A stretch of DNA of 64,000 nt from positions 992,001 through 1,056,000 of the forward strand of contig NZ_JAFIDJ010000001.1 in assembly GCF_017051705.1 (NCBI RefSeq), read 5' to 3'. A program made the translations under genes and the position numbers. Origin of the DNA: Algoriphagus lutimaris. Lineage in GTDB: Bacteria > Bacteroidota > Bacteroidia > Cytophagales > Cyclobacteriaceae. Positions 1-64,000 of this stretch are shown one piece after another. Within the stretch, counting starts at the first letter, position 1. Each line of letters opens with the position of its first letter. The notes under the pieces are model-generated. The model searched no databases and was not told where the DNA came from. It saw only the letters and a list, made by a program, of their open reading frames with translations.

Positions 1-418
1 TGCCATCGAATTCTCTGGTTTCTTTCCCTTCAGCCACTTCCGTCCCTACTCCTGCAGGTGTAAAAAAAGCTGGAATTCCTGCTCCTCCTGCTCGGACTCT
101 CTCTGCCAAGGTACCTTGAGGAATAAGATCTACTTCTAATTCTCCCTGAAGTAATTGACGTTCAAATTCAGCATTTTCACCTACATAGCTGGAAATCATT
201 TTTTTTACCATATGCTTTTTGAGGAGGAGTCCTATTCCAAAATCATCCACTCCAGCGTTATTGGAAACAATGGTTAAATTATTTATATCCAGATCCAAAA
301 GTGCAGATATACAATTTTCTGGAATTCCGGAAAGTCCAAAACCTCCCATCATCAGCATAGCACCGGAAGGAATATCAGCTACTGCTGCCTTGGCGTCTTT
401 CACTGTTTTATTGATCAT
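1..418 (-). CDS. 3-oxoacid CoA-transferase subunit A (partial, C-terminus outside window)
   Basis: Translating the minus strand from the ATG at 418 gives about 139 residues beginning [20 protein letters not shown] and continuing with [28 protein letters not shown] and a glycine-rich [16 protein letters not shown] segment. These are hallmarks of the alpha subunit of succinyl-CoA:3-ketoacid / acetate CoA-transferases. The enzyme moves CoA between acyl groups, usually for acetoacetate use, with a beta subunit that should lie just outside the window. The start lies 10 bases after the ribF stop on the same strand, so it could be read with the ribF run. Family is clear; the exact substrate is not. 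Confidence 0.85.
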
Positions 419-428
419 AACTTTGGGT

Positions 429-1352
429 TTATAGTAAAGACTTGGCCAATTTCTGATCCATGGCCAGTTGATTTTTCAATTCTTCAAGATTGTCAAATTT
501 CCGCTCTTCCCGTAAAAACTCCTTCAAATAAATCGTGATCTGCTTATCATAAAGATCCCCAATAAAATCAAATAAATGCGCTTCTACGGTTTTTTTGGTA
601 CCACCTACTGTGGGTCTATTTCCAATGTTCAACATCGCTTTGAACAAGGAACCATTCACCAATGCTTCCACCGCATACACCCCATCTTTGGGAATCAATT
701 TATAGTCATTCGGGATATGGATATTTGCTGTAGGAAAGCCAATGGATCTACCTATTTGTTGCCCTTTAATAACGATCCCATTTAATTCATACGGACGACC
801 AAGGGAACTGGTCGCTCTTTTTACATTTCCGGTTTCTAAAGCAGTTCGAATTTTTGTGCTAGAAACCCCAATTTCATCCACATCTTGACGAGAAATTTCC
901 TCTAGTTCAAAACCAAATTCCTGATGATGCTCTTTTAAATACTCAAAACTTCCTTCCCTGTTTTTGCCAAAACGATGATCATATCCTATGACCAGCTTTT
1001 TGGTATGGATTTTCTCCATCAATACTTTATCTATAAACTCCCTTGAGCTTAATTGGGAAAATTCCTTGGTAAATGGAATGGTAATTAAGTGGTCGATCCC
1101 AAAATATCTTAATAATTTGGTCTTCTCCTCAAAGGTGCTCAACAACCTCAAATTATGTTCATCGGGATAGAGCACCAATCTTGGATGTGGCCAAAAAGTA
1201 ATTAAAACGGTTTCTCCCTGTATATTCCGGGCGATTTCTCGGATTCGCTTTAAAATCTTTTGATGTCCTAAATGTACTCCATCGAAGGTCCCACTTGTTA
1301 CTACCGGATTGGGAATATGAGGGATATCACTTAGTCCTTCGTAGATTTTCAT
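429..1352 (-). CDS. ribF: Bifunctional riboflavin kinase / FAD synthetase
   Basis: The 307-residue protein phosphorylates riboflavin to FMN and adenylates FMN to FAD in the cytoplasm. The N-terminal nucleotidyltransferase half shows [16 protein letters not shown] near residue 20 and ITFWPHPR near residue 52. The C-terminal riboflavin kinase half shows [19 protein letters not shown] and [12 protein letters not shown], ending in the usual EEL-rich helix. Length is typical for the family. It lies 15 bases downstream of truB, and the truB-ribF pairing is widespread in bacteria. Its flavin products serve, among others, the FAD-containing enzymes encoded further along the window. Confidence 0.97.
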
Positions 1353-1367
1353 CGTTTTATTGTTGAA

Positions 1368-2048
1368 TTATTCAGCTAGATGCCGAGACTTGATTTCTTC
1401 AATCAAAGCAGGAAGTTCCTTTGCTTCCGATAATTTGAAATCCCCAATTCTAGTCCTACATAAGGCACTCATATAAGCACCAACTTGTAAGATCTCTCCA
1501 AGATCACGTGCAAGACTTCTGATGTAGGTACCTTTTGAGCATGAAATCCGAAAATCTATTTCTCCAGCCTCAAACCTAGTAATCTCAAATTCACGAACCT
1601 GCACCAAACGGGGTTCCATTTTGACGTCTATTCCTTTCCTAGCAGATTCATATACTCGTTTTCCATCTACTTTGATTGCGGAATGCATGGGAGGTATCTG
1701 AAGAATATCTCCTGACAATTGTTTGACTGCTGACTCCACTTCTTCTAAAGTAATATGAGCAGGATCTGCTACAGGAATGACAGGTTTCTCAAGATCAAAG
1801 GATTCTGTGGTAGAACCAAGTACAAAGGTTCCCGTGTACTCCTTTTCCTGCCCCATAAAACCTTCAATCTGTTTGGTCATTTTACCAGCGCAAACGATTA
1901 AAAGACCAGTGGCTAAAGGATCCAAAGTCCCAGCATGTCCCACTTTTTTGATTTTGAGTGCATTTCTGACTTTTTTGACTACATCAAATGAAGTCCATTC
2001 CAATGGCTTATTAATCAAAAAAACTTCTCCGTAGGGTTGCTCTTGCAT
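1368..2048 (-). CDS. truB: tRNA pseudouridine(55) synthase
   Basis: The protein isomerises U55 of the tRNA T-loop to pseudouridine. It has the N-terminal FLINKPLEWTSFDVV motif and the catalytic GHAGTLDPLATGLL motif with its nucleophilic Asp. It also has the central PPMHSAIKVDGKRVYE segment and the KGTYIRSLARDLG motif. I place the start at the ATG at 2048 (MQEQPYGEVF), six codons inside the longest frame, because this start sits directly after the uppP stop (2050-2052) and gives the usual length of 226 residues. The longer start at 2066 would overlap uppP. Confidence 0.96.
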   Translation of the reverse strand: MQEQPYGEVFLINKPLEWTSFDVVKKVRNALKIKKVGHAGTLDPLATGLLIVCAGKMTKQIEGFMGQEKEYTGTFVLGSTTESFDLEKPVIPVADPAHITLEEVESAVKQLSGDILQIPPMHSAIKVDGKRVYESARKGIDVKMEPRLVQVREFEITRFEAGEIDFRISCSKGTYIRSLARDLGEILQVGAYMSALCRTRIGDFKLSEAKELPALIEEIKSRHLAE

Positions 2049-2049
2049 G

Positions 2050-2844
2050 CTACAAATATAAACCACTTACAATTGCAATGATACCTGCAAATAAACAGTA
2101 AACAGCAAAATAGCTGAGTTTGCTTTTTCTAACCAAAGAAACCATCCAAGTACATGCGAGAATTCCGGAGATAAAAGCAGCTAAAAACCCAGCGCTCAAA
2201 TAACCTATTCCTTCAGTTTCCATGGATAAACCTCCGTCCAAAATATCCTTTGCGATCTTTCCTAAAATCAAGGGTACCACCATCAAAAAAGAGAATCTTG
2301 CAGCTTTGGATTTATCTACTCCTAAGATAACAGATGCTGAAATCGTTGCTCCAGATCTAGAGATTCCTGGGAGAATAGCAATTGCTTGGGCAATCCCAAT
2401 TTGAAATGCTTTAAAGTAAGTAACAGGTTGATTGGTATTTTTGGCTTTATCAGCTAAATAGAGTAGGAGCGCAGTCAAAACAAGCATAAACCCTACAAAA
2501 ACTACACTTCCACCAAAAAGGGTTTCCAACTGTTCTTCAAATGCCAAACCTACCACGGCAGCAGGTATCATTGAAAGAAGAATTTTGACTACAAATTGAG
2601 TTTCTTCATTCCATTTGAATTTGAACAAGCCAATAAGAATCTCTGCAATGTCTCTCCTATATACAATGATGGTACTGAGTGCAGTGGCAAAATGAACTAC
2701 AATTGTAAACATCAAACCTTCTGCAGGCATTTTACTCTCACCCAATATAGCTTTTCCTAGTTCCAAGTGTCCACTGGACGAAACCGGTAAAAACTCCGTC
2801 AATCCTTGAATGATTCCAAGGATGATCGCATCAATAATCTCCAT
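2050..2844 (-). CDS. uppP: Undecaprenyl-diphosphatase (BacA/UppP family)
   Basis: This 264-residue polytopic membrane protein dephosphorylates undecaprenyl pyrophosphate to recycle the lipid carrier of cell-wall synthesis. Both family signatures are present: GIIQGLTEFLPVSSSGHL near the N-terminus, with the catalytic Glu and Ser residues, and LPGISRSGATISASVILG in the second half, with the catalytic Arg. The remainder is hydrophobic segments split by short loops. It sits between the DUF3098 gene (2 bases upstream) and truB, in a tightly packed order familiar from Bacteroidota. Members of the family confer low-level bacitracin tolerance. Confidence 0.96.
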   Translation of the reverse strand: MEIIDAIILGIIQGLTEFLPVSSSGHLELGKAILGESKMPAEGLMFTIVVHFATALSTIIVYRRDIAEILIGLFKFKWNEETQFVVKILLSMIPAAVVGLAFEEQLETLFGGSVVFVGFMLVLTALLLYLADKAKNTNQPVTYFKAFQIGIAQAIAILPGISRSGATISASVILGVDKSKAARFSFLMVVPLILGKIAKDILDGGLSMETEGIGYLSAGFLAAFISGILACTWMVSLVRKSKLSYFAVYCLFAGIIAIVSGLYL

Positions 2845-2846
2845 TG

Positions 2847-3056
2847 TTAATTTTTCTCGGTTTTAGCGAAAATGGCGTAAAATTCAAAAATAAAACCTGA
2901 GAGCGTGACGATTGGGCCTAATGTCAAACCAAGAAAACCATTTCCATGGGGTTCATTGTCTAATCCAATAATGATAAACCCGATTACAATCAACGCAAAG
3001 CCAATGGCCATGAGCTGATAATTTTTTTTAGAGAAAGGAAAATGTGATTTGCTCAT
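2847..3056 (-). CDS. DUF3098 small membrane protein
   Basis: A 69-residue protein starting MSKSHFPFSKKNYQLM with two hydrophobic segments (about residues 15-31 and 42-62) and a short loop containing Gly and Asn. The FPFSKKNY start followed by two helices is the pattern of DUF3098, a family found mainly in Bacteroidota next to ftsX and uppP. It lies one base after the ftsX stop and two bases before uppP, so translation is probably coupled. The biochemical role is unknown. Its invariable place in this run suggests a link to cell-envelope or division work, but that is inference from position only. Confidence 0.85.
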   Translation of the reverse strand: MSKSHFPFSKKNYQLMAIGFALIVIGFIIIGLDNEPHGNGFLGLTLGPIVTLSGFIFEFYAIFAKTEKN

Positions 3057-3057
3057 G

Positions 3058-3948
3058 TTAATATAATTCGTCTAACGACATGTTTAAATACTTATTTACA
3101 GCTCTTAAGGTACTCAATGCAGATAAAACTCCTCCTACACCCACTAATACTGCAAAGAGCATTAACAGCATTTGTTCATTGTGTAATAGCCCAAATCCTT
3201 CAATATTTGCCTGGGTGTATTTAACTAAGCCAAATAAAATCATCGAAGCAATAGCTCCCGCCAACATCCCAAAAAACCATGCTCTTGCAAGAAATGGTTT
3301 TCTGATAAATGCTCGGGTGGCACCCACTAATTGCATGGATCTGATCAAAAATCGTTGGGAAAACAATGCCAAACGAATGGTATTATTGATAAGCATGATC
3401 ACTGTGATAATCAAAATGAGGATGAATCCTCCGAGCACCAAGCTGACTTTCAATAAATTCTTATTGATAGAATCAACCAAATCTGTCATATAAGAAACCT
3501 CAAAAATTCCCTCAATGGATTGGAGTTCAGCAACAATGGCATCTAATTGTTCTGAAGTTTGGAATTCCTCAGCAATTGTAATGACAAAACTATCTCTTAA
3601 TGGGTTATCTTCCAGGAATTTAGTAAAGTCTTCTCCAGTACTTTCTATAAACGTAGCTGCTGCTTCCTCATCCGATATAAACCGAAGCCCTGTGGTATCA
3701 CTCTTTTGGAGTATAAAGGGGCGATTTTCTAAATTCTCTTTAATTGAGGTAATTTCTTCATCCTCTAAATTCTTATCTAAAAACACTTGAACCTCAATAT
3801 TCTCGCGGATCATGCTGGTCAGTGATTTCGCCTGTATCAAGATCACTCCAAACAGACCAACAATAAAAAGTGAAAGGGTAGTACTAAATAAAACACTTCC
3901 AAATTTGAAGTGTCCAAGTATTTTTTTCTTCCTAGGTTGGTTTGCCAT
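3058..3948 (-). CDS. ftsX: Cell-division permease-like protein FtsX
   Basis: The protein has a basic cytoplasmic N-terminus (MANQPRKKKILGHF) and a first membrane helix around residues 15-40. A periplasmic domain of about 120 residues follows, then three more helices, with the cytoplasmic SQRFLIRSMQLVGATRAFIRKPF segment typical of FtsX. FtsX works with the ATPase FtsE to activate septal peptidoglycan hydrolases; ftsE is not in the window. The longest frame begins 16 codons earlier, but the ATG at 3948 gives the family-like start, leaving 296 residues. The gene ends one base before the DUF3098 gene. Confidence 0.93.
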   Translation of the reverse strand: MANQPRKKKILGHFKFGSVLFSTTLSLFIVGLFGVILIQAKSLTSMIRENIEVQVFLDKNLEDEEITSIKENLENRPFILQKSDTTGLRFISDEEAAATFIESTGEDFTKFLEDNPLRDSFVITIAEEFQTSEQLDAIVAELQSIEGIFEVSYMTDLVDSINKNLLKVSLVLGGFILILIITVIMLINNTIRLALFSQRFLIRSMQLVGATRAFIRKPFLARAWFFGMLAGAIASMILFGLVKYTQANIEGFGLLHNEQMLLMLFAVLVGVGGVLSALSTLRAVNKYLNMSLDELY

Positions 3949-4003
3949 AGATTTAGTTTTCTGGTCAAAAATAATCAGCCTATACCTTATAACCAATCGA
4001 AAA

Positions 4004-4663
4004 TCAGGAAAGGATTGGAATCACTTTCTCTTTTGTAATACCAAAAACCTGATCTGTTGGTTTAGGCTTTATCAAAGCTAACCCTGTAAATCTTCCAAAA
4101 GCGGGTAGAATTAACTGATTTGGCTTATAATAAAAGCAAGAAAGACGTATAGACTGTCTTGCTTTCCCCACAAGTCTTATGCCCGGATGTATATGTCCAC
4201 ATAAATTTATTTTCTGTTCTGCAATTACATCTAAAGGTTCATGTGATAGAATCAGGTCTTCTAACTCAATTGGACTTTTATAAACACTAAAAGCTGAATG
4301 GGTATAGAAGCTCGAATCCAATATGTCATGGTTGCCTAATACCAAGTGAAATTGAACCTGAGGAAACCTTCCCAAAAATTGATTTAATACTTCCCATTGC
4401 CCATTCCAATCACTATGAAATAAATCACCCAAAAAATATACATGTTGTGGATGATAGCTTTTAATGATCAACTGAAGGTTGGCAAGATCTTCTAGGTGTA
4501 TAGGTTCTGGAATAGGAATTCCTGATTTTCTAAAATGACTTGCTTTCCCAAAATGTAAGTCAGCAATGAAAATGGAGTTCAAAGAAGGTACCCAAACTGC
4601 TTTTTCTTTTAGTAAAATAAGTTTTGTTTTCTGGAAGTTTATCTGTGAAATCACTATTTTCAA
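4004..4663 (-). CDS. pdeM: PdeM-like metallophosphoesterase
   Basis: A 219-residue calcineurin-like phosphoesterase. The metal-binding motifs appear in order: FIADLHFGKASHFRK, FLGDLFHSDWN, VLGNHDIL, LSHEPL and CGHIHPG. The layout DLHFGK ... GIPIP matches the ligase-associated DNA-damage-response endonuclease group (PdeM), normally found beside a DNA ligase and a helicase. No ligase or helicase partner is adjacent here, so the DNA-repair role rests on family resemblance only. It ends 55 bases before ftsX on the same strand and diverges from the DUF2147 gene. The alternative is a general phosphodiesterase. Confidence 0.8.
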   Translation of the reverse strand: MKIVISQINFQKTKLILLKEKAVWVPSLNSIFIADLHFGKASHFRKSGIPIPEPIHLEDLANLQLIIKSYHPQHVYFLGDLFHSDWNGQWEVLNQFLGRFPQVQFHLVLGNHDILDSSFYTHSAFSVYKSPIELEDLILSHEPLDVIAEQKINLCGHIHPGIRLVGKARQSIRLSCFYYKPNQLILPAFGRFTGLALIKPKPTDQVFGITKEKVIPILS

Positions 4664-4735
4664 GAGGTGTCTTTATTAGTAATGCAATTAGCAGCCTAAT
4701 CTATTTAATATTAGAATATCAATTTGATCAATTTT

Positions 4736-5182
4736 ATGAAAAAGTGTCAACTAGCTTCAGTTTTATTTTTGGTGTTGATCATTTCTTCATACAATAGTTA
4801 CGCACAATCTGATTCCCCGATTCTTGGAGTTTGGTACAACACTGAGAAAACAGCACAGATTCAAATAATGAACAACGGTGATCAATATCTTGGGAAAATC
4901 ATTTGGTTGGATAATCCTGACAAAGATGGGGCCCCTATCTTAGATAATGCAAATGAAAAGAAAGAATTAAGGAGTCGTCCTGTTATGGGCTTGACGATAT
5001 TGGAGGGTTTAAAATATGAAGATGGAATATGGAAAAATGGAAAAATATATGATCCAAATTCAGGTAAAACCTATTCCTGTGAAGTAAAGCTTAAAGGAAA
5101 AGAAAAATTAGAAGTGAAAGGTTATCTGGGTTTTTCTTGGTTAGGAAAAACTGTAGAATGGACCAAAGTTGAAAATAAATAA
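4736..5182 (+). CDS. DUF2147 secreted protein
   Basis: A 148-residue exported protein. The ATG at 4736 gives MKKCQLASVLFLVLIISSYNSYAQ, a standard signal peptide cleaved after YAQ; the longer frame starts at a TTG and is unlikely. The mature part contains ILGVWYNTEKTAQIQI, a GKIIWLDNPDKDG turn, a MGLTILEGLKYEDG segment and the closing LGFSWLGKTVEWTKV, all typical of DUF2147 beta-barrel-like proteins. The molecular role is unknown. It converges on metX, and the stop codons of both genes lie in one palindromic terminator. Confidence 0.85.
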   Translation: MKKCQLASVLFLVLIISSYNSYAQSDSPILGVWYNTEKTAQIQIMNNGDQYLGKIIWLDNPDKDGAPILDNANEKKELRSRPVMGLTILEGLKYEDGIWKNGKIYDPNSGKTYSCEVKLKGKEKLEVKGYLGFSWLGKTVEWTKVENK

Positions 5183-5212
5183 GGCGGTGAAATCACCGCC
5201 TTATTTATTTTC
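5171..5212. terminator. Bidirectional terminator palindrome spanning two stop codons
   Basis: Positions 5171-5190 and 5193-5212 form a perfect 20-base inverted repeat separated by only AA. The GC-rich core is GGCGGTGA / TCACCGCC, and the outer arms are A/T-rich so that each strand ends in a T-rich tract. The last codons and stop codons of the converging DUF2147 gene and metX both lie inside it, and both proteins therefore end in the same Glu-Asn-Lys. Confidence 0.9.
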
Positions 5213-6253
5213 CAGATAGAATGAATGTAAGAAATAGGAAAGTTGCTCAAATTCAATCAAGAATGCGTCATGTCCTGCCGTTGAATTGATTTCCTTATAA
5301 GTTCCTTTTTTCGCATGTTGGGAAATAAATCTGGATTCTTCTGGCAAAAAAAGTAAGTCAGAATTTACACCAATTGCCAATATTCTTGCTTGAATTTCAC
5401 CAAGGGCTTTTTGATGACCACCTCTTTTCCTTCCAAGATCATGACTATCCATGGTTTTACTTAAAATCCAGTAGGATAAAGCATTAAATCTTTTCGTAAT
5501 CTTGTTCCCTTGGTACCTTACATAGGATGATGCCCTAAACCCATCCAGTTTTTCCTCAGTATCTAATTGCTTATTCTGAAAGTCATCTGGATGTCTATAA
5601 CTCAACATGGCCACGGCTCTAGCAGCTTCCAACCCCTTGATCCCAGCATCTTCTTTTTGTTCTCCCCAAGATTGGTCGGCTTCTATTGCCATTCTTTGTG
5701 CCTCATTCAATCCAATAACCCATGGACTACTTTTAGAAGTAGATGCCAATATTACCGCATTTAAAAGCCTTTTTCCCAATAAATAAGCCCATTCTAAGCC
5801 AACTTGCCCACCCAAAGAGCCTCCAATAAGTGTATGGATTTTTTCGATAGACAAATGTACCCGCAACCGTTCTAGACTTGTAGCCAAATCCCGCGTAGTC
5901 AATTCAGGGAAATCATAATAAAAGATGTTTCCATTTACTGGATTCACACTTAAAGGACTAGTAGAACCATAACAAGAACCTAATAAATTTGCGCAGATGA
6001 TGAAATGTCGGGAAGGATCAAAGAATTTGTCTTCACCAATCAATCCATTCCACCAATCTGCTGCATTGGAATCTCCTGTCAAGGCATGAATGACCCAGAT
6101 TACATTTGACCCATCTTCATTTAACTCCCCATAGGTTGTATAACTTAAATCAAACTCTGTAAGGATTTCACCTGACTCTAGTTCTAAAGGGGTACTTGAA
6201 TGAAACAATTCCTGGGACATGGTAATCGTTGCGAATTGACTTTTTAAATTCAT
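5201..6253 (-). CDS. metX: Homoserine O-acetyltransferase
   Basis: A 350-residue alpha/beta-hydrolase that acetylates (or, in some members, succinylates) the hydroxyl of homoserine, the first committed step of methionine synthesis. Visible motifs are YTTYGELNEDGSNVIWVIHALTG, the nucleophile elbow GGSLGGQVGLEW, NSDLLFLPEE with the catalytic Asp, and AGHDAFLIE with the catalytic His. It follows metY by 6 bases, so both are one transcript under the SAM riboswitch upstream of metY. Acyl choice (acetyl or succinyl) cannot be settled by eye, since MetX-fold enzymes include both activities. Confidence 0.94.
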   Translation of the reverse strand: MNLKSQFATITMSQELFHSSTPLELESGEILTEFDLSYTTYGELNEDGSNVIWVIHALTGDSNAADWWNGLIGEDKFFDPSRHFIICANLLGSCYGSTSPLSVNPVNGNIFYYDFPELTTRDLATSLERLRVHLSIEKIHTLIGGSLGGQVGLEWAYLLGKRLLNAVILASTSKSSPWVIGLNEAQRMAIEADQSWGEQKEDAGIKGLEAARAVAMLSYRHPDDFQNKQLDTEEKLDGFRASSYVRYQGNKITKRFNALSYWILSKTMDSHDLGRKRGGHQKALGEIQARILAIGVNSDLLFLPEESRFISQHAKKGTYKEINSTAGHDAFLIEFEQLSYFLHSFYLENK

Positions 6254-6259
6254 TAATAC

Positions 6260-7603
<1,344 letters not shown>

Positions 7604-7749
7604 TTAAATAATAAAAGATTTATACAAAATAGGGGATGCGACAAAACCTGCCTTTGAATCCAAAGGATGTTCTTTTTCCAAAAACGGAAATTAATTAAAA
7701 CTAGAACCGATAAAGGGAAGAGATTAAATCCAACGTTCATGTCGCAAAG

Positions 7750-7858
7750 AATTTATAGTTCCATTTGAGACCTTCTCAAATGGCAGGAATTGGCACCTTG
7801 GACTTTCCAGGTTGCCAGAGGGTCTATGAGCCTGTCTCTCGCCTCTTCTTTATAAATC
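7750..7858 (-). promoter_or_regulatory. SAM-I (S-box) riboswitch in the metY leader
   Basis: Read on the minus strand, this stretch carries the S-box core. A P1 arm (ATTTATA, 7851-7857) is followed by AAGAAGAGGCGAGAGACAGG, then the CCTCTGGCAACC block and AAGGTGCCAATTCC. A P4-like hairpin with arms CCATTTGAGA / TCTCAAATGG follows, and the closing P1 arm is TATAAAT (7751-7757). SAM binding should reduce expression of the downstream metY-metX. About 190 bases separate the aptamer from metY. They contain a small CCTTTG/CAAAGG hairpin (about 7653-7668) and a GCGACA/TGTCGC long-range complement, but no strong T-tract terminator, so the switching mechanism is unclear. The remaining bases up to 7946 hold no gene. 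Confidence 0.93.
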
Positions 7859-7946
7859 CTAGCACTTAAAAAGTGAAGGATGCTGCAAATAAATAGCCCT
7901 TAATTTGATTTTCAAAACAAAATCTGTTTTTAAAGACTAAATATTT

Positions 7947-8600
7947 CTAAATAATCTTATCTAATTGATTCGGGTCGTATCTAAAAATAGGATGAATATT
8001 TTCAAAATCAGGCTCAATTTTTATCAATTCAGATACCTTTCCATTTTCTAATCCATACACCCAACCAAAAATGTGTGGAGCATTTCTTGTTTTCCAAGCT
8101 TTTTGGATAATCGATGTTTTGATGAGGTCTTGGCATTGTTCAATAACATTGTATTCCACAAGCTTATTGATCTTACTTTCCTCATCTTCAATAGCGTCCA
8201 ATTCTTCACTGTAAGTTTTATAAACCTCCTTGATGTTCCGAAGCCACTTATTGATTAATCCAAGATGATTATGCCCAAGAGCTGCACTTACACCACCACA
8301 TCCATAATGTCCACAAACGATAATATAATCTACCTCTAATACCTCTACGGCATATTGTAACACACTCAATAAGTTTAAGTCAGTATGAACTACCATATTG
8401 GCAATATTCCTATGTACAAAAATCTCTCCTGGGTCAGTCCCAGTGATCTCATTGGCAGGAACACGACTATCTGAACATCCAATCCATAAGAACTTAGGCT
8501 TTTGCTGTTTTGCCAATCGCTCAAAGTAAGCACTGTTGGTTTCAGTCATTTCTTCAGACCATGCCTTATTCTGTAGTAATAGTTTTTCGTAAGGGTTCAT
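7947..8600 (-). CDS. can: Beta-class carbonic anhydrase
   Basis: A 217-residue zinc enzyme interconverting CO2 and bicarbonate. The zinc ligands and catalytic dyad are visible: Cys42, Asp44 and Arg46 in WIGCSDSRVPANEI, and His98 and Cys101 in VCGHYGCGGVSAAL. FVHRNIANMV is also conserved. Its start codon overlaps the stop of the SulP transporter gene in an ATGA (8597-8600), so the two are translationally coupled. The pairing suggests that the transporter supplies or exports bicarbonate for this enzyme. Confidence 0.96.
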   Translation of the reverse strand: MNPYEKLLLQNKAWSEEMTETNSAYFERLAKQQKPKFLWIGCSDSRVPANEITGTDPGEIFVHRNIANMVVHTDLNLLSVLQYAVEVLEVDYIIVCGHYGCGGVSAALGHNHLGLINKWLRNIKEVYKTYSEELDAIEDEESKINKLVEYNVIEQCQDLIKTSIIQKAWKTRNAPHIFGWVYGLENGKVSELIKIEPDFENIHPIFRYDPNQLDKII

Positions 8601-10132
8601 GCAGTTTTAGTTAATTTATAACGGAAGCCTTCCGTAGTAACTTCAATATTTTTTTCCATTGAGGTAATGATAAAATCATTCAATACCTCTTGGATGTCAT
8701 GATCTATAAACCGGGCTTTCTCTGCGTTGATAATAACCTGACATCCATTAGGGATTTTGGAAAGCTCTTTCATCAAAGGCGCTTTATTCAAAAAGCTTAC
8801 ATCTTTTTGTAATTGCACTAAATAGTTGCCATTTAATTCTGTAAATCTGATTGATTTTTGGAAGTTGGTCTTAATTACAAAGAATAGTCCAAAAGCCATT
8901 CCTATCCCTATTCCAACCAGTAAATCCGTAAATAGAATAGCTAACACTGTCACGACGAATGGAATAAATTGAGACCATCCTTTTTCATAAACTGATACAA
9001 AAATGGCAGGTTTGGCAAGTTTATACCCGACTAAAAATAGAATAGCAGCTAAACAGCTTAAGGGGATTTTATTCAATACTCCAGGTATTGCCAATATCAA
9101 AACCATTAGTAAGATCCCATGAAAAACAGCAGACATTTTTGTTTTAGCACCACTGGAGATATTTGCGGTACTTCTGACAATAACAGCAGTTACAGGAAGT
9201 CCACCAATTAATCCCGACACGGAATTTCCTATTCCTTGAGCCACCAGTTCTCTGGAGGAAGGCGTTATTCTTTTTTGTGGATCCATCTTATCTGCAGCAT
9301 CTACACTCAACAATGTCTCAATAGAACCAATCACTGCTAAAGTGACTGCGATTACCCAAAAGGAACTTTCTGTGATTAAGGAAAAATCCGGAAAAGTAAG
9401 AAGGTTTCCTAACTCACTGAAATCAGATACTGTAGGAATGGTCACTAAATGTTCTCCATCCAACGTCCACTCTGGCTTCCAAAAAGAATAACTCGCATTA
9501 ATCAAAATTCCTGAAACCACAGCCCATAGGGCACCTGGTACCAGCCCAAGGATTTGATGGTTCTTAATCTGAGGTTGCTCAAAGGCAATTAATATCCCCA
9601 AAGCTACTAACACAATAACAATGGCTCCCGGGCTATTGAATTCAAATGCATACCATATTTCTGAAAATGTATTATGATCATCACTTTGTAAAAAAGCCTC
9701 ATCTCCCATGGTATCTTTATCGTAGCCCAAAGCATGAGGAATCTGTTTTAAAATCAATATTAATCCAATAGCTGTCAACATTCCTTTAATGACGGAATGA
9801 GGAAAATAATATCCCAGTACTCCAGCTTTGGCTAAACCTAAACCAAGTTGAATTAAACCAGCAAAAACCAAACAAGCTAAAAAGAGTGGGAAGGTACCTA
9901 ATGAAGAAATAGAGTCTAAAACAACAACTGTTAATCCAGCGGCAGGCCCACTAACACTGACATTAGAACCTGAAATTGATCCCACTACAATTCCTCCAAC
10001 GATACCGGCAATCAAACCAGACATTGGAGGAGCTCCACTTGCAATGGCAATTCCCAAGCAAAGGGGTAGTGCCACTAAAAATACTACTAGACTAGATTTT
10101 AGATCATATTTAAGATTTTCTCCAAAAAGCAT
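8597..10132 (-). CDS. SulP-family (SLC26-like) anion transporter
   Basis: A 511-residue membrane protein with the SulP core: SLVVFLVALPLCLGIAIASGAPPMSGLIAGIVGGIVVG at the N-terminus, about a dozen hydrophobic segments, and the conserved SRELVAQGIGNSVSGLIGGLPVTAVIVRS region. A short STAS-like C-terminal domain covers about the last 90 residues. SulP proteins carry sulfate, bicarbonate, nitrate or dicarboxylates. The 4-base overlap with a carbonic anhydrase gene favours bicarbonate, but this is a context argument. An internal loop around residues 220-255 (KPEWTLDGEHLVTIPTVSDF) is common in the Bacteroidota branch. Confidence 0.92.
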   Translation of the reverse strand: MLFGENLKYDLKSSLVVFLVALPLCLGIAIASGAPPMSGLIAGIVGGIVVGSISGSNVSVSGPAAGLTVVVLDSISSLGTFPLFLACLVFAGLIQLGLGLAKAGVLGYYFPHSVIKGMLTAIGLILILKQIPHALGYDKDTMGDEAFLQSDDHNTFSEIWYAFEFNSPGAIVIVLVALGILIAFEQPQIKNHQILGLVPGALWAVVSGILINASYSFWKPEWTLDGEHLVTIPTVSDFSELGNLLTFPDFSLITESSFWVIAVTLAVIGSIETLLSVDAADKMDPQKRITPSSRELVAQGIGNSVSGLIGGLPVTAVIVRSTANISSGAKTKMSAVFHGILLMVLILAIPGVLNKIPLSCLAAILFLVGYKLAKPAIFVSVYEKGWSQFIPFVVTVLAILFTDLLVGIGIGMAFGLFFVIKTNFQKSIRFTELNGNYLVQLQKDVSFLNKAPLMKELSKIPNGCQVIINAEKARFIDHDIQEVLNDFIITSMEKNIEVTTEGFRYKLTKTA

Positions 10133-10240
10133 AAGTAAATTAACAATTGTCTAAAATTCAACTCTAGGTATACGTAAAACCTGCTCTAAAGTATCAATAT
10201 TATACAATATTATTTCGCTTTTTTGAATTAATAAAGAAGA

Positions 10241-11575
10241 TTAATTCAGCAAATCTTCAAATGATTGATCTATTTTATTAAAATTAAATCCTTCAACAGC
10301 ACGATCCATTTTTGCTTGAATTTCGGTCAAACATAGGTTTCCAATACTACCTTCATGGGTATGAAAAATTTTACTTTGATCCGGAGAAAAATTATCTGAT
10401 TCAATATCCAAGCCTACTTGTTTATAAGCATCTCTGAATGGCACTCCTTTCAAAACCAAGTCATTCACTACTTCCACAGAAAATACATGCTTATAAAATG
10501 GGTCTTGAAGAATTCCTTTTTTTATTTTAATAGACTTCAACATAAAAGTGCTCATTTCCAAACAATCTTTCATCGTTTCAATTGCTGGAAAAATTTCCTC
10601 TTTCAACAATTGTAAATCCCGATGATAGCCTGTAGTAGTGTTAGTCAATAATAGGTTGATCGCATTTGGAACAGCTTGAATCTGATTGGTTTTGGCTCGC
10701 ATCAACTCAAATACATCTGGATTCTTCTTATGAGGCATAATACTACTTCCCGTAGTCAATTCATCTGGAAATGAAATAAACCCAAAGTGCTGGTTCATAA
10801 ACAAACAGATATCACTTGCCAATTTATTCAAAGTACCTGCTAAGCCAGCAAGACCAAAAGCAATAGTTCTTTCCGATTTTCCCCTGCTATTTTGTGCATT
10901 AATTACATTATGATGGAGATCAGCAAAGCCTAATAATGAAGTGGTATAAGTTCTGTCTAATGGGAAGCTTGATCCGTATCCTGCCGCAGAACCCAAAGGA
11001 TTCTTATTAGCTAAATCAAATGAGGCCTGAAGTAATCCCATATCCTCAGTAATGCTTTCTGCAAAAGATCCAAACCATAATCCAAAGGAAGAGGGCATGG
11101 CTAATTGGGTATGGGTATACCCTGGCATTAAATCTTCTTTATGTTTCTCTGATAAATGAAGTAATAAATCAAAAAGAGTAGTTGCTTCCTCAACTAAATT
11201 GCGAATCGCCGCTCGGTAGTAAAGTTTCAAATCCACCAATACCTGGTCATTTCTACTTCTTCCGCTATGTAGTTTTTTGCCTACTTCTCCATACCGTTCG
11301 GTAAGAAGAAACTCCACTTGTGAATGAACATCCTCTACTCCAGGAGCAATCGTAAATTGACCTTTTTCAATTTCAAAATAGATTTCTTTTAATCCTTTTT
11401 GAAGGATTTCATTGTCTTCTTTAGTAAGTAGTCCTACTTTAGTTAACATATGAGCATGCGCCATAGATCCTAACACATCAAAAGGAGCCAGAATTATGTC
11501 AAATTCAGGATCTCTTCCAATGGTAAAGTTTTCTACTTCCTTTTTATTTCCTGCTTCTTTCTGCCAAAGTTTCAT
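10241..11575 (-). CDS. argH: Argininosuccinate lyase
   Basis: A 444-residue fumarase/aspartase-superfamily enzyme that splits argininosuccinate into arginine and fumarate. The superfamily signature GSSIMPHKKNPD is present with its catalytic Ser. SGRSRNDQV, GYTHTQLAMP and a PLGSAAGYGSSFPLDR segment also match ArgH. It begins with the shortened KLWQKEAGNKKEVENFTIGRDPEFD typical of Bacteroidota. It is the last gene of the arginine operon, 8 bases after the deacylase gene. No strong terminator is visible in the 108 bases before sulP. Confidence 0.96.
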   Translation of the reverse strand: MKLWQKEAGNKKEVENFTIGRDPEFDIILAPFDVLGSMAHAHMLTKVGLLTKEDNEILQKGLKEIYFEIEKGQFTIAPGVEDVHSQVEFLLTERYGEVGKKLHSGRSRNDQVLVDLKLYYRAAIRNLVEEATTLFDLLLHLSEKHKEDLMPGYTHTQLAMPSSFGLWFGSFAESITEDMGLLQASFDLANKNPLGSAAGYGSSFPLDRTYTTSLLGFADLHHNVINAQNSRGKSERTIAFGLAGLAGTLNKLASDICLFMNQHFGFISFPDELTTGSSIMPHKKNPDVFELMRAKTNQIQAVPNAINLLLTNTTTGYHRDLQLLKEEIFPAIETMKDCLEMSTFMLKSIKIKKGILQDPFYKHVFSVEVVNDLVLKGVPFRDAYKQVGLDIESDNFSPDQSKIFHTHEGSIGNLCLTEIQAKMDRAVEGFNFNKIDQSFEDLLN

Positions 11576-11583
11576 AGTATATT

Positions 11584-12666
11584 TTAGAGAGCTCTCTTAA
11601 CTAATTTTGAATAGGATTCCAGTATAGCGATATACATGGAGATTCCATTTTGAATTTCATTCAAATAAATAAATTCATCTGCTGTATGTGACCTAGCAGA
11701 ATCGCCTGGGCCAATTTTTACGGATGGATAAGGAATCAAAGCCTGGTCGGAAAGGGTAGGGCTACCATAGGTTTTAATGCCCATCTCCTTTGCTATATCC
11801 AATATGGGATGACCTTCTGGTACATGGGAGGATTGTAGCCTCAACGATCTAGGTTTCAATTCACAATTTAAATTGGAAGACAACTCTTCCAATGCTTCCT
11901 CTAAAGTATAAGCATCGGTAACCCGAACATCCAAGATAAATTCACAAAGATCAGGAACCACATTATGCTGCTTTCCTGCCTGAATTACTGTTGCCGAAAC
12001 TTTGGTTTTACCCAAAAATGGAGAGACTTTTTTGAATTGAAAATCCCGTATTTTGATCAAATCATCCAAAGCTAAGTACAAGGCATTAACACCTTCTTCT
12101 CGTGCAGCATGGCCAGCTTTCCCATAGGACTTCGCATCAATCACCATTAACCCTTTTTCAGCTACAGCCATATCTAATAGGGTAGGTTCGCCCACTATGG
12201 CCAGTTCACATGCCGGCAACTTGCTGATGATAGAGCCTATCCCATTAGGTCCGGAAATCTCTTCTTCAGCAGATAATATTACGATCAGATTAAAAGGTAA
12301 TTCCTTTCCATACAAATGGCAAAAAGCAGCTATAAGACTGACCAAAGGACCTCCAGCATCATTACTTCCTAAACCATACAGTTTTCCATCCTCTTCAACA
12401 GGAGTAAAAGGATTCAATGTATATCCAGCATTAGGCTTTACTGTATCGTGATGGCTATTCAACCAAATCGTTGGTAATTCAGGATTATATGGATTGGCAA
12501 ATGCCCAAAGATTGTTCCCTGATCTTTCAAAAGGAATAGACCTATTTGTAAAAAAACGGCCAAGAACAGCCGCTGTGTCATTTTCTTCTTTTGAAAAAGA
12601 TTGCGTGGAAATCAGTTCTTTTAATAACTGAACAGCATCTTTATACAGTAATTTAAACTCTTTCAC
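11584..12666 (-). CDS. M20-family N-acylcitrulline (N-acylornithine) deacylase
   Basis: A 360-residue M20 metallohydrolase. Metal ligands are visible in WLNSHHDTVKPN, GLGSNDAGG, SAEEEISGPNGIG and the late GPGDSARSHTADEF. In Bacteroidota that use an N-acylornithine carbamoyltransferase, the deacylase acts after carbamoylation, removing the acyl group from N-acylcitrulline to give citrulline. It is therefore the functional equivalent of ArgE but with a shifted substrate. Its position between argB and argH supports this. From the residue seen in the neighbouring ArgF', the acyl group is more likely succinyl than acetyl. Confidence 0.9.
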   Translation of the reverse strand: MKEFKLLYKDAVQLLKELISTQSFSKEENDTAAVLGRFFTNRSIPFERSGNNLWAFANPYNPELPTIWLNSHHDTVKPNAGYTLNPFTPVEEDGKLYGLGSNDAGGPLVSLIAAFCHLYGKELPFNLIVILSAEEEISGPNGIGSIISKLPACELAIVGEPTLLDMAVAEKGLMVIDAKSYGKAGHAAREEGVNALYLALDDLIKIRDFQFKKVSPFLGKTKVSATVIQAGKQHNVVPDLCEFILDVRVTDAYTLEEALEELSSNLNCELKPRSLRLQSSHVPEGHPILDIAKEMGIKTYGSPTLSDQALIPYPSVKIGPGDSARSHTADEFIYLNEIQNGISMYIAILESYSKLVKRAL

Positions 12667-12681
12667 AATGTAGCATTTCGA

Positions 12682-13482
12682 TCAATACAAATCATATCGA
12701 TGGCGTTCAATGGTAGTTCCAGAAAGCTTCCCTTTCGTAGCCAATAAAAGATTTTCGGCTTTTCCAATCCAAACATGATTGACCCCTTTCATTAAGGCTT
12801 CAAATGCATTATCCAACTTTGGAATCATTCCAGAATGGATTACATTTTCTTTTTTTAGTTCCTGATAAATATCTTCATTGATGAGTGGAATGATTGAATT
12901 TTCATTTTTCTCATCTATTAAAACACCGCTTTTATTGAAGCAGAAATACAAATTAACTTGATGCTCGGCTGCTAAAGAGGTAGCTAGGGCAGAGGCAATA
13001 CTATCTGCATTGGTATTGAGAAGCTGACCTTTTTGATCATGCGTAATTGCATTTACCACTGGAAGAAGTCCTCCTTGTAATAAATGATCAATGAGCTTCG
13101 TATTCACTTCTTTGATATCTCCAACAAACCCATAATCAATTTCTTTGACAGGTCTTTTGATGGATCGAATCAAATTACCATCCGCGCCAGTCATTCCAAT
13201 CCCATTGACTTTTAAGGCCTGAAGTTTGGCTACAATTTGCTTATTAATCAAACCCGCATAAACCATGGTAACTACGTCCAAAGTATCCTTATCGGTGATT
13301 CTTCTACCATCTACCATCTCGGGCATCACTCCAAGGGATTCTCCAAATCGGGATGCCATTACACCACCTCCGTGTACCAGAATTTTATGCCCAGGGAATT
13401 TTGAAAAAAGGGCCAGAAATTCATCCAATTTTTCAGGAAAGTCGATGACATTACCACCGATTTTAATAATACTGATTTTCAT
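12682..13482 (-). CDS. argB: N-acylglutamate kinase (acetylglutamate kinase family)
   Basis: A 266-residue amino-acid kinase phosphorylating the gamma-carboxylate of N-acylglutamate. It shows ISIIKIGGNVIDF at the start, HKILVHGGGVMASRFGESLG for the nucleotide and acyl-glutamate glycine loops, GMTGADGNLI, and VNAITHDQKGQLLNTNADSIAS. It lacks the N-terminal extension associated with arginine-inhibited hexameric kinases, so feedback control at this step may be weak. The substrate may be N-succinylglutamate rather than N-acetylglutamate, following the prediction for ArgF'. It lies 28 bases after argF' and 15 before the deacylase gene. Confidence 0.93.
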   Translation of the reverse strand: MKISIIKIGGNVIDFPEKLDEFLALFSKFPGHKILVHGGGVMASRFGESLGVMPEMVDGRRITDKDTLDVVTMVYAGLINKQIVAKLQALKVNGIGMTGADGNLIRSIKRPVKEIDYGFVGDIKEVNTKLIDHLLQGGLLPVVNAITHDQKGQLLNTNADSIASALATSLAAEHQVNLYFCFNKSGVLIDEKNENSIIPLINEDIYQELKKENVIHSGMIPKLDNAFEALMKGVNHVWIGKAENLLLATKGKLSGTTIERHRYDLY

Positions 13483-13510
13483 AGGTCGAGGCTTTTATGG
13501 GCAATTAGGC

Positions 13511-14473
13511 TTAAATCAAATGGCTGATCACAGATTGAGCAGCGTATATTCTATTTTCAGCTTGTTTTTGGACAAGAGATCTTGGTCCATCCAAAATTTC
13601 ATCTGACAATTCTACATTTCTTCTTACAGGGAGACAATGCATCACTTTTGCATTAGGCGCATACTTAAGATGCTTTTCTGTTAACATCCAAGAATGGTCT
13701 GTTGTTATTATTTTGCCATAATCATTAAAGCCTGACCAATTTTTAACATACACAAAATCAGCACCTTCCAATGCTTTTCTTTGATTATATTCTATAGTTG
13801 CTCCTTTTGTGAATTTTTCATCCAACTCGTAGCCTTGTGGATGGGTGATGGTTAAATCATGGTCCATTCCCAGAGTCCATTCTGCAAAACTATTTGCCAC
13901 AGCATGGGGAATCGCTTTGATATGTGGAGCCCATGTAAGCACGACTTTTGGTTTCTTGATTTCTTTGGAATGCTCCTGAATGGTAATTTGATCTGCAAGG
14001 CTTTGTAATGGGTGGCGAATGGCAGATTCTAAGCTGATCACGGGAACTCCAGAGTACTTAACAAACTGGCTAAACACGAAATCACTCATATCTTCCTCTT
14101 TATTGGTCAAGGAAGGGAAAGCTCTGATAGCCAAAATATCAAAGAAAGTCCCCAGTACTCCTGCGGCATCTTTGATGTGCTCCACTGTTCCTTTATTCAT
14201 GACGGCTCCTTCTTTCATTTCCAATGCCCATCCTTCTTTATCCATATTCAATACAATAGGTTCCACTCCTAAATTAGAAGCAGCCAATTGCGTAGATACT
14301 CTGGTACGAAGGGAAGGATTAAGAAAAATACAACCAATCCTTTTACCCATTCCTTTTTGGATATGAATCCTTGGATCGGCTTTATAGAATAGTGCTTGGT
14401 CAATTAATTGCTGACCAATTTCCTTTGATTCAAATTTTCTAAACTGTTGAATGAGGGGTGAACTAGAGTCCAT
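13511..14473 (-). CDS. argF': N-acylornithine carbamoyltransferase, predicted succinylornithine type
   Basis: A 320-residue transcarbamylase. The carbamoyl-phosphate motif is FLNPSLRTRVST (Ser54-Arg58) and the second-substrate region is MHCLPVRRNVELSDE, the CLPVRRN form seen in acetyl- and succinylornithine enzymes rather than the usual ornithine type. HPLQSLADQ is also present. Residue Val97, in NKGTVEHIKD, aligns without gaps with Pro90 of the Bacteroides fragilis succinylornithine enzyme and Glu92 of the Xanthomonas acetylornithine enzyme. From published mutagenesis as I recall it, replacing that Glu by Pro, Ser, Val or Ala switches specificity to succinylornithine. The start codon directly abuts the argD stop. 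Confidence 0.9.
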   Translation of the reverse strand: MDSSSPLIQQFRKFESKEIGQQLIDQALFYKADPRIHIQKGMGKRIGCIFLNPSLRTRVSTQLAASNLGVEPIVLNMDKEGWALEMKEGAVMNKGTVEHIKDAAGVLGTFFDILAIRAFPSLTNKEEDMSDFVFSQFVKYSGVPVISLESAIRHPLQSLADQITIQEHSKEIKKPKVVLTWAPHIKAIPHAVANSFAEWTLGMDHDLTITHPQGYELDEKFTKGATIEYNQRKALEGADFVYVKNWSGFNDYGKIITTDHSWMLTEKHLKYAPNAKVMHCLPVRRNVELSDEILDGPRSLVQKQAENRIYAAQSVISHLI

Positions 14474-15622
14474 TTACTTAAGAATAGGGGATTGAGCGAG
14501 AACTTCCTTTAATGCTGTTATAAACGAATTTAGCTGATTCCATTCGATATTTAAAGGCGGAAGTAATCTAATGGTATTTTTTGTGGCTGCACTTCCTGTG
14601 AACATGTGGTATTTCTTGACTAATTCGGATCTCACTGAGGCTGCATCTCTATCCAAATCAATACCGATCATCAAACCTTGACCACGAACTTCTACAATTC
14701 CAGGGATATCCTGTAGTGATTCTTTAAGCTGCACACCTAAGTCAGCAGATCTTTGGATCAAGTCTTCTTGCTCCAACACTTCGACCACTCCTAATCCGGC
14801 GGCACATGCCAAATGATTCCCACCGAAGGTTGTACCAAGTAATCCATAACTTGCCCTAAATTCAGGGGATATTAGGATTCCTCCTATTGGAAAACCATTT
14901 CCCATGCCTTTGGCCATACTAATGATATCTGGCTTGATGTCTTTTACCCATTGATGGGCAAAGAACTTTCCTGTTCTACCAAAACCTGATTGTACTTCAT
15001 CCAAAATCAGTTTGACGCCAAAATCCTTCGCAATATGGGCTAATCCAGTCAAAAACTCTGGGGAAGGAACTTGAATACCTCCAACACCTTGAATCCCTTC
15101 AATGATTATCCCTGCGATATTGCCTTCTTTTACCCTTAATTCCACCGCTTGCAAATCTCCCCAAGGAAGAATTTGAAAATCCTCTCTGGCATTGCAAGGC
15201 GCAATGATTTTAGGATTGTCTGTTAATGCAACTGCTGCAGAGGTTCTACCATGGAATCCACCTGAAAATGCGATAAATCCTGATTTTCCAGTTTCAAAAG
15301 AGGCCAATTTAATGGCGTTTTCATTTGCTTCAGCACCGGAATTACATAGGAATAAATTGTATTCTGGATACCCGGAAAGGTTTCCTAATTTTTCAGCGTA
15401 TTCTTTTTGAATAGGGATTTGAACAGAATTGGAATAGAAGGCAATTTTATTCAATTGATCTTCTATTCTTTTCACATAGTATGGATGAGTATGACCGATG
15501 GAAATTACTGCGTGACCTCCATACAAGTCTAAATATTCCTGACCTTGATCATCCCAAAGCTTTGCGCCTAGAGCCTTGACCGGAGTGACCGGGATCAAAG
15601 GATATACATCAAATAAATTCAT
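14474..15622 (-). CDS. argD: N-acylornithine aminotransferase
   Basis: A 382-residue class-III PLP aminotransferase that makes N-acylornithine from the N-acylglutamate semialdehyde and glutamate. Visible motifs are YLDLYGGHAVISIGHTHP, LFLCNSGAEANENAIKLA and AFSGGFHGRTSAA. LILDEVQSGFGRTGKFFAHQ carries the PLP-contacting Asp, and SMAKGMGNGFPIGGI carries Lys238 as the Schiff-base lysine. It sits between argC (47 bases upstream) and argF', whose start codon follows its stop with no gap. The acyl group accepted is not readable from sequence. Confidence 0.94.
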   Translation of the reverse strand: MNLFDVYPLIPVTPVKALGAKLWDDQGQEYLDLYGGHAVISIGHTHPYYVKRIEDQLNKIAFYSNSVQIPIQKEYAEKLGNLSGYPEYNLFLCNSGAEANENAIKLASFETGKSGFIAFSGGFHGRTSAAVALTDNPKIIAPCNAREDFQILPWGDLQAVELRVKEGNIAGIIIEGIQGVGGIQVPSPEFLTGLAHIAKDFGVKLILDEVQSGFGRTGKFFAHQWVKDIKPDIISMAKGMGNGFPIGGILISPEFRASYGLLGTTFGGNHLACAAGLGVVEVLEQEDLIQRSADLGVQLKESLQDIPGIVEVRGQGLMIGIDLDRDAASVRSELVKKYHMFTGSAATKNTIRLLPPLNIEWNQLNSFITALKEVLAQSPILK

Positions 15623-15669
15623 TTTGAACAGTAGTAAAGAAATAAATGAGTAGGACCGAAGTCCATTTT

Positions 15670-16638
15670 CTAAAAAGCGATACTTTTCAGGTTTAAACCT
15701 GTTTTTTCATCTAATCCAAAGGCCAAATTGAAATTTTGTACTGCTTGACCAGAAGCCCCTTTCAACAAGTTGTCTATTGCCGAATAAACCACTAATTGAC
15801 CCGCCTCTTTTTGAACATAGATGATGCACTTATTGGTATTTACTGCTTGTTTCATATCAATATCTTGATCGGAAACATAAGTAAACACAGCGTCTTTATA
15901 AAAATCCTGGTACACTTTTCTAGCTTCTTCTTCAGTTCCTTCAAAAGATAAATAGGTAGTTACCCAAATCCCCCTCGGAAAATTCCCTCGGTATGGAACA
16001 AAAAGCAATTTTGCATCAAAACCAGAATTCAGTTGACTAAATGTTTGCCTTATTTCTTTTAAATGCTGGTGTGTAAATAACTTATACACCGACATATTGG
16101 AAGATCTATAGCTGAAATGAGAAGTCTCTGCCAATTTTTTTCCAGCACCAGTACTACCTGTGATTCCAGATATATGAACCTTACCAGTAGCCCAGCCCGC
16201 AGCAATCGCAGGAGCCAATGCCAATTGGATACCTGTTGCAAAACAACCTGGATTTGCGATTTTTTTAGCCTCTTTGATTTTAGCTGAATTGACCTCAGGA
16301 AGACCGTATATAAAGCCATTGGACTCATCTCTGAAATCAGTTGATAAATCAATGATCACCGTTTCTTCAGAAAAAGGGTATTCCTCTAAGAATGATTTGG
16401 TCTGACCATGAGGAAGTCCCAGAAATATTGCTTGAATTCCGTTTGTATCTACTTCATCCGTGAATACCAGATCACAATCCCCGATTAAATCAGGATGAAC
16501 CTGCGTAACTTTTTTTCCTTTTTGGCTATTACTGTGCACATATACCAATTCGCACACTGGATGATTTACAAGGATACGTAGCAATTCACCTCCAGTATAT
16601 CCCGCAGCGCCTATAATAGCTGTTTTTATCTTATTCAT
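15670..16638 (-). CDS. argC: N-acyl-gamma-glutamyl-phosphate reductase
   Basis: A 322-residue NADPH-dependent reductase. The N-terminal Rossmann motif is AAIIGAAGYTGGELLRIL in the frame beginning MNKIKTAIIG. The catalytic Cys lies in KKIANPGCFATGIQLAL (about residue 132). VHISGITGSTGAGKKL and the YRGNFPRGIWVTTYL segment are also present. Its first 8 bases overlap the end of argG, showing translational coupling. A 97-codon frame on the same strand inside this gene is a shadow. Confidence 0.95.
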   Translation of the reverse strand: MNKIKTAIIGAAGYTGGELLRILVNHPVCELVYVHSNSQKGKKVTQVHPDLIGDCDLVFTDEVDTNGIQAIFLGLPHGQTKSFLEEYPFSEETVIIDLSTDFRDESNGFIYGLPEVNSAKIKEAKKIANPGCFATGIQLALAPAIAAGWATGKVHISGITGSTGAGKKLAETSHFSYRSSNMSVYKLFTHQHLKEIRQTFSQLNSGFDAKLLFVPYRGNFPRGIWVTTYLSFEGTEEEARKVYQDFYKDAVFTYVSDQDIDMKQAVNTNKCIIYVQKEAGQLVVYSAIDNLLKGASGQAVQNFNLAFGLDEKTGLNLKSIAF

Positions 16639-17824
16639 TTTCTCCGTTTACCTTGTGGAAGATGGCAGTTTGATTCCCCAATATTCTGGTGAATCCTTTG
16701 ACATCCTCAGCAGTGTATCCTTTATTCATCTCCCCATAGCTTCCAAATTTATTGGACATCAAATCATGATCAGAAATAATTCCTAATAACGTAAATCGGT
16801 AAGGTTGAAGTAGTACTCTAACTGTGCCTGAAACAAATTCCTGTGTGCTTTGCAGGAAGGCCTCCAAATTTCTCATTACTGGATCCAAGTAATGGCCTTC
16901 ATGAAGGTGATTACCATAAAATTCAGCCTGTTGGTTTTTCCAGAACATTTGCCACTTGGTAAGCGTGTGCTTTTCTAACAATTGATGTCCTTTGATGATG
17001 ACCAAAGGAGCTGCTGCTTCAAATCCCACACGCCCTTTAATGCCGATAATTGTATCACCTACGTGAATATCTCTTCCGATTCCATAAGGAGCTGCTAATG
17101 CCTGAACCTCAAGAATGGCATCTGTTGCATGCTCATAGGTCTTTCCATTTACGCCTACTAACTCGCCTTTTTCAAAGGTGATGGTAATTTCTTTGGCTTC
17201 CGTTTCGGTCACTTGTGTTGGCCAAGCAGATTCAGGTAAATAATCTGAAGAAGTCAAGGTTTCTTTACCTCCCACGGATGTCCCCCAAATACCTTTATTG
17301 ATAGAATATGCTGCTTTTTCAAAATTCATAGAAACTCCATGCTTTTTCAGATAATCAATCTCCTCCTGTCTACTTAATTTAAGGTCACGAATTGGTGTAA
17401 TAATTTCAATATCCGGAACAATGGTTTGAAAGATCATATCAAATCGAACTTGATCATTTCCAGCGCCAGTGGATCCATGAGCTACAGATTTAGCACCGAT
17501 TGATTTGGCATATTCTGCAAGAGATTTTGCCTGGAGGATTCTTTCAGCAGATACAGATAGGGGATAAGTTTGATTTTTTAAAACATTTCCAAAAATTAAA
17601 TACTTAATGACTTCCTGATAATAGGTTTCTACCACATCCAACACCTTAAAAGAAGCGATTCCCAGACTTCCAGCCCTTTCTTCAATAGTTTTCAATTCCT
17701 CAGTTGAAAATCCGCCAGTATTAACTAATACGGCATGAACTTCATACCCCAACTCTTTGGATAAGTGAAGGGCACAAAAAGTGGTGTCTAATCCACCACT
17801 ATAGGCTAAAACAATTTTTTTCAT
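16631..17824 (-). CDS. argG: Argininosuccinate synthase
   Basis: A 397-residue ATP-dependent ligase joining citrulline and aspartate. The P-loop-like pyrophosphatase motif VLAYSGGLDTTFCAL is at residues 4-18. AHGSTGAGNDQVRFD and SINKGIWGTSVGGKETL follow, along with the C-terminal GISDHDLMSNKFGSYGEMNKGYT region. It is the second gene of the operon, 35 bases after the GNAT gene. With argH it converts citrulline to arginine, so its presence confirms that carbamoylation and deacylation earlier in the pathway must deliver citrulline. Confidence 0.96.
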   Translation of the reverse strand: MKKIVLAYSGGLDTTFCALHLSKELGYEVHAVLVNTGGFSTEELKTIEERAGSLGIASFKVLDVVETYYQEVIKYLIFGNVLKNQTYPLSVSAERILQAKSLAEYAKSIGAKSVAHGSTGAGNDQVRFDMIFQTIVPDIEIITPIRDLKLSRQEEIDYLKKHGVSMNFEKAAYSINKGIWGTSVGGKETLTSSDYLPESAWPTQVTETEAKEITITFEKGELVGVNGKTYEHATDAILEVQALAAPYGIGRDIHVGDTIIGIKGRVGFEAAAPLVIIKGHQLLEKHTLTKWQMFWKNQQAEFYGNHLHEGHYLDPVMRNLEAFLQSTQEFVSGTVRVLLQPYRFTLLGIISDHDLMSNKFGSYGEMNKGYTAEDVKGFTRILGNQTAIFHKVNGENE

Positions 17825-17859
17825 CAGTTTTTAATTAGGCAATTGGTCTGGTAATTTTA

Positions 17860-18540
17860 TTAAAAGATGCTGAATACAGAAGCTTTGGACTTATTGATTT
17901 TCAACATCACATATTTTTTTAATCTGACCCATCGGTCAAACAACTTAATCTCTTTTTTGAAATCCTTTCTTAGAGCGATTTCTTCCACGTGGTTCTTTTT
18001 TGCTTCTGGATCATACAGCATGGCGGTACAAAGACAATTTTGACGATTTTTACTCATCAAAATCTCATAATTGATGCAGCTTTGACATCCTTTCCAAAAT
18101 TCATTGTCATCCGTCAAATCGGCATAGGAAACCGGAATATAGCCCAAACCTGAATTGATTTTCATAACAGCTGCACCTGTAGTCAATCCGAAAATCTTGG
18201 AGTCAGGATATTTCTTTCTACTTAATTTAAAAATTTCTTGCTTGATCATTCTGGCAAGTCCATATTTCCTAAATTCAGGAGCCACAATAAGACCTGAATT
18301 GGCAACGTATTTTCCATGACCCCAAGCCTCAATATAGCAGAATCCTGCCCATGTTCCATCCTGAGTTAAAGCAATGACCGCTTTACCTTCATCCATTTTT
18401 GTTTCGATGTATGCAGGGCTTCTTTTGGCTATACCTGTACCACGAGCTTTCGCAGAATTTTCCATCTCATCAGTGATGATGGTTGCGTATTTTTTGTGGT
18501 ATGGCTCAGCCATAATGATTTTAAATGATATATTTTCCAT
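17860..18540 (-). CDS. GNAT acyltransferase, candidate N-acylglutamate synthase of the arginine pathway
   Basis: A GNAT-fold protein of about 226 residues. The acyl-CoA loop is visible as VAPEFRKYGLARMIKQEIF. A cysteine cluster follows, CQSC and then CLC about 17 residues later, which could bind metal or a disulfide. It is the first structural gene of the arginine operon, and no argA or argJ is present, so it is the natural candidate for the first step, acylation of glutamate. As I recall, the Bacteroides thetaiotaomicron homologue in the same place was assigned by mutant fitness as an N-succinylglutamate synthase-like enzyme. I chose the ATG at 18540 (MENISFKI); an ATG at 18552 is possible, while the TTG at 18642 is unlikely. 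Confidence 0.75.
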   Translation of the reverse strand: MENISFKIIMAEPYHKKYATIITDEMENSAKARGTGIAKRSPAYIETKMDEGKAVIALTQDGTWAGFCYIEAWGHGKYVANSGLIVAPEFRKYGLARMIKQEIFKLSRKKYPDSKIFGLTTGAAVMKINSGLGYIPVSYADLTDDNEFWKGCQSCINYEILMSKNRQNCLCTAMLYDPEAKKNHVEEIALRKDFKKEIKLFDRWVRLKKYVMLKINKSKASVFSIF

Positions 18541-18560
18541 GTTTGAATGCATGAAGGGTA

Positions 18561-18660
18561 TCCCGAAAAGTTTCGGGGAATTTAGTAGAACAGGAAGAAT
18601 TAGGCGAATATGTTCTCCACGTAGGAAAACGAAGTATAACAAAAAGGGTTAAACCCTAAA
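18561..18660 (-). promoter_or_regulatory. Leader hairpins before the arginine operon
   Basis: On the minus strand, GGGTTTAACCC (18646-18656) is an inverted repeat followed at once by TTTTT, a weak terminator shape overlapping the leader-peptide stop. Further down, CCCGAAA/TTTCGGG (18562-18577) forms a compact hairpin just before the GNAT start. An additional CTCCT/AGGAG hairpin covers the first two Arg codons of the leader peptide (about 18676-18688). Together they could give mutually exclusive structures, but I have not folded them. Confidence 0.4.
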
Positions 18661-18699
18661 AAAGAACCTATACCTCCTCAAAGGAGTGAAAAATAACAT
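18649..18699 (-). CDS. Candidate arginine-rich leader peptide
   Basis: A 16-codon frame, MLFFTPLRRYRFFFRV then TAA, lies about 110 bases before the first arginine-biosynthesis gene. Four of its last nine codons are Arg, all AGG. The final codons and stop overlap a small hairpin followed by a T-run. This is the arrangement expected for ribosome-mediated attenuation of an arginine operon. The frame can be extended upstream to 18840 without a stop, so the ATG at 18699 is a choice. No direct evidence of translation exists. Confidence 0.5.
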   Translation of the reverse strand: MLFFTPLRRYRFFFRV

Positions 18700-18913
18700 A
18701 ACAGGCTTCACTATTGCTACAGGAAGTGCATAGATAAAAGCTGGCGTTATGTGTGAAAAGGTGTTCATTCGATTCGGGGAGCAAATTTGAACTCTTTGAA
18801 AACTAATTGCAAGTAATTCTTTAATTTTTTTAAGGTTCATTGCAAAAGTTTTGCCATATCAATCATATCCACCAATAATTCCTGCTTGGGAGTTTTAACC
18901 AAATAAAATTTTG

Positions 18914-20167
18914 TCATGCATTTCCTGACATTTCTTTAATAGCTCTTACAAACTGATCCATGTCATTTTCAGAAGTGTACACATTAGGGGATATTCTACA
19001 TCCACGTACACCTGAACCATTAATACCAACTGTATAAATCTTATATTTTTCCATTAAAATCTTAGCCATATCTACAGGTTCCACCGCATCTATGCCCACA
19101 TTCCCGATACCACAAGACCTTTGAGGTTCCTTTGGAGTATTGACATTTACACCTGGCAAATCCCTAACCTGATCTGACCAATATTTTTGAATATACCTTA
19201 AGCGCTCTTCTTTTCGCTTACTGCCCATCTTGTTGTGAAAATCTATGGCATCAAGAACTGCCAAATCGGTAGAAACTGCATGGGTACCCGTATGATTTAA
19301 ATTCAAGAGGGTCTCTTGATCCAATTCGTATGGTGCAAGCAAAGGTCTTATCTGCTGACTTTTCCCTTTTTTAACATAAAGCATCCCACAACCTAACGGA
19401 ACACTTAGCCATTTATGAAGACTTGATCCATAATAATCACAATTCAATTCTGAAATATTGAAATCAAAATGTCCTACCGCATGCGCACCATCCAACATAA
19501 TTTCAACTCCATAGCTATGAGCCATATCAGCAATTTTTCGAACAGGAAGAATATGACCAGTAATATTGACGATATGAGGCACCATCATCAATTTTGTTTT
19601 GGGAGTGATTGCCTGTTCGTAAACATCTACTATTTCTTCATCATTCTCAGGATGCATCGGAATATCGATACGCTTTACTTTAATGCCGTACCTTCTTTCG
19701 GCCAGCTCAAACATATTTAGTAAACTGCCATAATCCTGATTGGATACAATGGCTTCATCTCCTTTTTTCCAGGGATATCCAGAAATAATCAAATCAATTG
19801 ATTCTGTTGTATTCCGAGTCAATACCACCTCTGCAGGATCCGCTCCAATTAACTCCGCAACTTTGGCAGCAGACTTAGCTTTATTATCCCATTGAACAGT
19901 TCTCATATAGCTAGAGGCGTGGTAATTTACATCCCTCAAATGCTGAATATACTTTTCCAGTGTTTCCTCTGGTAAGAAACAATAATATCCATTTTCTAAA
20001 TTGATATAATCAGGCTTTAACTTATATGCAGCACGAATCTGATCCCAAATATCAGGCGCATTAAAATCTAGCTCATAAATGCTTTTAGCTTTTGCTTTTG
20101 AATTAAAAAGGGAACTTGAACTAAAGCCTAATAGGGCAAGGGATTTAATAAAGGATCTTTTATTCAT
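18914..20167 (-). CDS. Exported class-V PLP aminotransferase-like protein
   Basis: A 417-residue protein of the aminotransferase class V / isopenicillin-N-epimerase-like group. TRNTTESIDLIISGYPW, MVPHIVNITGHILPV, IMLDGAHAVGHFDF (PLP Asp and His) and YYGSSLHKWLSVPLGCG (PLP Lys) are visible. The ATG at 20167 gives an N-terminus MNKRSFIKSLALLGFSSSS, a basic Lys-Arg plus hydrophobic leader similar to Tat signals, which would fit export of a cofactor-loaded enzyme. The natural substrate is unknown; relatives are often annotated as epimerases or cysteine desulfurases without proof. The gene follows the zinc-ribbon gene by 11 bases. Confidence 0.82.
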   Translation of the reverse strand: MNKRSFIKSLALLGFSSSSLFNSKAKAKSIYELDFNAPDIWDQIRAAYKLKPDYINLENGYYCFLPEETLEKYIQHLRDVNYHASSYMRTVQWDNKAKSAAKVAELIGADPAEVVLTRNTTESIDLIISGYPWKKGDEAIVSNQDYGSLLNMFELAERRYGIKVKRIDIPMHPENDEEIVDVYEQAITPKTKLMMVPHIVNITGHILPVRKIADMAHSYGVEIMLDGAHAVGHFDFNISELNCDYYGSSLHKWLSVPLGCGMLYVKKGKSQQIRPLLAPYELDQETLLNLNHTGTHAVSTDLAVLDAIDFHNKMGSKRKEERLRYIQKYWSDQVRDLPGVNVNTPKEPQRSCGIGNVGIDAVEPVDMAKILMEKYKIYTVGINGSGVRGCRISPNVYTSENDMDQFVRAIKEMSGNA

Positions 20168-20178
20168 GAGGTGGTTTC

Positions 20179-20334
20179 TTAGAGAATGTAAGATACAATC
20201 CATACGATTAAAAGGAAAATTGCCATCCACATGATCCAAGGGGATTTTTGAGGAAATTCAAATTGACAAATCGGACAAACTTTCGCATTTACATCTACTT
20301 CCATTGCACAGGAAGGGCATTCTTTGGTTTTCAA
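20179..20334 (-). CDS. Small zinc-ribbon membrane protein
   Basis: A 51-residue frame from a TTG start at 20334. It reads MKTKECPSCAMEVDVNAKVC, then PICQFEFP and a C-terminal hydrophobic helix (WMAIFLLIVWIVSYIL). The two CxxC pairs (Cys6/Cys9 and Cys20/Cys23) form a classic short zinc ribbon like those of UPF0547-type proteins. There is no upstream ATG before an in-frame stop, and starting at the internal ATG would destroy the first CxxC, so the TTG is favoured. It probably shares a transcript with the exported PLP enzyme that follows. Role unknown. Confidence 0.7.
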   Translation of the reverse strand: MKTKECPSCAMEVDVNAKVCPICQFEFPQKSPWIMWMAIFLLIVWIVSYIL

Positions 20335-20393
20335 TATGTTCCGTGAACTCTTTTGTTTAAAAATCTATTTGTACCTAAGTAAATTAAAATCTT

Positions 20394-21101
20394 ATGAAAA
20401 TTGAAATTTGGTCTGATGTAGTTTGTCCATTTTGTTACATCGGAAAAAGAAAATTGGAAAAAGCTCTAGATAAATTTCCTTATAAAAGCCAGGTAGAGAT
20501 CGAATGGAAAAGTTTCCAATTGAATCCAGACCAAGTGACAGACCCTTCTTTAAACTCTTTGGAATACCTTTCCAAATCTAAAGGTTGGTCAATGCCACAA
20601 ACCCTACAAATTACTGAGCAAGTGGTGGACATGGCAAAATCTGAGGGATTGGAATTCAACATGGAGCAAACCGTGGTTGCCAATACAAAAAATTCCCATC
20701 GACTGATTCACTTTGCGAAAGCTTCTGGAAAGGGGGCTGTAATGAAAGAACGTTTATTGAACGCTTATTTTACACAAGGAGAAAATGTGGATGATTTCGA
20801 AACCTTACAGAAGTTAGGTACGGAAGTGGGATTAAATGCCGGGGATATTAAAGAGATGCTTGAATCCAATAAGTACCATGAGGAAGTTGAAAAGGATATT
20901 TATGAGTCTAGACTGATAGGTGTTCAAGGAGTACCTTTCTTTGTTTTAGACAGAAAATTTGGTATATCCGGAGCTCAAGCGGATCAGGTATTTGACCAAA
21001 CTTTGGAAAAAGCATGGGGCGATTTTATAAAAGAAAACCCTGAACTACAATTTGTTCAGGGCTCAGATGAGAATACTTGTGAAATAGATGGGGATTGTTA
21101 A
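20394..21101 (+). CDS. DsbA-family thioredoxin-fold protein (FrnE-like)
   Basis: A 235-residue cytoplasmic DsbA-family protein without signal peptide. It begins MKIEIWSDVVCPFCYIGKRK, with the active-site pair Cys11/Cys14 in CPFC. The helical insertion holds VVANTKNSHRLIHFAK, and the late cis-Pro loop is GVQGVPFFVLDRKFGISGAQ. This layout is that of the FrnE / 2-hydroxychromene-carboxylate-isomerase-like group, implicated in disulfide exchange and oxidative-stress tolerance. A short cysteine-containing tail (NTCEIDGDC) follows. It diverges from the zinc-ribbon gene, with 59 bases between start codons. Confidence 0.9.
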   Translation: MKIEIWSDVVCPFCYIGKRKLEKALDKFPYKSQVEIEWKSFQLNPDQVTDPSLNSLEYLSKSKGWSMPQTLQITEQVVDMAKSEGLEFNMEQTVVANTKNSHRLIHFAKASGKGAVMKERLLNAYFTQGENVDDFETLQKLGTEVGLNAGDIKEMLESNKYHEEVEKDIYESRLIGVQGVPFFVLDRKFGISGAQADQVFDQTLEKAWGDFIKENPELQFVQGSDENTCEIDGDC

Positions 21102-21114
21102 TTCCCATTTTTTT

Positions 21115-22029
21115 TTACCAAACTCCTCTGGTCTTCATTTGAAGTGTATAAACCGCATCCATTGCAGTTATAAACAGCGTCTTTCTGTCTAATGCCCCAA
21201 AAACTACATTGGCTGTCCATTTTGCTGGAACAGGGATATGAGCAATTTGATCTCCATTCCTATTGAAAACAGTTACTCCATCACCAGTTAAATATAAATT
21301 CCCTTTAAAATCAATAGTCATCCCATCGGACCCTTTTTCACAGAAGAGGGTTTTATTCGTTAGATATCCATCTTCCCGGATTTCATACTTATAGGTTTTA
21401 TTTGCTCCGATATCGGATACATATAAAAATTCCCCGTCAGGAGTTCCTACGATTCCATTGGGTTTGACCAAATCATCAGTCACTTGAAAAAACTCCGACC
21501 GGTCTTCTGAGACAAAATATACATGCTGACCATCTTGCTCCATTTCGGGACTTCTATTTCCTTCCCAATATTCTCTAGGATAGAGAGGGTCTGTAAAAAA
21601 CAATCCTCCTTTCGGACGAACCCAAAGGTCGTTTGGTCCATTCAATTTTTTTCCCTTAAACCCAGATAGAATTACCTCTTCATTTCCATCCTGATCAATA
21701 GACCAGAGTTCATTTTTCTCATCCGCACAAGTAATCAGGCTATTGTTTAATAAGAAATACATTCCATTTGACCTGCCTGCGTTTTCTTTAAAGAGGGTAA
21801 TTTCATTACTTCCAGCAGACCATTTGTAAATTTTATTATTGGGCTGATCAGTGAAGAAAATATCTCCCATTCGGTTCACTGCAGGTCCTTCAGTAAAGGT
21901 AAAACCATCTTGTACTTTTACTAATTCAGCATTTCTTGCTACTACACCACCTCTTTCTTCAATTTGAGCCATTAAGGTATTGGAGACTATTAGCGCGGCA
22001 AAAATGAGCGTGTGTTTAATTGGGTTCAT
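21115..22029 (-). CDS. Secreted SMP-30/gluconolactonase-like beta-propeller
   Basis: A 304-residue protein with a signal peptide (MNPIKHTLIFAALIVSNTLMAQ). Six-bladed propeller motifs follow: FTFTEGPAVNRMGDIFFTD, LNGPNDLWVRPKGGLFFTDP, VKPNGIVGTPDGEFLYVSD and DGMTIDFKGNLYLTG. The acidic and Asn residues in the last three are the usual calcium/metal and lactone site of SMP-30/gluconolactonase proteins. It probably hydrolyses a sugar lactone or related ester in the periplasm. It follows the next upstream propeller gene by 12 bases on the same strand and converges on the DsbA-family gene. Confidence 0.88.
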   Translation of the reverse strand: MNPIKHTLIFAALIVSNTLMAQIEERGGVVARNAELVKVQDGFTFTEGPAVNRMGDIFFTDQPNNKIYKWSAGSNEITLFKENAGRSNGMYFLLNNSLITCADEKNELWSIDQDGNEEVILSGFKGKKLNGPNDLWVRPKGGLFFTDPLYPREYWEGNRSPEMEQDGQHVYFVSEDRSEFFQVTDDLVKPNGIVGTPDGEFLYVSDIGANKTYKYEIREDGYLTNKTLFCEKGSDGMTIDFKGNLYLTGDGVTVFNRNGDQIAHIPVPAKWTANVVFGALDRKTLFITAMDAVYTLQMKTRGVW

Positions 22030-22041
22030 AAATATTAGTGA

Positions 22042-22935
22042 TTATTTTCTTTCCATGGCTACTACTAAAAGATTTAAATCTTCACTGTAAGCCATTCTCG
22101 ATATGTTTTGATGGGTATCAGACTGGATAGTTCCGATCAGTTCCCAGTTTGTATCTGTGTATTTTCTTTTATAAATATCATTTCCCTTTGCCATCAATAA
22201 ATACTTTTTATCTAGCCAAATGAAATCTTGAGACCCTTCCAACCCAAAGTTATATTCTGCTCTTTCTCCTGTCTCAATATCATAACTTTTTAATAAATAC
22301 GATTTTTGATCCGCAACATTACGAAAATCAGCTGTAGATAAATAGGTTATTTCACTGGTTTTTGGACGTTTCTTAATTGATCGAGCTACATTTGAATCAA
22401 TATCTATTAAATCATTTCTCCCTCTGGCATAAACCAAATGGTTAGGATCTCCCAAAACAAACATCGCTGCTTTATTATCATACCAATCGTAATAACCTAC
22501 TGGTTCAATGTCATCATATAAAAGCTCGGCAGGTTCAAAGCTAATTGGATATAACCAAATGCGTTGTTTCTTATCCGGCTCTGATACCACAGCTGAAATA
22601 TACATTCCACAGTCTGTAATGGAGGGTGAATTTTCATTTCTGTCAGAAGTACGGCTCATGTTAGTAAACTTCTTAGAATTGAAGTTGTACACGATTATAT
22701 CATAATTATCATTTTCATCAGCCGCGGAAAAAACCATCTGGTATTCATTGATGAAGCTGGGCTGATTATCATATTCAGGCCGGTCAGTCAAAGCATAGGC
22801 CGTTTTGGGGTGTATTTTGAGGTTACCGGATTTCCCTGATGTTTCTATGACCCAAAGGTCAAATCCCCCCTGAGCAATAGCAATTCCGGAAAAGCTGGAA
22901 AGACTAAATAGTAAAACAGTATATAGAATTTTCAT
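22042..22935 (-). CDS. Secreted TolB/PD40-like beta-propeller protein
   Basis: A 297-residue protein with a signal peptide ending SGIAIAQ. The mature part starts GGFDLWVIETSG and holds repeated segments of the type DRPEYDNQPSFINEYQMVFSA followed by DNYDIIVYN, and DRNENSPSITDCGMYISAV. These are TolB/PD40-like blades. No catalytic motif is visible, so it may be a binding or sensing protein. It lies just upstream of the gluconolactonase-like gene. Similar proteins in Bacteroidota are usually annotated only by fold. Confidence 0.75.
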   Translation of the reverse strand: MKILYTVLLFSLSSFSGIAIAQGGFDLWVIETSGKSGNLKIHPKTAYALTDRPEYDNQPSFINEYQMVFSAADENDNYDIIVYNFNSKKFTNMSRTSDRNENSPSITDCGMYISAVVSEPDKKQRIWLYPISFEPAELLYDDIEPVGYYDWYDNKAAMFVLGDPNHLVYARGRNDLIDIDSNVARSIKKRPKTSEITYLSTADFRNVADQKSYLLKSYDIETGERAEYNFGLEGSQDFIWLDKKYLLMAKGNDIYKRKYTDTNWELIGTIQSDTHQNISRMAYSEDLNLLVVAMERK

Positions 22936-22984
22936 TTTTTTCTAAAATTGATCAACCAAAGTACAAAATGCATGTTAGAAAGCT

Positions 22985-24067
22985 GTGAGTAAACTAAAAT
23001 TGTACCATCCTCAACAGTTCGATGAACTGAGAAAGCAAGAAGATCCTCTGGCAGACCAAGTGGTCTTGGATCTAGTCAATACTCCTGAATTAAGTTTGGA
23101 AATCAATAAATGGGAAGTAATTCCTACTGATATTCCTACTCATTTCCCAACATCCCTCCATTCATTTTTCGAAGATTACAATAATCCTCCGACTATTCAA
23201 GAAAGAAAATCCTTGATTCAGGGACAAGCGTTTTTTAATAAGCGAGGAGATAATTATTTAGCCATGTTGGGTTTTTATTCTTTGCCCTATTGTTATGCTT
23301 TTGCAAACGGTGCCGAAGTACTTGTTAGATCTAAGAGAATACTAGAAGATTCAGGTAAGCGTTTAGGAGAAACAGCTAAGTTTCTTTTAGATGTATTCAA
23401 ACCAGGAGCATTTATTGATTCAAATCAGGCCTTTCTCACTTGCGCTAAAATTCGATTAATCCATGCATACAGTAGATATTTTATTCATCATTATGCTCAT
23501 GATTGGAAGCCCGAATTTGGTCAACCTATCAATCAAGAAGACTTAATAGGCACCAATCTCGCTTTTAGTTTATTGGTAGTTAGAGGAATGAGAAAAGTTG
23601 GAACTAATGTCACTAAAGAAGAAAGTGAGATATTATTGGCCTATTGGAGGTATCTAGGAAAATTATTGGGGATCCAAATTGAGTTTTGGCCAGAGACTAC
23701 CAAAGATGCATTTGTTTTAGAGAAATTGATTCGAAAAAGACATTTGAGGAAATCATCGGCAGGAGAGAAGTTGATCCAATCTTTATTGAACTACTTTGAA
23801 CAAAATCAACAAGAATCTCTTCTGAAGGGAAAATCAGAATCTCTAGTTTCATTTATGGTGGGTAAGGAAGCATCTCAAGCATTAGGTATTTCTTCTGAAC
23901 CTATTTTTATTCCAGAAGTTGTGGGCTCCATTTTCAAACTATTAGGGTGGAAAAATTATGCAGGTAATAAATCCCACACTAGATTCATGAAAGACTTTGA
24001 ATTGAACTATTATCAACAATTCGGAGAGGCCGTTTCTATTCAATTGCCTGAACGAAAGCGTTCATAA
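22985..24067 (+). CDS. MpaB/DUF2236-family oxygenase-like protein
   Basis: A 360-residue protein with a GTG start at 22985. The sequence FNKRGDNYLAMLGFYSLPYCYAFANGAEVLVRSKRI, then the KIRLIHAYSRYFIHHYAHDW stretch and NQEDLIGTNLAFSLLVVRGM, follow the pattern of the mycophenolic-acid MpaB / rubber-oxygenase Lcp superfamily. In that superfamily conserved Arg, His and Lys residues surround a b-type heme. No signal peptide is seen, so it should be cytoplasmic or membrane-associated. Substrate unknown; Bacteroidota carry many uncharacterised copies. Confidence 0.75.
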   Translation: MSKLKLYHPQQFDELRKQEDPLADQVVLDLVNTPELSLEINKWEVIPTDIPTHFPTSLHSFFEDYNNPPTIQERKSLIQGQAFFNKRGDNYLAMLGFYSLPYCYAFANGAEVLVRSKRILEDSGKRLGETAKFLLDVFKPGAFIDSNQAFLTCAKIRLIHAYSRYFIHHYAHDWKPEFGQPINQEDLIGTNLAFSLLVVRGMRKVGTNVTKEESEILLAYWRYLGKLLGIQIEFWPETTKDAFVLEKLIRKRHLRKSSAGEKLIQSLLNYFEQNQQESLLKGKSESLVSFMVGKEASQALGISSEPIFIPEVVGSIFKLLGWKNYAGNKSHTRFMKDFELNYYQQFGEAVSIQLPERKRS

Positions 24068-24175
24068 TCGTACATAAATTTGTACGTTTACCACTCATAT
24101 ATTTTTTGTAACCTTCGAAATTGGGCTATTTAGGCAATGTTTTGGTAATGGCATCTTTTTCGTATCATAAAAGGC

Positions 24176-24481
24176 ATGAAGGAAATAACACAACGGCTAC
24201 ATCGATTCCCCCTAGAGCTAGTATTCTGGATAGGAAGTTTGTTAGCAATCCTGATGCTTGAACCCGGAGCTGAGCCTCATCTGAGTCTTTGCCCTTTGGA
24301 TCAACTGGGATTTAGTTGGTGTCCAGGATGTGGATTGGGAAGATCTATGAATCTACTTGCAAGAGGGGATTTTCAGGCTTCATGGTCCATGCATCCTCTG
24401 GCAATGCTTGCATACGTAGTGATTTTCTCTAGAATTTGGCAACTAATTAAAAACCTTAAAACAACACACAATTATGGCTAA
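24176..24481 (+). CDS. DUF2752 membrane protein
   Basis: A 101-residue protein with two hydrophobic segments and the DUF2752 signature SWCPGCGLGRSMNLLARGDF between them, followed by HPLAMLAYVVIFSR. DUF2752 proteins are small membrane proteins of unknown role in Bacteroidota and others. Its end overlaps the start of the TM2-domain gene by 8 bases. This partnership of DUF2752 and TM2 proteins is common in the phylum, and the overlap suggests the two are made in equal amounts. Confidence 0.85.
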   Translation: MKEITQRLHRFPLELVFWIGSLLAILMLEPGAEPHLSLCPLDQLGFSWCPGCGLGRSMNLLARGDFQASWSMHPLAMLAYVVIFSRIWQLIKNLKTTHNYG

Positions 24482-24851
24482 TGTATTGAGACATCTTCCT
24501 GAACTGGAAGGAATGGAACTGGGATATATCCAGGGATTGATGAAAAACATGGACGAAGATCAAGCATCTCTATTTGCACAAGTTTATAGAGCAAGAAGGA
24601 AAGATGCTCAAATGATCTTGATCCTTACTTTGCTAGGCTTCTTTGGCTTTGCTGGTTTACATCGATTTATCCTAGGACAAATAGGACTGGGTATTCTCTA
24701 CATTTTGACCGTAGGTCTTTGCTTTATCGGTACAATCGTTGATTTAGTCAATTATAAAAGTTTGGCTTATGAGTATAACATCAAAGTAGCTCACGAAACC
24801 ATCAACATGTTATCTACATCCTTTGATATGGGAACAGATCATAAAGAATAA
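24474..24851 (+). CDS. TM2-domain membrane protein
   Basis: A 125-residue protein. After an amphipathic helix of about 45 residues comes a TM2 domain. Its first helix is ILILTLLGFFGFAGLHRFILGQIGLG, with the GLHRFILG turn, and its second is ILYILTVGLCFIGTIVDLVNY, ending in the DLV motif. The function of bacterial TM2 proteins is unknown. It overlaps the DUF2752 gene by 8 bases and is followed by a strong terminator at 24873-24901. Confidence 0.88.
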   Translation: MANVLRHLPELEGMELGYIQGLMKNMDEDQASLFAQVYRARRKDAQMILILTLLGFFGFAGLHRFILGQIGLGILYILTVGLCFIGTIVDLVNYKSLAYEYNIKVAHETINMLSTSFDMGTDHKE

Positions 24852-24872
24852 AATCACCTTAACCACTAACGG

Positions 24873-24901
24873 AAAGACCTGAAGAAATTCAGGTCTTTTT
24901 T
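24873..24901. terminator. Rho-independent terminator
   Basis: An 11-base stem (AAAGACCTGAA / TTCAGGTCTTT) with a GAAA tetraloop and T-run closes the DUF2752-TM2 unit. The A-run on its left makes it usable also by the converging VLRF1 gene. Confidence 0.9.
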
Positions 24902-24933
24902 CATTTAATAAGGTCCTATACTACCAATACTTT

Positions 24934-25650
24934 TTACCATTCTTCCAAGTCTTGGTCTTCTTTTTCCGACTTAATTTGACCTTCTATTATTCCCAATTTT
25001 GTCCTTCCGATGTCAGAAATCAATAATTGAAACGAATTCAACTTCCTATGTATTTGCTGCAAGGTTTCAAAATCAGGATGCTGTACATGAAAAGGGATAC
25101 TCATCAAATTCTCTTGCTTTTTTTCAAATGGAGGAGGAGGAGAGGCTCCAAAAAAATAAGGCCATAAGGTCTTGCTACAAGAAATCCCCCAATGAGTAAT
25201 AGGATACTGATCAGAATAATTCTGCAAGCGTTCATTTATATCCTCAAAAAACTGTTCAGACTCTCCTAATCTAATTCTTGAACCAGCTCTTGATTTTCCT
25301 TTGGTTTTCAGATATTTAATCTGACTTTTACCTTGTTTTTGCCTTACCATATATGCCCTGAAAACTTTATGGTTGATCATTTCTCCATTATGAAAGTATC
25401 CAGTACATGCAATACCAGCCCGAATCATCACCAATGCCAAATGATAATCCTCTCTCTTGATTAACTCCTCATTTTCAATAAACTCTATTGACCAAGGTAA
25501 GGAAACCTTTAGCAACCACTCATTATTCTCACTATACTCCAATTGATGGGTTTCAGGTAAATAATTTTGTTTCAAGCCCATATCAAGGACTTTTTCCTGA
25601 AGCTCAGAAAAAATGGTGGAATTGATCTCTTGGTAATTTCCTGGGGACAT
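24934..25650 (-). CDS. VLRF1 (Vms1-like) release-factor-type peptidyl-tRNA hydrolase homologue
   Basis: A 238-residue protein without signal peptide. Residues 94-128 read as HKVFRAYMVRQKQGKSQ, then a Lys-rich linker, then SRAGSRIRL. This is the signature block of the VLRF1 domain of yeast Vms1 / human ANKZF1 (HK..RYTVR.KQGGSQ ... SAG..LR). In Vms1 the Gln of this loop plays the role of the release-factor GGQ, cleaving nascent chains off tRNA on stalled 60S subunits. Gln110 is the equivalent here. The flanks have alternating strands and helices as expected of an eRF1-like core. A bacterial VLRF1 branch has been noted in comparative work; a ribosome-rescue role here is inference. Confidence 0.78.
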   Translation of the reverse strand: MSPGNYQEINSTIFSELQEKVLDMGLKQNYLPETHQLEYSENNEWLLKVSLPWSIEFIENEELIKREDYHLALVMIRAGIACTGYFHNGEMINHKVFRAYMVRQKQGKSQIKYLKTKGKSRAGSRIRLGESEQFFEDINERLQNYSDQYPITHWGISCSKTLWPYFFGASPPPPFEKKQENLMSIPFHVQHPDFETLQQIHRKLNSFQLLISDIGRTKLGIIEGQIKSEKEDQDLEEW

Positions 25651-25698
25651 GATTTGGATGACAATTCAATTATCTTTGTGCAAATAAACTGAAAATTT

Positions 25699-26223
25699 AT
25701 GCAAGAGGAAACTCAAAAACTTTTTGACAAAATTTGTGACCCTAATGAAAAAGAAGCTTTCTATTTTGCTGAAAAGCTAGGAAAAATCAATACAGAGGAA
25801 GTTAAAGATAAACTGATTGAACTCGTCAAAGGCGACAATTGGGAAATTGCATATTTAGCTTGTAAAGCATTAGCGAAAACGAGTTTCAACAATGAGGCTT
25901 TGGAAGCTATTTTTATTGCAATTAGAGATAAGAAAAATCAAAAGAACCAAGGTGCATTTGTACAAGTTTTGGAGGAGTTTGATTTAAGTGAAAGCTTCGT
26001 CGATATTTTTAGAGTTTATCTATTTGGTAACTTTAAAGCTGAGACACTTGCCAAAGAATATTTAGATAGTGTGGAATTCGAAATTACCCCAAGAACCATT
26101 CGAAAGGCTGAAAAGCATTGGAACCATTACTTACATAATCCTGAAGACGAAGGAAGTTTAGCTATTAAAAAGGCAGAAGTCGAACCTATGTTGCTAGAAA
26201 TGAAGGAATTATTTTCTGAATAA
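25699..26223 (+). CDS. HEAT-repeat-like helical protein
   Basis: A 174-residue soluble, acidic, all-helical protein. Segments such as EVKDKLIELVKGDNWEIAYLACKALAKTS and NEALEAIFIAIRDKKNQKNQGAFVQVLEEFD have the paired-helix spacing of HEAT/armadillo-like repeats. No signal peptide or catalytic motif is seen. Divergent from the VLRF1 gene with 48 bases between starts, so they may share a control region. Probably a protein-binding scaffold, but nothing fixes the partner. Confidence 0.6.
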   Translation: MQEETQKLFDKICDPNEKEAFYFAEKLGKINTEEVKDKLIELVKGDNWEIAYLACKALAKTSFNNEALEAIFIAIRDKKNQKNQGAFVQVLEEFDLSESFVDIFRVYLFGNFKAETLAKEYLDSVEFEITPRTIRKAEKHWNHYLHNPEDEGSLAIKKAEVEPMLLEMKELFSE

Positions 26224-26260
26224 TCGGCAACAAAATTACTGTTCTCATGTTTAAATAAAC

Positions 26261-26881
26261 ATGAAAAACATAGACTTTTTTGGACTTCATACTCAGTTTT
26301 TTCTCGATCATGGTTTCGAGATCCATCAGAACTATATGTTGTTTCAAAAAAGCTTTCCCATTGGAAACCAAGTAATTTTTGTTCATCACCATGAAGATTC
26401 AAGAGGAACATGTCTGGAGTACAACTTTGGTATCCGAATCCATCAGGTTGAAGAATTAATCCATGAATTTCTTCCCACTTTAAGTGGTTTTTCAGAGCGG
26501 TCTATCACTTTGGTTCAATCTCAAGATAAAATCAGTAAAAATGTTCCTCGATCATTTATTATTCATGGCGAGGAAGAATTAACTGATATGCTCCGCCGAG
26601 GTGAAGAATTTTTACTTTCTGATGGTATTCCTTGGTTAGATAAAATGATCGATCCTTTGAATCTGGAAATTGCTTTCTTTGAGAGAAAATCCAACTTTTT
26701 TAAATCCCATAATTTTGTTTACAATGCATTTCGTGCCACTGCTTTAAGCAAACTATTTAACCCGAAAGACTATCCTTATTTACGTCAGCTATTTTTGGAA
26801 CATATTCAAGAAAAGCAAATGACACCCTTTACCATTGCCTCATTTTTAAAATTTTTGGATTACCTGAATAAATTAGATTAA
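26261..26881 (+). CDS. Conserved hypothetical protein
   Basis: I do not recognise this 206-residue protein. It lacks a signal peptide and membrane segments. It begins MKNIDFFGLHTQFFLDHGFEIHQNYMLFQKSFP, includes a HHHEDSRGTCLEYNFGIRIHQVEELIHEFLP stretch rich in His and Glu, and ends in a helical region. It follows the HEAT-like gene by 37 bases on the same strand. Its stop shares bases TTAA with the stop of the converging hrpB. Confidence 0.65.
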   Translation: MKNIDFFGLHTQFFLDHGFEIHQNYMLFQKSFPIGNQVIFVHHHEDSRGTCLEYNFGIRIHQVEELIHEFLPTLSGFSERSITLVQSQDKISKNVPRSFIIHGEEELTDMLRRGEEFLLSDGIPWLDKMIDPLNLEIAFFERKSNFFKSHNFVYNAFRATALSKLFNPKDYPYLRQLFLEHIQEKQMTPFTIASFLKFLDYLNKLD

Positions 26882-29367
26882 GCCTTTCTTCTCACCCCTC
26901 TTACTGCTTCAGCTGAAATTGGATCCTCTGGCCATTCATGTTTGGGATATCTTCTTTTTAACTCTTTTTTCACTTCAAAATACCCATGTTGCCAAAAGCT
27001 TTTCAAATCCTGGGTTAATTGTACAGGCTTGAAGCCGGGCGATAGCATTTCTATTAATACAGGAATTTTTCCAGCATTAATCTTTGGTGTTTCCAACAAC
27101 CCAAATAGTTCCTGTAGTCTCACCGAAAGAATAGGGATTTCTCCCTCTGAACGGTATTCTAATTTGATTTTGCTGCCTGATGGTACATCTATCGAAGTAG
27201 GAGTTAATTCATCCAAAAGTTGCTGTAATTCAAATGAAAGACTATTCTTTAAAATCTGAACTAGATTCAAATTTTTTAGATCTTCATTCTTTTTGATGTT
27301 CTGCAAATAAAACTCCAGCCATTTTTCGGGTGTTTCACAAAGCTCTGCTACGGACCAATTCGGCCATTCTTGGCTAGGATTCCATATTTTCAGCGACTGA
27401 ACTCTTAAAATCAATTGTTCTACTGCCTCATTAAAATCCAACAAATATTCTCCCTCTTCCCGAATAGCTTCTAAAATAGCTTCTTTGACATTCCCTTCTG
27501 AATAGTTCGATAAAGGCCTAGTTCCAAGTATAATGGAACCTATCCTTATTTCAGAATGAGCCTGTAAACCACCTTTTTTCCGATCCCATTTTAAAACTTC
27601 CTTGGTTTTAAGCATAGGGGCCAAATCCTTAGGATTAATTGGCGCAGCCATCCAGATTTTACCCATTCCATCTCTTGCATCCACATGTGCCACAGCCAAC
27701 CATGATTCATGTGCTAAATCATCTCGGTGTCCTATTTCAGCTATTTTACCATTCGCCAGTTGAAATTGGGCATTGTTACCAGGTCGAGCGGCAGCAATTC
27801 TTTCTGGATATGCATAAGCCAATAATAACCCTGTCATCCAAGGATCCACTGCTTTATTCTCAGGGGAGATTTTAAACATAGATCGATAAGAAGAGGCCAA
27901 CTTTTCAATCTTTTTGATTCGGGGAATCGTCACTCCTCGTTCCCTATACCTTCTTAAGGCCTCAATTCTCAAGTTTATATCCACTCCAGATTCAGGTCCT
28001 AAAGGATCTCTTTCATCCAAAATCGCAGCTATATCTGTTCCTAATCCAAGTTCATCATGGCTCTTCGCATTCAATAACATATGTGCGATCCTTGGGTGTG
28101 TAGGAACACCGTGTATTGCTTTACCATGAGCTGTCAGGTTTCCATCTTCAATTGCCTCAATAGCCTCTAATGTCTTCTCTGCCAATAATAAAGTTCCAGA
28201 TGGAGGAGGAGAGAACCAAGTCATTGTTCGAATGTCTTCTTGTCCCCATGCCTTCATATCTAACACCATTGGAGTAAGGTCTGCTTCCAATAATTCCGGT
28301 GTTCTAAATTCAACCATTTGATTTTCAATGGCTTTTGTCCAAAGTCTATAGGAATGACCTGCTGTTAACCTTCCTGCACGACCAGAACGTTGATCTGCTG
28401 AATCCCTGCTAATCCTATGTAATACGAGTCTGGATAAGCCGGTTCTAGGATCGAATTTGGAGGACTTTGCATAGCCGGAATCAACTACCACTTTGATACC
28501 TTCAATGGTAAGTGAAGTTTCTGCTATATCTGTGGACAATACAATTTTTCTCTTTCCGGAAGGGTCAGGAAGTATAGCTCTATTTTGTGCACTTGGAGAA
28601 AGTTGTCCATATAAAGGCAATACCAAATCCTTTGGCAAAGCATTTCTTAAAATAGATTCCGCTTTTTTTATATCTCCTTGACCAGGTAAAAAAACCAAAA
28701 AATCTCCTTGGTGCTGATGCGTGAGCGGAATCAGTTTGCGGGCAGTATCTTCTCCTATACTGTATTCGTCGACTTCCCCTAAATAAGCCACTTCTACAGG
28801 ATATTGTCTTCCACTACTTTGAATGACTTGGGCTTTCAACAGCTCTGAAAGGGTAGGGGTATCGATGGTCGCAGACATCAATAAAATCCGTAAATCAGGT
28901 CTTAATACTTCTTGAATTTCTCTGCAAAGTGCCAAAGCAACTTCTGAATGTAAATTTCGCTCGTGGAATTCATCAAAAATCACCAAACCTACATTTTCCA
29001 AGCTATTATCGGAGTGCATCATCCGAGTCAAAATTCCTTCGGTGATGACTTCTAGTTGAGTATATTTGGATACCACAGATTCAAAACGGATTCTATAACC
29101 TATTAAATTTCCAACCTTAGTATGAGACATATCTGCCATCCGTTGGGCAATAGATTTAGTAGCCAAACGTCTGGGTTCCAACATGATTATCTTCTTCCCT
29201 TTTAGCCAGGGTTCCTCCAATAATGACAAAGGAAGCAAGGTACTTTTTCCTGCTCCTGGAGGGGCTTGAATAATCAAAGAGTTGGATTCAGAAAGGTGCC
29301 GCTTTACCTCAGAGATGATCTCTGCAACTGGTAAGTCAAAACTGTTGTATTCGAAATTTTGAACCAT
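26878..29367 (-). CDS. hrpB: ATP-dependent DEAH-box helicase HrpB
   Basis: An 829-residue helicase. Walker A is QAPPGAGKSTLLPLSLL, followed by MLEPRRLATKSIAQRMADM. The DEAH-box variant is FDEFHERNLHSEVALAL and motif III is LLMSATID. Motifs V-VI read VLSTDIAETSLTIEGIKVVVDSG and RDSADQRSGRAGRL. The long C-terminal region with HGYFEVKKELKRRYPKHEWPEDP is the HrpB signature. The start is taken at 29367 (MVQNFEYNSFDLP), 24 codons inside the longest frame, because the extension is not family-like. Its RNA role in most bacteria is poorly known. Confidence 0.95.
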   Translation of the reverse strand: MVQNFEYNSFDLPVAEIISEVKRHLSESNSLIIQAPPGAGKSTLLPLSLLEEPWLKGKKIIMLEPRRLATKSIAQRMADMSHTKVGNLIGYRIRFESVVSKYTQLEVITEGILTRMMHSDNSLENVGLVIFDEFHERNLHSEVALALCREIQEVLRPDLRILLMSATIDTPTLSELLKAQVIQSSGRQYPVEVAYLGEVDEYSIGEDTARKLIPLTHQHQGDFLVFLPGQGDIKKAESILRNALPKDLVLPLYGQLSPSAQNRAILPDPSGKRKIVLSTDIAETSLTIEGIKVVVDSGYAKSSKFDPRTGLSRLVLHRISRDSADQRSGRAGRLTAGHSYRLWTKAIENQMVEFRTPELLEADLTPMVLDMKAWGQEDIRTMTWFSPPPSGTLLLAEKTLEAIEAIEDGNLTAHGKAIHGVPTHPRIAHMLLNAKSHDELGLGTDIAAILDERDPLGPESGVDINLRIEALRRYRERGVTIPRIKKIEKLASSYRSMFKISPENKAVDPWMTGLLLAYAYPERIAAARPGNNAQFQLANGKIAEIGHRDDLAHESWLAVAHVDARDGMGKIWMAAPINPKDLAPMLKTKEVLKWDRKKGGLQAHSEIRIGSIILGTRPLSNYSEGNVKEAILEAIREEGEYLLDFNEAVEQLILRVQSLKIWNPSQEWPNWSVAELCETPEKWLEFYLQNIKKNEDLKNLNLVQILKNSLSFELQQLLDELTPTSIDVPSGSKIKLEYRSEGEIPILSVRLQELFGLLETPKINAGKIPVLIEMLSPGFKPVQLTQDLKSFWQHGYFEVKKELKRRYPKHEWPEDPISAEAVRGVRRKA

Positions 29368-29652
29368 GAGGCTGCAAAAATAGGAGATTCTAAAGTAGGG
29401 AATACACTCTAAGCATTCAATTATGGTAATGGAAAGCAAAAATCAGGAAATGGTTTCAATCCTATAAGTTAAATCCATCCCTTTCAGAGTATATAAATTA
29501 TTAGCTTAAAAGATGATTTTATGTACGAGTCCAATTTTAATACGGATATAGATGTTTTTGGAAGGAGTTTAGTTTTTCCGGAATTATTCTTGGAACTTTT
29601 GAAAAACACAATGTGATCTAGTTTCCTAAATTAACTAAAACCCTTTTTATCA

Positions 29653-30660
29653 ATGAAAAACAACATAAGATTAGTTCAATTGATGCATCCTAAACACGGT
29701 CGTAGGATCGCAAAAGTTCAAGAGCCTGATTTGGTGCTTTTAAAAGACTTTGATTCCGTTTATGAACTTGCTGTAACAGCCATTGATACCAATCAAGGTT
29801 TGATGAATCTGATACAAGACAGAATTTCTGATGAAAAGCTGGACTATAATTCTATCTATTCAACTAGTGATGAATGGAAGCTGCTTCCTTCTTTTGATCA
29901 TCCAGAATCTCCCTTTCAATGCCTAGTTTCCGGCACTGGGCTGACTCATCATAATAGCGCTTTAAATAGGCAAATGATGCATAGTGAGCATAAAGAACAA
30001 GCCACTGATAGTCTTAAAATGTATGAAATGGGCGTAAAGGGAGGAAATCCAAGTCCAGGCGAAATAGGAGTTCAACCGGAATGGTTTTATAAGGGAAATG
30101 GAGCAGTTTTAAGAGCGCATGGAGATAAACTTCTAATTCCTTATTTCGGGAATGACGGAGGGGAAGAACCGGAAATTGCAGGATTGTATATAATTGATAG
30201 AGAAGGAAATCCATTCAGGGTTGGGATGACGATCGGAAATGAATTTTCTGACCATGTGATGGAAAAAATAAATTATCTCTATTTAGCTCCATCAAAAATA
30301 AGGACCTGCGCGATTGGACCAGAATTGGTTATTGACGCGGATTTTGAAAGTATTTCCGGAGAAGTCTCGGTGTCCAGAGATGTGGAGCAAATCTGGAGTT
30401 CAAAAATCAATTCTGGTCAAAAGAACATGTGCCATAATTTGGAAAACTTGGAGTTTCACCATTTCAAATATGATTCTCACCGGATTCCTTTACAAGCACA
30501 TGTCCACTTTTACGGTGCAGATGCTTTTAGTTTTGGAAACAAGGTACTACTCGAAGCTGGTGATCAAATGACCGTGGCTTGGGAGGGAATGGGAAGGCCC
30601 TTGATTAATTATCTGGAAAAAGAAAATAGAAATAACTACCAGCATGTTCGACAATTATAA
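29653..30660 (+). CDS. GguC / AraD1-family protein
   Basis: A 335-residue protein resembling the GguC/AraD1 group, a branch of the fumarylacetoacetate-hydrolase superfamily. It starts with the short strand IRLVQLMHPKHGRRIAKVQEPDLVLL. It continues with SGTGLTHHNSALNRQMMH, GVQPEWFYKGNGAVLRAHG, PYFGNDGGEEPEIAGLYIID and GNEFSDHVME, whose acidic residues are the expected metal ligands. Relatives include a 2-keto-3-deoxy-L-arabonate dehydratase. No sugar-acid pathway genes are adjacent, so the substrate remains open. Confidence 0.78.
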   Translation: MKNNIRLVQLMHPKHGRRIAKVQEPDLVLLKDFDSVYELAVTAIDTNQGLMNLIQDRISDEKLDYNSIYSTSDEWKLLPSFDHPESPFQCLVSGTGLTHHNSALNRQMMHSEHKEQATDSLKMYEMGVKGGNPSPGEIGVQPEWFYKGNGAVLRAHGDKLLIPYFGNDGGEEPEIAGLYIIDREGNPFRVGMTIGNEFSDHVMEKINYLYLAPSKIRTCAIGPELVIDADFESISGEVSVSRDVEQIWSSKINSGQKNMCHNLENLEFHHFKYDSHRIPLQAHVHFYGADAFSFGNKVLLEAGDQMTVAWEGMGRPLINYLEKENRNNYQHVRQL

Positions 30661-30689
30661 ACTACCTTTTTTGGATATTGAGTAAAAAA

Positions 30690-30715
30690 AAACCACGGGT
30701 AAATTCCCGTGGTTT
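30690..30715. terminator. Rho-independent terminator
   Basis: A 10-base stem AAACCACGGG / CCCGTGGTTT with a 6-base loop, flanked by A-runs and T-runs. It separates the converging GguC-like and DUF2911 genes and can serve both. Confidence 0.9.
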
Positions 30716-30736
30716 CATTTTTTTTAGGACGTATAC

Positions 30737-31249
30737 TTAAGAACCTAATTTTGCAGATGCCTTTCCATATTCCCATCTAATTTCAAAGCTGGATGGTTTC
30801 ACTTCGTAAACCAATCGCTCCTCCATGGTAGAAGTTTGTTGGGAAGGAACACTTACTCTGAGCACATCTTTGCTAGAATCATAATCAAAGGCACCCCACT
30901 GCTTAGCAACTTCATTGAAAATAAATGTAGATGTATTTTCACCTGGGATTACAAAGAATCCATAAGTTCCAGCAGGCAACTTTTTACCTTCAACCATGAT
31001 ATCCTTGGTAGTGGTAAAGGTGGTGGCCTCATTCGCTCCAGCTCTCCAAACCTCTCCCAAAGGAACCAAATCTCCCCAAATCACTCTTCCTTTTACAGCA
31101 GGACTACTATAATTGATGGTAATTTTAGCATCACCAACAGTTCCTTCTGCTGTTTTAGCAGGACTTGGTTTTTCTTGTGCATTAGCAGCATATCCTACAA
31201 ATGCCATTAGGATCATTGCAAAAAAGCTCTTTTTCAAATTCATTGTCAT
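30737..31249 (-). CDS. DUF2911 secreted protein
   Basis: A 170-residue protein with signal peptide (ending GYAANAQ). Mature motifs are ITINYSSPAVKGRVIWGDLVPLGEVWRAGANEATTFTT and PAGTYGFFVIPG, with WGAFDYDSSKDVLRV later. These define DUF2911, abundant in Bacteroidota. Function unknown. Translation could start at either of two Met codons (31249 or 31243); the second gives a cleaner signal peptide. Confidence 0.9.
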   Translation of the reverse strand: MTMNLKKSFFAMILMAFVGYAANAQEKPSPAKTAEGTVGDAKITINYSSPAVKGRVIWGDLVPLGEVWRAGANEATTFTTTKDIMVEGKKLPAGTYGFFVIPGENTSTFIFNEVAKQWGAFDYDSSKDVLRVSVPSQQTSTMEERLVYEVKPSSFEIRWEYGKASAKLGS

Positions 31250-31386
31250 GTTATTTAATGGTATTTAGAATGGAAAATACAGAATTTATTCAAAATAGAA
31301 TGTCTTAAACTGATATTTTAAAGAAAAATAACGGGATGCTAATGAAACAGGTTTTACAAAAGCATTTTAAAAACTCAATTAAAAAA

Positions 31387-31420
31387 AAACAGGGAGTTGA
31401 AAAGAATTCACCCCCTGTTT
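31387..31420 (-). terminator. Rho-independent terminator
   Basis: On the minus strand AAACAGGG, an internal GGTGAA/TTCAAC-like extension, and CCCTGTTT followed by a run of T. It lies about 60 bases after the stop of the Gfo/Idh/MocA oxidoreductase gene. The rest of the gap 31250-31481 shows no gene. Confidence 0.8.
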
Positions 31421-31481
31421 ATAGGTTAATTTGAGCAAATAGATTTGGTATCCATTTTGCCCATAATTATTAATGAAGATA

Positions 31482-32636
31482 TTATGAAGGAATCTTAACC
31501 CATGCCTCCTTGGCATTACTTTCTACAATTGCTTCACCTATAATTAATTCTCTCAAGCCGTCTGCAAAGGTTGGGAAGGTTGGTGATTCAGGCATTTTAC
31601 CCTCACGAACAGCAGCATAGACCTCTTTAAATAATTGCTTAGAAGTATCGGGGAATCCTTCTTGGTGTCCACCTGGGAAACTCACCAATGAACGGGCACC
31701 TGCACTTACCAACGCAGGGTCTTTCATCATAACGGAATTTGGTTCATCTCGCTTTCCTATCCAAAGTTCATTTGGTTTTTCGGCATTGAATTCAAAGTTT
31801 GCCTTAGAACCGGAGATCTCAATATTCAATCTGTTTTTACGGCCCGCATTGATTTGACTTACAGTGATTGATCCTGTTCTTCCATTATCAAAACGTAACA
31901 ATACGGTTGCATAATCTTCAGAATTTACTGGATACTCTTTATAATCAGAAGGATCCAAGGCTTTGCCAGAGAAAGTTTCAATCGCTTTCAAAGGTTTCAA
32001 TCTGGTTTTGTAAACTGTAGAAAAATCAGCCATCACTGCTGTAATTCTCAAGCCAGTAACGTATTCTGTCATATCCAATAAATGGGATCCAATATCAGCT
32101 ACGGCTCTTGATCCACCTGATTGTTCAGGCTCCAATCTCCAGTTATAGTCTGTGCGATGGAATAGCCAATCTTGCAAGTAAGAACCCATGACAGAATTTA
32201 CCTCTCCCAATTCTCCACTTTCACGCATCACTTTCATCTGTCTTACCATTGGGTAATAACGAAGATTAAAGTGTACTGCATTGACCAATCCTTTCTCTTC
32301 TGCGATGGCCACCAATTCTTCAGCTTCAGCAATGGTATTGGCTAAAGGTTTTTCACAAACCACATGTTTGCCTGCCAATAAACAAGCTTTCGTTTGTGGG
32401 AAATGCAGGAAGTTAGGGGTACAAACATGAACCACTTGAATGCTGTCATCCTTCAACATATTTTCAAAAGTATATGCATTAGGAATACCAAGCTCCTTGG
32501 CTTTGGCTTCAGCTACTTCTTGATTTACTTCAACAAGACCTGAAACATGGATATTAGGAATTCTTCTTAGTGCCTCTAAATGTGCTGGACCGATAAAGCC
32601 GGTTCCTACAATAGCAGCATTGATCGTCTGGGACAT
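31482..32636 (-). CDS. Gfo/Idh/MocA-family oxidoreductase
   Basis: A 384-residue NAD(P)-dependent dehydrogenase. The Rossmann motif is NAAIVGTGFIGPAHLEAL near the N-terminus, and the family signature VVCEKPLANTIAEAEEL lies around residue 95. VHFNLRYYPMVRQMKVM and DIGSHLLDMTEYVTG carry the substrate and catalytic residues of inositol/glucose-type dehydrogenases. It has no Tat or Sec signal and is cytoplasmic. It is monocistronic, with its own terminator, and substrate cannot be read from the sequence. The 180 bases upstream of it contain no gene. Confidence 0.92.
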   Translation of the reverse strand: MSQTINAAIVGTGFIGPAHLEALRRIPNIHVSGLVEVNQEVAEAKAKELGIPNAYTFENMLKDDSIQVVHVCTPNFLHFPQTKACLLAGKHVVCEKPLANTIAEAEELVAIAEEKGLVNAVHFNLRYYPMVRQMKVMRESGELGEVNSVMGSYLQDWLFHRTDYNWRLEPEQSGGSRAVADIGSHLLDMTEYVTGLRITAVMADFSTVYKTRLKPLKAIETFSGKALDPSDYKEYPVNSEDYATVLLRFDNGRTGSITVSQINAGRKNRLNIEISGSKANFEFNAEKPNELWIGKRDEPNSVMMKDPALVSAGARSLVSFPGGHQEGFPDTSKQLFKEVYAAVREGKMPESPTFPTFADGLRELIIGEAIVESNAKEAWVKIPS

Positions 32637-32816
32637 AGGTTTTTTTAGGTTGAATTAAATAGATGTTTAAAACGTCAAATTAGGAAAAATGCTTCAAAAA
32701 CAAGCCATTTATAAAATGTCATTTTCTTAAAAAAGCCTGTCGATTTTGCCCATTTCTTAAGTTTATTTTCAAAAACTCACTTCTATTCTCTGAAAATCAG
32801 CACCATCTATCCTTTA

Positions 32817-33956
32817 TTAAGGCTTAATCCACCATTCTTCTCTTGTTTCAAGATTTTGATTCAAAATAATATATGACCCGATTTTCGGAACATATACAGG
32901 TAATTTAAGTTTCTCTGCTGACTTTAGAACACGTTCCACCGGATCAGTCCAAGAATGCATGGCAAGAGAAAAAGCCGCCCAATGGATGGGCATGATGACT
33001 TTGGCTTGAATATCCAAACCTGCTTGGGCTGTCTCCTCTGGCATCATATGAATCTCCTTCCATCGCTCATTGTATTGACCACATTCCATCATGGCAAAAT
33101 CGAAAGGGCCATAACGCTCTCCGATTTCTTTGAAATGAGGGCCATACCCACCATCCCCACTAAAATAGATTCGGTCGGACTTTCCATGGATCACCCAAGA
33201 TCCCCATAAAGTTGAAAATCGATTATTGAGCCCCCTTCCTGAAAAATGCCTAGAAGGTGTTAAGGCCATCTTCAACCCATCCACATCTAGCTCATCCCAC
33301 CAATCCATCTCGTGAATTTTTTCGGATTCAATACCCCAAGCTTCTAAATGGGAACCTAATCCCAAAGGGACATAATAAGATTGAGTCTTCCCCTTCAATT
33401 TTTGAACAGAACCATAATCTAGATGATCATAATGATCATGTGAGAACAAAATCATATCAATGGATGGTAATTGTTCAATTTCTATAGGAAGCTCTTTGCT
33501 GAATCGTTTCTTTCCCAATATCGGGTGGGGAGCAGGTACTTCCCCAAGCATGGGGTCCAAAAGAATATTTTTACCATCTATTTGTAAGAGAAATGCGGAA
33601 TGTCCAAACCAAATCAACCTTGTACTCAGGTTTGGCAAAGTGAGATCTACGGAATCAATTTTCACTATGGGAATATCGAAATCAGGAACTCTGGAAGGAT
33701 CATTTTTAAAGAATTCCGGAAGCATTTTTATTGCCTTTCCAAAATCCATCTCCATGTTGGTTTCGATCAGGTTTTGAAATTCTCCATTGGAATAATGCTC
33801 CAATTTTTCAAATTCAGCTTTCTGCTCAGAACTAGGGTTGGCTCCAAATTGAGGGCTGAGACTTACAAAAAGGATTCCTATGATAATTAAGGTAAGGCAT
33901 ATGGAAAGAATTACTAATAGTAACCTTTTAATAGCCTTTAATGATTTTTTAAGCAT
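32817..33956 (-). CDS. NAPE-PLD/UlaG-like metallo-beta-lactamase-fold hydrolase
   Basis: A 379-residue protein with an N-terminal membrane anchor (LLLVILSICLTLIIIGILFVSL). The beta-lactamase fold shows LIWFGHSAFLLQIDGKNILLDPML, the metal motif ILFSHDHYDHLDYGS, TPSRHFSGRG, YFSGDGGYGPHF and the late MPIHWAAFSLAMHSW. This arrangement matches N-acylphosphatidylethanolamine phospholipase-D-like and UlaG-like hydrolases. A lipid or ester substrate at the inner membrane is plausible. No obvious partner gene is adjacent. Confidence 0.88.
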   Translation of the reverse strand: MLKKSLKAIKRLLLVILSICLTLIIIGILFVSLSPQFGANPSSEQKAEFEKLEHYSNGEFQNLIETNMEMDFGKAIKMLPEFFKNDPSRVPDFDIPIVKIDSVDLTLPNLSTRLIWFGHSAFLLQIDGKNILLDPMLGEVPAPHPILGKKRFSKELPIEIEQLPSIDMILFSHDHYDHLDYGSVQKLKGKTQSYYVPLGLGSHLEAWGIESEKIHEMDWWDELDVDGLKMALTPSRHFSGRGLNNRFSTLWGSWVIHGKSDRIYFSGDGGYGPHFKEIGERYGPFDFAMMECGQYNERWKEIHMMPEETAQAGLDIQAKVIMPIHWAAFSLAMHSWTDPVERVLKSAEKLKLPVYVPKIGSYIILNQNLETREEWWIKP

Positions 33957-34164
33957 TTATTTTAAGGGTGTTTTCAAAAATAGTGCAACAGGATAAACTC
34001 AAATCCTCAAATAAAGATGCCCAATCCTTAAAAATACTTCAAAATTCTTGGACCTTTCTTAAAATTCTTACTCGCTTAAATGCCATTCTCCCGAATACAT
34101 TTCCATAGGCGGCTTTATTTACGTATTGAATTTCTTTAACTTAAGGTTCAAAAGACATAAATCC

Positions 34165-34620
34165 ATGGCAACATTAAATCTAAAAATTAACGGTAGTACC
34201 CATACTGTTGATGTCGAAGAAGACACCCCCTTATTGTGGGTTCTTCGGGACCATCTTGGCTTAGTGGGTACCAAATATTCATGTGGAATTGCCCAATGCG
34301 GAGCTTGTACTGTACATTTAAACGGTGAGGCTATATTTTCATGTAGCATGCCAGTTTCAAGTGTTGGTTCGGATGAAATAACCACTATTGAAGGCCTATC
34401 CAAAGATGGAGACCATCCAGTCCAAAAGGCATGGGATGAAATAGATGTGGCACAATGTGGGTATTGCCAAGCAGGGCAAATTATGAACGCTGCAGCATTT
34501 TTAGATAAAAACCCTTCTCCAAGTATGGAGGAAATAGAAAATGCAATGAACAGAAATATCTGTAGATGCGGAACCTATCATAAAATAAGAGAGGCTGTTG
34601 CAAAAGCTGCTAAAATCTAA
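34165..34620 (+). CDS. [2Fe-2S] small subunit of molybdenum hydroxylase
   Basis: A 151-residue iron-sulfur subunit. The plant-type cluster motif CGIAQCGACTVHLNG with a later Cys in FSCSMPVS binds one cluster. CGYCQAGQIMNAAAFL and NICRCGTYHKI bind the second. Short subunits of this type (isoquinoline 1-oxidoreductase alpha-like) pair with a large Mo subunit and lack FAD. I use the ATG at 34165 (MATLNLKIN), 13 codons inside the longest frame. No signal peptide is visible; it probably travels with the Tat-exported large subunit encoded 5 bases downstream. Confidence 0.93.
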   Translation: MATLNLKINGSTHTVDVEEDTPLLWVLRDHLGLVGTKYSCGIAQCGACTVHLNGEAIFSCSMPVSSVGSDEITTIEGLSKDGDHPVQKAWDEIDVAQCGYCQAGQIMNAAAFLDKNPSPSMEEIENAMNRNICRCGTYHKIREAVAKAAKI

Positions 34621-34625
34621 AAATC

Positions 34626-36791
34626 ATGGCTACACTAACAAAAACAACTAGACGGGATTTTCTAAAGATAGCAGGTACTACAGCTGGTGGTTTATTTATA
34701 GGCTTTAACTGGCTGGCTTGCGATTCACCAAAAATGGAAGTCCTCACCGATGAGCAGGTACTTTCCCAAGCCAAAGGCTTTAATGCGTACCTTTCAATTG
34801 CACCAAGTGGAGATATCGTGATTTACTCACCTAACCCAGAGTTAGGGCAAAATATCAAAACATCATTTCCAATGGTGGTGGCAGAGGAACTAGATGCAGA
34901 CTGGAAAAATGTTCGGGTCATGCAAGCAAATCTGGATCAGGAAAAGTATGATCGCCAATTGACTGGTGGATCTGGTGCTATGCCACATTCCTGGGAAAGA
35001 TTGAGAAAAGCAGGTGCTACTGCACGATATTTATTAGTAGCTGCTGCAGCCAAAGAATGGGGAGTTCCGGCTTCTGAAATCACAACTGAGGCTAGTATGA
35101 TCTACCATAAAGGAAGCGGTAAAGAAGCTAGCTATGGAGATATGGCAATCGCCGCATCTGGTTTGGAAGCACCTGAAGAGGTTTCCCTAAAAAATCCAAA
35201 AGACTTCAAAATCATCGGAACTCCAGTTAAAAACGTGGACAACCAAGCCATTTTTACTGGAAAACCACTATACGGGTTAGATTTCTACAGGGAAGGTATG
35301 AAGCATGCAATGATTCAAAGACCTCCTTTTGGAATGAAAATCAAATCAGTAGATGATGCTGCAGCCAAAAACGTAAAAGGCATTTCTGATGTCATGGTCA
35401 TGGAAAATAATGTAGTCCTAATTGGGGATTCTACCTGGCCATTAATGAAAGCTAAAAAGCTTTTGAAAATAGATTATGAGGCAGACGGGCTTGTGGAAAG
35501 TTCCAGTGATCACGATCGTCTTTTCCGGGAGATGTTAGATTCTAACAAAGCGGAAGAAAGAAGGAGGGATGGTAACGTAGCAATGGCCTTTAAAAATGCC
35601 GCAAAGGTGGTTACAGCTGAATACCAATGTCCTTTCCTATCACATTCTCCAATGGAACCCATGAACTTCTTTGCGCATGTGAAGGAGAATTCTGCGGAAC
35701 TAATTGGACCTACACAAACACCAGATAGAGCGGCTTCTGCTGCTGCAGAAATACTTGGCATTCCTAAAGAGAATATTACTGTGGAAATTACTCGCTTGGG
35801 AGGAGGATTTGGTAGAAGGCTTCGAGCAGACTATGTGGAAGAAGCGGTCAAAGTTTCTAAAGCCATCAATGCCCCGGTTAAAGTGACTTGGAGCAGAGAA
35901 GATGATATTACAGGTGGAGCATATAGACCCGCAGTAAGATATCGATTTGAAGCTGCCCTGGATGCCGATGGAAATATGATTGGCTATAAATTAAAAGGAG
36001 CTGGTATCAACGCTGGTAACAGCACACGTCAAAATAATTTTCCTTCTGGAGCAGTAGACAATGTGTTGATTGAAAGTATTGATCATAATTCGCCAATTAC
36101 TACCAATCCTTGGAGAGCTCCAATCACCAACTTCTTGGCTTATGCGGAACAATCTTTTCTTGATGAGGTGGCTTTAGAAGCCAACAGGGATCCTGTGGAA
36201 TTCAGGCTTTCTCTTCTAGAAAAGGCCAAAGCAAGTCCGGTTGGAGGAGAATTGGGATACGATGCGGATCGAATGATTGGAGTGATTAAAACTGCCGCTG
36301 AGAAATCCAATTGGGGGAAAAACCCAAATGTCAGTCAAGGTTTTTCAGTTTACTTCTCTCATAGAACCTATGTTGCGCAGGTAGCGGATATTGAAATGGA
36401 AAATGGATCTCCTGTACTCAAGAAGATCACAGCAGCAACGGATTGTGGGATGGTTATTAACCCAACCGGAGCTAACCATCAAGTAAGAGGTGGAATTGTT
36501 GACGGAATGGGACATGCGATGTATGGTAATCTGACTTTTGAAAACGGACTTCCTACTCAAAAGAACTTTGATAAGTATCGATTGATCAGAATGAAGGAAG
36601 TTCCTCAAATTGATGTGCATTACGTGGACAGTGGGTATGATCCAACTGGTTTAGGTGAACCTGCATTGCCACCGACGGGAGGAGCAGTTGCCAATGCCAT
36701 TTACAAAGCGACCAAAAGAAGATTAAGAAGACAACCATTTATAGAGCAAGAAGAATTCTTTGATCTTAATTTGGAAATCAAACGTGCTTAA
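34626..36791 (+). CDS. Tat-exported molybdopterin large subunit (IorB-like aldehyde dehydrogenase family)
   Basis: A 721-residue molybdenum-hydroxylase large subunit. The N-terminus has a Tat signal (TTRRDFLKIAGTTAGGLFIGF) followed by LACDS, possibly lipid-modified. Mo-cofactor motifs include MPHSWERLRKAGATAR, LSHSPMEPMNFFAH and EITRLGGGFGRRLRADYVEEA. The catalytic Glu lies in GLGEPALPPTGGAVANAIY near the C-terminus. With the small subunit it should oxidise an aldehyde or N-heterocycle in the periplasm. No FAD subunit or cytochrome is adjacent, so its electron acceptor is unknown. Confidence 0.92.
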   Translation: MATLTKTTRRDFLKIAGTTAGGLFIGFNWLACDSPKMEVLTDEQVLSQAKGFNAYLSIAPSGDIVIYSPNPELGQNIKTSFPMVVAEELDADWKNVRVMQANLDQEKYDRQLTGGSGAMPHSWERLRKAGATARYLLVAAAAKEWGVPASEITTEASMIYHKGSGKEASYGDMAIAASGLEAPEEVSLKNPKDFKIIGTPVKNVDNQAIFTGKPLYGLDFYREGMKHAMIQRPPFGMKIKSVDDAAAKNVKGISDVMVMENNVVLIGDSTWPLMKAKKLLKIDYEADGLVESSSDHDRLFREMLDSNKAEERRRDGNVAMAFKNAAKVVTAEYQCPFLSHSPMEPMNFFAHVKENSAELIGPTQTPDRAASAAAEILGIPKENITVEITRLGGGFGRRLRADYVEEAVKVSKAINAPVKVTWSREDDITGGAYRPAVRYRFEAALDADGNMIGYKLKGAGINAGNSTRQNNFPSGAVDNVLIESIDHNSPITTNPWRAPITNFLAYAEQSFLDEVALEANRDPVEFRLSLLEKAKASPVGGELGYDADRMIGVIKTAAEKSNWGKNPNVSQGFSVYFSHRTYVAQVADIEMENGSPVLKKITAATDCGMVINPTGANHQVRGGIVDGMGHAMYGNLTFENGLPTQKNFDKYRLIRMKEVPQIDVHYVDSGYDPTGLGEPALPPTGGAVANAIYKATKRRLRRQPFIEQEEFFDLNLEIKRA

Positions 36792-36806
36792 ATTGATTTA
36801 ATAATT

Positions 36807-36840
36807 AAAAAGGTGTCAAAATTACTTGACACCTTTTTTT
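36807..36840 (+). terminator. Rho-independent terminator
   Basis: A 13-base perfect stem (AAAAAGGTGTCAA / TTGACACCTTTTT) with a 6-base loop and extended T-run, 16 bases after the Mo large subunit stop. The A-run on the left also suits the converging hypothetical gene. Confidence 0.93.
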
Positions 36841-36857
36841 TATGATTCTTTATAAGC

Positions 36858-37211
36858 TTAAATATCATCCATTCCCCTTTCAGGCCAATAGGGGCCTTTG
36901 AGGGTTAATTTGAGTGTTAATGGATCTATTAAAAAATCCACTTTCATTTCTTCTCTCTTTTGTTCATGAATTGCTAAACAGGCATTAAAATGTACCAAAT
37001 CAAATTCCAGAATCAATCGACCTGAATTTTCAGTATAAAAATCCGGAACCTCTTTCAAAAGAACCTGCTCAACTACAGCTCCCTCTCGTTTGAAGTAATA
37101 AGAAAGAAAAATTCCTAGATCCTTTTGATTTTCCTCCAAAACAGAGGAAATAGTAGAAGATAAGGCTTTGCCATCTATCTTTTTAATCTGGAAACTCCAT
37201 TTTTCTTGCAT
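36858..37211 (-). CDS. Conserved hypothetical protein
   Basis: I do not recognise this 117-residue soluble protein. It begins MQEKWSFQIKKIDGKALSST and alternates predicted strands and helices (LGIFLSYYFKREGAVVEQVLL; RLILEFDLVHFNACLAIHEQKR), ending GPYWPERGMDDI. It has no signal peptide or membrane helix. It lies between two molybdenum-enzyme-related units but on the opposite strand, so a functional link is not implied. Confidence 0.6.
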   Translation of the reverse strand: MQEKWSFQIKKIDGKALSSTISSVLEENQKDLGIFLSYYFKREGAVVEQVLLKEVPDFYTENSGRLILEFDLVHFNACLAIHEQKREEMKVDFLIDPLTLKLTLKGPYWPERGMDDI

Positions 37212-37317
37212 TTCAAAATTGTTTGAAAGTTATAAGCAATAAAGAGAATAGTTAACGAATTTAGTTCCTTGTCAATAAAACCTTTTAAAGCTCACTCTAA
37301 ACTTCTAATTTAATTTG

Positions 37318-38463
37318 ATGAATTACCCAATCTATTTAGATTACAACGCTACTACACCTTGTGCTCCTGAAGTTTTAGAGGAAATGTGGCCCTGGTTTTC
37401 ACAACACTTTGGAAATGCAGCCAGTAAAAGCCATCCCTATGGATGGGTGGCAGAAGAAGCTGTGGAAAAAGCCAGGGAACAAGTGGCTAATTTAATAGGA
37501 GCAAGGTCCAAAGAAATCATATTTACTTCTGGAGCTACCGAGGCAATCAACTTGGCTATTAAAGGGATTTTTGAGGTATATGCAGGTGAAAAACAACATT
37601 ATATCACCTGCCAGACAGAGCATAAAGCCGTATTAGATTGCTTTGGCGAGCTGGAAAAAAAAGGGGCAAGTGTCACTTATCTCTCTGTTCAAAAGGATGG
37701 AAGCATTGATTTAAATTTACTCCAATCTGCCATTCAACCAGAAACAAAAATGATTGCCCTCATGTGGGCTAATAATGAAACTGGGCTAATTCATCCTATT
37801 TCCGAGATAGCTCAAATTGCAGAGGAAAAAGGCATCATCTTTTTTACTGATGCAGTACAAGCTGCAGGGAAAATTCAGGTTTACGTAAAATGTGTTCACA
37901 TGATGGCCATCTCTGCTCACAAATTTGATGGCCCCAAAGGAGTAGGGGCATTATTTATTAGACATAATCATAATCTCCCTAAACCAATTGGCCAGATTTC
38001 TGGAGGTGGGCATGAAAAAGGATTTAGAAGCGGTACATTGAATGTCACAGGTATCGTAGGAATGGGTAAAGCTGCTGAGGTAAAGCAAGGAATGATGAAG
38101 TCTGAATTTTCCAGACTTTCGCTGCTTCGCAATCAACTAGAGGAAGAGTTATTACAAATCCCTAAAACATATTTGAACGGAAGTCAAGAACATCGATTAC
38201 CACATGTGACAAACATTTCCTTTGCAGGAGTAGAAGGGGAGGATTTACTTAGAAAAGTTTGCATGAAAGTAGCGGTCAGTTCTGGCTCAGCTTGTACCAG
38301 TATTTCACCAAAACCTTCACATGTGTTGAAAGCAATGGGGTTAGATGACAATCTAGGCAGGTCCACTTTACGATTTAGTCTAGGTAGACAAACCTCCGAA
38401 CAAGATATTTTGGATACAATAGAGTGGGTAAGGAAATCAGTAAAGGACCTAAGGGATCAATAG
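37318..38463 (+). CDS. Cysteine desulfurase (NifS/IscS family)
   Basis: A 381-residue class-V PLP enzyme. It begins YLDYNATTPCAPEVLEEMW, with FTSGATEAINLAIKG, the PLP Lys202 in ISAHKFDGPKGVGALF and the persulfide Cys326 in VSSGSACTSISPKPSHVL. Cysteine desulfurases feed sulfur into Fe-S clusters or thio-modifications. Here the neighbours are MocA-like and XdhC-like genes and a molybdenum hydroxylase, so a role in sulfurating the Mo cofactor, as NifS4 does in Rhodobacter, is likely. A general Fe-S or tRNA role remains possible. The ATG at 37318 follows an unlikely TTG by one codon. Confidence 0.92.
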   Translation: MNYPIYLDYNATTPCAPEVLEEMWPWFSQHFGNAASKSHPYGWVAEEAVEKAREQVANLIGARSKEIIFTSGATEAINLAIKGIFEVYAGEKQHYITCQTEHKAVLDCFGELEKKGASVTYLSVQKDGSIDLNLLQSAIQPETKMIALMWANNETGLIHPISEIAQIAEEKGIIFFTDAVQAAGKIQVYVKCVHMMAISAHKFDGPKGVGALFIRHNHNLPKPIGQISGGGHEKGFRSGTLNVTGIVGMGKAAEVKQGMMKSEFSRLSLLRNQLEEELLQIPKTYLNGSQEHRLPHVTNISFAGVEGEDLLRKVCMKVAVSSGSACTSISPKPSHVLKAMGLDDNLGRSTLRFSLGRQTSEQDILDTIEWVRKSVKDLRDQ

Positions 38464-38515
38464 ATATTTATATTCCTTGAAAATACCTATAAAAATTTTG
38501 CCTATAAGTGCTGTC

Positions 38516-39097
38516 CTACAAATTCAAATCCCTCAAATCCGCCTCAGTGTCAACATCTGTTTTTCCTTTTGGAAAGGGGACAATTTCTAAATCATCCTCA
38601 TGCGCTACTGCTATTTTTTTTGCGCCTTCATCACCGGTTAAAGACATCAATTCATCAAAATATGCCATTCCAAAAAGAATTGGAACACCAAAGGTTTTAG
38701 AATAACCACTGGCAATAATTCCTTTCCCTGTTTTTTCTTGAGTTGCGATAAGTTTATTAATCAACTTTGCATCCACAAAGGGTTGATCACAAAGCATCAC
38801 GATTACTTGATCCACAGGATCTATCTTTTGAAGATATTCCAATCCTCTTATCAAGGTGCTGGACATACCTTCTTTCCAATTTGGATTAGGAATATTAGCG
38901 ATGCTGGCACCAGGAAAAGTCTTTTTAATTTCATCTTTAAAAGCTCCGAGCACCAAGACCTTTTTATCAGCCTTCGAACCATTCGCTGCATCTATTGCAT
39001 ATTGAAGTAGAGTTTTATCCTTGTACCGTGCTATTTGTTTAGGGTAACCTAATCGTGAAGATTCTCCCGCTGCCAATATGATGATCCCTGTTTTCAT
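38516..39097 (-). CDS. mocA: MocA-like molybdenum-cofactor nucleotidyltransferase
   Basis: A 193-residue NTP-transferase. The nucleotide motif is IIILAAGESSRLGYPKQIARYKDKTLL at the N-terminus, followed by a VIVMLCDQPFVDAKLI segment and GVPILFGMAYFDELMSLTGDEGAKKI. This is the layout of MocA/CoxI-associated cytidylyltransferases that convert Mo-molybdopterin to the cytosine-dinucleotide form used by hydroxylases of the xanthine oxidase family. It follows the xdhC-like gene by 2 bases, which supports this reading. Confidence 0.88.
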   Translation of the reverse strand: MKTGIIILAAGESSRLGYPKQIARYKDKTLLQYAIDAANGSKADKKVLVLGAFKDEIKKTFPGASIANIPNPNWKEGMSSTLIRGLEYLQKIDPVDQVIVMLCDQPFVDAKLINKLIATQEKTGKGIIASGYSKTFGVPILFGMAYFDELMSLTGDEGAKKIAVAHEDDLEIVPFPKGKTDVDTEADLRDLNL

Positions 39098-39099
39098 TT

Positions 39100-40218
39100 T
39101 TATGAAAGTTCCTGATGAATAGGCCCTTCTTTTTCTTTAAGAAAAGACCCTGTTTTTCCTACTAAAACCGCTTTGATTTCAGCCAATACAGCTAAAGCAA
39201 TTTCTTCTGATCCTTCGGCTCCTATGTCTAATCCCATGGGAGAATAAAGATGATCTTTCCTTACCGAAACTCCATTGATTTCTAACCTATGGATCATTTT
39301 CTCGGATTTTTTCTTCGGCCCTAAAATACCGATATACGGAATGTCGTAATCCATTAGCTGTTGCAATACTACGCATTCATATTCAAAGTTATGCGTCATT
39401 AATAAGGCAACAGTTTGGGAGTCTATGCTTAATTTCTCAACTGCTTCATTAGCAGGGGCCACCACAATTTCTTTAGCTTTTGGAAATCGGCCATAAGTAG
39501 CTTGATTGGGTCTCCCATCAATCAAAATCACTTCAAACCCTAAAATATCTGCTATCTGTACTAATGGAATGGTATCGTTCCCAGCACCAAAAAGTAATAA
39601 ACGAGTGGCCGGTTTAATTTTTTCAAAAAAGATCTGAATTGAATCATGTTCAGGATAACTTTTTATTAAGCTACTTAACTGGGCTTTATCATTTGCTTGG
39701 CTACTAATCTGATTTAATAAATTGGTTTCTAATTGTTCTAGCTTTCCTATTTGCTGCCCATTTTTATAAAGAAGGATAGTCCCAACCTGTTCAGACTTGG
39801 AATTTTTAATAGAGAATAAGGTAATTAAAGTGCCTACGTTCCTATCTGAAAGTGCTGTTTTCAACAAGTTGACAGAGTTGGAAGCATCTTGATAATCAAT
39901 CGGTTCGATCAAAACATGAATAATACCATTACAACCTAAGCCCACTCCAAATTTTTGATCATCCTCATCCGTGGTATCATAGGTGACCAACATGGATTTT
40001 TGTTGAAAAATTACCGATTGTGCTTTTCTAAGCGCATCTCCTTCCAAACATCCACCGCTGATTGCTCCAGTCAATTCCCCATCTTCTGAAACCAACATCC
40101 TTGCTCCAGGTCTACGGTAGGCAGATCCATCTACATGTACTACTGTTGCCAAAGCAATCTTCTTTTCTAACGTCTGGTAATGGTCATATGCTTGGATAAT
40201 GGCTTGAAGTTCTTTCAT
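39100..40218 (-). CDS. xdhC: XdhC-family molybdenum-enzyme maturation factor
   Basis: A 372-residue protein with the XdhC/CoxI architecture. The N-terminal part has TVVHVDGSAYRRPGARMLVSEDGELTGAISGGCLEGDALRKA. The C-terminal Rossmann fold has RLLLFGAGNDTIPLVQIADILGFEVILIDGRP. XdhC binds the sulfurated Mo cofactor and inserts it into xanthine-dehydrogenase-type enzymes. It starts the xdhC-mocA pair, transcribed towards the cysteine desulfurase gene. Two possible client enzymes lie in this window, at 34.2-36.8 kb and 52.1-56.6 kb. Confidence 0.92.
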   Translation of the reverse strand: MKELQAIIQAYDHYQTLEKKIALATVVHVDGSAYRRPGARMLVSEDGELTGAISGGCLEGDALRKAQSVIFQQKSMLVTYDTTDEDDQKFGVGLGCNGIIHVLIEPIDYQDASNSVNLLKTALSDRNVGTLITLFSIKNSKSEQVGTILLYKNGQQIGKLEQLETNLLNQISSQANDKAQLSSLIKSYPEHDSIQIFFEKIKPATRLLLFGAGNDTIPLVQIADILGFEVILIDGRPNQATYGRFPKAKEIVVAPANEAVEKLSIDSQTVALLMTHNFEYECVVLQQLMDYDIPYIGILGPKKKSEKMIHRLEINGVSVRKDHLYSPMGLDIGAEGSEEIALAVLAEIKAVLVGKTGSFLKEKEGPIHQELS

Positions 40219-40372
40219 ATGCTAATCAACAGGTAATTTGTTCAAGATAACTTACCTCTATCTCTAATTCAAAATTTAACTTACGAATGGAATAAAAGAT
40301 TTGAAAATTCTAATAATTTATTTGCAATATACTTCTTCGAATTGAACCCAATAAGTTAGGATATAGGGATTA

Positions 40373-40398
40373 CCATCTACTTGATTTCAATTAGATGG
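40373..40398. promoter_or_regulatory. Imperfect palindrome upstream of the M20 peptidase gene
   Basis: A 26-base dyad, CCATCTAcTTGA TT TCAAtTAGATGG, with one mismatch in 12-base arms and a 2-base centre. It lies about 100 bases before the ATG at 40498, in the gap between xdhC and the peptidase gene. It has the shape of an operator; no regulator can be named. The rest of the gap shows no gene. Confidence 0.35.
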
Positions 40399-40497
40399 AT
40401 TCTAACTGAATGAATCTTGGAAAGAATGCCTCAATCATATGCTTTTTGCAAAGCGATTTTTTTAAAAATGTTATCTTTCTTTTTCTTTACTAAGTCT

Positions 40498-42021
40498 ATG
40501 AAATCAAAGCAATTCATTCTCCCAATCCTCCTAATTCTCCTCACGTTTCAAAATGTCTTTGCTCAGCTTAGCAGCAGTGTAATCAAAGAGGAATCATTAA
40601 AAGAGTTAAGGGCTTCCTTGATGACTTTTCGAGAATATCTTTCTATACCCAATAATGGGAAAGTACCTTCAGACATTACAGCAAATTTAGAATGGTGTAA
40701 GCTTGCTTTGGAAAGCAGAGGATTCAAAACCAAAGACCTGATATCAGGTTCAGTTCCACACCTTTTTGCAGAAGGCACATTTGATCCAAAAAAGAAAACT
40801 ATTTTGGTTTATATGCAAATAGACGGACAACCTGTGGATTCATCCTCTTGGAATCAGGAAAGCCCGTACATACCTGCGCTTAAAATGAAAAAAGGAGAAG
40901 AGTGGGAGGAAATTAACTGGAACTTACTTGAGGGCCCTATTGATCCAGAATGGAAGATCTTTGCTCGGTCTGCATCTGACTCAAAAGGCCCTTCTATGGT
41001 CTTTTTTTCTGCTTTGGATATCTTAGAAAAAACTGGAAACCAGCCTTCTGTCAACCTAAAATTTATTTTAGATTTTCAAGAAGAAATGAGTTCTCCGGAA
41101 TTGGCTGATGTAGTTGCCCAAAACAAAGAACTCTTTAAGGCAGATGGAATTTTAATCATGGATGGTACCCGACATATTTCCAACTTACCTAATTTGACTT
41201 TTGGAGCCAGAGGAATCGCCACAGCTACTATTCGCGTATTTGGAGCCTCAAATGACCTACATTCAGGACAGTATGGAAATTTTGCTCCTAATCCTGTTTT
41301 CTCTCTAAGTAGGCTATTGGCAGCAATGAAAGATGAAAAAGGAAAAGTGTTAATTCCAGACTTTTATGCAGGAATACAGTTTTCCGAGGAGGAGATCAAT
41401 AGTATGAATAAGGTTCCTGAAGACTCGGAAGAAATTGAAAATGATCTAGGATTTGCAGAAGCAGAGAAAGTAGGAAATTCACTTCAGGAAGCACTTCAGT
41501 TTCCTTCCTTGAACGTTAGGGGTCTACGAGCAGGGTGGGTAGGGAAAGAGGTAAGAACTTTGATCCCATCAGAAGCAGTAGCAGAAATTGATATGCGATT
41601 AGTCAAGGAAACACCGGCCCAAAGACAAATAGACTTGCTGAAGCAATTTGTGATAGATCAAGGTTTTCATCTGGTAAAAGGGGAGCCTACCATGGAAGAG
41701 AGAAAAACTTATTCAAAACTTGCATCCTTTGAGTATAGATTAGGTTCTGATCCATTTAGAGCAGAAATGGATTCCCCTTTTGCCAATTGGCTGAAGTCTG
41801 GGATGAATTACGTGTTTGGTGAGCAATACATTAATACCAGAACTACTGGAGGTTCTCAACCCATGGCACCATTTATAAATATATTAGGAGTACCAGCAGT
41901 ATCTGTCCGAATTCCAAACCCAGATAATAGCATTCATGCTCCCAATGAGAATATTAGAATTGGAAATTACTTGGAAGGCATTCAAACGTGTCTAGGTATC
42001 CTTACCCAACCATTTCAATAA
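40498..42021 (+). CDS. Secreted M20-family metallopeptidase
   Basis: A 507-residue protein. The ATG at 40498 gives a signal peptide (MKSKQFILPILLILLTFQNVFAQ). Metal-site motifs of M20 peptidases follow: ILVYMQIDGQPVD, RSASDSKGPSMVFFSALDIL, LKFILDFQEEMSSPE, and RTTGGSQPMAPFINILGVPAVSVR near the end. FGASNDLHSGQYGNFAPNP is the dimerisation-domain signature of dipeptidase-like members. The Gln in MQIDGQP where His is usual deserves a check. Its stop is immediately followed by the ATG of a DUF819 transporter gene, so hydrolysis product and transport may be linked. Confidence 0.88.
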   Translation: MKSKQFILPILLILLTFQNVFAQLSSSVIKEESLKELRASLMTFREYLSIPNNGKVPSDITANLEWCKLALESRGFKTKDLISGSVPHLFAEGTFDPKKKTILVYMQIDGQPVDSSSWNQESPYIPALKMKKGEEWEEINWNLLEGPIDPEWKIFARSASDSKGPSMVFFSALDILEKTGNQPSVNLKFILDFQEEMSSPELADVVAQNKELFKADGILIMDGTRHISNLPNLTFGARGIATATIRVFGASNDLHSGQYGNFAPNPVFSLSRLLAAMKDEKGKVLIPDFYAGIQFSEEEINSMNKVPEDSEEIENDLGFAEAEKVGNSLQEALQFPSLNVRGLRAGWVGKEVRTLIPSEAVAEIDMRLVKETPAQRQIDLLKQFVIDQGFHLVKGEPTMEERKTYSKLASFEYRLGSDPFRAEMDSPFANWLKSGMNYVFGEQYINTRTTGGSQPMAPFINILGVPAVSVRIPNPDNSIHAPNENIRIGNYLEGIQTCLGILTQPFQ

Positions 42022-43167
42022 ATGGGTAATCTAGATCTAATCGCATTTGGTGTTGTACTACTCACTGTAGTATTCGTTCTTAGAATTAGTAGGGTAAAAA
42101 ATCGGATCATCGAAAAAATACTAGACTGGTTCCCGGCAATTCTTTTCGCTTATGTGATTCCAGCAGGCTTTACACATCTTTTCGGTTGGGATCTCTCTGA
42201 GGTTTACTTACATAGTTTAAGTCGCAACTGGATAATTCCCATTACATTATTAGCCGTGATGAGTGCGCTTCCTTTTCGCCAATTGGCAATAGTAGGGATC
42301 CGCCCATTGGTCCTGTTTTTTATTGGATCAGCAATTATTACAACACTCCCAATTTTCTTGGTTTTACTTTTTTCGAGTGTCGATCCAAATTCTTCAGAAT
42401 TGTTTATTGGTCAAGGATTTTGGAAAGGGCTGGTCCCAATTGTTGGAGGATGGATTGGAGGAAGTACCAGTCAATTGATTTTAAAAGAACTAGCTCAAAC
42501 TCCTGAATCGCTATTTCTTTCTGTGTTGGTTCTAGATAATATTTTGGTCAATATCTGGACCATTCTGATGTTTCAATTTATCAAAAAAGGAGAGGTATTC
42601 AATATCTTTTTTGGTATCAATGACCCAATTCCCGATCAGTCTGAGCTTAATTTGAAAAACAGTGGTAGGAAAATTTTTCCATTCGTCACGATTCTAATTT
42701 TCTTTGGGATTTCCTCCATCATTTTTTTCCTAAACATTTCCTTCTTGGGAATGGTCATTATTTTATCAATAATCGGATTGGCTTTAGGAAACCTAATCAA
42801 AATTTGGAACACTCGGTTTTCTCTTCAATTAGGAGGAATTTGTATTGTTCTAGTGATGGCTATCTTGGGATTAAGATTAGACTTCAGCAATTTAAGCTTA
42901 CCCTTAGTATTTATACTAGTGGTAGTGATTTGGTTAGTCCTCCATTTTGTTGGTATGTTGATTTGTGCAAAAATCCTGAGATTAAATTTAGTTTGGGTTC
43001 CCATAGCCTCCATGGCAAACCTAGGAGGAATTTCCACTGCTCCTGCAGTCACTGCAGCATATCGAAAGGATTTGATGCCACATGCAATTTTGCTTGCTAT
43101 CCTAAGTATGGTCACTGGAACTGGTTGGGGGATGTTGACTATATACCTATTTGAGCTATTAAATTAA
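42022..43167 (+). CDS. DUF819-family membrane transporter
   Basis: A 381-residue polytopic membrane protein of about ten helices. The signature region reads GLVPIVGGWIGGSTSQLILKEL in the first half and ASMANLGGISTAPAVTAAYRKDLMPHAILLAILSMVTG in the second, an inverted-repeat pattern typical of DUF819 (YjcL-like) proteins. Family members are thought to be carriers of unknown substrate. The ATG directly follows the stop of the M20 peptidase gene, making a peptide or amino-acid product a reasonable cargo guess. Confidence 0.88.
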   Translation: MGNLDLIAFGVVLLTVVFVLRISRVKNRIIEKILDWFPAILFAYVIPAGFTHLFGWDLSEVYLHSLSRNWIIPITLLAVMSALPFRQLAIVGIRPLVLFFIGSAIITTLPIFLVLLFSSVDPNSSELFIGQGFWKGLVPIVGGWIGGSTSQLILKELAQTPESLFLSVLVLDNILVNIWTILMFQFIKKGEVFNIFFGINDPIPDQSELNLKNSGRKIFPFVTILIFFGISSIIFFLNISFLGMVIILSIIGLALGNLIKIWNTRFSLQLGGICIVLVMAILGLRLDFSNLSLPLVFILVVVIWLVLHFVGMLICAKILRLNLVWVPIASMANLGGISTAPAVTAAYRKDLMPHAILLAILSMVTGTGWGMLTIYLFELLN

Positions 43168-43174
43168 ATTTTCA

Positions 43175-43648
43175 ATGCAAATACCAAGTCTGGCAGAAAT
43201 AAAGAGAGAGTTAAGCTATTTGGATGAAAAAGAGCTAAGAGAATATATCATTGAATTAAGCAAGTTCAGTAGAGATAACAAGGCCTACCTATTCTTCAAA
43301 CTTTACGGAAGGGACCAACCGGGACTTTATGTTCAAATGGTTCAAGAAGATTTAGAGTTGGAATTTCAAAATGCCCGGGGAGAACACTCTTATTATGCTA
43401 AGAAATCAGCTCAGAAGATTCGAAGAAAAATGAATAAGCTTTTAAGACTTAGTAAAGACAAAGCGGAACAGTTGGAGGTGCTTTTATTTTTCTGCGAACG
43501 AATGAAGGAATATGGCTTTTTAAGACATTCCAATACTGTAATAGAGAATTTGTACAGGTCTCAACTTTCTAAAGCTGAAAAAATCCTTTCAGGTTTACAT
43601 GAAGATTTGCAGTTTGACTATCAAGGTAGAATAGAGGAATTATCATAA
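43175..43648 (+). CDS. Conserved helical hypothetical protein
   Basis: A 157-residue charged, helical, cytoplasmic protein with no membrane segment. It begins MQIPSLAEIKRELSYLDEKELREYIIELSKFSRDNKAYLFFKLYG and continues with Lys/Arg-rich helices (SAQKIRRKMNKLLRLSKDKAEQLEVLLFFCERMKEYG). I do not recognise a named family. It lies 7 bases after the DUF819 gene, so it is probably the third gene of that unit. Confidence 0.7.
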   Translation: MQIPSLAEIKRELSYLDEKELREYIIELSKFSRDNKAYLFFKLYGRDQPGLYVQMVQEDLELEFQNARGEHSYYAKKSAQKIRRKMNKLLRLSKDKAEQLEVLLFFCERMKEYGFLRHSNTVIENLYRSQLSKAEKILSGLHEDLQFDYQGRIEELS

Positions 43649-43650
43649 AA

Positions 43651-43674
43651 AAGCCCCTGAAAAATCAGAGGCTT
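43651..43674 (-). terminator. Rho-independent terminator
   Basis: A 10-base stem with one mismatch (AAGCCTCTGA / TCAGGGGCTT read on the minus strand) and an AT loop, followed by six T on the minus strand. It ends the metzincin gene; the plus strand lacks a T-run. Confidence 0.8.
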
Positions 43675-43692
43675 CAATGGATTTGTACTTCC

Positions 43693-44628
43693 TTATTTAC
43701 TTGGCCATGTCGCCCAAATCCCACAATGTCCAGCATTATCAGTTCTGTAAATTTCATGCTGGATACCTGAATAAGAAGCATTCATAACCGCTCTTGGAGA
43801 AAATTGGAATTCGCCATTTTTCTTGATAAATCCTGTTCCGAAATGTGCTTGGTCAAATCCATGGCCCATTTCATGAAGTGCCACAGTTTCTAAATCGATT
43901 TGTCCACCATCCGCTGCCCAAGGGAAATTGTCATTGTAATAGATCTCCTTTAAAGCTGAATCTATTTTACCATCACCATTCAAATCTGGTTCACCTCCAT
44001 AAGAAAAGGTGAAGGTTACTGCCAAAATGAAATTAGAGCCTCCTGGAGCCAATAAGTCAAAAAATTCAGCAGGCATAAATCCTAAGTTAGAAACATCGGC
44101 AACTACATCTGGAATACTTGGAAATCCAAATAAAAACGCGACAATACCGTATGGGTCAGCCTCTATGGGCGTACGATACATCCCCATTTCAGAGCAGGAA
44201 ACTTCTTCCCAAGTCCGGGCTGCATTTTCTAATGCACCAGTGGCATCACTTGTACTAATGGTAGAAGAAGATCTGGCCTCATCGATATAATAAGACATAT
44301 CAGAAGTACCAAAAATCTTTCTGTCCGGATTAAAATGGAAATTCATCTGCTTACTTCCTTTATTGTCAAAAATGACGGTTCTTCCCATTTGTTCACTCCC
44401 AGGTGCGGTAATAAACTCTGCCTTCATTAATTTAACTTCCAACTCTTCCCCAGCAATTCTGGCATTTTCTGACTTAACATTTACCTTCATTGTTGGAACT
44501 TTTAAATCACTGTAAACAATTTCATCTGCCAATTTTTGTTGCCCCAAATCATTGGTCTCATCTAAATTTTGGCAACCAAAAAGAATGAGTCCAGAACAAA
44601 GTCCGATTAAAATTTTACTGTTTTTCAT
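43693..44628 (-). CDS. Metzincin-type zinc metalloprotease lipoprotein
   Basis: A 311-residue lipoprotein; the lipobox is LILFGC near residue 19. The zinc motif HEMGHGFDQAH (His252, His256, His262) fits the metzincin HExxHxxxxxH pattern, with Asp in place of the usual Gly at the eighth position. A Met-turn candidate, VMNAS, follows at about residue 281. Upstream is a calcium-like DLNGDGKIDSALKEI segment. This suggests a matrixin/pappalysin-like extracellular protease anchored to the envelope. Substrate unknown. Confidence 0.82.
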   Translation of the reverse strand: MKNSKILIGLCSGLILFGCQNLDETNDLGQQKLADEIVYSDLKVPTMKVNVKSENARIAGEELEVKLMKAEFITAPGSEQMGRTVIFDNKGSKQMNFHFNPDRKIFGTSDMSYYIDEARSSSTISTSDATGALENAARTWEEVSCSEMGMYRTPIEADPYGIVAFLFGFPSIPDVVADVSNLGFMPAEFFDLLAPGGSNFILAVTFTFSYGGEPDLNGDGKIDSALKEIYYNDNFPWAADGGQIDLETVALHEMGHGFDQAHFGTGFIKKNGEFQFSPRAVMNASYSGIQHEIYRTDNAGHCGIWATWPSK

Positions 44629-44745
44629 AAAAATATAATTTAGTTATAGATATTTAACTTATAATAATCATATTTAAACTTTAGTTATTAAAACTATTGA
44701 AAATTAATTTTCAAGAAGTTATGATGATATTGTACAAACAACCTA

Positions 44746-45176
44746 TTAAATGACTTTAAACGGAGTCTCCTCAGTTAGTAAACGTTTAGCGTCAACAAGG
44801 TCTTTTTCAAACAATCTATTCAAATTATTACCTCCTAAATCTTCTAATCTACTTTCTATTTGGATACAATATTCTCCAGGCTTCCAGCTGATATTGGGAC
44901 CAAATCGAATTGATTTTTCATGGATTCCTATTTCAAATTCACCTTTTATTGATGAATCATTCTCCCCCTTAATGCTAAAAATTTCATTTAATAGGGGATA
45001 GTCCAATAGCTCATTGAATTCGAGGATCAAAGAATCAAAAGTATTGGAAGATGGAATTTCAATAAGCCAAGTCAACAGTTCCCAAAAAGTACCGCTTATT
45101 TACATTCTCTGAAAAATAAAATTGAGGTCGCCAAATAAGAATCTAGGTCTTCAGATGGAGCGAACTCTAACGACAT
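44746..45176 (-). pseudogene. Decayed Ig-like-domain protein gene
   Basis: A 109-codon frame (44746-45075, TTG-initiated) reads as the C-terminal part of an Ig-like-domain family, with KPGEYCIQIESRLEDLGGNNLNRLFEKDL closing the domain. Upstream in a different frame, from an ATG at 45176, lies MSLEFAPSEDLDSYLATSILFF and a stop. The two frames together look like one coding region broken by a frameshift, with the central part missing. It lies directly after the terminator of the large BNR-repeat gene, so it has no obvious promoter. I judge it a remnant rather than a working gene. Confidence 0.45.
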
Positions 45177-45183
45177 TGATCAA

Positions 45184-45242
45184 AAAAAAATGCCACATTT
45201 CGGTCCCGTACAATGGTTGGGATACTGAATGTGACATTTTTT
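45184..45242. terminator. Terminator hairpin after the BNR-repeat gene
   Basis: Arms ATGcCACATT / AATGTGaCAT (one mismatch) enclose about 28 bases, with A-runs and T-runs on both sides. It lies about 40 bases after the stop of the large BNR-repeat gene on the minus strand. Confidence 0.75.
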
Positions 45243-45281
45243 ATCGAATACTTATTATAGAGACAACCTCTTTAATTTAGT

Positions 45282-48200
45282 TTACTTTTTATCTAAACTG
45301 ATTTTCTCAGGTAAGACTTCATTTAACTTTTTGAACTCTCCATTCAGGATTTCATTCAATTTAGATAAATGACCTTCTAATTCACCCGATAGTTCCTCAA
45401 AAACTACATAGGATGCATCAGTTGGTTTAGCCTGACCGGATTCCACACTTCTTTGTAATGAAGCCAAACGATTATTCAATTTGATAGGGAAGTTCAAAGG
45501 ATCCTGACCTGATTGATTTTGTACTTGATAAAGATCTTCTTCAATTACTCTCATTTTCGAAAGCACCTCCTCAATTTGGGCTTTTACTTTAGCATTTGCT
45601 TTCACCTCATTGGCCTGAGCTCTAATATCCCGAATCAAAATAACTGCTTCATTTGCCTCAGACACTTTATCTCTGATCACCATTGCCAAGTCAAATTGTT
45701 CTTGAATATCTGCTGCTGTTACCCCCTCAAGATTTGGATCCATCTCCAATTTAAAGGAGGTATTTTTCTCCACATCACCAGTTTTCAAGGTAACATTATA
45801 CTCTCCAATAGGAGCCATAGGGCCTCTCTGTGGACGAGCAGACCAAATGATCATTCCATCAAATACCGTTGCACCTGGATACCGCATATTCCATGTAAAG
45901 GTATTTAGTCCTTCTTTTAATCCTGGGTTACTTCTACCTTCTTTTTCTTTGGTTCCAGTATACGTATTGATTAAATTCCCCTCTGCGTCTTTAATTTCGA
46001 TGGTTACAGACTCAGCTTCTTCTGGTAAATAATATTGAATGGCTGCATCGTATACACCTCGAATAGGATTGGCTGGTTTGAATAAAGCCACTTCATTTTT
46101 AGCACTAACCTCAACAGCTTCCCTCAAAGGTCTAATATCATCCAAGATCCAGAACCCGCGGCCATGAGAACCCAACACCACATCGTCATTTTTCAAGACA
46201 AGATCTCGAATTGGAGTATCCGGCAAATTCAATTGCAGAGATTGCCATTTTGCTCCATCATTAAATGATACATACACACCATGCTCAGTAGCCAAATACA
46301 ATAGACCCGGCTTTTCTAAATCCTCACGGATGGCTCTGGCGAAATGTCCATCTTCAATTCCATCGATAATTTTAGTCCAAGTCTTTCCATAATCCGAGGT
46401 TTTGAACACATAAGGCTGTCTATCATCTACCTGATATCTATTTGCCGCTAAATACAAGGTGCCTGGCTGGAATTTACCTTCATCGATGATACTGATCCTT
46501 GAAAACTTAGGCAATTCTGTGGGGGTAATATCCACCCAGTTTTTACCTCCATCTTGGGTAATATGAACTTTTCCATCATCAGACCCTGCCCAAATCGTGT
46601 TGACATCATGCATGGATGGGGCTAAAGCAAATACAGTAGCATAGATCTCTGGACCATTCATATCCATGGTAATTACACCGCCCGTTTTACCTAAAGTCTC
46701 AGGATCTGCATAGGTTAAATCCGGACTGATCTTCTCCCAAGTTTGGCCATCATTGGTGGTTTTCCAAACATGCTGAGATGTGGTGTACATGATCGATGGA
46801 TCCAATGGAGAAAACATGATTGGGAAAGTCCACTGCCATCTTTCCGGAAGAGCAGAAGCTGGTTCGCCCGAGAAGAATCTAGGATACACTTGAATATCTC
46901 TGTATTGGCCGGTTTTTCTGTTATATCGTGTCAATAGTGCTCCTTGGGAACCTGCATAAAAGACGTCTGGATCAGTTGGGCTTTGAGTAATCCATCCACT
47001 TTCTCCTCCACCAACAGCATAATGATAACCGTGGCCTGGACCTCTTCCTAACATATGATTCCAGCCTTCAGAAGGCATTGCCAAAGTACTGTTGTCCTGC
47101 TGTGCTCCAGCTACATGATAAGGAACATCAGAAGTGGTCATAACATGGTAAAATTGGGAGGTAGGATAATCTTCCTCTGTCCAAGTTTTACCGCCATTGA
47201 TACTTACTACCCCTCCACCATCATTGGAGCTAATCATACGCATTGGATCATTTGGATCAATCCACAAATCATGATTATCACCATGAGGAACGGTTATTTC
47301 CACATCAAATGTTTCCCCTCCGTCTGTAGACTTCCAAAAATCAACATTCAATCCATACACTGTATTCTTGTCAATAGGATCAGCATAGATTCTAGAATAG
47401 TAAAAAGCTCTTTGTCTTAATTTTCGTTCATCATTTACCTTCTTCCAAGTCTGACCGGCATCATCAGAGCGGAATACTCCTCCTTCATTTGCTTCCACTA
47501 TTGCCCATACGCGATTAGGATCAGCAGGGGATACAGTAACTCCAATCTTTCCAATTGGACCTTCTGGCATTCCTGGGTTCGAAGTCAAATCGATCCAGGT
47601 ATCTCCACCATCCGTTGATTTCCATAGTTTGGAGTCAGGTCCACCCCCCCACATTTTCCAGGCTTTTCTATATACCTGCCAGGTAGAAGCATATAATACA
47701 TCAGGATTCGTCCGGTCAATTATTAAATCTGCGGCACCTGCCTTATCACTTACATAAAGGACTTTTTCCCAATTGTTTCCTCCATCTGTAGAACGAAATA
47801 CACCTCTTTCCTCATTTTCGCCATAGGGATGACCCAATGCAGCCACATAAACAATATCGGGGTTGGTAGGATGAACTCTAATTCTTGAAATAGCCTGAGT
47901 TTCTTTTAAACCTAAATGCCTCCAGGTCTCTCCTCCGTCAGTGGTTTTGTAAACTCCGTCACCTTGTGTGATACTTCCTCTTAACTGAGTTTCTCCTCCG
48001 CCTATGTAAACAACATCGGGATTAGTTTCAGCCACTGCTACCGCACCTATACTGGAAGAAGAAATTTTCCCATCGGTGACAGGAAACCATTCATTTCCAC
48101 CGTCTACGGTTTTCCATAATCCTCCTCCTGTAGCTCCGAAATAATATTCATTTTTTCTTCCTGGACTTCCAGAGGCTCCTAAAGATCTTCCTCCACGGTT

Positions 48201-48344
48201 TGGACCAATATTCCGCCAGCTATAGCTACTATAAAAAGAGGGATCTACCACAGTTGATTGATCTTGCGCGAATACTTCATAATCGGTAAACGCTAATCCA
48301 AGGCATACCATGAACACCCGGATTGTTTGGTAATTGTATTTCAT
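45282..48344 (-). CDS. Secreted BNR/sortilin-like multi-repeat beta-propeller protein
   Basis: A 1020-residue exported protein. The ATG at 48344 gives MKYNYQTIRVFMVCLGLAFTDYEVFAQ as signal peptide. At least ten Asp-box (BNR) motifs of the type STDGGNNWEKV, KTTDGGETWRHL, RSDDAGQTWKKV and TQDGGKNWVDI are visible between about residues 50 and 730. That makes one or two large propellers like VPS10/sortilin and xyloglucanase-type proteins. After HGRGFWILDDIRPL comes a C-terminal beta and coiled region ending in Lys. Annotated relatives are called glycosyl hydrolases, but no catalytic acids are evident to me, so a binding or scaffolding role is equally possible. Confidence 0.9.
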   Translation of the reverse strand: MKYNYQTIRVFMVCLGLAFTDYEVFAQDQSTVVDPSFYSSYSWRNIGPNRGGRSLGASGSPGRKNEYYFGATGGGLWKTVDGGNEWFPVTDGKISSSSIGAVAVAETNPDVVYIGGGETQLRGSITQGDGVYKTTDGGETWRHLGLKETQAISRIRVHPTNPDIVYVAALGHPYGENEERGVFRSTDGGNNWEKVLYVSDKAGAADLIIDRTNPDVLYASTWQVYRKAWKMWGGGPDSKLWKSTDGGDTWIDLTSNPGMPEGPIGKIGVTVSPADPNRVWAIVEANEGGVFRSDDAGQTWKKVNDERKLRQRAFYYSRIYADPIDKNTVYGLNVDFWKSTDGGETFDVEITVPHGDNHDLWIDPNDPMRMISSNDGGGVVSINGGKTWTEEDYPTSQFYHVMTTSDVPYHVAGAQQDNSTLAMPSEGWNHMLGRGPGHGYHYAVGGGESGWITQSPTDPDVFYAGSQGALLTRYNRKTGQYRDIQVYPRFFSGEPASALPERWQWTFPIMFSPLDPSIMYTTSQHVWKTTNDGQTWEKISPDLTYADPETLGKTGGVITMDMNGPEIYATVFALAPSMHDVNTIWAGSDDGKVHITQDGGKNWVDITPTELPKFSRISIIDEGKFQPGTLYLAANRYQVDDRQPYVFKTSDYGKTWTKIIDGIEDGHFARAIREDLEKPGLLYLATEHGVYVSFNDGAKWQSLQLNLPDTPIRDLVLKNDDVVLGSHGRGFWILDDIRPLREAVEVSAKNEVALFKPANPIRGVYDAAIQYYLPEEAESVTIEIKDAEGNLINTYTGTKEKEGRSNPGLKEGLNTFTWNMRYPGATVFDGMIIWSARPQRGPMAPIGEYNVTLKTGDVEKNTSFKLEMDPNLEGVTAADIQEQFDLAMVIRDKVSEANEAVILIRDIRAQANEVKANAKVKAQIEEVLSKMRVIEEDLYQVQNQSGQDPLNFPIKLNNRLASLQRSVESGQAKPTDASYVVFEELSGELEGHLSKLNEILNGEFKKLNEVLPEKISLDKK

Positions 48345-49062
48345 AAAGGTTGATGGTTTTGTCAAAATTAAAGTACAAAAAGTTAGAGTAAGCTCTGAAT
48401 AGACTTTTTTGGACGGTTACTAGGGTGTGCTCAGAAGCAAAGAGAAGTAACTTAAAAAATCATTACGCACAAATCAAAAGAAAAGGGGAAGAAATAGCCT
48501 CCAACTATTATAAAGGTTAAATCTCAACATAAAATTCAAGTAAATAAATAATCATACACCATAAATTAAACTATTCCAAAGCTTATCTTGTTACTTAACT
48601 GTAATCACCTGCAATATGATGGTTATGAAATAAATGAGTTAATAGAAATTCGTGAAAACCAGGTCTAGGTTAGGTCTGGTTTTTTTATTGATCTAATCCT
48701 TTTTTCTTAAAACGTTTAAGGTGTATTAATAATTAAATTCTGTCTTTTTATAGAAGCTTAAAAACCTTTATTTTAAAAATTGATTTTTTTTCAACTATTT
48801 TTTTCAAAGATAAACTTATCGATCAAACACCTTCCTTGACACTTAAATTTTCGTTCAAAAACACCAAAAACCTGTTCATATAAACTAAAAAGAATTTAAA
48901 TCAGGAGAGCAATTTTTTAAGTACAGAAAAAAATCAATTTAGCATTTCACAATCTAGAATTTGATTCAGGAGTAATGGTTAAAACCTTAAGATTTAAGGA
49001 TTTAAAATTTTATATTGAAGTATACTTTTCAATTTTTTTTTACCCCTTAACCAAATTTTATA
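48345..49062. other. 718-base intergenic region with an orphan terminator
   Basis: No intact gene is visible. A clear plus-strand terminator lies at 48655-48687 (arms AAAACCAG / CTGGTTTT, then a run of T), yet the gene to its left runs the other way. Just before it, a 32-codon open stretch ending TAG (about 48570-48668) has no ATG and could be a C-terminal gene remnant, or the region may specify a small RNA. The remaining part up to 49062 is very AT-rich and probably holds the promoter for the following operon. Confidence 0.5.
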
Positions 49063-50493
49063 ATGCAAATCATCGATTTTAGAAAAAGGGGAAAAGTCTG
49101 GATTGGCTTTTCCTTACTGCTATTTATTATCCAATCTTGTTCGGTCACTACCAATTCAAATTCAGAAGAAGAGAAAGCTACCAAAACTGTCAAAAACAAT
49201 TTTCCAGACTTTGGAAAGATGCTTAGTCCTGAGGAGTTTCTCACACAATACCCAGGAGAAAAAGTATTTGAGTTGAGTCAAGATTACCCTTTAACCAAGC
49301 CAGATGAATCCCGGCTTCCGGAGTTCCTTAATATTCCATTTGATGAAGACGAACATTGGATGGAATACATTAACGCTGTAAGGGATTATTCCTTTGAAGG
49401 GATGATCGACGTGGACTTTGTTGCTCAAAAGAGTAAAGTTAGAAATTGGTACCATATGCCATGGATGCATTGGGGGCCACAAGGTTCGGAAGGCTTTCAT
49501 GGATTGGCTAAAGAAGCTGAAATTGGTCCTTATCAATTGGGCCCGAATCAAACAGAATCGCATCAAACCTATGCCTTGGGTTTTTACAATGAATTTGCAG
49601 GGTACACTTTAGCCCAAATGTGGAAAGATGGAGATAATCCGAACCCTTATGCCACGCAAGAGCCCAATGGCTTCCCTGTAGGCACAGTCATTTTTAAACT
49701 ACTCTTTACAGATGCAGATGAAACAGATGCAGATTATTTGGTGAATCCCATGACTTGGAATGCCTATATCACACCAACCTGGAATAATGGGTTGGACACT
49801 GGTAGAATTGTCAAGAAAATGCATTTAATCCAAATGGATGTAATGGTTAGAGATCCGAGAGCAGATCAGTATGGTACAGGTTGGGTCTTTGGGACCTTCT
49901 GCTACAACGGAAAGCTAAATAATGGAAAAGAAGGCTCCATGCGAGCTGAAAACTTAGTTCCTGTTGGAATACAGTTTGGAAATGACCCTCAGGATACAAC
50001 CAATTTCATCAATCCATATCCCGTCAAGCGAACCGTTATAAACCCCAATTTAAAGCAAACCAAGATCAATCCTGATTCCACCCAGTTGCCTCCACAGCAT
50101 TTGGGTTGGGGAGGGAGATTAGATGGTCCTGTGGATTTAAATAATTCTTCCTGCATGTCTTGTCATGCTACGGCTGAATTCCCTCAAGTAGCTCCATTGG
50201 TTCCAAAAGAAGCATTTATTGGAGATACCAATGCCATGGGACAATTGACAAAACTAACGGAAACACAAGCGGAAGCATTCAGAAAATATTTTCAAAATTT
50301 AAAATGTGCCACTCCTTATACTGACAATGCCACCTCTTGTGATTTCTCCCTTCAGGTTTCACTAGCCCTAGGATATTTCACGGAATGGAAAGATGAAGAT
50401 GTAGCAGGTTATTGGACCAGTGAATACGAACGATTACCGGTGATGATGAACCGTGATGGATCCCCAAAAGTAGAGCCAAATACACCCCAATAA
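49063..50493 (+). CDS. CxxCH (c-type heme) lipoprotein
   Basis: A 476-residue envelope lipoprotein; the signal ends IIQSC with the lipidated Cys26. The long central part is rich in Trp, Tyr and Asn (RNWYHMPWMHWGPQGSEG; PMTWNAYITPTWNNGLDTG) with no family I can name. One heme-attachment motif CMSCH lies at residues 364-368, and three further cysteines follow in the last third. It should reside in the periplasm and carry a single c-type heme. It begins a three-gene unit with a phosphoesterase and a single-chain molybdenum hydroxylase, 2 bases before the former. Confidence 0.75.
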   Translation: MQIIDFRKRGKVWIGFSLLLFIIQSCSVTTNSNSEEEKATKTVKNNFPDFGKMLSPEEFLTQYPGEKVFELSQDYPLTKPDESRLPEFLNIPFDEDEHWMEYINAVRDYSFEGMIDVDFVAQKSKVRNWYHMPWMHWGPQGSEGFHGLAKEAEIGPYQLGPNQTESHQTYALGFYNEFAGYTLAQMWKDGDNPNPYATQEPNGFPVGTVIFKLLFTDADETDADYLVNPMTWNAYITPTWNNGLDTGRIVKKMHLIQMDVMVRDPRADQYGTGWVFGTFCYNGKLNNGKEGSMRAENLVPVGIQFGNDPQDTTNFINPYPVKRTVINPNLKQTKINPDSTQLPPQHLGWGGRLDGPVDLNNSSCMSCHATAEFPQVAPLVPKEAFIGDTNAMGQLTKLTETQAEAFRKYFQNLKCATPYTDNATSCDFSLQVSLALGYFTEWKDEDVAGYWTSEYERLPVMMNRDGSPKVEPNTPQ

Positions 50494-50495
50494 TC

Positions 50496-52049
50496 ATGAG
50501 CCAATATTTAGAAGAGCAAAAAGAAAGATTACAGAATAACATCAATCATATCGTGGTATTGATGCTGGAGAATAGATCTTTCGACAACTTATTGGGTTGG
50601 CTGTATGATGACGAAAAGCCCTGTAATAATCAGAAATTTGAAGGATTGAACTATGGCCTTTGGAACCCATTGGATAATATAGATTCTGATGGTATTCCAT
50701 TTATTGAAAAAGTGGGAGTAGAGCAGAATGGAGAGAAAAAATATAAATACGGAAGAGAGGTAGATAATCCAGAAAATTTTTGTCTTCCAGACCCAGACCC
50801 AGGAGAAGGTTTTAAGGACACCAATTATCAATTATTTAGCTACTACAATGTGGCTGAAAATTACACTCCATCCCCCATTAATATGGGCTTCGTGCAAAAT
50901 TACCAAAATGCCATGATGTACGGAGCATTCAGCTTTGGTGATCAACCCACCAACCCGAGAGATATTATGAAGTGTTACACACCTGCTCAGACACCGGTTC
51001 TATCTGGACTGGCCAAAGGTTTTGCAGTTTGTGATCAATACCATTGTTCTGTACCTAGTCAAACTTTACCTAACCGAAGTTTTGTCCATGCTGCCACTTC
51101 AGGAGGAAATGTCAATAATTCACCAAATGCTTTTTGTGATCAAAAAACCATTTACAATCAGATCCAAGATGCTATTGACAGCCAAAAGCGAACCGATTTA
51201 AGTTGGGGTATTTTTGGAAATAACTTAATGCCCTCCTCAGAGCGAAAGAAAGATTCAGATGCTGCAGGAGAGTTTGAAAGGGATTACTTTTCCTTAACCA
51301 GACTCTGTATGACGGAATTACATGATTCAAAATTCGATTCTAATTTTGGGACATTGGATCAATTTATCCAGAAATGTCAGGAGGGTAATCTTCCAAGTTA
51401 CTCATTTTTAGAGCCTACCTATGGAGGAGTTAATCAAAATGATCAACATCCACCAAATGATATTCGACCTGGGGAGCAATTAATTGCTGACGTCTACAAT
51501 GCAATCAAAAATTCCAAGGTATTTGATTCCACACTTCTGATTATTACCTATGATGAACATGGGGGTTGTTATGATCATGTAGCTCCTCCTGCCCAAGCCA
51601 AAAATCCTGATCCTAATAATACACCAGGGCAAGATGGTTTTCTTTTTAACCGATTTGGTGTGAGAGTTCCTTGCGTTCTAATAAACCCTTACATATCACA
51701 AGGGCTTATTGCTAGACCCAGTGGCTATATACCTTATGACCATACCTCTATAATCAAAACAGTTCAGGAATGCTTCCAATTAGAGGGAAACTTGACGGAA
51801 CGTGATAAAGTAGCACCAAGCTTATCAGGTGTCTTGACGCTTTCAAAGGCAAGAACTAATTTTCCTGATGTAACTCCTCTGGCCTGGAATACAAAAGTGG
51901 ACGAATCTCATGTGAATGATTTGCATAGAACCATGGCCAAAATAGTGAATGACTTGAGTGGTATCCCCCAAGAAGAAAAGGAAAGTACGCTCACTTACCT
52001 TCAGAAAAATTTTAAGAAACTTTTTATCACAAGACCGGCAAGATCTTAG
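50496..52049 (+). CDS. Phospholipase C / AcpA-like phosphoesterase
   Basis: A 517-residue member of the phosphoesterase family that includes phospholipase C and acid phosphatase A. HIVVLMLENRSFDNLLGW carries the first metal ligand. CSVPSQTLPNRSFVHAATSGG carries the nucleophile region, and FDSTLLIITYDEHGGCYDHVAPP the second metal-binding block. PYDHTSIIKTVQECF is typical of the C-terminus. There is no signal peptide or Tat motif, unlike most family members, so it may act in the cytoplasm. It lies between the heme lipoprotein and the fused molybdenum hydroxylase, with a 35-base gap to the latter. Confidence 0.9.
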   Translation: MSQYLEEQKERLQNNINHIVVLMLENRSFDNLLGWLYDDEKPCNNQKFEGLNYGLWNPLDNIDSDGIPFIEKVGVEQNGEKKYKYGREVDNPENFCLPDPDPGEGFKDTNYQLFSYYNVAENYTPSPINMGFVQNYQNAMMYGAFSFGDQPTNPRDIMKCYTPAQTPVLSGLAKGFAVCDQYHCSVPSQTLPNRSFVHAATSGGNVNNSPNAFCDQKTIYNQIQDAIDSQKRTDLSWGIFGNNLMPSSERKKDSDAAGEFERDYFSLTRLCMTELHDSKFDSNFGTLDQFIQKCQEGNLPSYSFLEPTYGGVNQNDQHPPNDIRPGEQLIADVYNAIKNSKVFDSTLLIITYDEHGGCYDHVAPPAQAKNPDPNNTPGQDGFLFNRFGVRVPCVLINPYISQGLIARPSGYIPYDHTSIIKTVQECFQLEGNLTERDKVAPSLSGVLTLSKARTNFPDVTPLAWNTKVDESHVNDLHRTMAKIVNDLSGIPQEEKESTLTYLQKNFKKLFITRPARS

Positions 52050-52084
52050 TAACAGCTAGGGCTTCCTTTTTAACATTAAATACC

Positions 52085-55000
52085 ATGAACAATAGCGTTT
52101 CATTTTTCCTCAATGGAGAAGAAGTCACCATTACCAACCCAAAACCTGAATTACTCTTATTAGATTACTTACGATCCAATGAAGTAGGACTTACAGGTGC
52201 AAAAAAAGGATGTGGCCAGGGCGGTTGTGGTGCTTGTACAGTCATTTTATCTACCTGGAATGAAAAAAAACAGGTTGCTGAACACAAGTCAATAAATTCA
52301 TGCCTAAGGCCAGTTTGCGCCTTGGGAGGGATGGCTATCACAACAATTGAAGGTACGGGAGGAATCAAAAGGCCAGAGAACAAACATTTGACTTTCACGC
52401 CCTCCTCATCAAGGGGAGCGTCTAATTTTGCAGTTACACCTCCTCCTGCATGGAATAGAAAAAAAGCAGATTTACTGCAGTCCACATCATCGAGAACTGA
52501 TCAGGTAACTCAGCGGTTGGTAGCAATTTCAACTAATTCCATCTCATCCAAATGCCTATCTGAACAAGAAAATCAAGATTTACATGAAGGAATTAATCCA
52601 GTAGCCCACCGCTTAGCAATCAACAATGGAACTCAATGTGGGTATTGTACTGTGGGATTTGTCATGAATATGTCGGCATTTTTATCAGAAAATCCCTCAC
52701 CAACAAAACAGGAAATTGAATCAATTTTCGATGGGAATATTTGTCGATGTACAGGCTACAAATCCATACTCACTGGAATGAAAACTTTTGCCTCTGATTG
52801 GAATGCTGAGGATGAAGCCCATAGAATGAAGTGCTTAACTGAAGATAAATGTCAACAAGTGCTTGTTCATGATTCCATTAATATCCCGTTTCCAAAAGCT
52901 GCAAAAATGGCTTTGCCCCCCATATCTATTTTAAACTCTAGGCAAAAATGGTTTAGCCCAGAGACCTTGGATGAGTTAAAGATTATTCTTAGAAAAAACC
53001 CTCCGGATACCACAAGGATCGTTTTCGGAAATACTTCTTTTGGGGTTTACGCAGAGGAATTTCCGCAATTTAAATTATTCGTTGACATCAAATTAATTCC
53101 TGATCTATTTGGGATTAACAAGACTGAAAAAGGACTTGAAATAGGAGCTTCTACAACTTACTCGGAATTACTAGCCTACTTGGACCAACTTATCAAAAAA
53201 GAGGATTTAGCTTCAACTTCTAGAATAGGAGCTATTCAATATATGGTCCATAGAACAGCTGGGATGATCGTTAGAAATGCGGCATCCATTGCTGGTAATA
53301 CCATGCTTGAATTAAAGCATATCTTCACTGGAGCACCTTTTCCATCTGATTTATTTACAACTCTCTTTGGAACAAATTCTGAAATCAGAATTCTAAAGGT
53401 GAAGTCAGGAAAAGAATCTCAAATCAAGATTTCTACGTTGATTCAGAAGGTATTAAAAGCTCCTGAAATGGTGCATGACCTAATTATCCTGGGATATTTC
53501 ATTCCTTTTGGAAACTCCAATGAGGTGGTGTTATCCCAAAAAGTTGCTTTGAGAGAGGTAAATTCCCATTCTATCGTAAACAATTGCTCAAGGATAGAAC
53601 TTGACCAGAATTTAAAAGTAAAAGAAGCCTCTATCGTATTTGCTGGAATTGCACCCTTGGCATGGAACGCCTCCAAATCAGAACAATGGTTGAAAGGCAA
53701 GACCATAAGTTTGGACCTTTTACCCAAGTTGACCGATATCCTAAGAATAGAAGTTCAAAAGGAGTTAAGTTATTGGGAGAATCAAGGAAGATATGACTCC
53801 ATTCCTTCCGAGGGTTTTACCGATGAGTACAAAACCAACTTAGCAATTTCATTTCTATACAAAGCAATAATCAGAACCTTATTAGAAAAATCAAAAAAGG
53901 CGGTACCACCACACCTTTTATCAGCAGGAGATATTAATTGGGGAAACTGGGGTTTAAGTAATGGAACCCAATCATATGAAATTCAGGACTTTAAAAAACC
54001 TCTTTCTCAACCATACATCAAGTTAATGGCTTTTCATCAAGCCATGGGGCAAGTACATTATACGCATGAGATTCCGCTACCTCCTGTGGGTAAGAATGCT
54101 GCATTTATTCAATCCAAAAAATCCCTTGCCAATTATCATTTTATAAACCCTGACTCGAAAGAGAATATTAATGAAGAAGTTTTGGAACGTATTCTCAGGG
54201 ATAAGTTTCCTTCCTTTTTTAAGCTGATCAATTCAAAGGATATCCCTGTTGGAGGAATGAACCTGCAGGGGATGGCTTTTGATCAACCTGTTTTTGCTAC
54301 AGATAACATTCTTTATCCTGGACAAGCCATTGCCATGGTCATCGCACAAACAGAGCAAGATGCCATTGAAATCGCAGAATATGCCTCATCTAATTGTGTA
54401 GGTTATTCTCCCATTATCTGGCAAAATGAAGGGAATAAACAATGGGATAAAAGTTGGGAAGAACCCATTGTTTCTATTGAGGACGCCATTAAAAAAGGCA
54501 GCATTTTTCCAGATTGCCCAAGTACAGCCTCCTTCGTTTCTCATATATGGAAAATCACCAGACCCGGTACGGAGCTGTACTGGGTAAATCTGAACAGGGA
54601 CCCTTTGGATAAAACTCCAAATTTAAGGAAAGAGAAAATAGATGGGGCTTCCTGCCTGGTGGTAGAAAACACCCAGATTTCGGGAGAGCAAGTCCATTTT
54701 TATATGGAAACTCAAGCCTGCGTAGCATTTCCGGAAGATGATGACCAAATCTTAGTCCATCCCTCTTCCCAAAGTCCCATGGAAATGCACCAAACAGTCG
54801 CAAGTACCTTGGCTGCAGAGCATAATAAAGTGAACGTGGACATCCGACAATTAGGAGGGGGGTATGGAGGAAAGACTGAGCAAGCAAAATTTGTTGCTGC
54901 TCCGGTAGCAGTAGCAGCCCATGCTTTGAATAGACCAATCCGACTGGCAATGAAGCGGGAACATGATACCGCGATGATAGGAAAGCGTCATGGATATTAT

Positions 55001-56647
55001 GGTCAGTACCAAATTGCTATAGATCAAGGCAAATTACGGGAAGAGGACCGAGGGATCATCAGAGGCTTACATCTGAAGATCTGGGCGGACGGAGGAGCAT
55101 TTTATGATTGTTCCTATATCGTATCCAACTGTGTTCAGTTACGAATTGACAATGCCTACAAGGTCAAAAATTTCGAAAGTCAATTAGATGTATGTAGAAC
55201 CAATAAAGCTCCTAATACAGCCATGAGAGCCTTTGGAGATATACAAGGCAAACTCATTTTAGAAAATGCGATTGATGATGGTGCATTCTCTATCGGAATG
55301 GATCCTGTGGAATTTAGAAGGAAAAACATGTATGTAAGGGGCGATGTAACCCCTTTTGGACAGGCCCTTTCCTATTGCTACATGCGGGATGTCTGGAAAT
55401 ATGTGGAAGAAAAAAGCAATTACCGGGAAAAGCTCCAAGAAGTGGATGCATTCAATAAAGCCAATAAATGGAAAAAAAGAGGAGTGTATATGATTCCGGT
55501 AAAATACGGTTCCGGTTATAATCTGGTCATGATCGAGCAGGCAGCAGCAATTGTTTCGGTGTATTCTGGGGATGGAAGTGTTTCAATCAATCAAGGAGGA
55601 GTAGATATGGGGCAGGGCATGATGACCAAAGTTGAACAAGTTGCCGCATACGTGTTGAATATTCCTATGGAGTTAATTCAAATTCACAGTCCCACTACCA
55701 AAAGCATTCCCAATCCCACAAGCACCGGAGGTTCTACCGGAACTGCCTATAATGGAGAAGCAGTGAAGCAGGCTTGTGAGAAAATGCGAAGTAGAATTAC
55801 CGAATTTGGCTTCAAGCTCTTAAAAGACCATGGAGAAGAATGGTGTAAAGAACAGGGAATTGACTTTTGGAATCATGGCTCAGCAGGTTGGTCTGCTTCC
55901 ATAAAAAGACCCATCGATCAACATCCTAAATTAATTTGGCAAAACCTGGTCGCATTGGCCTATCAATATCGAGTAGATTTAATAGCATCATTTACAGCAC
56001 CGATTCCTGGAGGAACCACTCCAATTCCTGCCATGACCTTCAAACCAAACAGTGAAAACAAGGCGATCCCAGGAATTGATTTAGCCAAGGTACCAAGTAC
56101 AGCTGGGGTGGTGGACTCCTTTGTAGGATTTACATTTTCTGCAGCATGCTCGGAAGTAGAGGTAGATATTCTCACTGGAGAGGTAAAGATTTTAAAATCT
56201 GATATTGTTTTTGATATGGGATGGAGTTTAAACCCTGCCATTGACATAGGTCAGGTAGAAGGAGCATTTGTCCAAGGAGTGGGATATGTATTGACAGAAA
56301 AATTGGTCTTTGAACCTAAAGGAGAGGAAAAAGGAAGGTTGAATACCTTAAACACTTGGACCTATAAGCCACCGGCGATCACTACCATCCCCTTGGAAAT
56401 GAATACTTATTTATATCCAAGATCCAACTCTTCAGAAGTGCCTGAAAACCCTAATGGGCTTTTTTCATCCAAAGAAGTAGGGGAGCCTCCTTTGGTTTTG
56501 GCCACCAGTGTATTCTTTGCCATAAAATCAGCCATTCGAGCTTCTAGATTGGAACGAGGTCTGTCTGGGTATTTTAAATTAGATGCCCCAGCCACAGTTC
56601 AGGAAGTAAGTAGGGTATTGGAAGTAAAGAAGCAGGATTTTAAATAA
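52085..56647 (+). CDS. Single-chain xanthine-dehydrogenase-like molybdenum hydroxylase
   Basis: A 1520-residue fusion of all three functional parts. Residues 1-235 hold two [2Fe-2S] sites: Cys43, 48, 51 and 73, then Cys185, 188, 220 and 222. Residues about 283-590 form the FAD domain with RNAASIAGNTML. From about 640 the Mo domain follows, with ETQACVAFP, QLGGGYGGKTEQAKF, NKAPNTAMRAFG, GGVDMGQGMMTK and catalytic Glu1467 in EVGEPPLVLA. By alignment to bovine XDH from memory, Glu802 is Thr931 and Arg880 is Cys1016, so xanthine is unlikely to be the natural substrate. Residues about 92-170 are an insertion. No export signal is present. Confidence 0.93.
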   Translation: MNNSVSFFLNGEEVTITNPKPELLLLDYLRSNEVGLTGAKKGCGQGGCGACTVILSTWNEKKQVAEHKSINSCLRPVCALGGMAITTIEGTGGIKRPENKHLTFTPSSSRGASNFAVTPPPAWNRKKADLLQSTSSRTDQVTQRLVAISTNSISSKCLSEQENQDLHEGINPVAHRLAINNGTQCGYCTVGFVMNMSAFLSENPSPTKQEIESIFDGNICRCTGYKSILTGMKTFASDWNAEDEAHRMKCLTEDKCQQVLVHDSINIPFPKAAKMALPPISILNSRQKWFSPETLDELKIILRKNPPDTTRIVFGNTSFGVYAEEFPQFKLFVDIKLIPDLFGINKTEKGLEIGASTTYSELLAYLDQLIKKEDLASTSRIGAIQYMVHRTAGMIVRNAASIAGNTMLELKHIFTGAPFPSDLFTTLFGTNSEIRILKVKSGKESQIKISTLIQKVLKAPEMVHDLIILGYFIPFGNSNEVVLSQKVALREVNSHSIVNNCSRIELDQNLKVKEASIVFAGIAPLAWNASKSEQWLKGKTISLDLLPKLTDILRIEVQKELSYWENQGRYDSIPSEGFTDEYKTNLAISFLYKAIIRTLLEKSKKAVPPHLLSAGDINWGNWGLSNGTQSYEIQDFKKPLSQPYIKLMAFHQAMGQVHYTHEIPLPPVGKNAAFIQSKKSLANYHFINPDSKENINEEVLERILRDKFPSFFKLINSKDIPVGGMNLQGMAFDQPVFATDNILYPGQAIAMVIAQTEQDAIEIAEYASSNCVGYSPIIWQNEGNKQWDKSWEEPIVSIEDAIKKGSIFPDCPSTASFVSHIWKITRPGTELYWVNLNRDPLDKTPNLRKEKIDGASCLVVENTQISGEQVHFYMETQACVAFPEDDDQILVHPSSQSPMEMHQTVASTLAAEHNKVNVDIRQLGGGYGGKTEQAKFVAAPVAVAAHALNRPIRLAMKREHDTAMIGKRHGYYGQYQIAIDQGKLREEDRGIIRGLHLKIWADGGAFYDCSYIVSNCVQLRIDNAYKVKNFESQLDVCRTNKAPNTAMRAFGDIQGKLILENAIDDGAFSIGMDPVEFRRKNMYVRGDVTPFGQALSYCYMRDVWKYVEEKSNYREKLQEVDAFNKANKWKKRGVYMIPVKYGSGYNLVMIEQAAAIVSVYSGDGSVSINQGGVDMGQGMMTKVEQVAAYVLNIPMELIQIHSPTTKSIPNPTSTGGSTGTAYNGEAVKQACEKMRSRITEFGFKLLKDHGEEWCKEQGIDFWNHGSAGWSASIKRPIDQHPKLIWQNLVALAYQYRVDLIASFTAPIPGGTTPIPAMTFKPNSENKAIPGIDLAKVPSTAGVVDSFVGFTFSAACSEVEVDILTGEVKILKSDIVFDMGWSLNPAIDIGQVEGAFVQGVGYVLTEKLVFEPKGEEKGRLNTLNTWTYKPPAITTIPLEMNTYLYPRSNSSEVPENPNGLFSSKEVGEPPLVLATSVFFAIKSAIRASRLERGLSGYFKLDAPATVQEVSRVLEVKKQDFK
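52370..52580 (+). repeat. In-frame low-complexity insertion in the iron-sulfur region, possible repeat-derived
   Basis: About 70 codons separate IEGTGG from INPVAHRLAI, where homologues have roughly 10-15 residues. The inserted part is rich in Ser, Thr, Pro and Gln. Its DNA includes CCCTCCTC, AAGGGGAG and CTCCTCC blocks that look like a degenerate interspersed palindrome. Other copies in the genome would be needed to call it a repeat. Confidence 0.3.
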
Positions 56648-56669
56648 AATCTTTCCAAATCAACTCAAG

Positions 56670-56703
56670 ACCTCAATAGTGTAGTGCTGTTGAGGTTTTT
56701 TTG
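56670..56703 (+). terminator. Rho-independent terminator
   Basis: A 7-base stem ACCTCAA / TTGAGGT with a 13-base loop and a run of T, about 25 bases after the stop of the fused molybdenum hydroxylase. It closes the three-gene unit. Confidence 0.85.
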
Positions 56704-56826
56704 CATCTGAAATCTTACAAATCGAAAAGGACTTTCTTAAAGTTTGTATTTTTTCTTTATATAAAAGGAAATTGCATCCTGCTCATTTTCAGCTAAATTT
56801 CTTGACTTAAAAAGACCGCCAACCTT

Positions 56827-58851
56827 ATGAAAAAAATCTTATACGCTTCTCTGGCTCTTCTAGCAGCTTGTACCACTAGTCCTGACATGAAAGAGGAGCA
56901 AGTTCGAGAGCATTTTATCAAAGTAGATGAAATCAATTCTGCCATTCGTCCGGGGGATAATTTCTTCATGCATGTCAATGGAACTTGGTATGATACCGTC
57001 AAAATTGCTGATGATCAAGTAGGAGTGGGGTCCTATTCCTTTTTAAATATTCCCAAAAAACAATTATTGGAGAATATTTTAACTGAAGTATCAAAAGAAG
57101 AGCATCCCAAGGGGAGTATTGAACAGAAAGTAGGGGACTTTTACGCCTCTGGAATGGATACAGCAGCCATTAATGCGAGAGGCTATGAACCCATTATTCC
57201 CATTTTAGAGCAAATTGAGGCCATCAGTAGCCTTTCCGACTTACACCAATTTGTATCTTCTGAATTGAAGTCAAATAATCAAACCCTGATTGGGTTAAGA
57301 ATATCTCCTGATGATGAAAACAGTATCGTCAACATTGTTCATTTAAGCCAAACAGGTATAGGCTTACCTGACAGGGATTACTACTTCAATACTGATTCCT
57401 CTACCATTGGTATTCAAAAGGCATATCAAAATTACTTGGCTACCCTATTTCAATTGACTGGTAGTTCAGAAACTGAGGCTACTAACGCCGCTGAAAAGAC
57501 TTATGAGATAGAAAAATCATTGGCAGAATCCCACAAGACTAGAATCCAGCGCAGAGTTGTAAAAGAAAACTACCATAAGTTGGCTGTAGATGTAATTGAA
57601 ACAGAACACGAGAACATTGGTCTAAAAGCTATTCTAACGGAGTTAGGTCTTCCTGCAGATTCTGTAGACGTTAGGCAACCTGCATATTACGATCGGTTAA
57701 ACGGCATGCTTGCCTCAGTTCCACTGGAAGATTGGAAAACATACCTGAAATCTAGCACTTTGGTTAACTATGCAGATATCTTAAGCACCCCTTTCGAAAA
57801 TGCAGCTTTTGAGTATTCGAAGGTTGTTTCTGGGCAGTCCACTCAATTGACACGAGCACAACAAATGGTACAGAAAGTGGATAGACAGTTAGGTTTTGAC
57901 TTGGGACAATTATATGTCAAAAGATACTTCAATGAAGATGCAAAACAACGTGTTTTAACGCTTGTCAATAACCTCCAAAAGGCATTCGAAAATAGAATCA
58001 ATAAGCTGGATTGGATGAGTGACAGTACTAAAACTCAAGCAAAAGAGAAGTTGTATTCCATTACCAAAAAGATAGGTTATCCTGATGAATGGAGAGAATA
58101 CAACGTCTCCATCGACAAGAACAAATACTTTGAAAACGTCATAGCCCTTAGAAAAGACGAAAGTCAATATCAGTTGGCTAAATTCGGAAAAGCCCCAAAT
58201 AGAGCCGAGTGGGGAACTACCCCAAGTACTGTTACAGCTTATTATAACCCCTCTTTAAACGAGATTGTCTTTCCAGCGGGAATTCTTCAATACCCTTATT
58301 TTGACTTCTATGCGGATGATGCTGTGAACTATGGAGGAATAGGGATGGTAATAGGACATGAATTGACTCATGCTTTTGATGATCAAGGTTCTCAGTTTGA
58401 TAAAGATGGAAATGTGAAAAATTGGTGGACTTCAGAAGACTATGAAAAATTCAAAGCCAAAACACAGCAATTGATCGACCGTTATGACACGTATACAGTA
58501 TTAGATTCTGTCCACATCAAGGGAGCCATGACCATTGGAGAAAATACAGCAGACAATGGAGGGATCTACATCGCTTACGATGCATTTAAACTCACAAAAC
58601 AAGGACAGGACACTACCAAGATAGATGGGTATACCCCAGATCAACGTTTCTGTCTATCTATTGCCAATATTTGGAGAGTGAAAGTGAGGGATGAGTATAT
58701 GAGAACCTATGTGAATACCAATTCCCACTCCCCAGCAATGTGGAGAGTCAATGGTCCTCTAATGAATTTTGAACCATTCTATCAAGCTTTTGACATTCTA
58801 CCAGAGGACAAAAACTTTAAACCTGAAGAGCAACGGATTAAAATCTGGTAG
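56827..58851 (+). CDS. M13 (neprilysin-like) peptidase lipoprotein
   Basis: A 674-residue zinc endopeptidase. The N-terminus MKKILYASLALLAACTTS is a lipoprotein signal with Cys at residue 15. The M13 zinc site is VIGHELTHAFDDQGSQFDKDG (HELTH at 511-515), and the second Glu is in ENTADNGGI. The upstream NAYYNP-equivalent is TVTAYYNPSLNEIVFPAGIL. The C-terminus ends with KIW, close to the usual CxW-type end. It should degrade small peptides at the cell envelope. It has its own terminator at 58885 and looks monocistronic. Confidence 0.94.
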   Translation: MKKILYASLALLAACTTSPDMKEEQVREHFIKVDEINSAIRPGDNFFMHVNGTWYDTVKIADDQVGVGSYSFLNIPKKQLLENILTEVSKEEHPKGSIEQKVGDFYASGMDTAAINARGYEPIIPILEQIEAISSLSDLHQFVSSELKSNNQTLIGLRISPDDENSIVNIVHLSQTGIGLPDRDYYFNTDSSTIGIQKAYQNYLATLFQLTGSSETEATNAAEKTYEIEKSLAESHKTRIQRRVVKENYHKLAVDVIETEHENIGLKAILTELGLPADSVDVRQPAYYDRLNGMLASVPLEDWKTYLKSSTLVNYADILSTPFENAAFEYSKVVSGQSTQLTRAQQMVQKVDRQLGFDLGQLYVKRYFNEDAKQRVLTLVNNLQKAFENRINKLDWMSDSTKTQAKEKLYSITKKIGYPDEWREYNVSIDKNKYFENVIALRKDESQYQLAKFGKAPNRAEWGTTPSTVTAYYNPSLNEIVFPAGILQYPYFDFYADDAVNYGGIGMVIGHELTHAFDDQGSQFDKDGNVKNWWTSEDYEKFKAKTQQLIDRYDTYTVLDSVHIKGAMTIGENTADNGGIYIAYDAFKLTKQGQDTTKIDGYTPDQRFCLSIANIWRVKVRDEYMRTYVNTNSHSPAMWRVNGPLMNFEPFYQAFDILPEDKNFKPEEQRIKIW

Positions 58852-58884
58852 GTAAAAGAAATTATAAACGCTATTTTTCGAAAG

Positions 58885-58917
58885 GCGAACTCTTCACTCT
58901 TAGAGTTCGCTTTTTTT
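58885..58917 (+). terminator. Rho-independent terminator
   Basis: A 9-base GC-rich stem (GCGAACTCT / AGAGTTCGC) with an 8-base loop and seven T, shortly after the M13 peptidase gene. Confidence 0.92.
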
Positions 58918-59062
58918 GGATTCATCCAAAATCATGAGTTAAAGTGAAAGTAATTGTCAAGTTACTTTCCTTAATTTTTCGATTTTCATAGACATTCTTT
59001 TTGAAAATTCTTTTGGAATTAAGGAGACATAGCTTTCTTTGTTAAAACCCATTTTTCTTCAA

Positions 59063-61885
59063 ATGAAAATTAGCCTTAAAGTATTACCTAACCTTTTCTT
59101 ACTAGGAATCTTCTTTATAGTTCAATCTTCCTATTCCCAAACGGATTGGTTATTGGATAATTCGTCTTACAAAGCCAGAATTATTGAGGGAACTGGAGAA
59201 TTGGAACTTACAAACAGCTTGGTCAAAAGAGTCATTAAAATCTCCCCAAATGCCGCAACCATTCGACTGGATAATATAACAAGTGGAGAATCCTATCTAA
59301 GGGGAGTAAAACCAGAGGCAGAAGTTCAGATCAATGGGGTAAATTACGAAGTAGGTGGATTGAAAGGACAACCCAACTATGCTTTTTTGAAAGAAGAGTG
59401 GATTAAGGACCTTCATAATTCCACCGCAGCTATGCAATTTGATGGCTACGAAATCCTGGAAACAGAAACCCCATTTGAATGGGCTAAAATACGCTATGGA
59501 GATTTGAATAAACCCTGGCCTCCTAAAGGGGTTCACCTTCGATTGGATTTCAAACTACCTGAACAAAATAAGTTATTAGAATCTAATGACCCTCTTCCAA
59601 GTTTTCTTGGAAGGAAAAAAATCTATTCCACTGAATTCAATGAATTAGATCCAACTTGGCGCACTCATGAATCTACCTCGCATCCAAGATCCTCATTTCA
59701 AAATGAGGGAAAAATGGGTGAGATCTACACCCTCCAAAACTCTGCAGTATATGTAGAGCGGAAATTGGAAGAGGATACTAAAATCATTGAAGCCACATTT
59801 AGAACAGGTACAGATCAATCCAAAGAATATGGTCCTGGAATCACCTTGGTATGGCCTGATCAAACTATCAAATTTTTCTTAAAACCGAGCGGAAATTCCT
59901 ATGATGATGGAATTCCTATGTTTGGGCTTTGGAATGGCAAAGAACAAATCAGGGCTGCTGGAGGAAGACAAAAATTGGACCTTTCTACTCCTTGGTCTTT
60001 AAGATTTCGTGTCACAGAGAAGGCGGTTTATTGTGAAGCAAAACCAAAAAATGGCATCTGGATGACCATTGAAACCCTTCCTGCTTTTTCAAGTATGCCA
60101 ACCAGCGTTAGGATTGGAAAAAGTGATGGAAAAGGAAACCCACAAGATGCGGATGAATTAGGAGAATTGGTTCGCCTGCAAGTCCTTGATTTTGCTTTAT
60201 ATGGTTCAATAGATCAATCGGTAAAAAACAGCTTACAACCAGAAGATGTAACTGTCTCCGTACACTACGAATTGTATGATGGTATCCCTGTGTTCGGAAA
60301 ATGGATCACAGTCAAAAATCATAGTCCAAAGGATATCAATCTAGATGGGTTTACTAGTGAGATCATCGCTGCTGTAGAATATGAATCGAAAGTTGAATTA
60401 AGAGAAAATACAATTTTTAAAAGACCCAATATTCATGTAGAAACGGATATGGCATTTGCAAGTATGTCAGCCGATGATGCAAATGCACATTTGGTAAAAT
60501 GGTTACCGGATCCTGACTATTCTACTCAAGTAAACTACCTAAGGCAGACCCCTAGCTTATTGAAGGTCAGTCCAGAATATGGTCCTGATCAAACCATTAA
60601 CTCAGGAGAGGAATTTACTTCTTTCCGAACTTTTGTGTTACCACATGATAGTTATGATAGAGAACGAAAAGGTCTGGCGATGCGAAGGATGTATAAAACT
60701 CTTGCACCTTGGACTACAGAAAATCCTTTGATGATGCATGCTCGATTTGCAGATTGGGAACGCGTGAAAACAGCTATTGATCAAGCTTCAGAAGTGGGAT
60801 TCGAAATGGTTATTTTGACTTTCGGAAGTGGATTCAACATTGAAGACGATAGCGAAGAATACCTCGCAGAAATGAAGCGATACGCTGATTATGCCAAAAG
60901 TAAAGGAGTAGAAATAGGAGGCTATTCCTTGCTAGCTTCAAGAAGTATCGATGCTTCAACTAACGTGGTCATGCCTGAGGGAATGAAACCTACATTTGGA
61001 AATTCTCCTTGTATCGAAAGTGAATGGGGACAATCCTATTTCAAGAAGCTATATAAATTTTATGAAAAATCAGGTTTTACCTTATTGGAACATGATGGCT
61101 CTTATCCAGGAGATGTATGTGCTTCAGAAAATCACCCTGGACACAAAGGGTTGAACGATAGTCGATGGAATCAATATCGTACCATTTCCAATTTTTACAA
61201 ATGGAGCCGATCAAAAGGGATTTACCTCAACATTCCTGATTACTATTTTATGACAGGAGGAAGTAAAATTGCGATGGGTTACCGGGAGGTAAATTGGAGT
61301 CTACCAAGAAATGAGCAATTGGTTCATGCACGTCAAAATATCTTTGATGGTACGTGGGAGAAGACCTCTACCATGGGCTGGATGTTTGTTCCCTTAACCG
61401 AATATCACGGAGGAGGAGAAGCTGCTACCATCGAACCATTAAATGAACATTTAGCGCATTACGAAATGATGATGGCCAGTAATTTAGGTGCCGGCGTTCA
61501 GGCTTGTTATCGGGGACCTCGACTTTTTGATACAGAAGAAACCAAAAACATGGTCAAAGGCATGGTGGATTGGTACAAGGAGCATCGTCAGGTTTTGGAA
61601 GGAGACATCATCCATTTGAAAAGAGCCACTGGTAACGACTTGGATTATTGGCTAAATGTCAACCCTTCTGGGGAAGAGAAAGGTATGTTGGTGGTTTATA
61701 ACCCTACCAATCAAGAGATTACCAAAAAGATAAAAGTACCTCTCTATTATACGGGGCTTACCGATGAAACCAGAATTACCACCAAATCAGGAGAATCCAT
61801 CAATCTTCTTCTAAACCGTGATTTTTCGGTAGAAATTGAAGTAACTGTACCAAGTAATGGGGATTCTTGGGTATTGTTTCAATAA
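59063..61885 (+). CDS. Secreted alpha-galactosidase-like glycoside hydrolase with inserted beta-sandwich
   Basis: A 940-residue secreted protein; the ATG at 59063 gives a signal peptide ending SSYSQ. The N-terminal beta domain resembles that of GH36-like enzymes. It is interrupted at about residues 185-390 by a LamG-like region (FNELDPTWRTHES ... TLVWPDQTIKFFL ... LVRLQVLDFALYGS). The catalytic barrel follows, with EMVILTFGSGFN and the likely nucleophile Asp678 in LLEHDGSYPGDVC. YREVNWSLPRNEQLVHARQNIF comes later and the domain ends in a beta-sandwich. A galactoside substrate is a family-based guess. No susC/susD genes are nearby. Confidence 0.82.
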   Translation: MKISLKVLPNLFLLGIFFIVQSSYSQTDWLLDNSSYKARIIEGTGELELTNSLVKRVIKISPNAATIRLDNITSGESYLRGVKPEAEVQINGVNYEVGGLKGQPNYAFLKEEWIKDLHNSTAAMQFDGYEILETETPFEWAKIRYGDLNKPWPPKGVHLRLDFKLPEQNKLLESNDPLPSFLGRKKIYSTEFNELDPTWRTHESTSHPRSSFQNEGKMGEIYTLQNSAVYVERKLEEDTKIIEATFRTGTDQSKEYGPGITLVWPDQTIKFFLKPSGNSYDDGIPMFGLWNGKEQIRAAGGRQKLDLSTPWSLRFRVTEKAVYCEAKPKNGIWMTIETLPAFSSMPTSVRIGKSDGKGNPQDADELGELVRLQVLDFALYGSIDQSVKNSLQPEDVTVSVHYELYDGIPVFGKWITVKNHSPKDINLDGFTSEIIAAVEYESKVELRENTIFKRPNIHVETDMAFASMSADDANAHLVKWLPDPDYSTQVNYLRQTPSLLKVSPEYGPDQTINSGEEFTSFRTFVLPHDSYDRERKGLAMRRMYKTLAPWTTENPLMMHARFADWERVKTAIDQASEVGFEMVILTFGSGFNIEDDSEEYLAEMKRYADYAKSKGVEIGGYSLLASRSIDASTNVVMPEGMKPTFGNSPCIESEWGQSYFKKLYKFYEKSGFTLLEHDGSYPGDVCASENHPGHKGLNDSRWNQYRTISNFYKWSRSKGIYLNIPDYYFMTGGSKIAMGYREVNWSLPRNEQLVHARQNIFDGTWEKTSTMGWMFVPLTEYHGGGEAATIEPLNEHLAHYEMMMASNLGAGVQACYRGPRLFDTEETKNMVKGMVDWYKEHRQVLEGDIIHLKRATGNDLDYWLNVNPSGEEKGMLVVYNPTNQEITKKIKVPLYYTGLTDETRITTKSGESINLLLNRDFSVEIEVTVPSNGDSWVLFQ

Positions 61886-61889
61886 AAAA

Positions 61890-61975
61890 AGAAATACGAT
61901 TTAAAGAGACGGTAGGTGCCAATTCTGGAAAGTTAAATCTTCCGAATAAATCCAATCTGTTTAAATCGTATTTCT
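61890..61975. terminator. Long inverted repeat between convergent genes
   Basis: A perfect 16-base inverted repeat (AGAAATACGATTTAAA at 61890-61905, its complement at 61960-61975) encloses 54 bases. On the minus strand it is followed by seven T, so it probably ends the M20 gene. The loop is much longer than in ordinary terminators. Confidence 0.65.
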
Positions 61976-61994
61976 ACTTTTAATTTGTTTACTG

Positions 61995-63431
61995 TCAACC
62001 GAATTTCTTCATCAGCTGGTATGTAAACTGAACAATTTCTTTGTAATTCTCTTTGGAGATTTTCTCATCAATACCATGAAATCTTTTCATTCCATCCGGT
62101 GAAATCCGAATAGGGTAGTATCTATAAACCCCTTCAGAAATTCCATAAAAATACCGAGCATCGGTACCTCCGCCAATTAATCCAGGAACAACTACTGTTT
62201 CAGGAAATACAGAACGAATAGTAGCCTCCAAGAACTTATAAGCTTCCGAATCAATGCTGGAAGAAGGAGAGGGGTTTGTCAAAAAACCTACAGGTTCTAC
62301 CCGTACTTTATCGCTAACTACAGATTCAATATGAGCTTGAACAGATTCGATAGTCTCTCCGGGTAAAATCCTAAAATTGATAGTCGCTTCGGCCACTGTA
62401 GGAATCACATTGTTTTTTACTCCTCCATCTATAATTGTAGGTGCCGTAGTGGTATGAGAATTAAGTCCTTCCAAAATAGGTCCTTGCATTAACCAAGGAT
62501 TGGCAAAAGCAAGCTTTTGCATAAAAGGCAATTCTGGACCTAAATAGTCCAATTGGTATTGAACCGGTTCCACCATTCGGTAGGGCAATTGGTTGTTTTC
62601 CAAGTCGACAATGGATTGAGCCAAAATACCAATGGTGTTTTCACGAGGAGGAGAAGAGCTGTGTCCTCCAGTGGTTTCTACAATCAATCGAAAAGAAGCG
62701 AAACCTTTTTCTGCCACGTTGATCATAGATATTGGCTGATCCACCCCAGGAACAATTCCTTCGGTAATCATTCCTCCTTCATCCAAAGTAAATGCAGCTG
62801 ATATCCCTTGTTGTTCAAGATATTCAGCAATCTTAGCAGCCCCTTTTCCGCCTCCTACTTCCTCATCATGACCGAAAGCAAAATAGATTGTCTGGGAAGG
62901 CTTAAAACCTTCATTTATTAGCATTTCTGCACTTTCCAATAAAGCTATTAGGGATGACTTATCATCTAAAGTACCTCGACCAATTATATGATCAGAAGTG
63001 ATTCTTCCCTCAAACGGTGGTGCCTCCCACATTTCCATGGTTGGAAGGTCTACAGGTACCACATCCTGATGTGACATCAGAATAATTGGTTTTTTGGAAG
63101 TGTCTGAGCCTTCCCATTTGTATAACAGGCTGTATTGATTGATTTTGGTCAGGTCCATGGTTTCGTGAACTTGAGGGAAAGTTTCTGCCAAATAAGCGTG
63201 AAAGCCATTGAATGCTGCTGAATCCGGAATTGCATCTTCGCTAAATGAAATGGTTCGAAATTGAATGGCTCCAGAAAGATGATCAAATACATCCTCAGAA
63301 ATAGCAACTTCTTGAATAGGCTGAGGTTCAACTTGTTTGGAGCTTAAACGGAAGGTGTTAAAGAGAAGAATAGCTATAACAATAATGACCAAAACAAAGA
63401 GAGTCAAGAACAGCTTTTTTAAAATTTTCAT
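61995..63431 (-). CDS. Membrane-anchored PM20D1-like M20 carboxypeptidase/amidohydrolase
   Basis: A 478-residue protein with one N-terminal membrane anchor (KLFLTLFVLVIIVIAILLFNTF). M20 motifs are clear: LMSHQDVVPVD, IIGRGTLDDKSSLIALL, YFAFGHDEEVGGGKGA, FTLDEGGMITEG, GGHSSSPP, and VVPGLIGGGTDARYF with the late metal ligand HGIDEKI. This order is that of the PM20D1/CPS1 branch, which includes carboxypeptidases and N-fatty-acyl amino-acid synthases/hydrolases. The active site should face the periplasm. Confidence 0.92.
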   Translation of the reverse strand: MKILKKLFLTLFVLVIIVIAILLFNTFRLSSKQVEPQPIQEVAISEDVFDHLSGAIQFRTISFSEDAIPDSAAFNGFHAYLAETFPQVHETMDLTKINQYSLLYKWEGSDTSKKPIILMSHQDVVPVDLPTMEMWEAPPFEGRITSDHIIGRGTLDDKSSLIALLESAEMLINEGFKPSQTIYFAFGHDEEVGGGKGAAKIAEYLEQQGISAAFTLDEGGMITEGIVPGVDQPISMINVAEKGFASFRLIVETTGGHSSSPPRENTIGILAQSIVDLENNQLPYRMVEPVQYQLDYLGPELPFMQKLAFANPWLMQGPILEGLNSHTTTAPTIIDGGVKNNVIPTVAEATINFRILPGETIESVQAHIESVVSDKVRVEPVGFLTNPSPSSSIDSEAYKFLEATIRSVFPETVVVPGLIGGGTDARYFYGISEGVYRYYPIRISPDGMKRFHGIDEKISKENYKEIVQFTYQLMKKFG

Positions 63432-63596
63432 ATTTGGTGGTTTGCTAGTTAAGGTGATGGTTTATGGAATATAAGGATAAGCCTTAGAAAATAGCACTAT
63501 AGCCAAAGTAAATCAGTATCTCTTGAAAAAGTTGTTTCTCAACTATTTAACTGCTATTCAATCAAAATTTGATATTTTCATGGGAATAGTAATTCT

Positions 63597-64000
63597 ATGA
63601 TATCCTTTTTGAACGAGCAATTTTACCAATTGAGTAAGCGTGAAAAATTTTACGCCATTCTAGCTACAAGTCTATTTTTCAGCTTGTTTATGCTATTTTT
63701 TCAACCTTTTGGAGTAAATAATTATGACCCTAAAGAAGCGATTACACCACTTTTTACAATTACCATGTTCGGTCTAGGAATTTTGGTTTGTATCATTTTG
63801 ATTGTAAATGAGTTTGTGCTTTTTCCTATAATTTTTAAAAATGAAGTATATAAATGGCAAATCCTTCTTTGGTTACTTTGGACAAATGTTTACACGGCTT
63901 CCTTTATTTTTTTAGCCTACAACTATTTAGGAGGGTGGCATGACTTCCATTGGAAAAGCTGGTTTGAATTTATTGGAAACTTCACAACGGTTAGCTTCAT
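63597..64000 (+). CDS. Membrane LytTR-type regulator, N-terminal part (cut by window end)
   Basis: The frame from the ATG at 63597 runs out of the window after 134 codons. It starts MISFLNEQFYQLSKREKFYA and contains at least three hydrophobic helices, with the LFMLFFQPFGVNNYD motif after the first and NEFVLFPIIF after the second. In Bacteroidota this N-terminus is typical of four-helix membrane proteins ending in a LytTR DNA-binding domain. That domain would lie outside the window, so the assignment is by N-terminal resemblance only. Confidence 0.6.
   Translation, partial: MISFLNEQFYQLSKREKFYAILATSLFFSLFMLFFQPFGVNNYDPKEAITPLFTITMFGLGILVCIILIVNEFVLFPIIFKNEVYKWQILLWLLWTNVYTASFIFLAYNYLGGWHDFHWKSWFEFIGNFTTVSF

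Follow-up and report, generated by a model that had tools for sequence, protein, structure and literature searches.

The 64,000-nucleotide stretch of Algoriphagus lutimaris DNA analysed here (the window) contains three consecutive genes for a predicted heme lipoprotein (P1), a phosphoesterase (P2) and a molybdenum hydroxylase (P3), which lie among the following features:

38516..40218, reverse strand: MobA-like NTP transferase and XdhC, possible P3 maturation genes 9 kb away
48366..49062, no strand assigned: AT-rich leader separating a divergent sortilin-like gene from P1, with promoter motifs not above chance
49063..50493, forward strand: P1, 476 aa, P460/c'-beta-like heme c lipoprotein (by fold matches, pocket residues and a PF16694 score below cut-off)
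50496..52049, forward strand: P2, 517 aa, PF04185 phosphoesterase of the phospholipase C/acid phosphatase superfamily
52085..56647, forward strand: P3, 1520 aa, single-chain XDH-family molybdenum hydroxylase with a non-xanthine pocket
56667..56699, forward strand: terminator-like hairpin, 14-bp stem, 5-nt loop and T run (-18.1 kcal/mol, z -3.46)

The ORF coordinates bear out the gene order given in a preliminary description of this DNA, with gaps of 2 bases between P1 and P2 and 35 bases between P2 and P3, and the hairpin with its T run agrees with the terminator proposed there, even though a consensus scan over 48366-56900 did not list it. The promoter-like region described ahead of the genes stands as to its AT-richness (26.1% G+C over 697 bp) but not as a promoter, since the 18 promoter-like sites found over 48366-56900 do not exceed the chance level (shuffle mean 22.5). 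Indeed, the TAnnTTTG motif is missing upstream in the window and, counting the window, in 9 of the 11 loci checked, and the complete TTG...TAnnTTTG pair is missing in all 11. The GC3 values of P1, P2 and P3 (36.7, 32.4 and 35.6, respectively, versus a mean of 32.1 and sd of 2.5 for 41 ORFs) are not decisive for a foreign base composition.

P1 starts with a signal-peptide-like segment ending, as judged by eye, in IIQSC26, where Cys26 is lipobox-like, and carries a single heme motif, CMSCH, at residues 364-368, the Cys, Cys and His of which are invariant in all 22 P1 sequences. The best fold matches of P1 are cytochromes P460 and c'-beta, with modest scores that do not separate one from the other and that were not raised by a weaker, domain-only model of P1 (pLDDT of 63.1 versus 67.8). 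At the level of sequence, P1 scores 23.5 bits against PF16694 (gathering cut-off 27), none of the 10 homologues scanned reaches this cut-off (best 26.3), and searches against solved structures did not find a P460 match. When three genomes were scanned with PF16694, P1 was the sole match in G000 and in G018 whereas that of G613 was overlooked, so the scan is no proof that further P460-like proteins are lacking.

In common with the McP460/NeP460 superfamily, the CxxCH motif of P1 lies towards the C-terminus and equivalents of N55, Lys78 and Asp102 are present. Lys212 aligns with the heme-crosslinking Lys78 of Methylococcus P460 (McP460) and is a lysine in 22 of 22 sequences, where P205-x-G207-x4-K212 reproduces the spacing of P71, G73 and K78 (profile position 48-51 in six stretches). 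Similarly, Asp259, also invariant (22/22), aligns with the distal carboxylate (Asp102/Glu96) at Asp102 of McP460, with Q257-x-D259 matching Q100-x-D102 (profile position 68-76). These profile positions come from six of the seven Pfam stretches, as that of locus L033 begins after the lysine and was excluded. Of the other McP460 residues, N55 has an equivalent in all 22 sequences, while that of Gln100 is kept in 21 of them and that of Gly73 in 20.

P1 is nevertheless distinct from known P460/c'-beta proteins, being a 476-aa lipoprotein with net insertions, compared with 135-161 aa for the matched chains, and scoring below the Pfam cut-off. The distal capping residue, which is Arg or Phe in all six members of the review table, is never either in P1, where A171 (placed by its spacing to N176) is Ala in 19 sequences and Val, Gly or Ser in one each. 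In addition, McP460 Lys115, which belongs to a set of five residues conserved across 144 sequences, appears to be lost, its counterpart by ungapped spacing from D259, rather than by true alignment, being T272 (Thr, Asn, Gln or Phe in 22/22). P1 was found here in Bacteroidota and others, whereas the P460 superfamily is reported in a wide range of proteobacteria. The evidence supports, but does not prove, a P460 fold and pocket for P1, in which the lysine residue is conserved and its bond to the heme is putative.

P2 scores 237.8 bits against PF04185 (cut-off 23) and aligns over residues 99-461 with plant NPC4 (8hav), with which it shares a T-x-PNR motif such that T190 within QTLPNR coincides with STQPNR. 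It falls short of the cut-offs for both PC-specific phospholipase C (TIGR03396, 113.2 versus 580.25) and Burkholderia-type acid phosphatase (TIGR03397, 80.7 versus 362.75). While P2 belongs to the same family as NPC4, bacterial PC-PLC and the acid phosphatases, no export signal is seen in it. Indeed, RR is absent from the first 40 residues of all 8 P2 and all 14 P3 sequences, arguing against Tat export, and no hydrophobic leader is seen by eye in either window protein. Since P1 does have a signal-like start, the discrepancy in location pointed out in the preliminary description is real.

P3 combines both [2Fe-2S] domains, FAD domains and MoCo domains in a single chain, with seven Pfam families above cut-off. 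It shares with single-chain XOR the domain order, the eight [2Fe-2S] cysteines and the catalytic glutamate (E1467, equivalent to Glu1261), the cysteines, this glutamate and the Gln767 equivalent being present in 14 of 14 P3 sequences and the Phe914 equivalent in 13. By contrast, the two xanthine-binding residues are replaced in all 14, Glu802 by Thr (T931) and Arg880 by Cys (C1016). F1009 and T1010 correspond to Y1145 and N1146, the pocket comprises T931, C1016, F1050, Y1145, N1146 and E1467, and an extra stretch of ~70 aa lies between the two [2Fe-2S] domains. P3 also misses the NCBIfam cut-offs for xdhA (255.1 versus 467), xdhB (495.6 versus 849.5) and mam_aldehyde_ox (590.7 versus 1912.3). 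Judged by these cut-offs and pocket residues, P3 is not an ordinary xanthine dehydrogenase; it represents a non-xanthine clade that can be recognised as such but might be taken for xanthine dehydrogenase.

The three genes behave as a cassette: in G001, a genome of the same genus, the flanking genes lie 242 bp apart with the trio missing between them. We counted 14 loci with a P3 relative, where L027, L028, L030 and L031 are, by their equal lengths, identical to the contigs of G030, G026, G364 and G276 and were counted once, and a P3-like protein with 32% identity and a different pocket (G328) was excluded. Three draws of 391 genomes were equal in size and, among the genomes listed, had handles in common. 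P1 adjoins P3 in 13 of these loci, including one on a Methylobacterium plasmid, either directly (7 loci) or with only P2 intervening (6 loci), and this neighbourhood persists through reversal of gene order and down to identities of 45% for P3 and 32% for P1. P2, however, is present in just 7 of the 14, which rules out a fixed trio and points to a two-gene P1-P3 core with P2 as an accessory. Thus, the genes do travel together, as the preliminary description held, but P2 is an optional member of the unit; the rare adjacency of homologues named there as counter-evidence is not seen for P1-P3 and is half true for P2. P1 relatives also occur alone: five of seven P1 loci at 42-48% identity (L032-L038), those with long flanks, have no P3 or P2 match, the contigs of L032 and L034 (~5 kb) being too short to judge. 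The genome scan for P1 was not exhaustive (two peptide patterns, 15 of 157 stretches). Among 28 records of plasmid homologues of P1, six regions were opened, and P3 adjoins P1 in that of Methylobacterium, whereas it is not listed in the incomplete gene tables of the other five (Variovorax, two Rhizobium, Agrobacterium and Sinorhizobium).

Searches of the literature found no described system combining these proteins, and the preliminary description likewise knew of none for the three. Based on the observed adjacency, cassette behaviour, domain content and P3 pocket residues, we tentatively favour a horizontally moving oxidation cassette with a P1-P3 core and optional P2. Its target is probably a nitrogen-containing compound, where we infer the substrate class, the order of steps and the compartments. 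P1 would be a heme protein anchored to the membrane on its periplasmic side. Having the lysine and carboxylate that an active P460 oxidase needs but lacking the capping residue, it should accept hydroxylamine-like or larger N-O substrates. P3 would be cytoplasmic and should hydroxylate an N-heterocycle other than xanthine or an aldehyde, whereas P2, where present, may free the substrate from a phosphate ester; the order suggested in the preliminary description, dephosphorylation and then oxidation, may hold. P1 and P3 would then work on the same compound, in forms that follow each other or exist in parallel, from opposite sides of the membrane and with no electrons passing between them. A bolder version, which we consider rather unlikely, makes P1 the founding member of a class of large cytochromes P460 that are anchored in the membrane and occur beyond nitrifiers and methanotrophs. 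Their open pocket would serve to oxidise organic hydroxylamines or N-hydroxylated heterocycles, and P3, the conserved partner, would hydroxylate that same ring system on the cytosolic side. The resulting P460-molybdenum pathway for N-oxygenated compounds would have passed from phylum to phylum by way of plasmids and chromosomal cassettes.

That independently useful genes were merely moved together, with no shared pathway, appears unlikely; the optional P2, its separation from P3 on different contigs in G338 and the solitary P1 relatives are in keeping with this, but the close gene spacing and the persistence of the P1-P3 neighbourhood argue against it. A stress module, with P1 as a cytochrome c'-beta-like binder of NO or peroxide and P3 as a source or scavenger of reactive N/O species, could draw on the unseparated fold matches, the gas-binding role proposed for c'-beta and the peroxidase-like activity of a crosslink-free member. 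It is decidedly unlikely, given that K212 and D259 are invariant in P1, whereas the lysine and carboxylate positions are occupied by Met/Phe and Ala/Gly in the three c'-beta members that the review tabulates.

Nucleic-acid or purine salvage, with a DNase II or PLD-type nuclease and a P2-type phosphatase feeding purine oxidation by P3 and P1 serving under stress, is suggested by locus L057, where P3, P1, DNase II, P2 and XdhC follow one another on one strand, by a DNase II-family gene adjoining P1 in L034, and by a metallophosphoesterase and a PLD protein at the Methylobacterium locus. DNase II also occurs elsewhere in the window genome, one of 2 of 97 genomes to have it, but was not found at the window locus, and with the residues that hold purine-like ligands replaced and the XDH cut-offs missed this is quite improbable.

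Some other molybdenum hydroxylases pass electrons to cytochromes c, and the preliminary description made P1 a remote electron acceptor, for which the proximity of P1 to P3 and a second CxxCH protein after P3 at the Methylobacterium locus could speak. Such a role is highly improbable, as the fold matches are ligand-binding rather than carrier hemes and, with the two pocket residues, indicate cytochromes P460, whose hemes bind ligands or act as oxidases, P3 has its own FAD domain, lacks an RR export motif and should lie in another compartment from P1, and the low reduction potentials of wild-type P460/c'-beta members in the review table (-205 to -424 mV; -340 to -424 mV for cytochromes P460) would make P1 an unlikely electron sink; P1 is thus probably not an electron carrier.

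The review describes hydroxylamine-oxidising cytochromes P460 of one ammonia oxidiser and one methanotroph, in which oxidation of hydroxylamine yields NO or N2O. Finding such a P460-like family among heterotrophic Bacteroidota, with links to a single molybdenum hydroxylase clade, would extend both the biology and the chemistry associated with this heme, and the conserved partner P3 would offer a concrete handle for finding the P1 substrate. Lastly, the MobA-like and XdhC genes may serve P3 maturation; we note that L052 and L053 have homologues of both, with 65-77% identity, at distances of 4.3 and 5.6 kb from P1, and that the XdhC gene ending the L057 run is another one.

The trio occupies the interval between a divergent sortilin-like gene and an M13 peptidase gene:

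45282-48365, divergent from the trio: sortilin-like gene, flank
49063-50493, + strand: P1, P460-like heme lipoprotein (476 aa; ORF reading)
50496-52049, + strand: P2, PF04185 phosphoesterase (ORF reading)
52085-56647, + strand: P3, single-chain XDH-family molybdenum hydroxylase (ORF reading)
56827-58851: M13 peptidase gene, other flank

As in the preliminary description, the three same-strand reading frames are separated by 2 bases (P1/P2) and 35 bases (P2/P3) and are followed by a terminator-like hairpin with a T run at 56667-56699 (z -3.46). The promoter suggested before P1 is not supported, since promoter-like matches are not above chance in this region; a TAnnTTTG motif upstream of P1 was not found in the window.

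P3 is matched at E <= 1e-100 in 10 of the 391 genomes of a family draw, nine at at least 58% identity and one (G328) at 32%, and in 4 of the 296 genomes of a phylum draw, namely the window genome, G444, G613 and G617. The 14 P3 loci compared come from these draws, with G328 left out, plus Algoriphagus aestuariicola and a plasmid of Methylobacterium indicum. In 13 of these loci P1 and P3 are same-strand neighbours, immediately adjacent in seven and parted only by P2 in six; P1 precedes P3 in ten and follows it in three (G613, G617, G444). The sole exception is G338, where no P1 was found genome-wide at E <= 1e-10. The proposed grouping of the three genes is retained across genomes for P1 and P3. 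P2 is optional: it is present in 7 of the 14 loci, between P1 and P3 in six and, in G613, as the second gene after P1. In the family draws, all eight genomes with a P2 match and all eight with a close P1 fall among the ten with a P3 match, and six further genomes carry only 29–31% P1 relatives and no P3 match among those listed; because the genomes are related, these overlaps are not independent events. In a phylum draw, P2 is matched at E <= 1e-100 only in the window genome and G613 (2/296). The G613 P2 is more identical to that of the window (71%) than are its P3 (55%) and P1 (46%), which suggests that P2 may have joined the P1–P3 pair of G613 separately.

The trio behaves as a cassette. It lies between the same two neighbours in G018 and G374, and additional genes separate it from the sortilin-like gene in G030 and G026, the latter placed by the genome search in the genus of the window genome. 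G001, of the same genus, has 242 bp between the sortilin gene (93% identical) and the M13 gene (79%), an interval free of ORFs of 90 aa or longer. The P1–P3 pair of G397 and G364 occupies another site, where genes homologous to XdhC and the MobA-like gene of the window lie 4–6 kb away. Base composition does not set the trio apart as recent foreign DNA.

P460 proteins are defined by a lysine crosslink, with activity tied to a distal carboxylate, according to the sections cited from PMC11928373. In the sections cited from PMC6427953, the residues shared by every one of 144 aligned P460 sequences include Gly73, Lys78 and Lys115, Arg50, Asn55 and Pro71 are conserved in the group of the Methylococcus protein (McP460), and the McP460 pocket includes Gln100 and Asp102. 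The P205-x-G207-x4-K212 and Q257-x-D259 stretches of P1 keep the same spacings. Among 22 distinct P1 sequences from two alignments, the window's included, N176, K212, D259, W274 and the CxxCH motif are invariant, followed by Q257 (21/22), G207 (20/22) and P205 (14/22); in the six Pfam-matched P1 stretches that include the lysine, assuming ungapped ends, it falls at profile positions 48–51 and the aspartate at 68–76. In contrast, the position at the spacing of Lys115 is T272, never lysine in the 22, and position 171, at the spacing of Arg50, is alanine in 19/22. With both the matches and the two mismatches considered, P1 resembles an open-pocket heme of the P460 type, carried on a lipoprotein, and a lysine–heme crosslink is predicted. 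We note that in the Roseivirga spongicola P1 (L054:7169-8389) the reading frame is broken close to the N-terminus, so that the initial portion lies in another frame, through assembly error or decay.

All XDH-family domains of P3 reside in one chain, which scores below both the curated XDH and aldehyde-oxidase cut-offs by wide margins. In a HMMER alignment with rat XDH, the pocket residues Phe914, Phe1009 and Thr1010 correspond to F1050, Y1145 and N1146. Glu802 and Arg880, which hydrogen-bond the purine-like ligand oxipurinol (cited section of PMC4334109), are replaced by T931 and C1016. This T/C/Y/N pattern (931/1016/1145/1146) is shared by 14/14 P3 proteins, whereas the XDH-type proteins of L012 and L013 have E/R/F/T; the F1050 position is methionine in Methylobacterium. 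Approximately 70 extra residues separate the two [2Fe-2S] domains in 12 of 13 Bacteroidota P3s; G338 has a shorter stretch at this place, and Methylobacterium and G328 lack it. The ferredoxin domain starts almost at the N-terminus, and none of the 14 proteins has an RR motif at its start. The G328 protein (L056:4460-9067) is a distant single-chain XDH-family member, 32% to P3, with pocket Q/L/F/Y/T (Q/L/Y/T without the F position), and P1 was not found in the fetched stretch around it. The window has a second molybdenum hydroxylase (34126-36791, +) of the usual split kind, with separate [2Fe-2S] and MoCo subunits, and its genome has seven MoCoBD_1 matches in total.

P2 scores 237.8 bits against PF04185, and no signal sequence was seen in it. 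Its closest solved structure is plant NPC4 (8hav, E 1e-48), with which the T-x-PNR motif aligns, the threonine presumably being the nucleophile.

The best-supported reading is that P1 and P3, with or without P2, form a two-compartment oxidation unit. As to substrate, we infer that P1, outside, would act on an N–O or similar ligand and P3, inside, would hydroxylate an aldehyde or a ring other than xanthine; P2, where present, would release the substrate from a phosphate ester. The earlier suggestion that P1 is a remote acceptor of P3 electrons is unlikely, because wild-type P460 and c'-beta hemes are tabulated at -205 to -424 mV (cited section of PMC11928373), P3 carries a flavin of its own, and the membrane is expected to separate the two proteins.

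P1, P2 and P3 belong to known superfamilies. In the open-access literature searched, no paper treats cytochrome P460 together with xanthine dehydrogenase, and we found no description of the P1–P3 pairing, of the family of large P460-like lipoproteins or of the P3 clade marked by its pocket; P460 is named among the hydroxylamine-oxidising enzymes of heterotrophic nitrification, the section cited mentioning no molybdenum partner (PMC11440038).

Phosphate-ester hydrolases lacking a signal peptide by eye recur beside P1 at some loci, not all: L057 has a one-strand run of P3, P1, DNase II, P2 and XdhC; the Methylobacterium plasmid has P1, P3, a second CxxCH protein, a metallophosphoesterase, a PLD-like protein, a phosphoglycerate-mutase family member and DUF2278; and a DNase II-family gene adjoins P1 in L034. 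DNase II occurs in 2 of 97 sampled genomes, including the window genome, where it lies elsewhere (G000:C1:132487-133488) in a run with an 1803-aa protein.

P1 homologues on three viral-collection contigs (L097:7992-9350, 42%; L098:7986-9344, 41%; L099:7857-9281, 39%) suggest that phages may carry a P1-type heme protein; the L097 neighbours include dUTPase and dCMP-deaminase by PHROGs. By eye, L098 resembles L097, and the L099 neighbours do not look viral. On two Rhizobiaceae plasmids (L072:7842-10850, L073:7812-10984), a P1 homologue is followed by a similar ~530-aa protein that has no Pfam match and looks like a SARP-type regulator. On a Variovorax sp. RA8 plasmid (L071:6152-11802), S41 peptidase and amidohydrolase genes flank the P1 homologue, and next comes a GQDPYP-motif protein with a sub-threshold uracil-DNA-glycosylase match.
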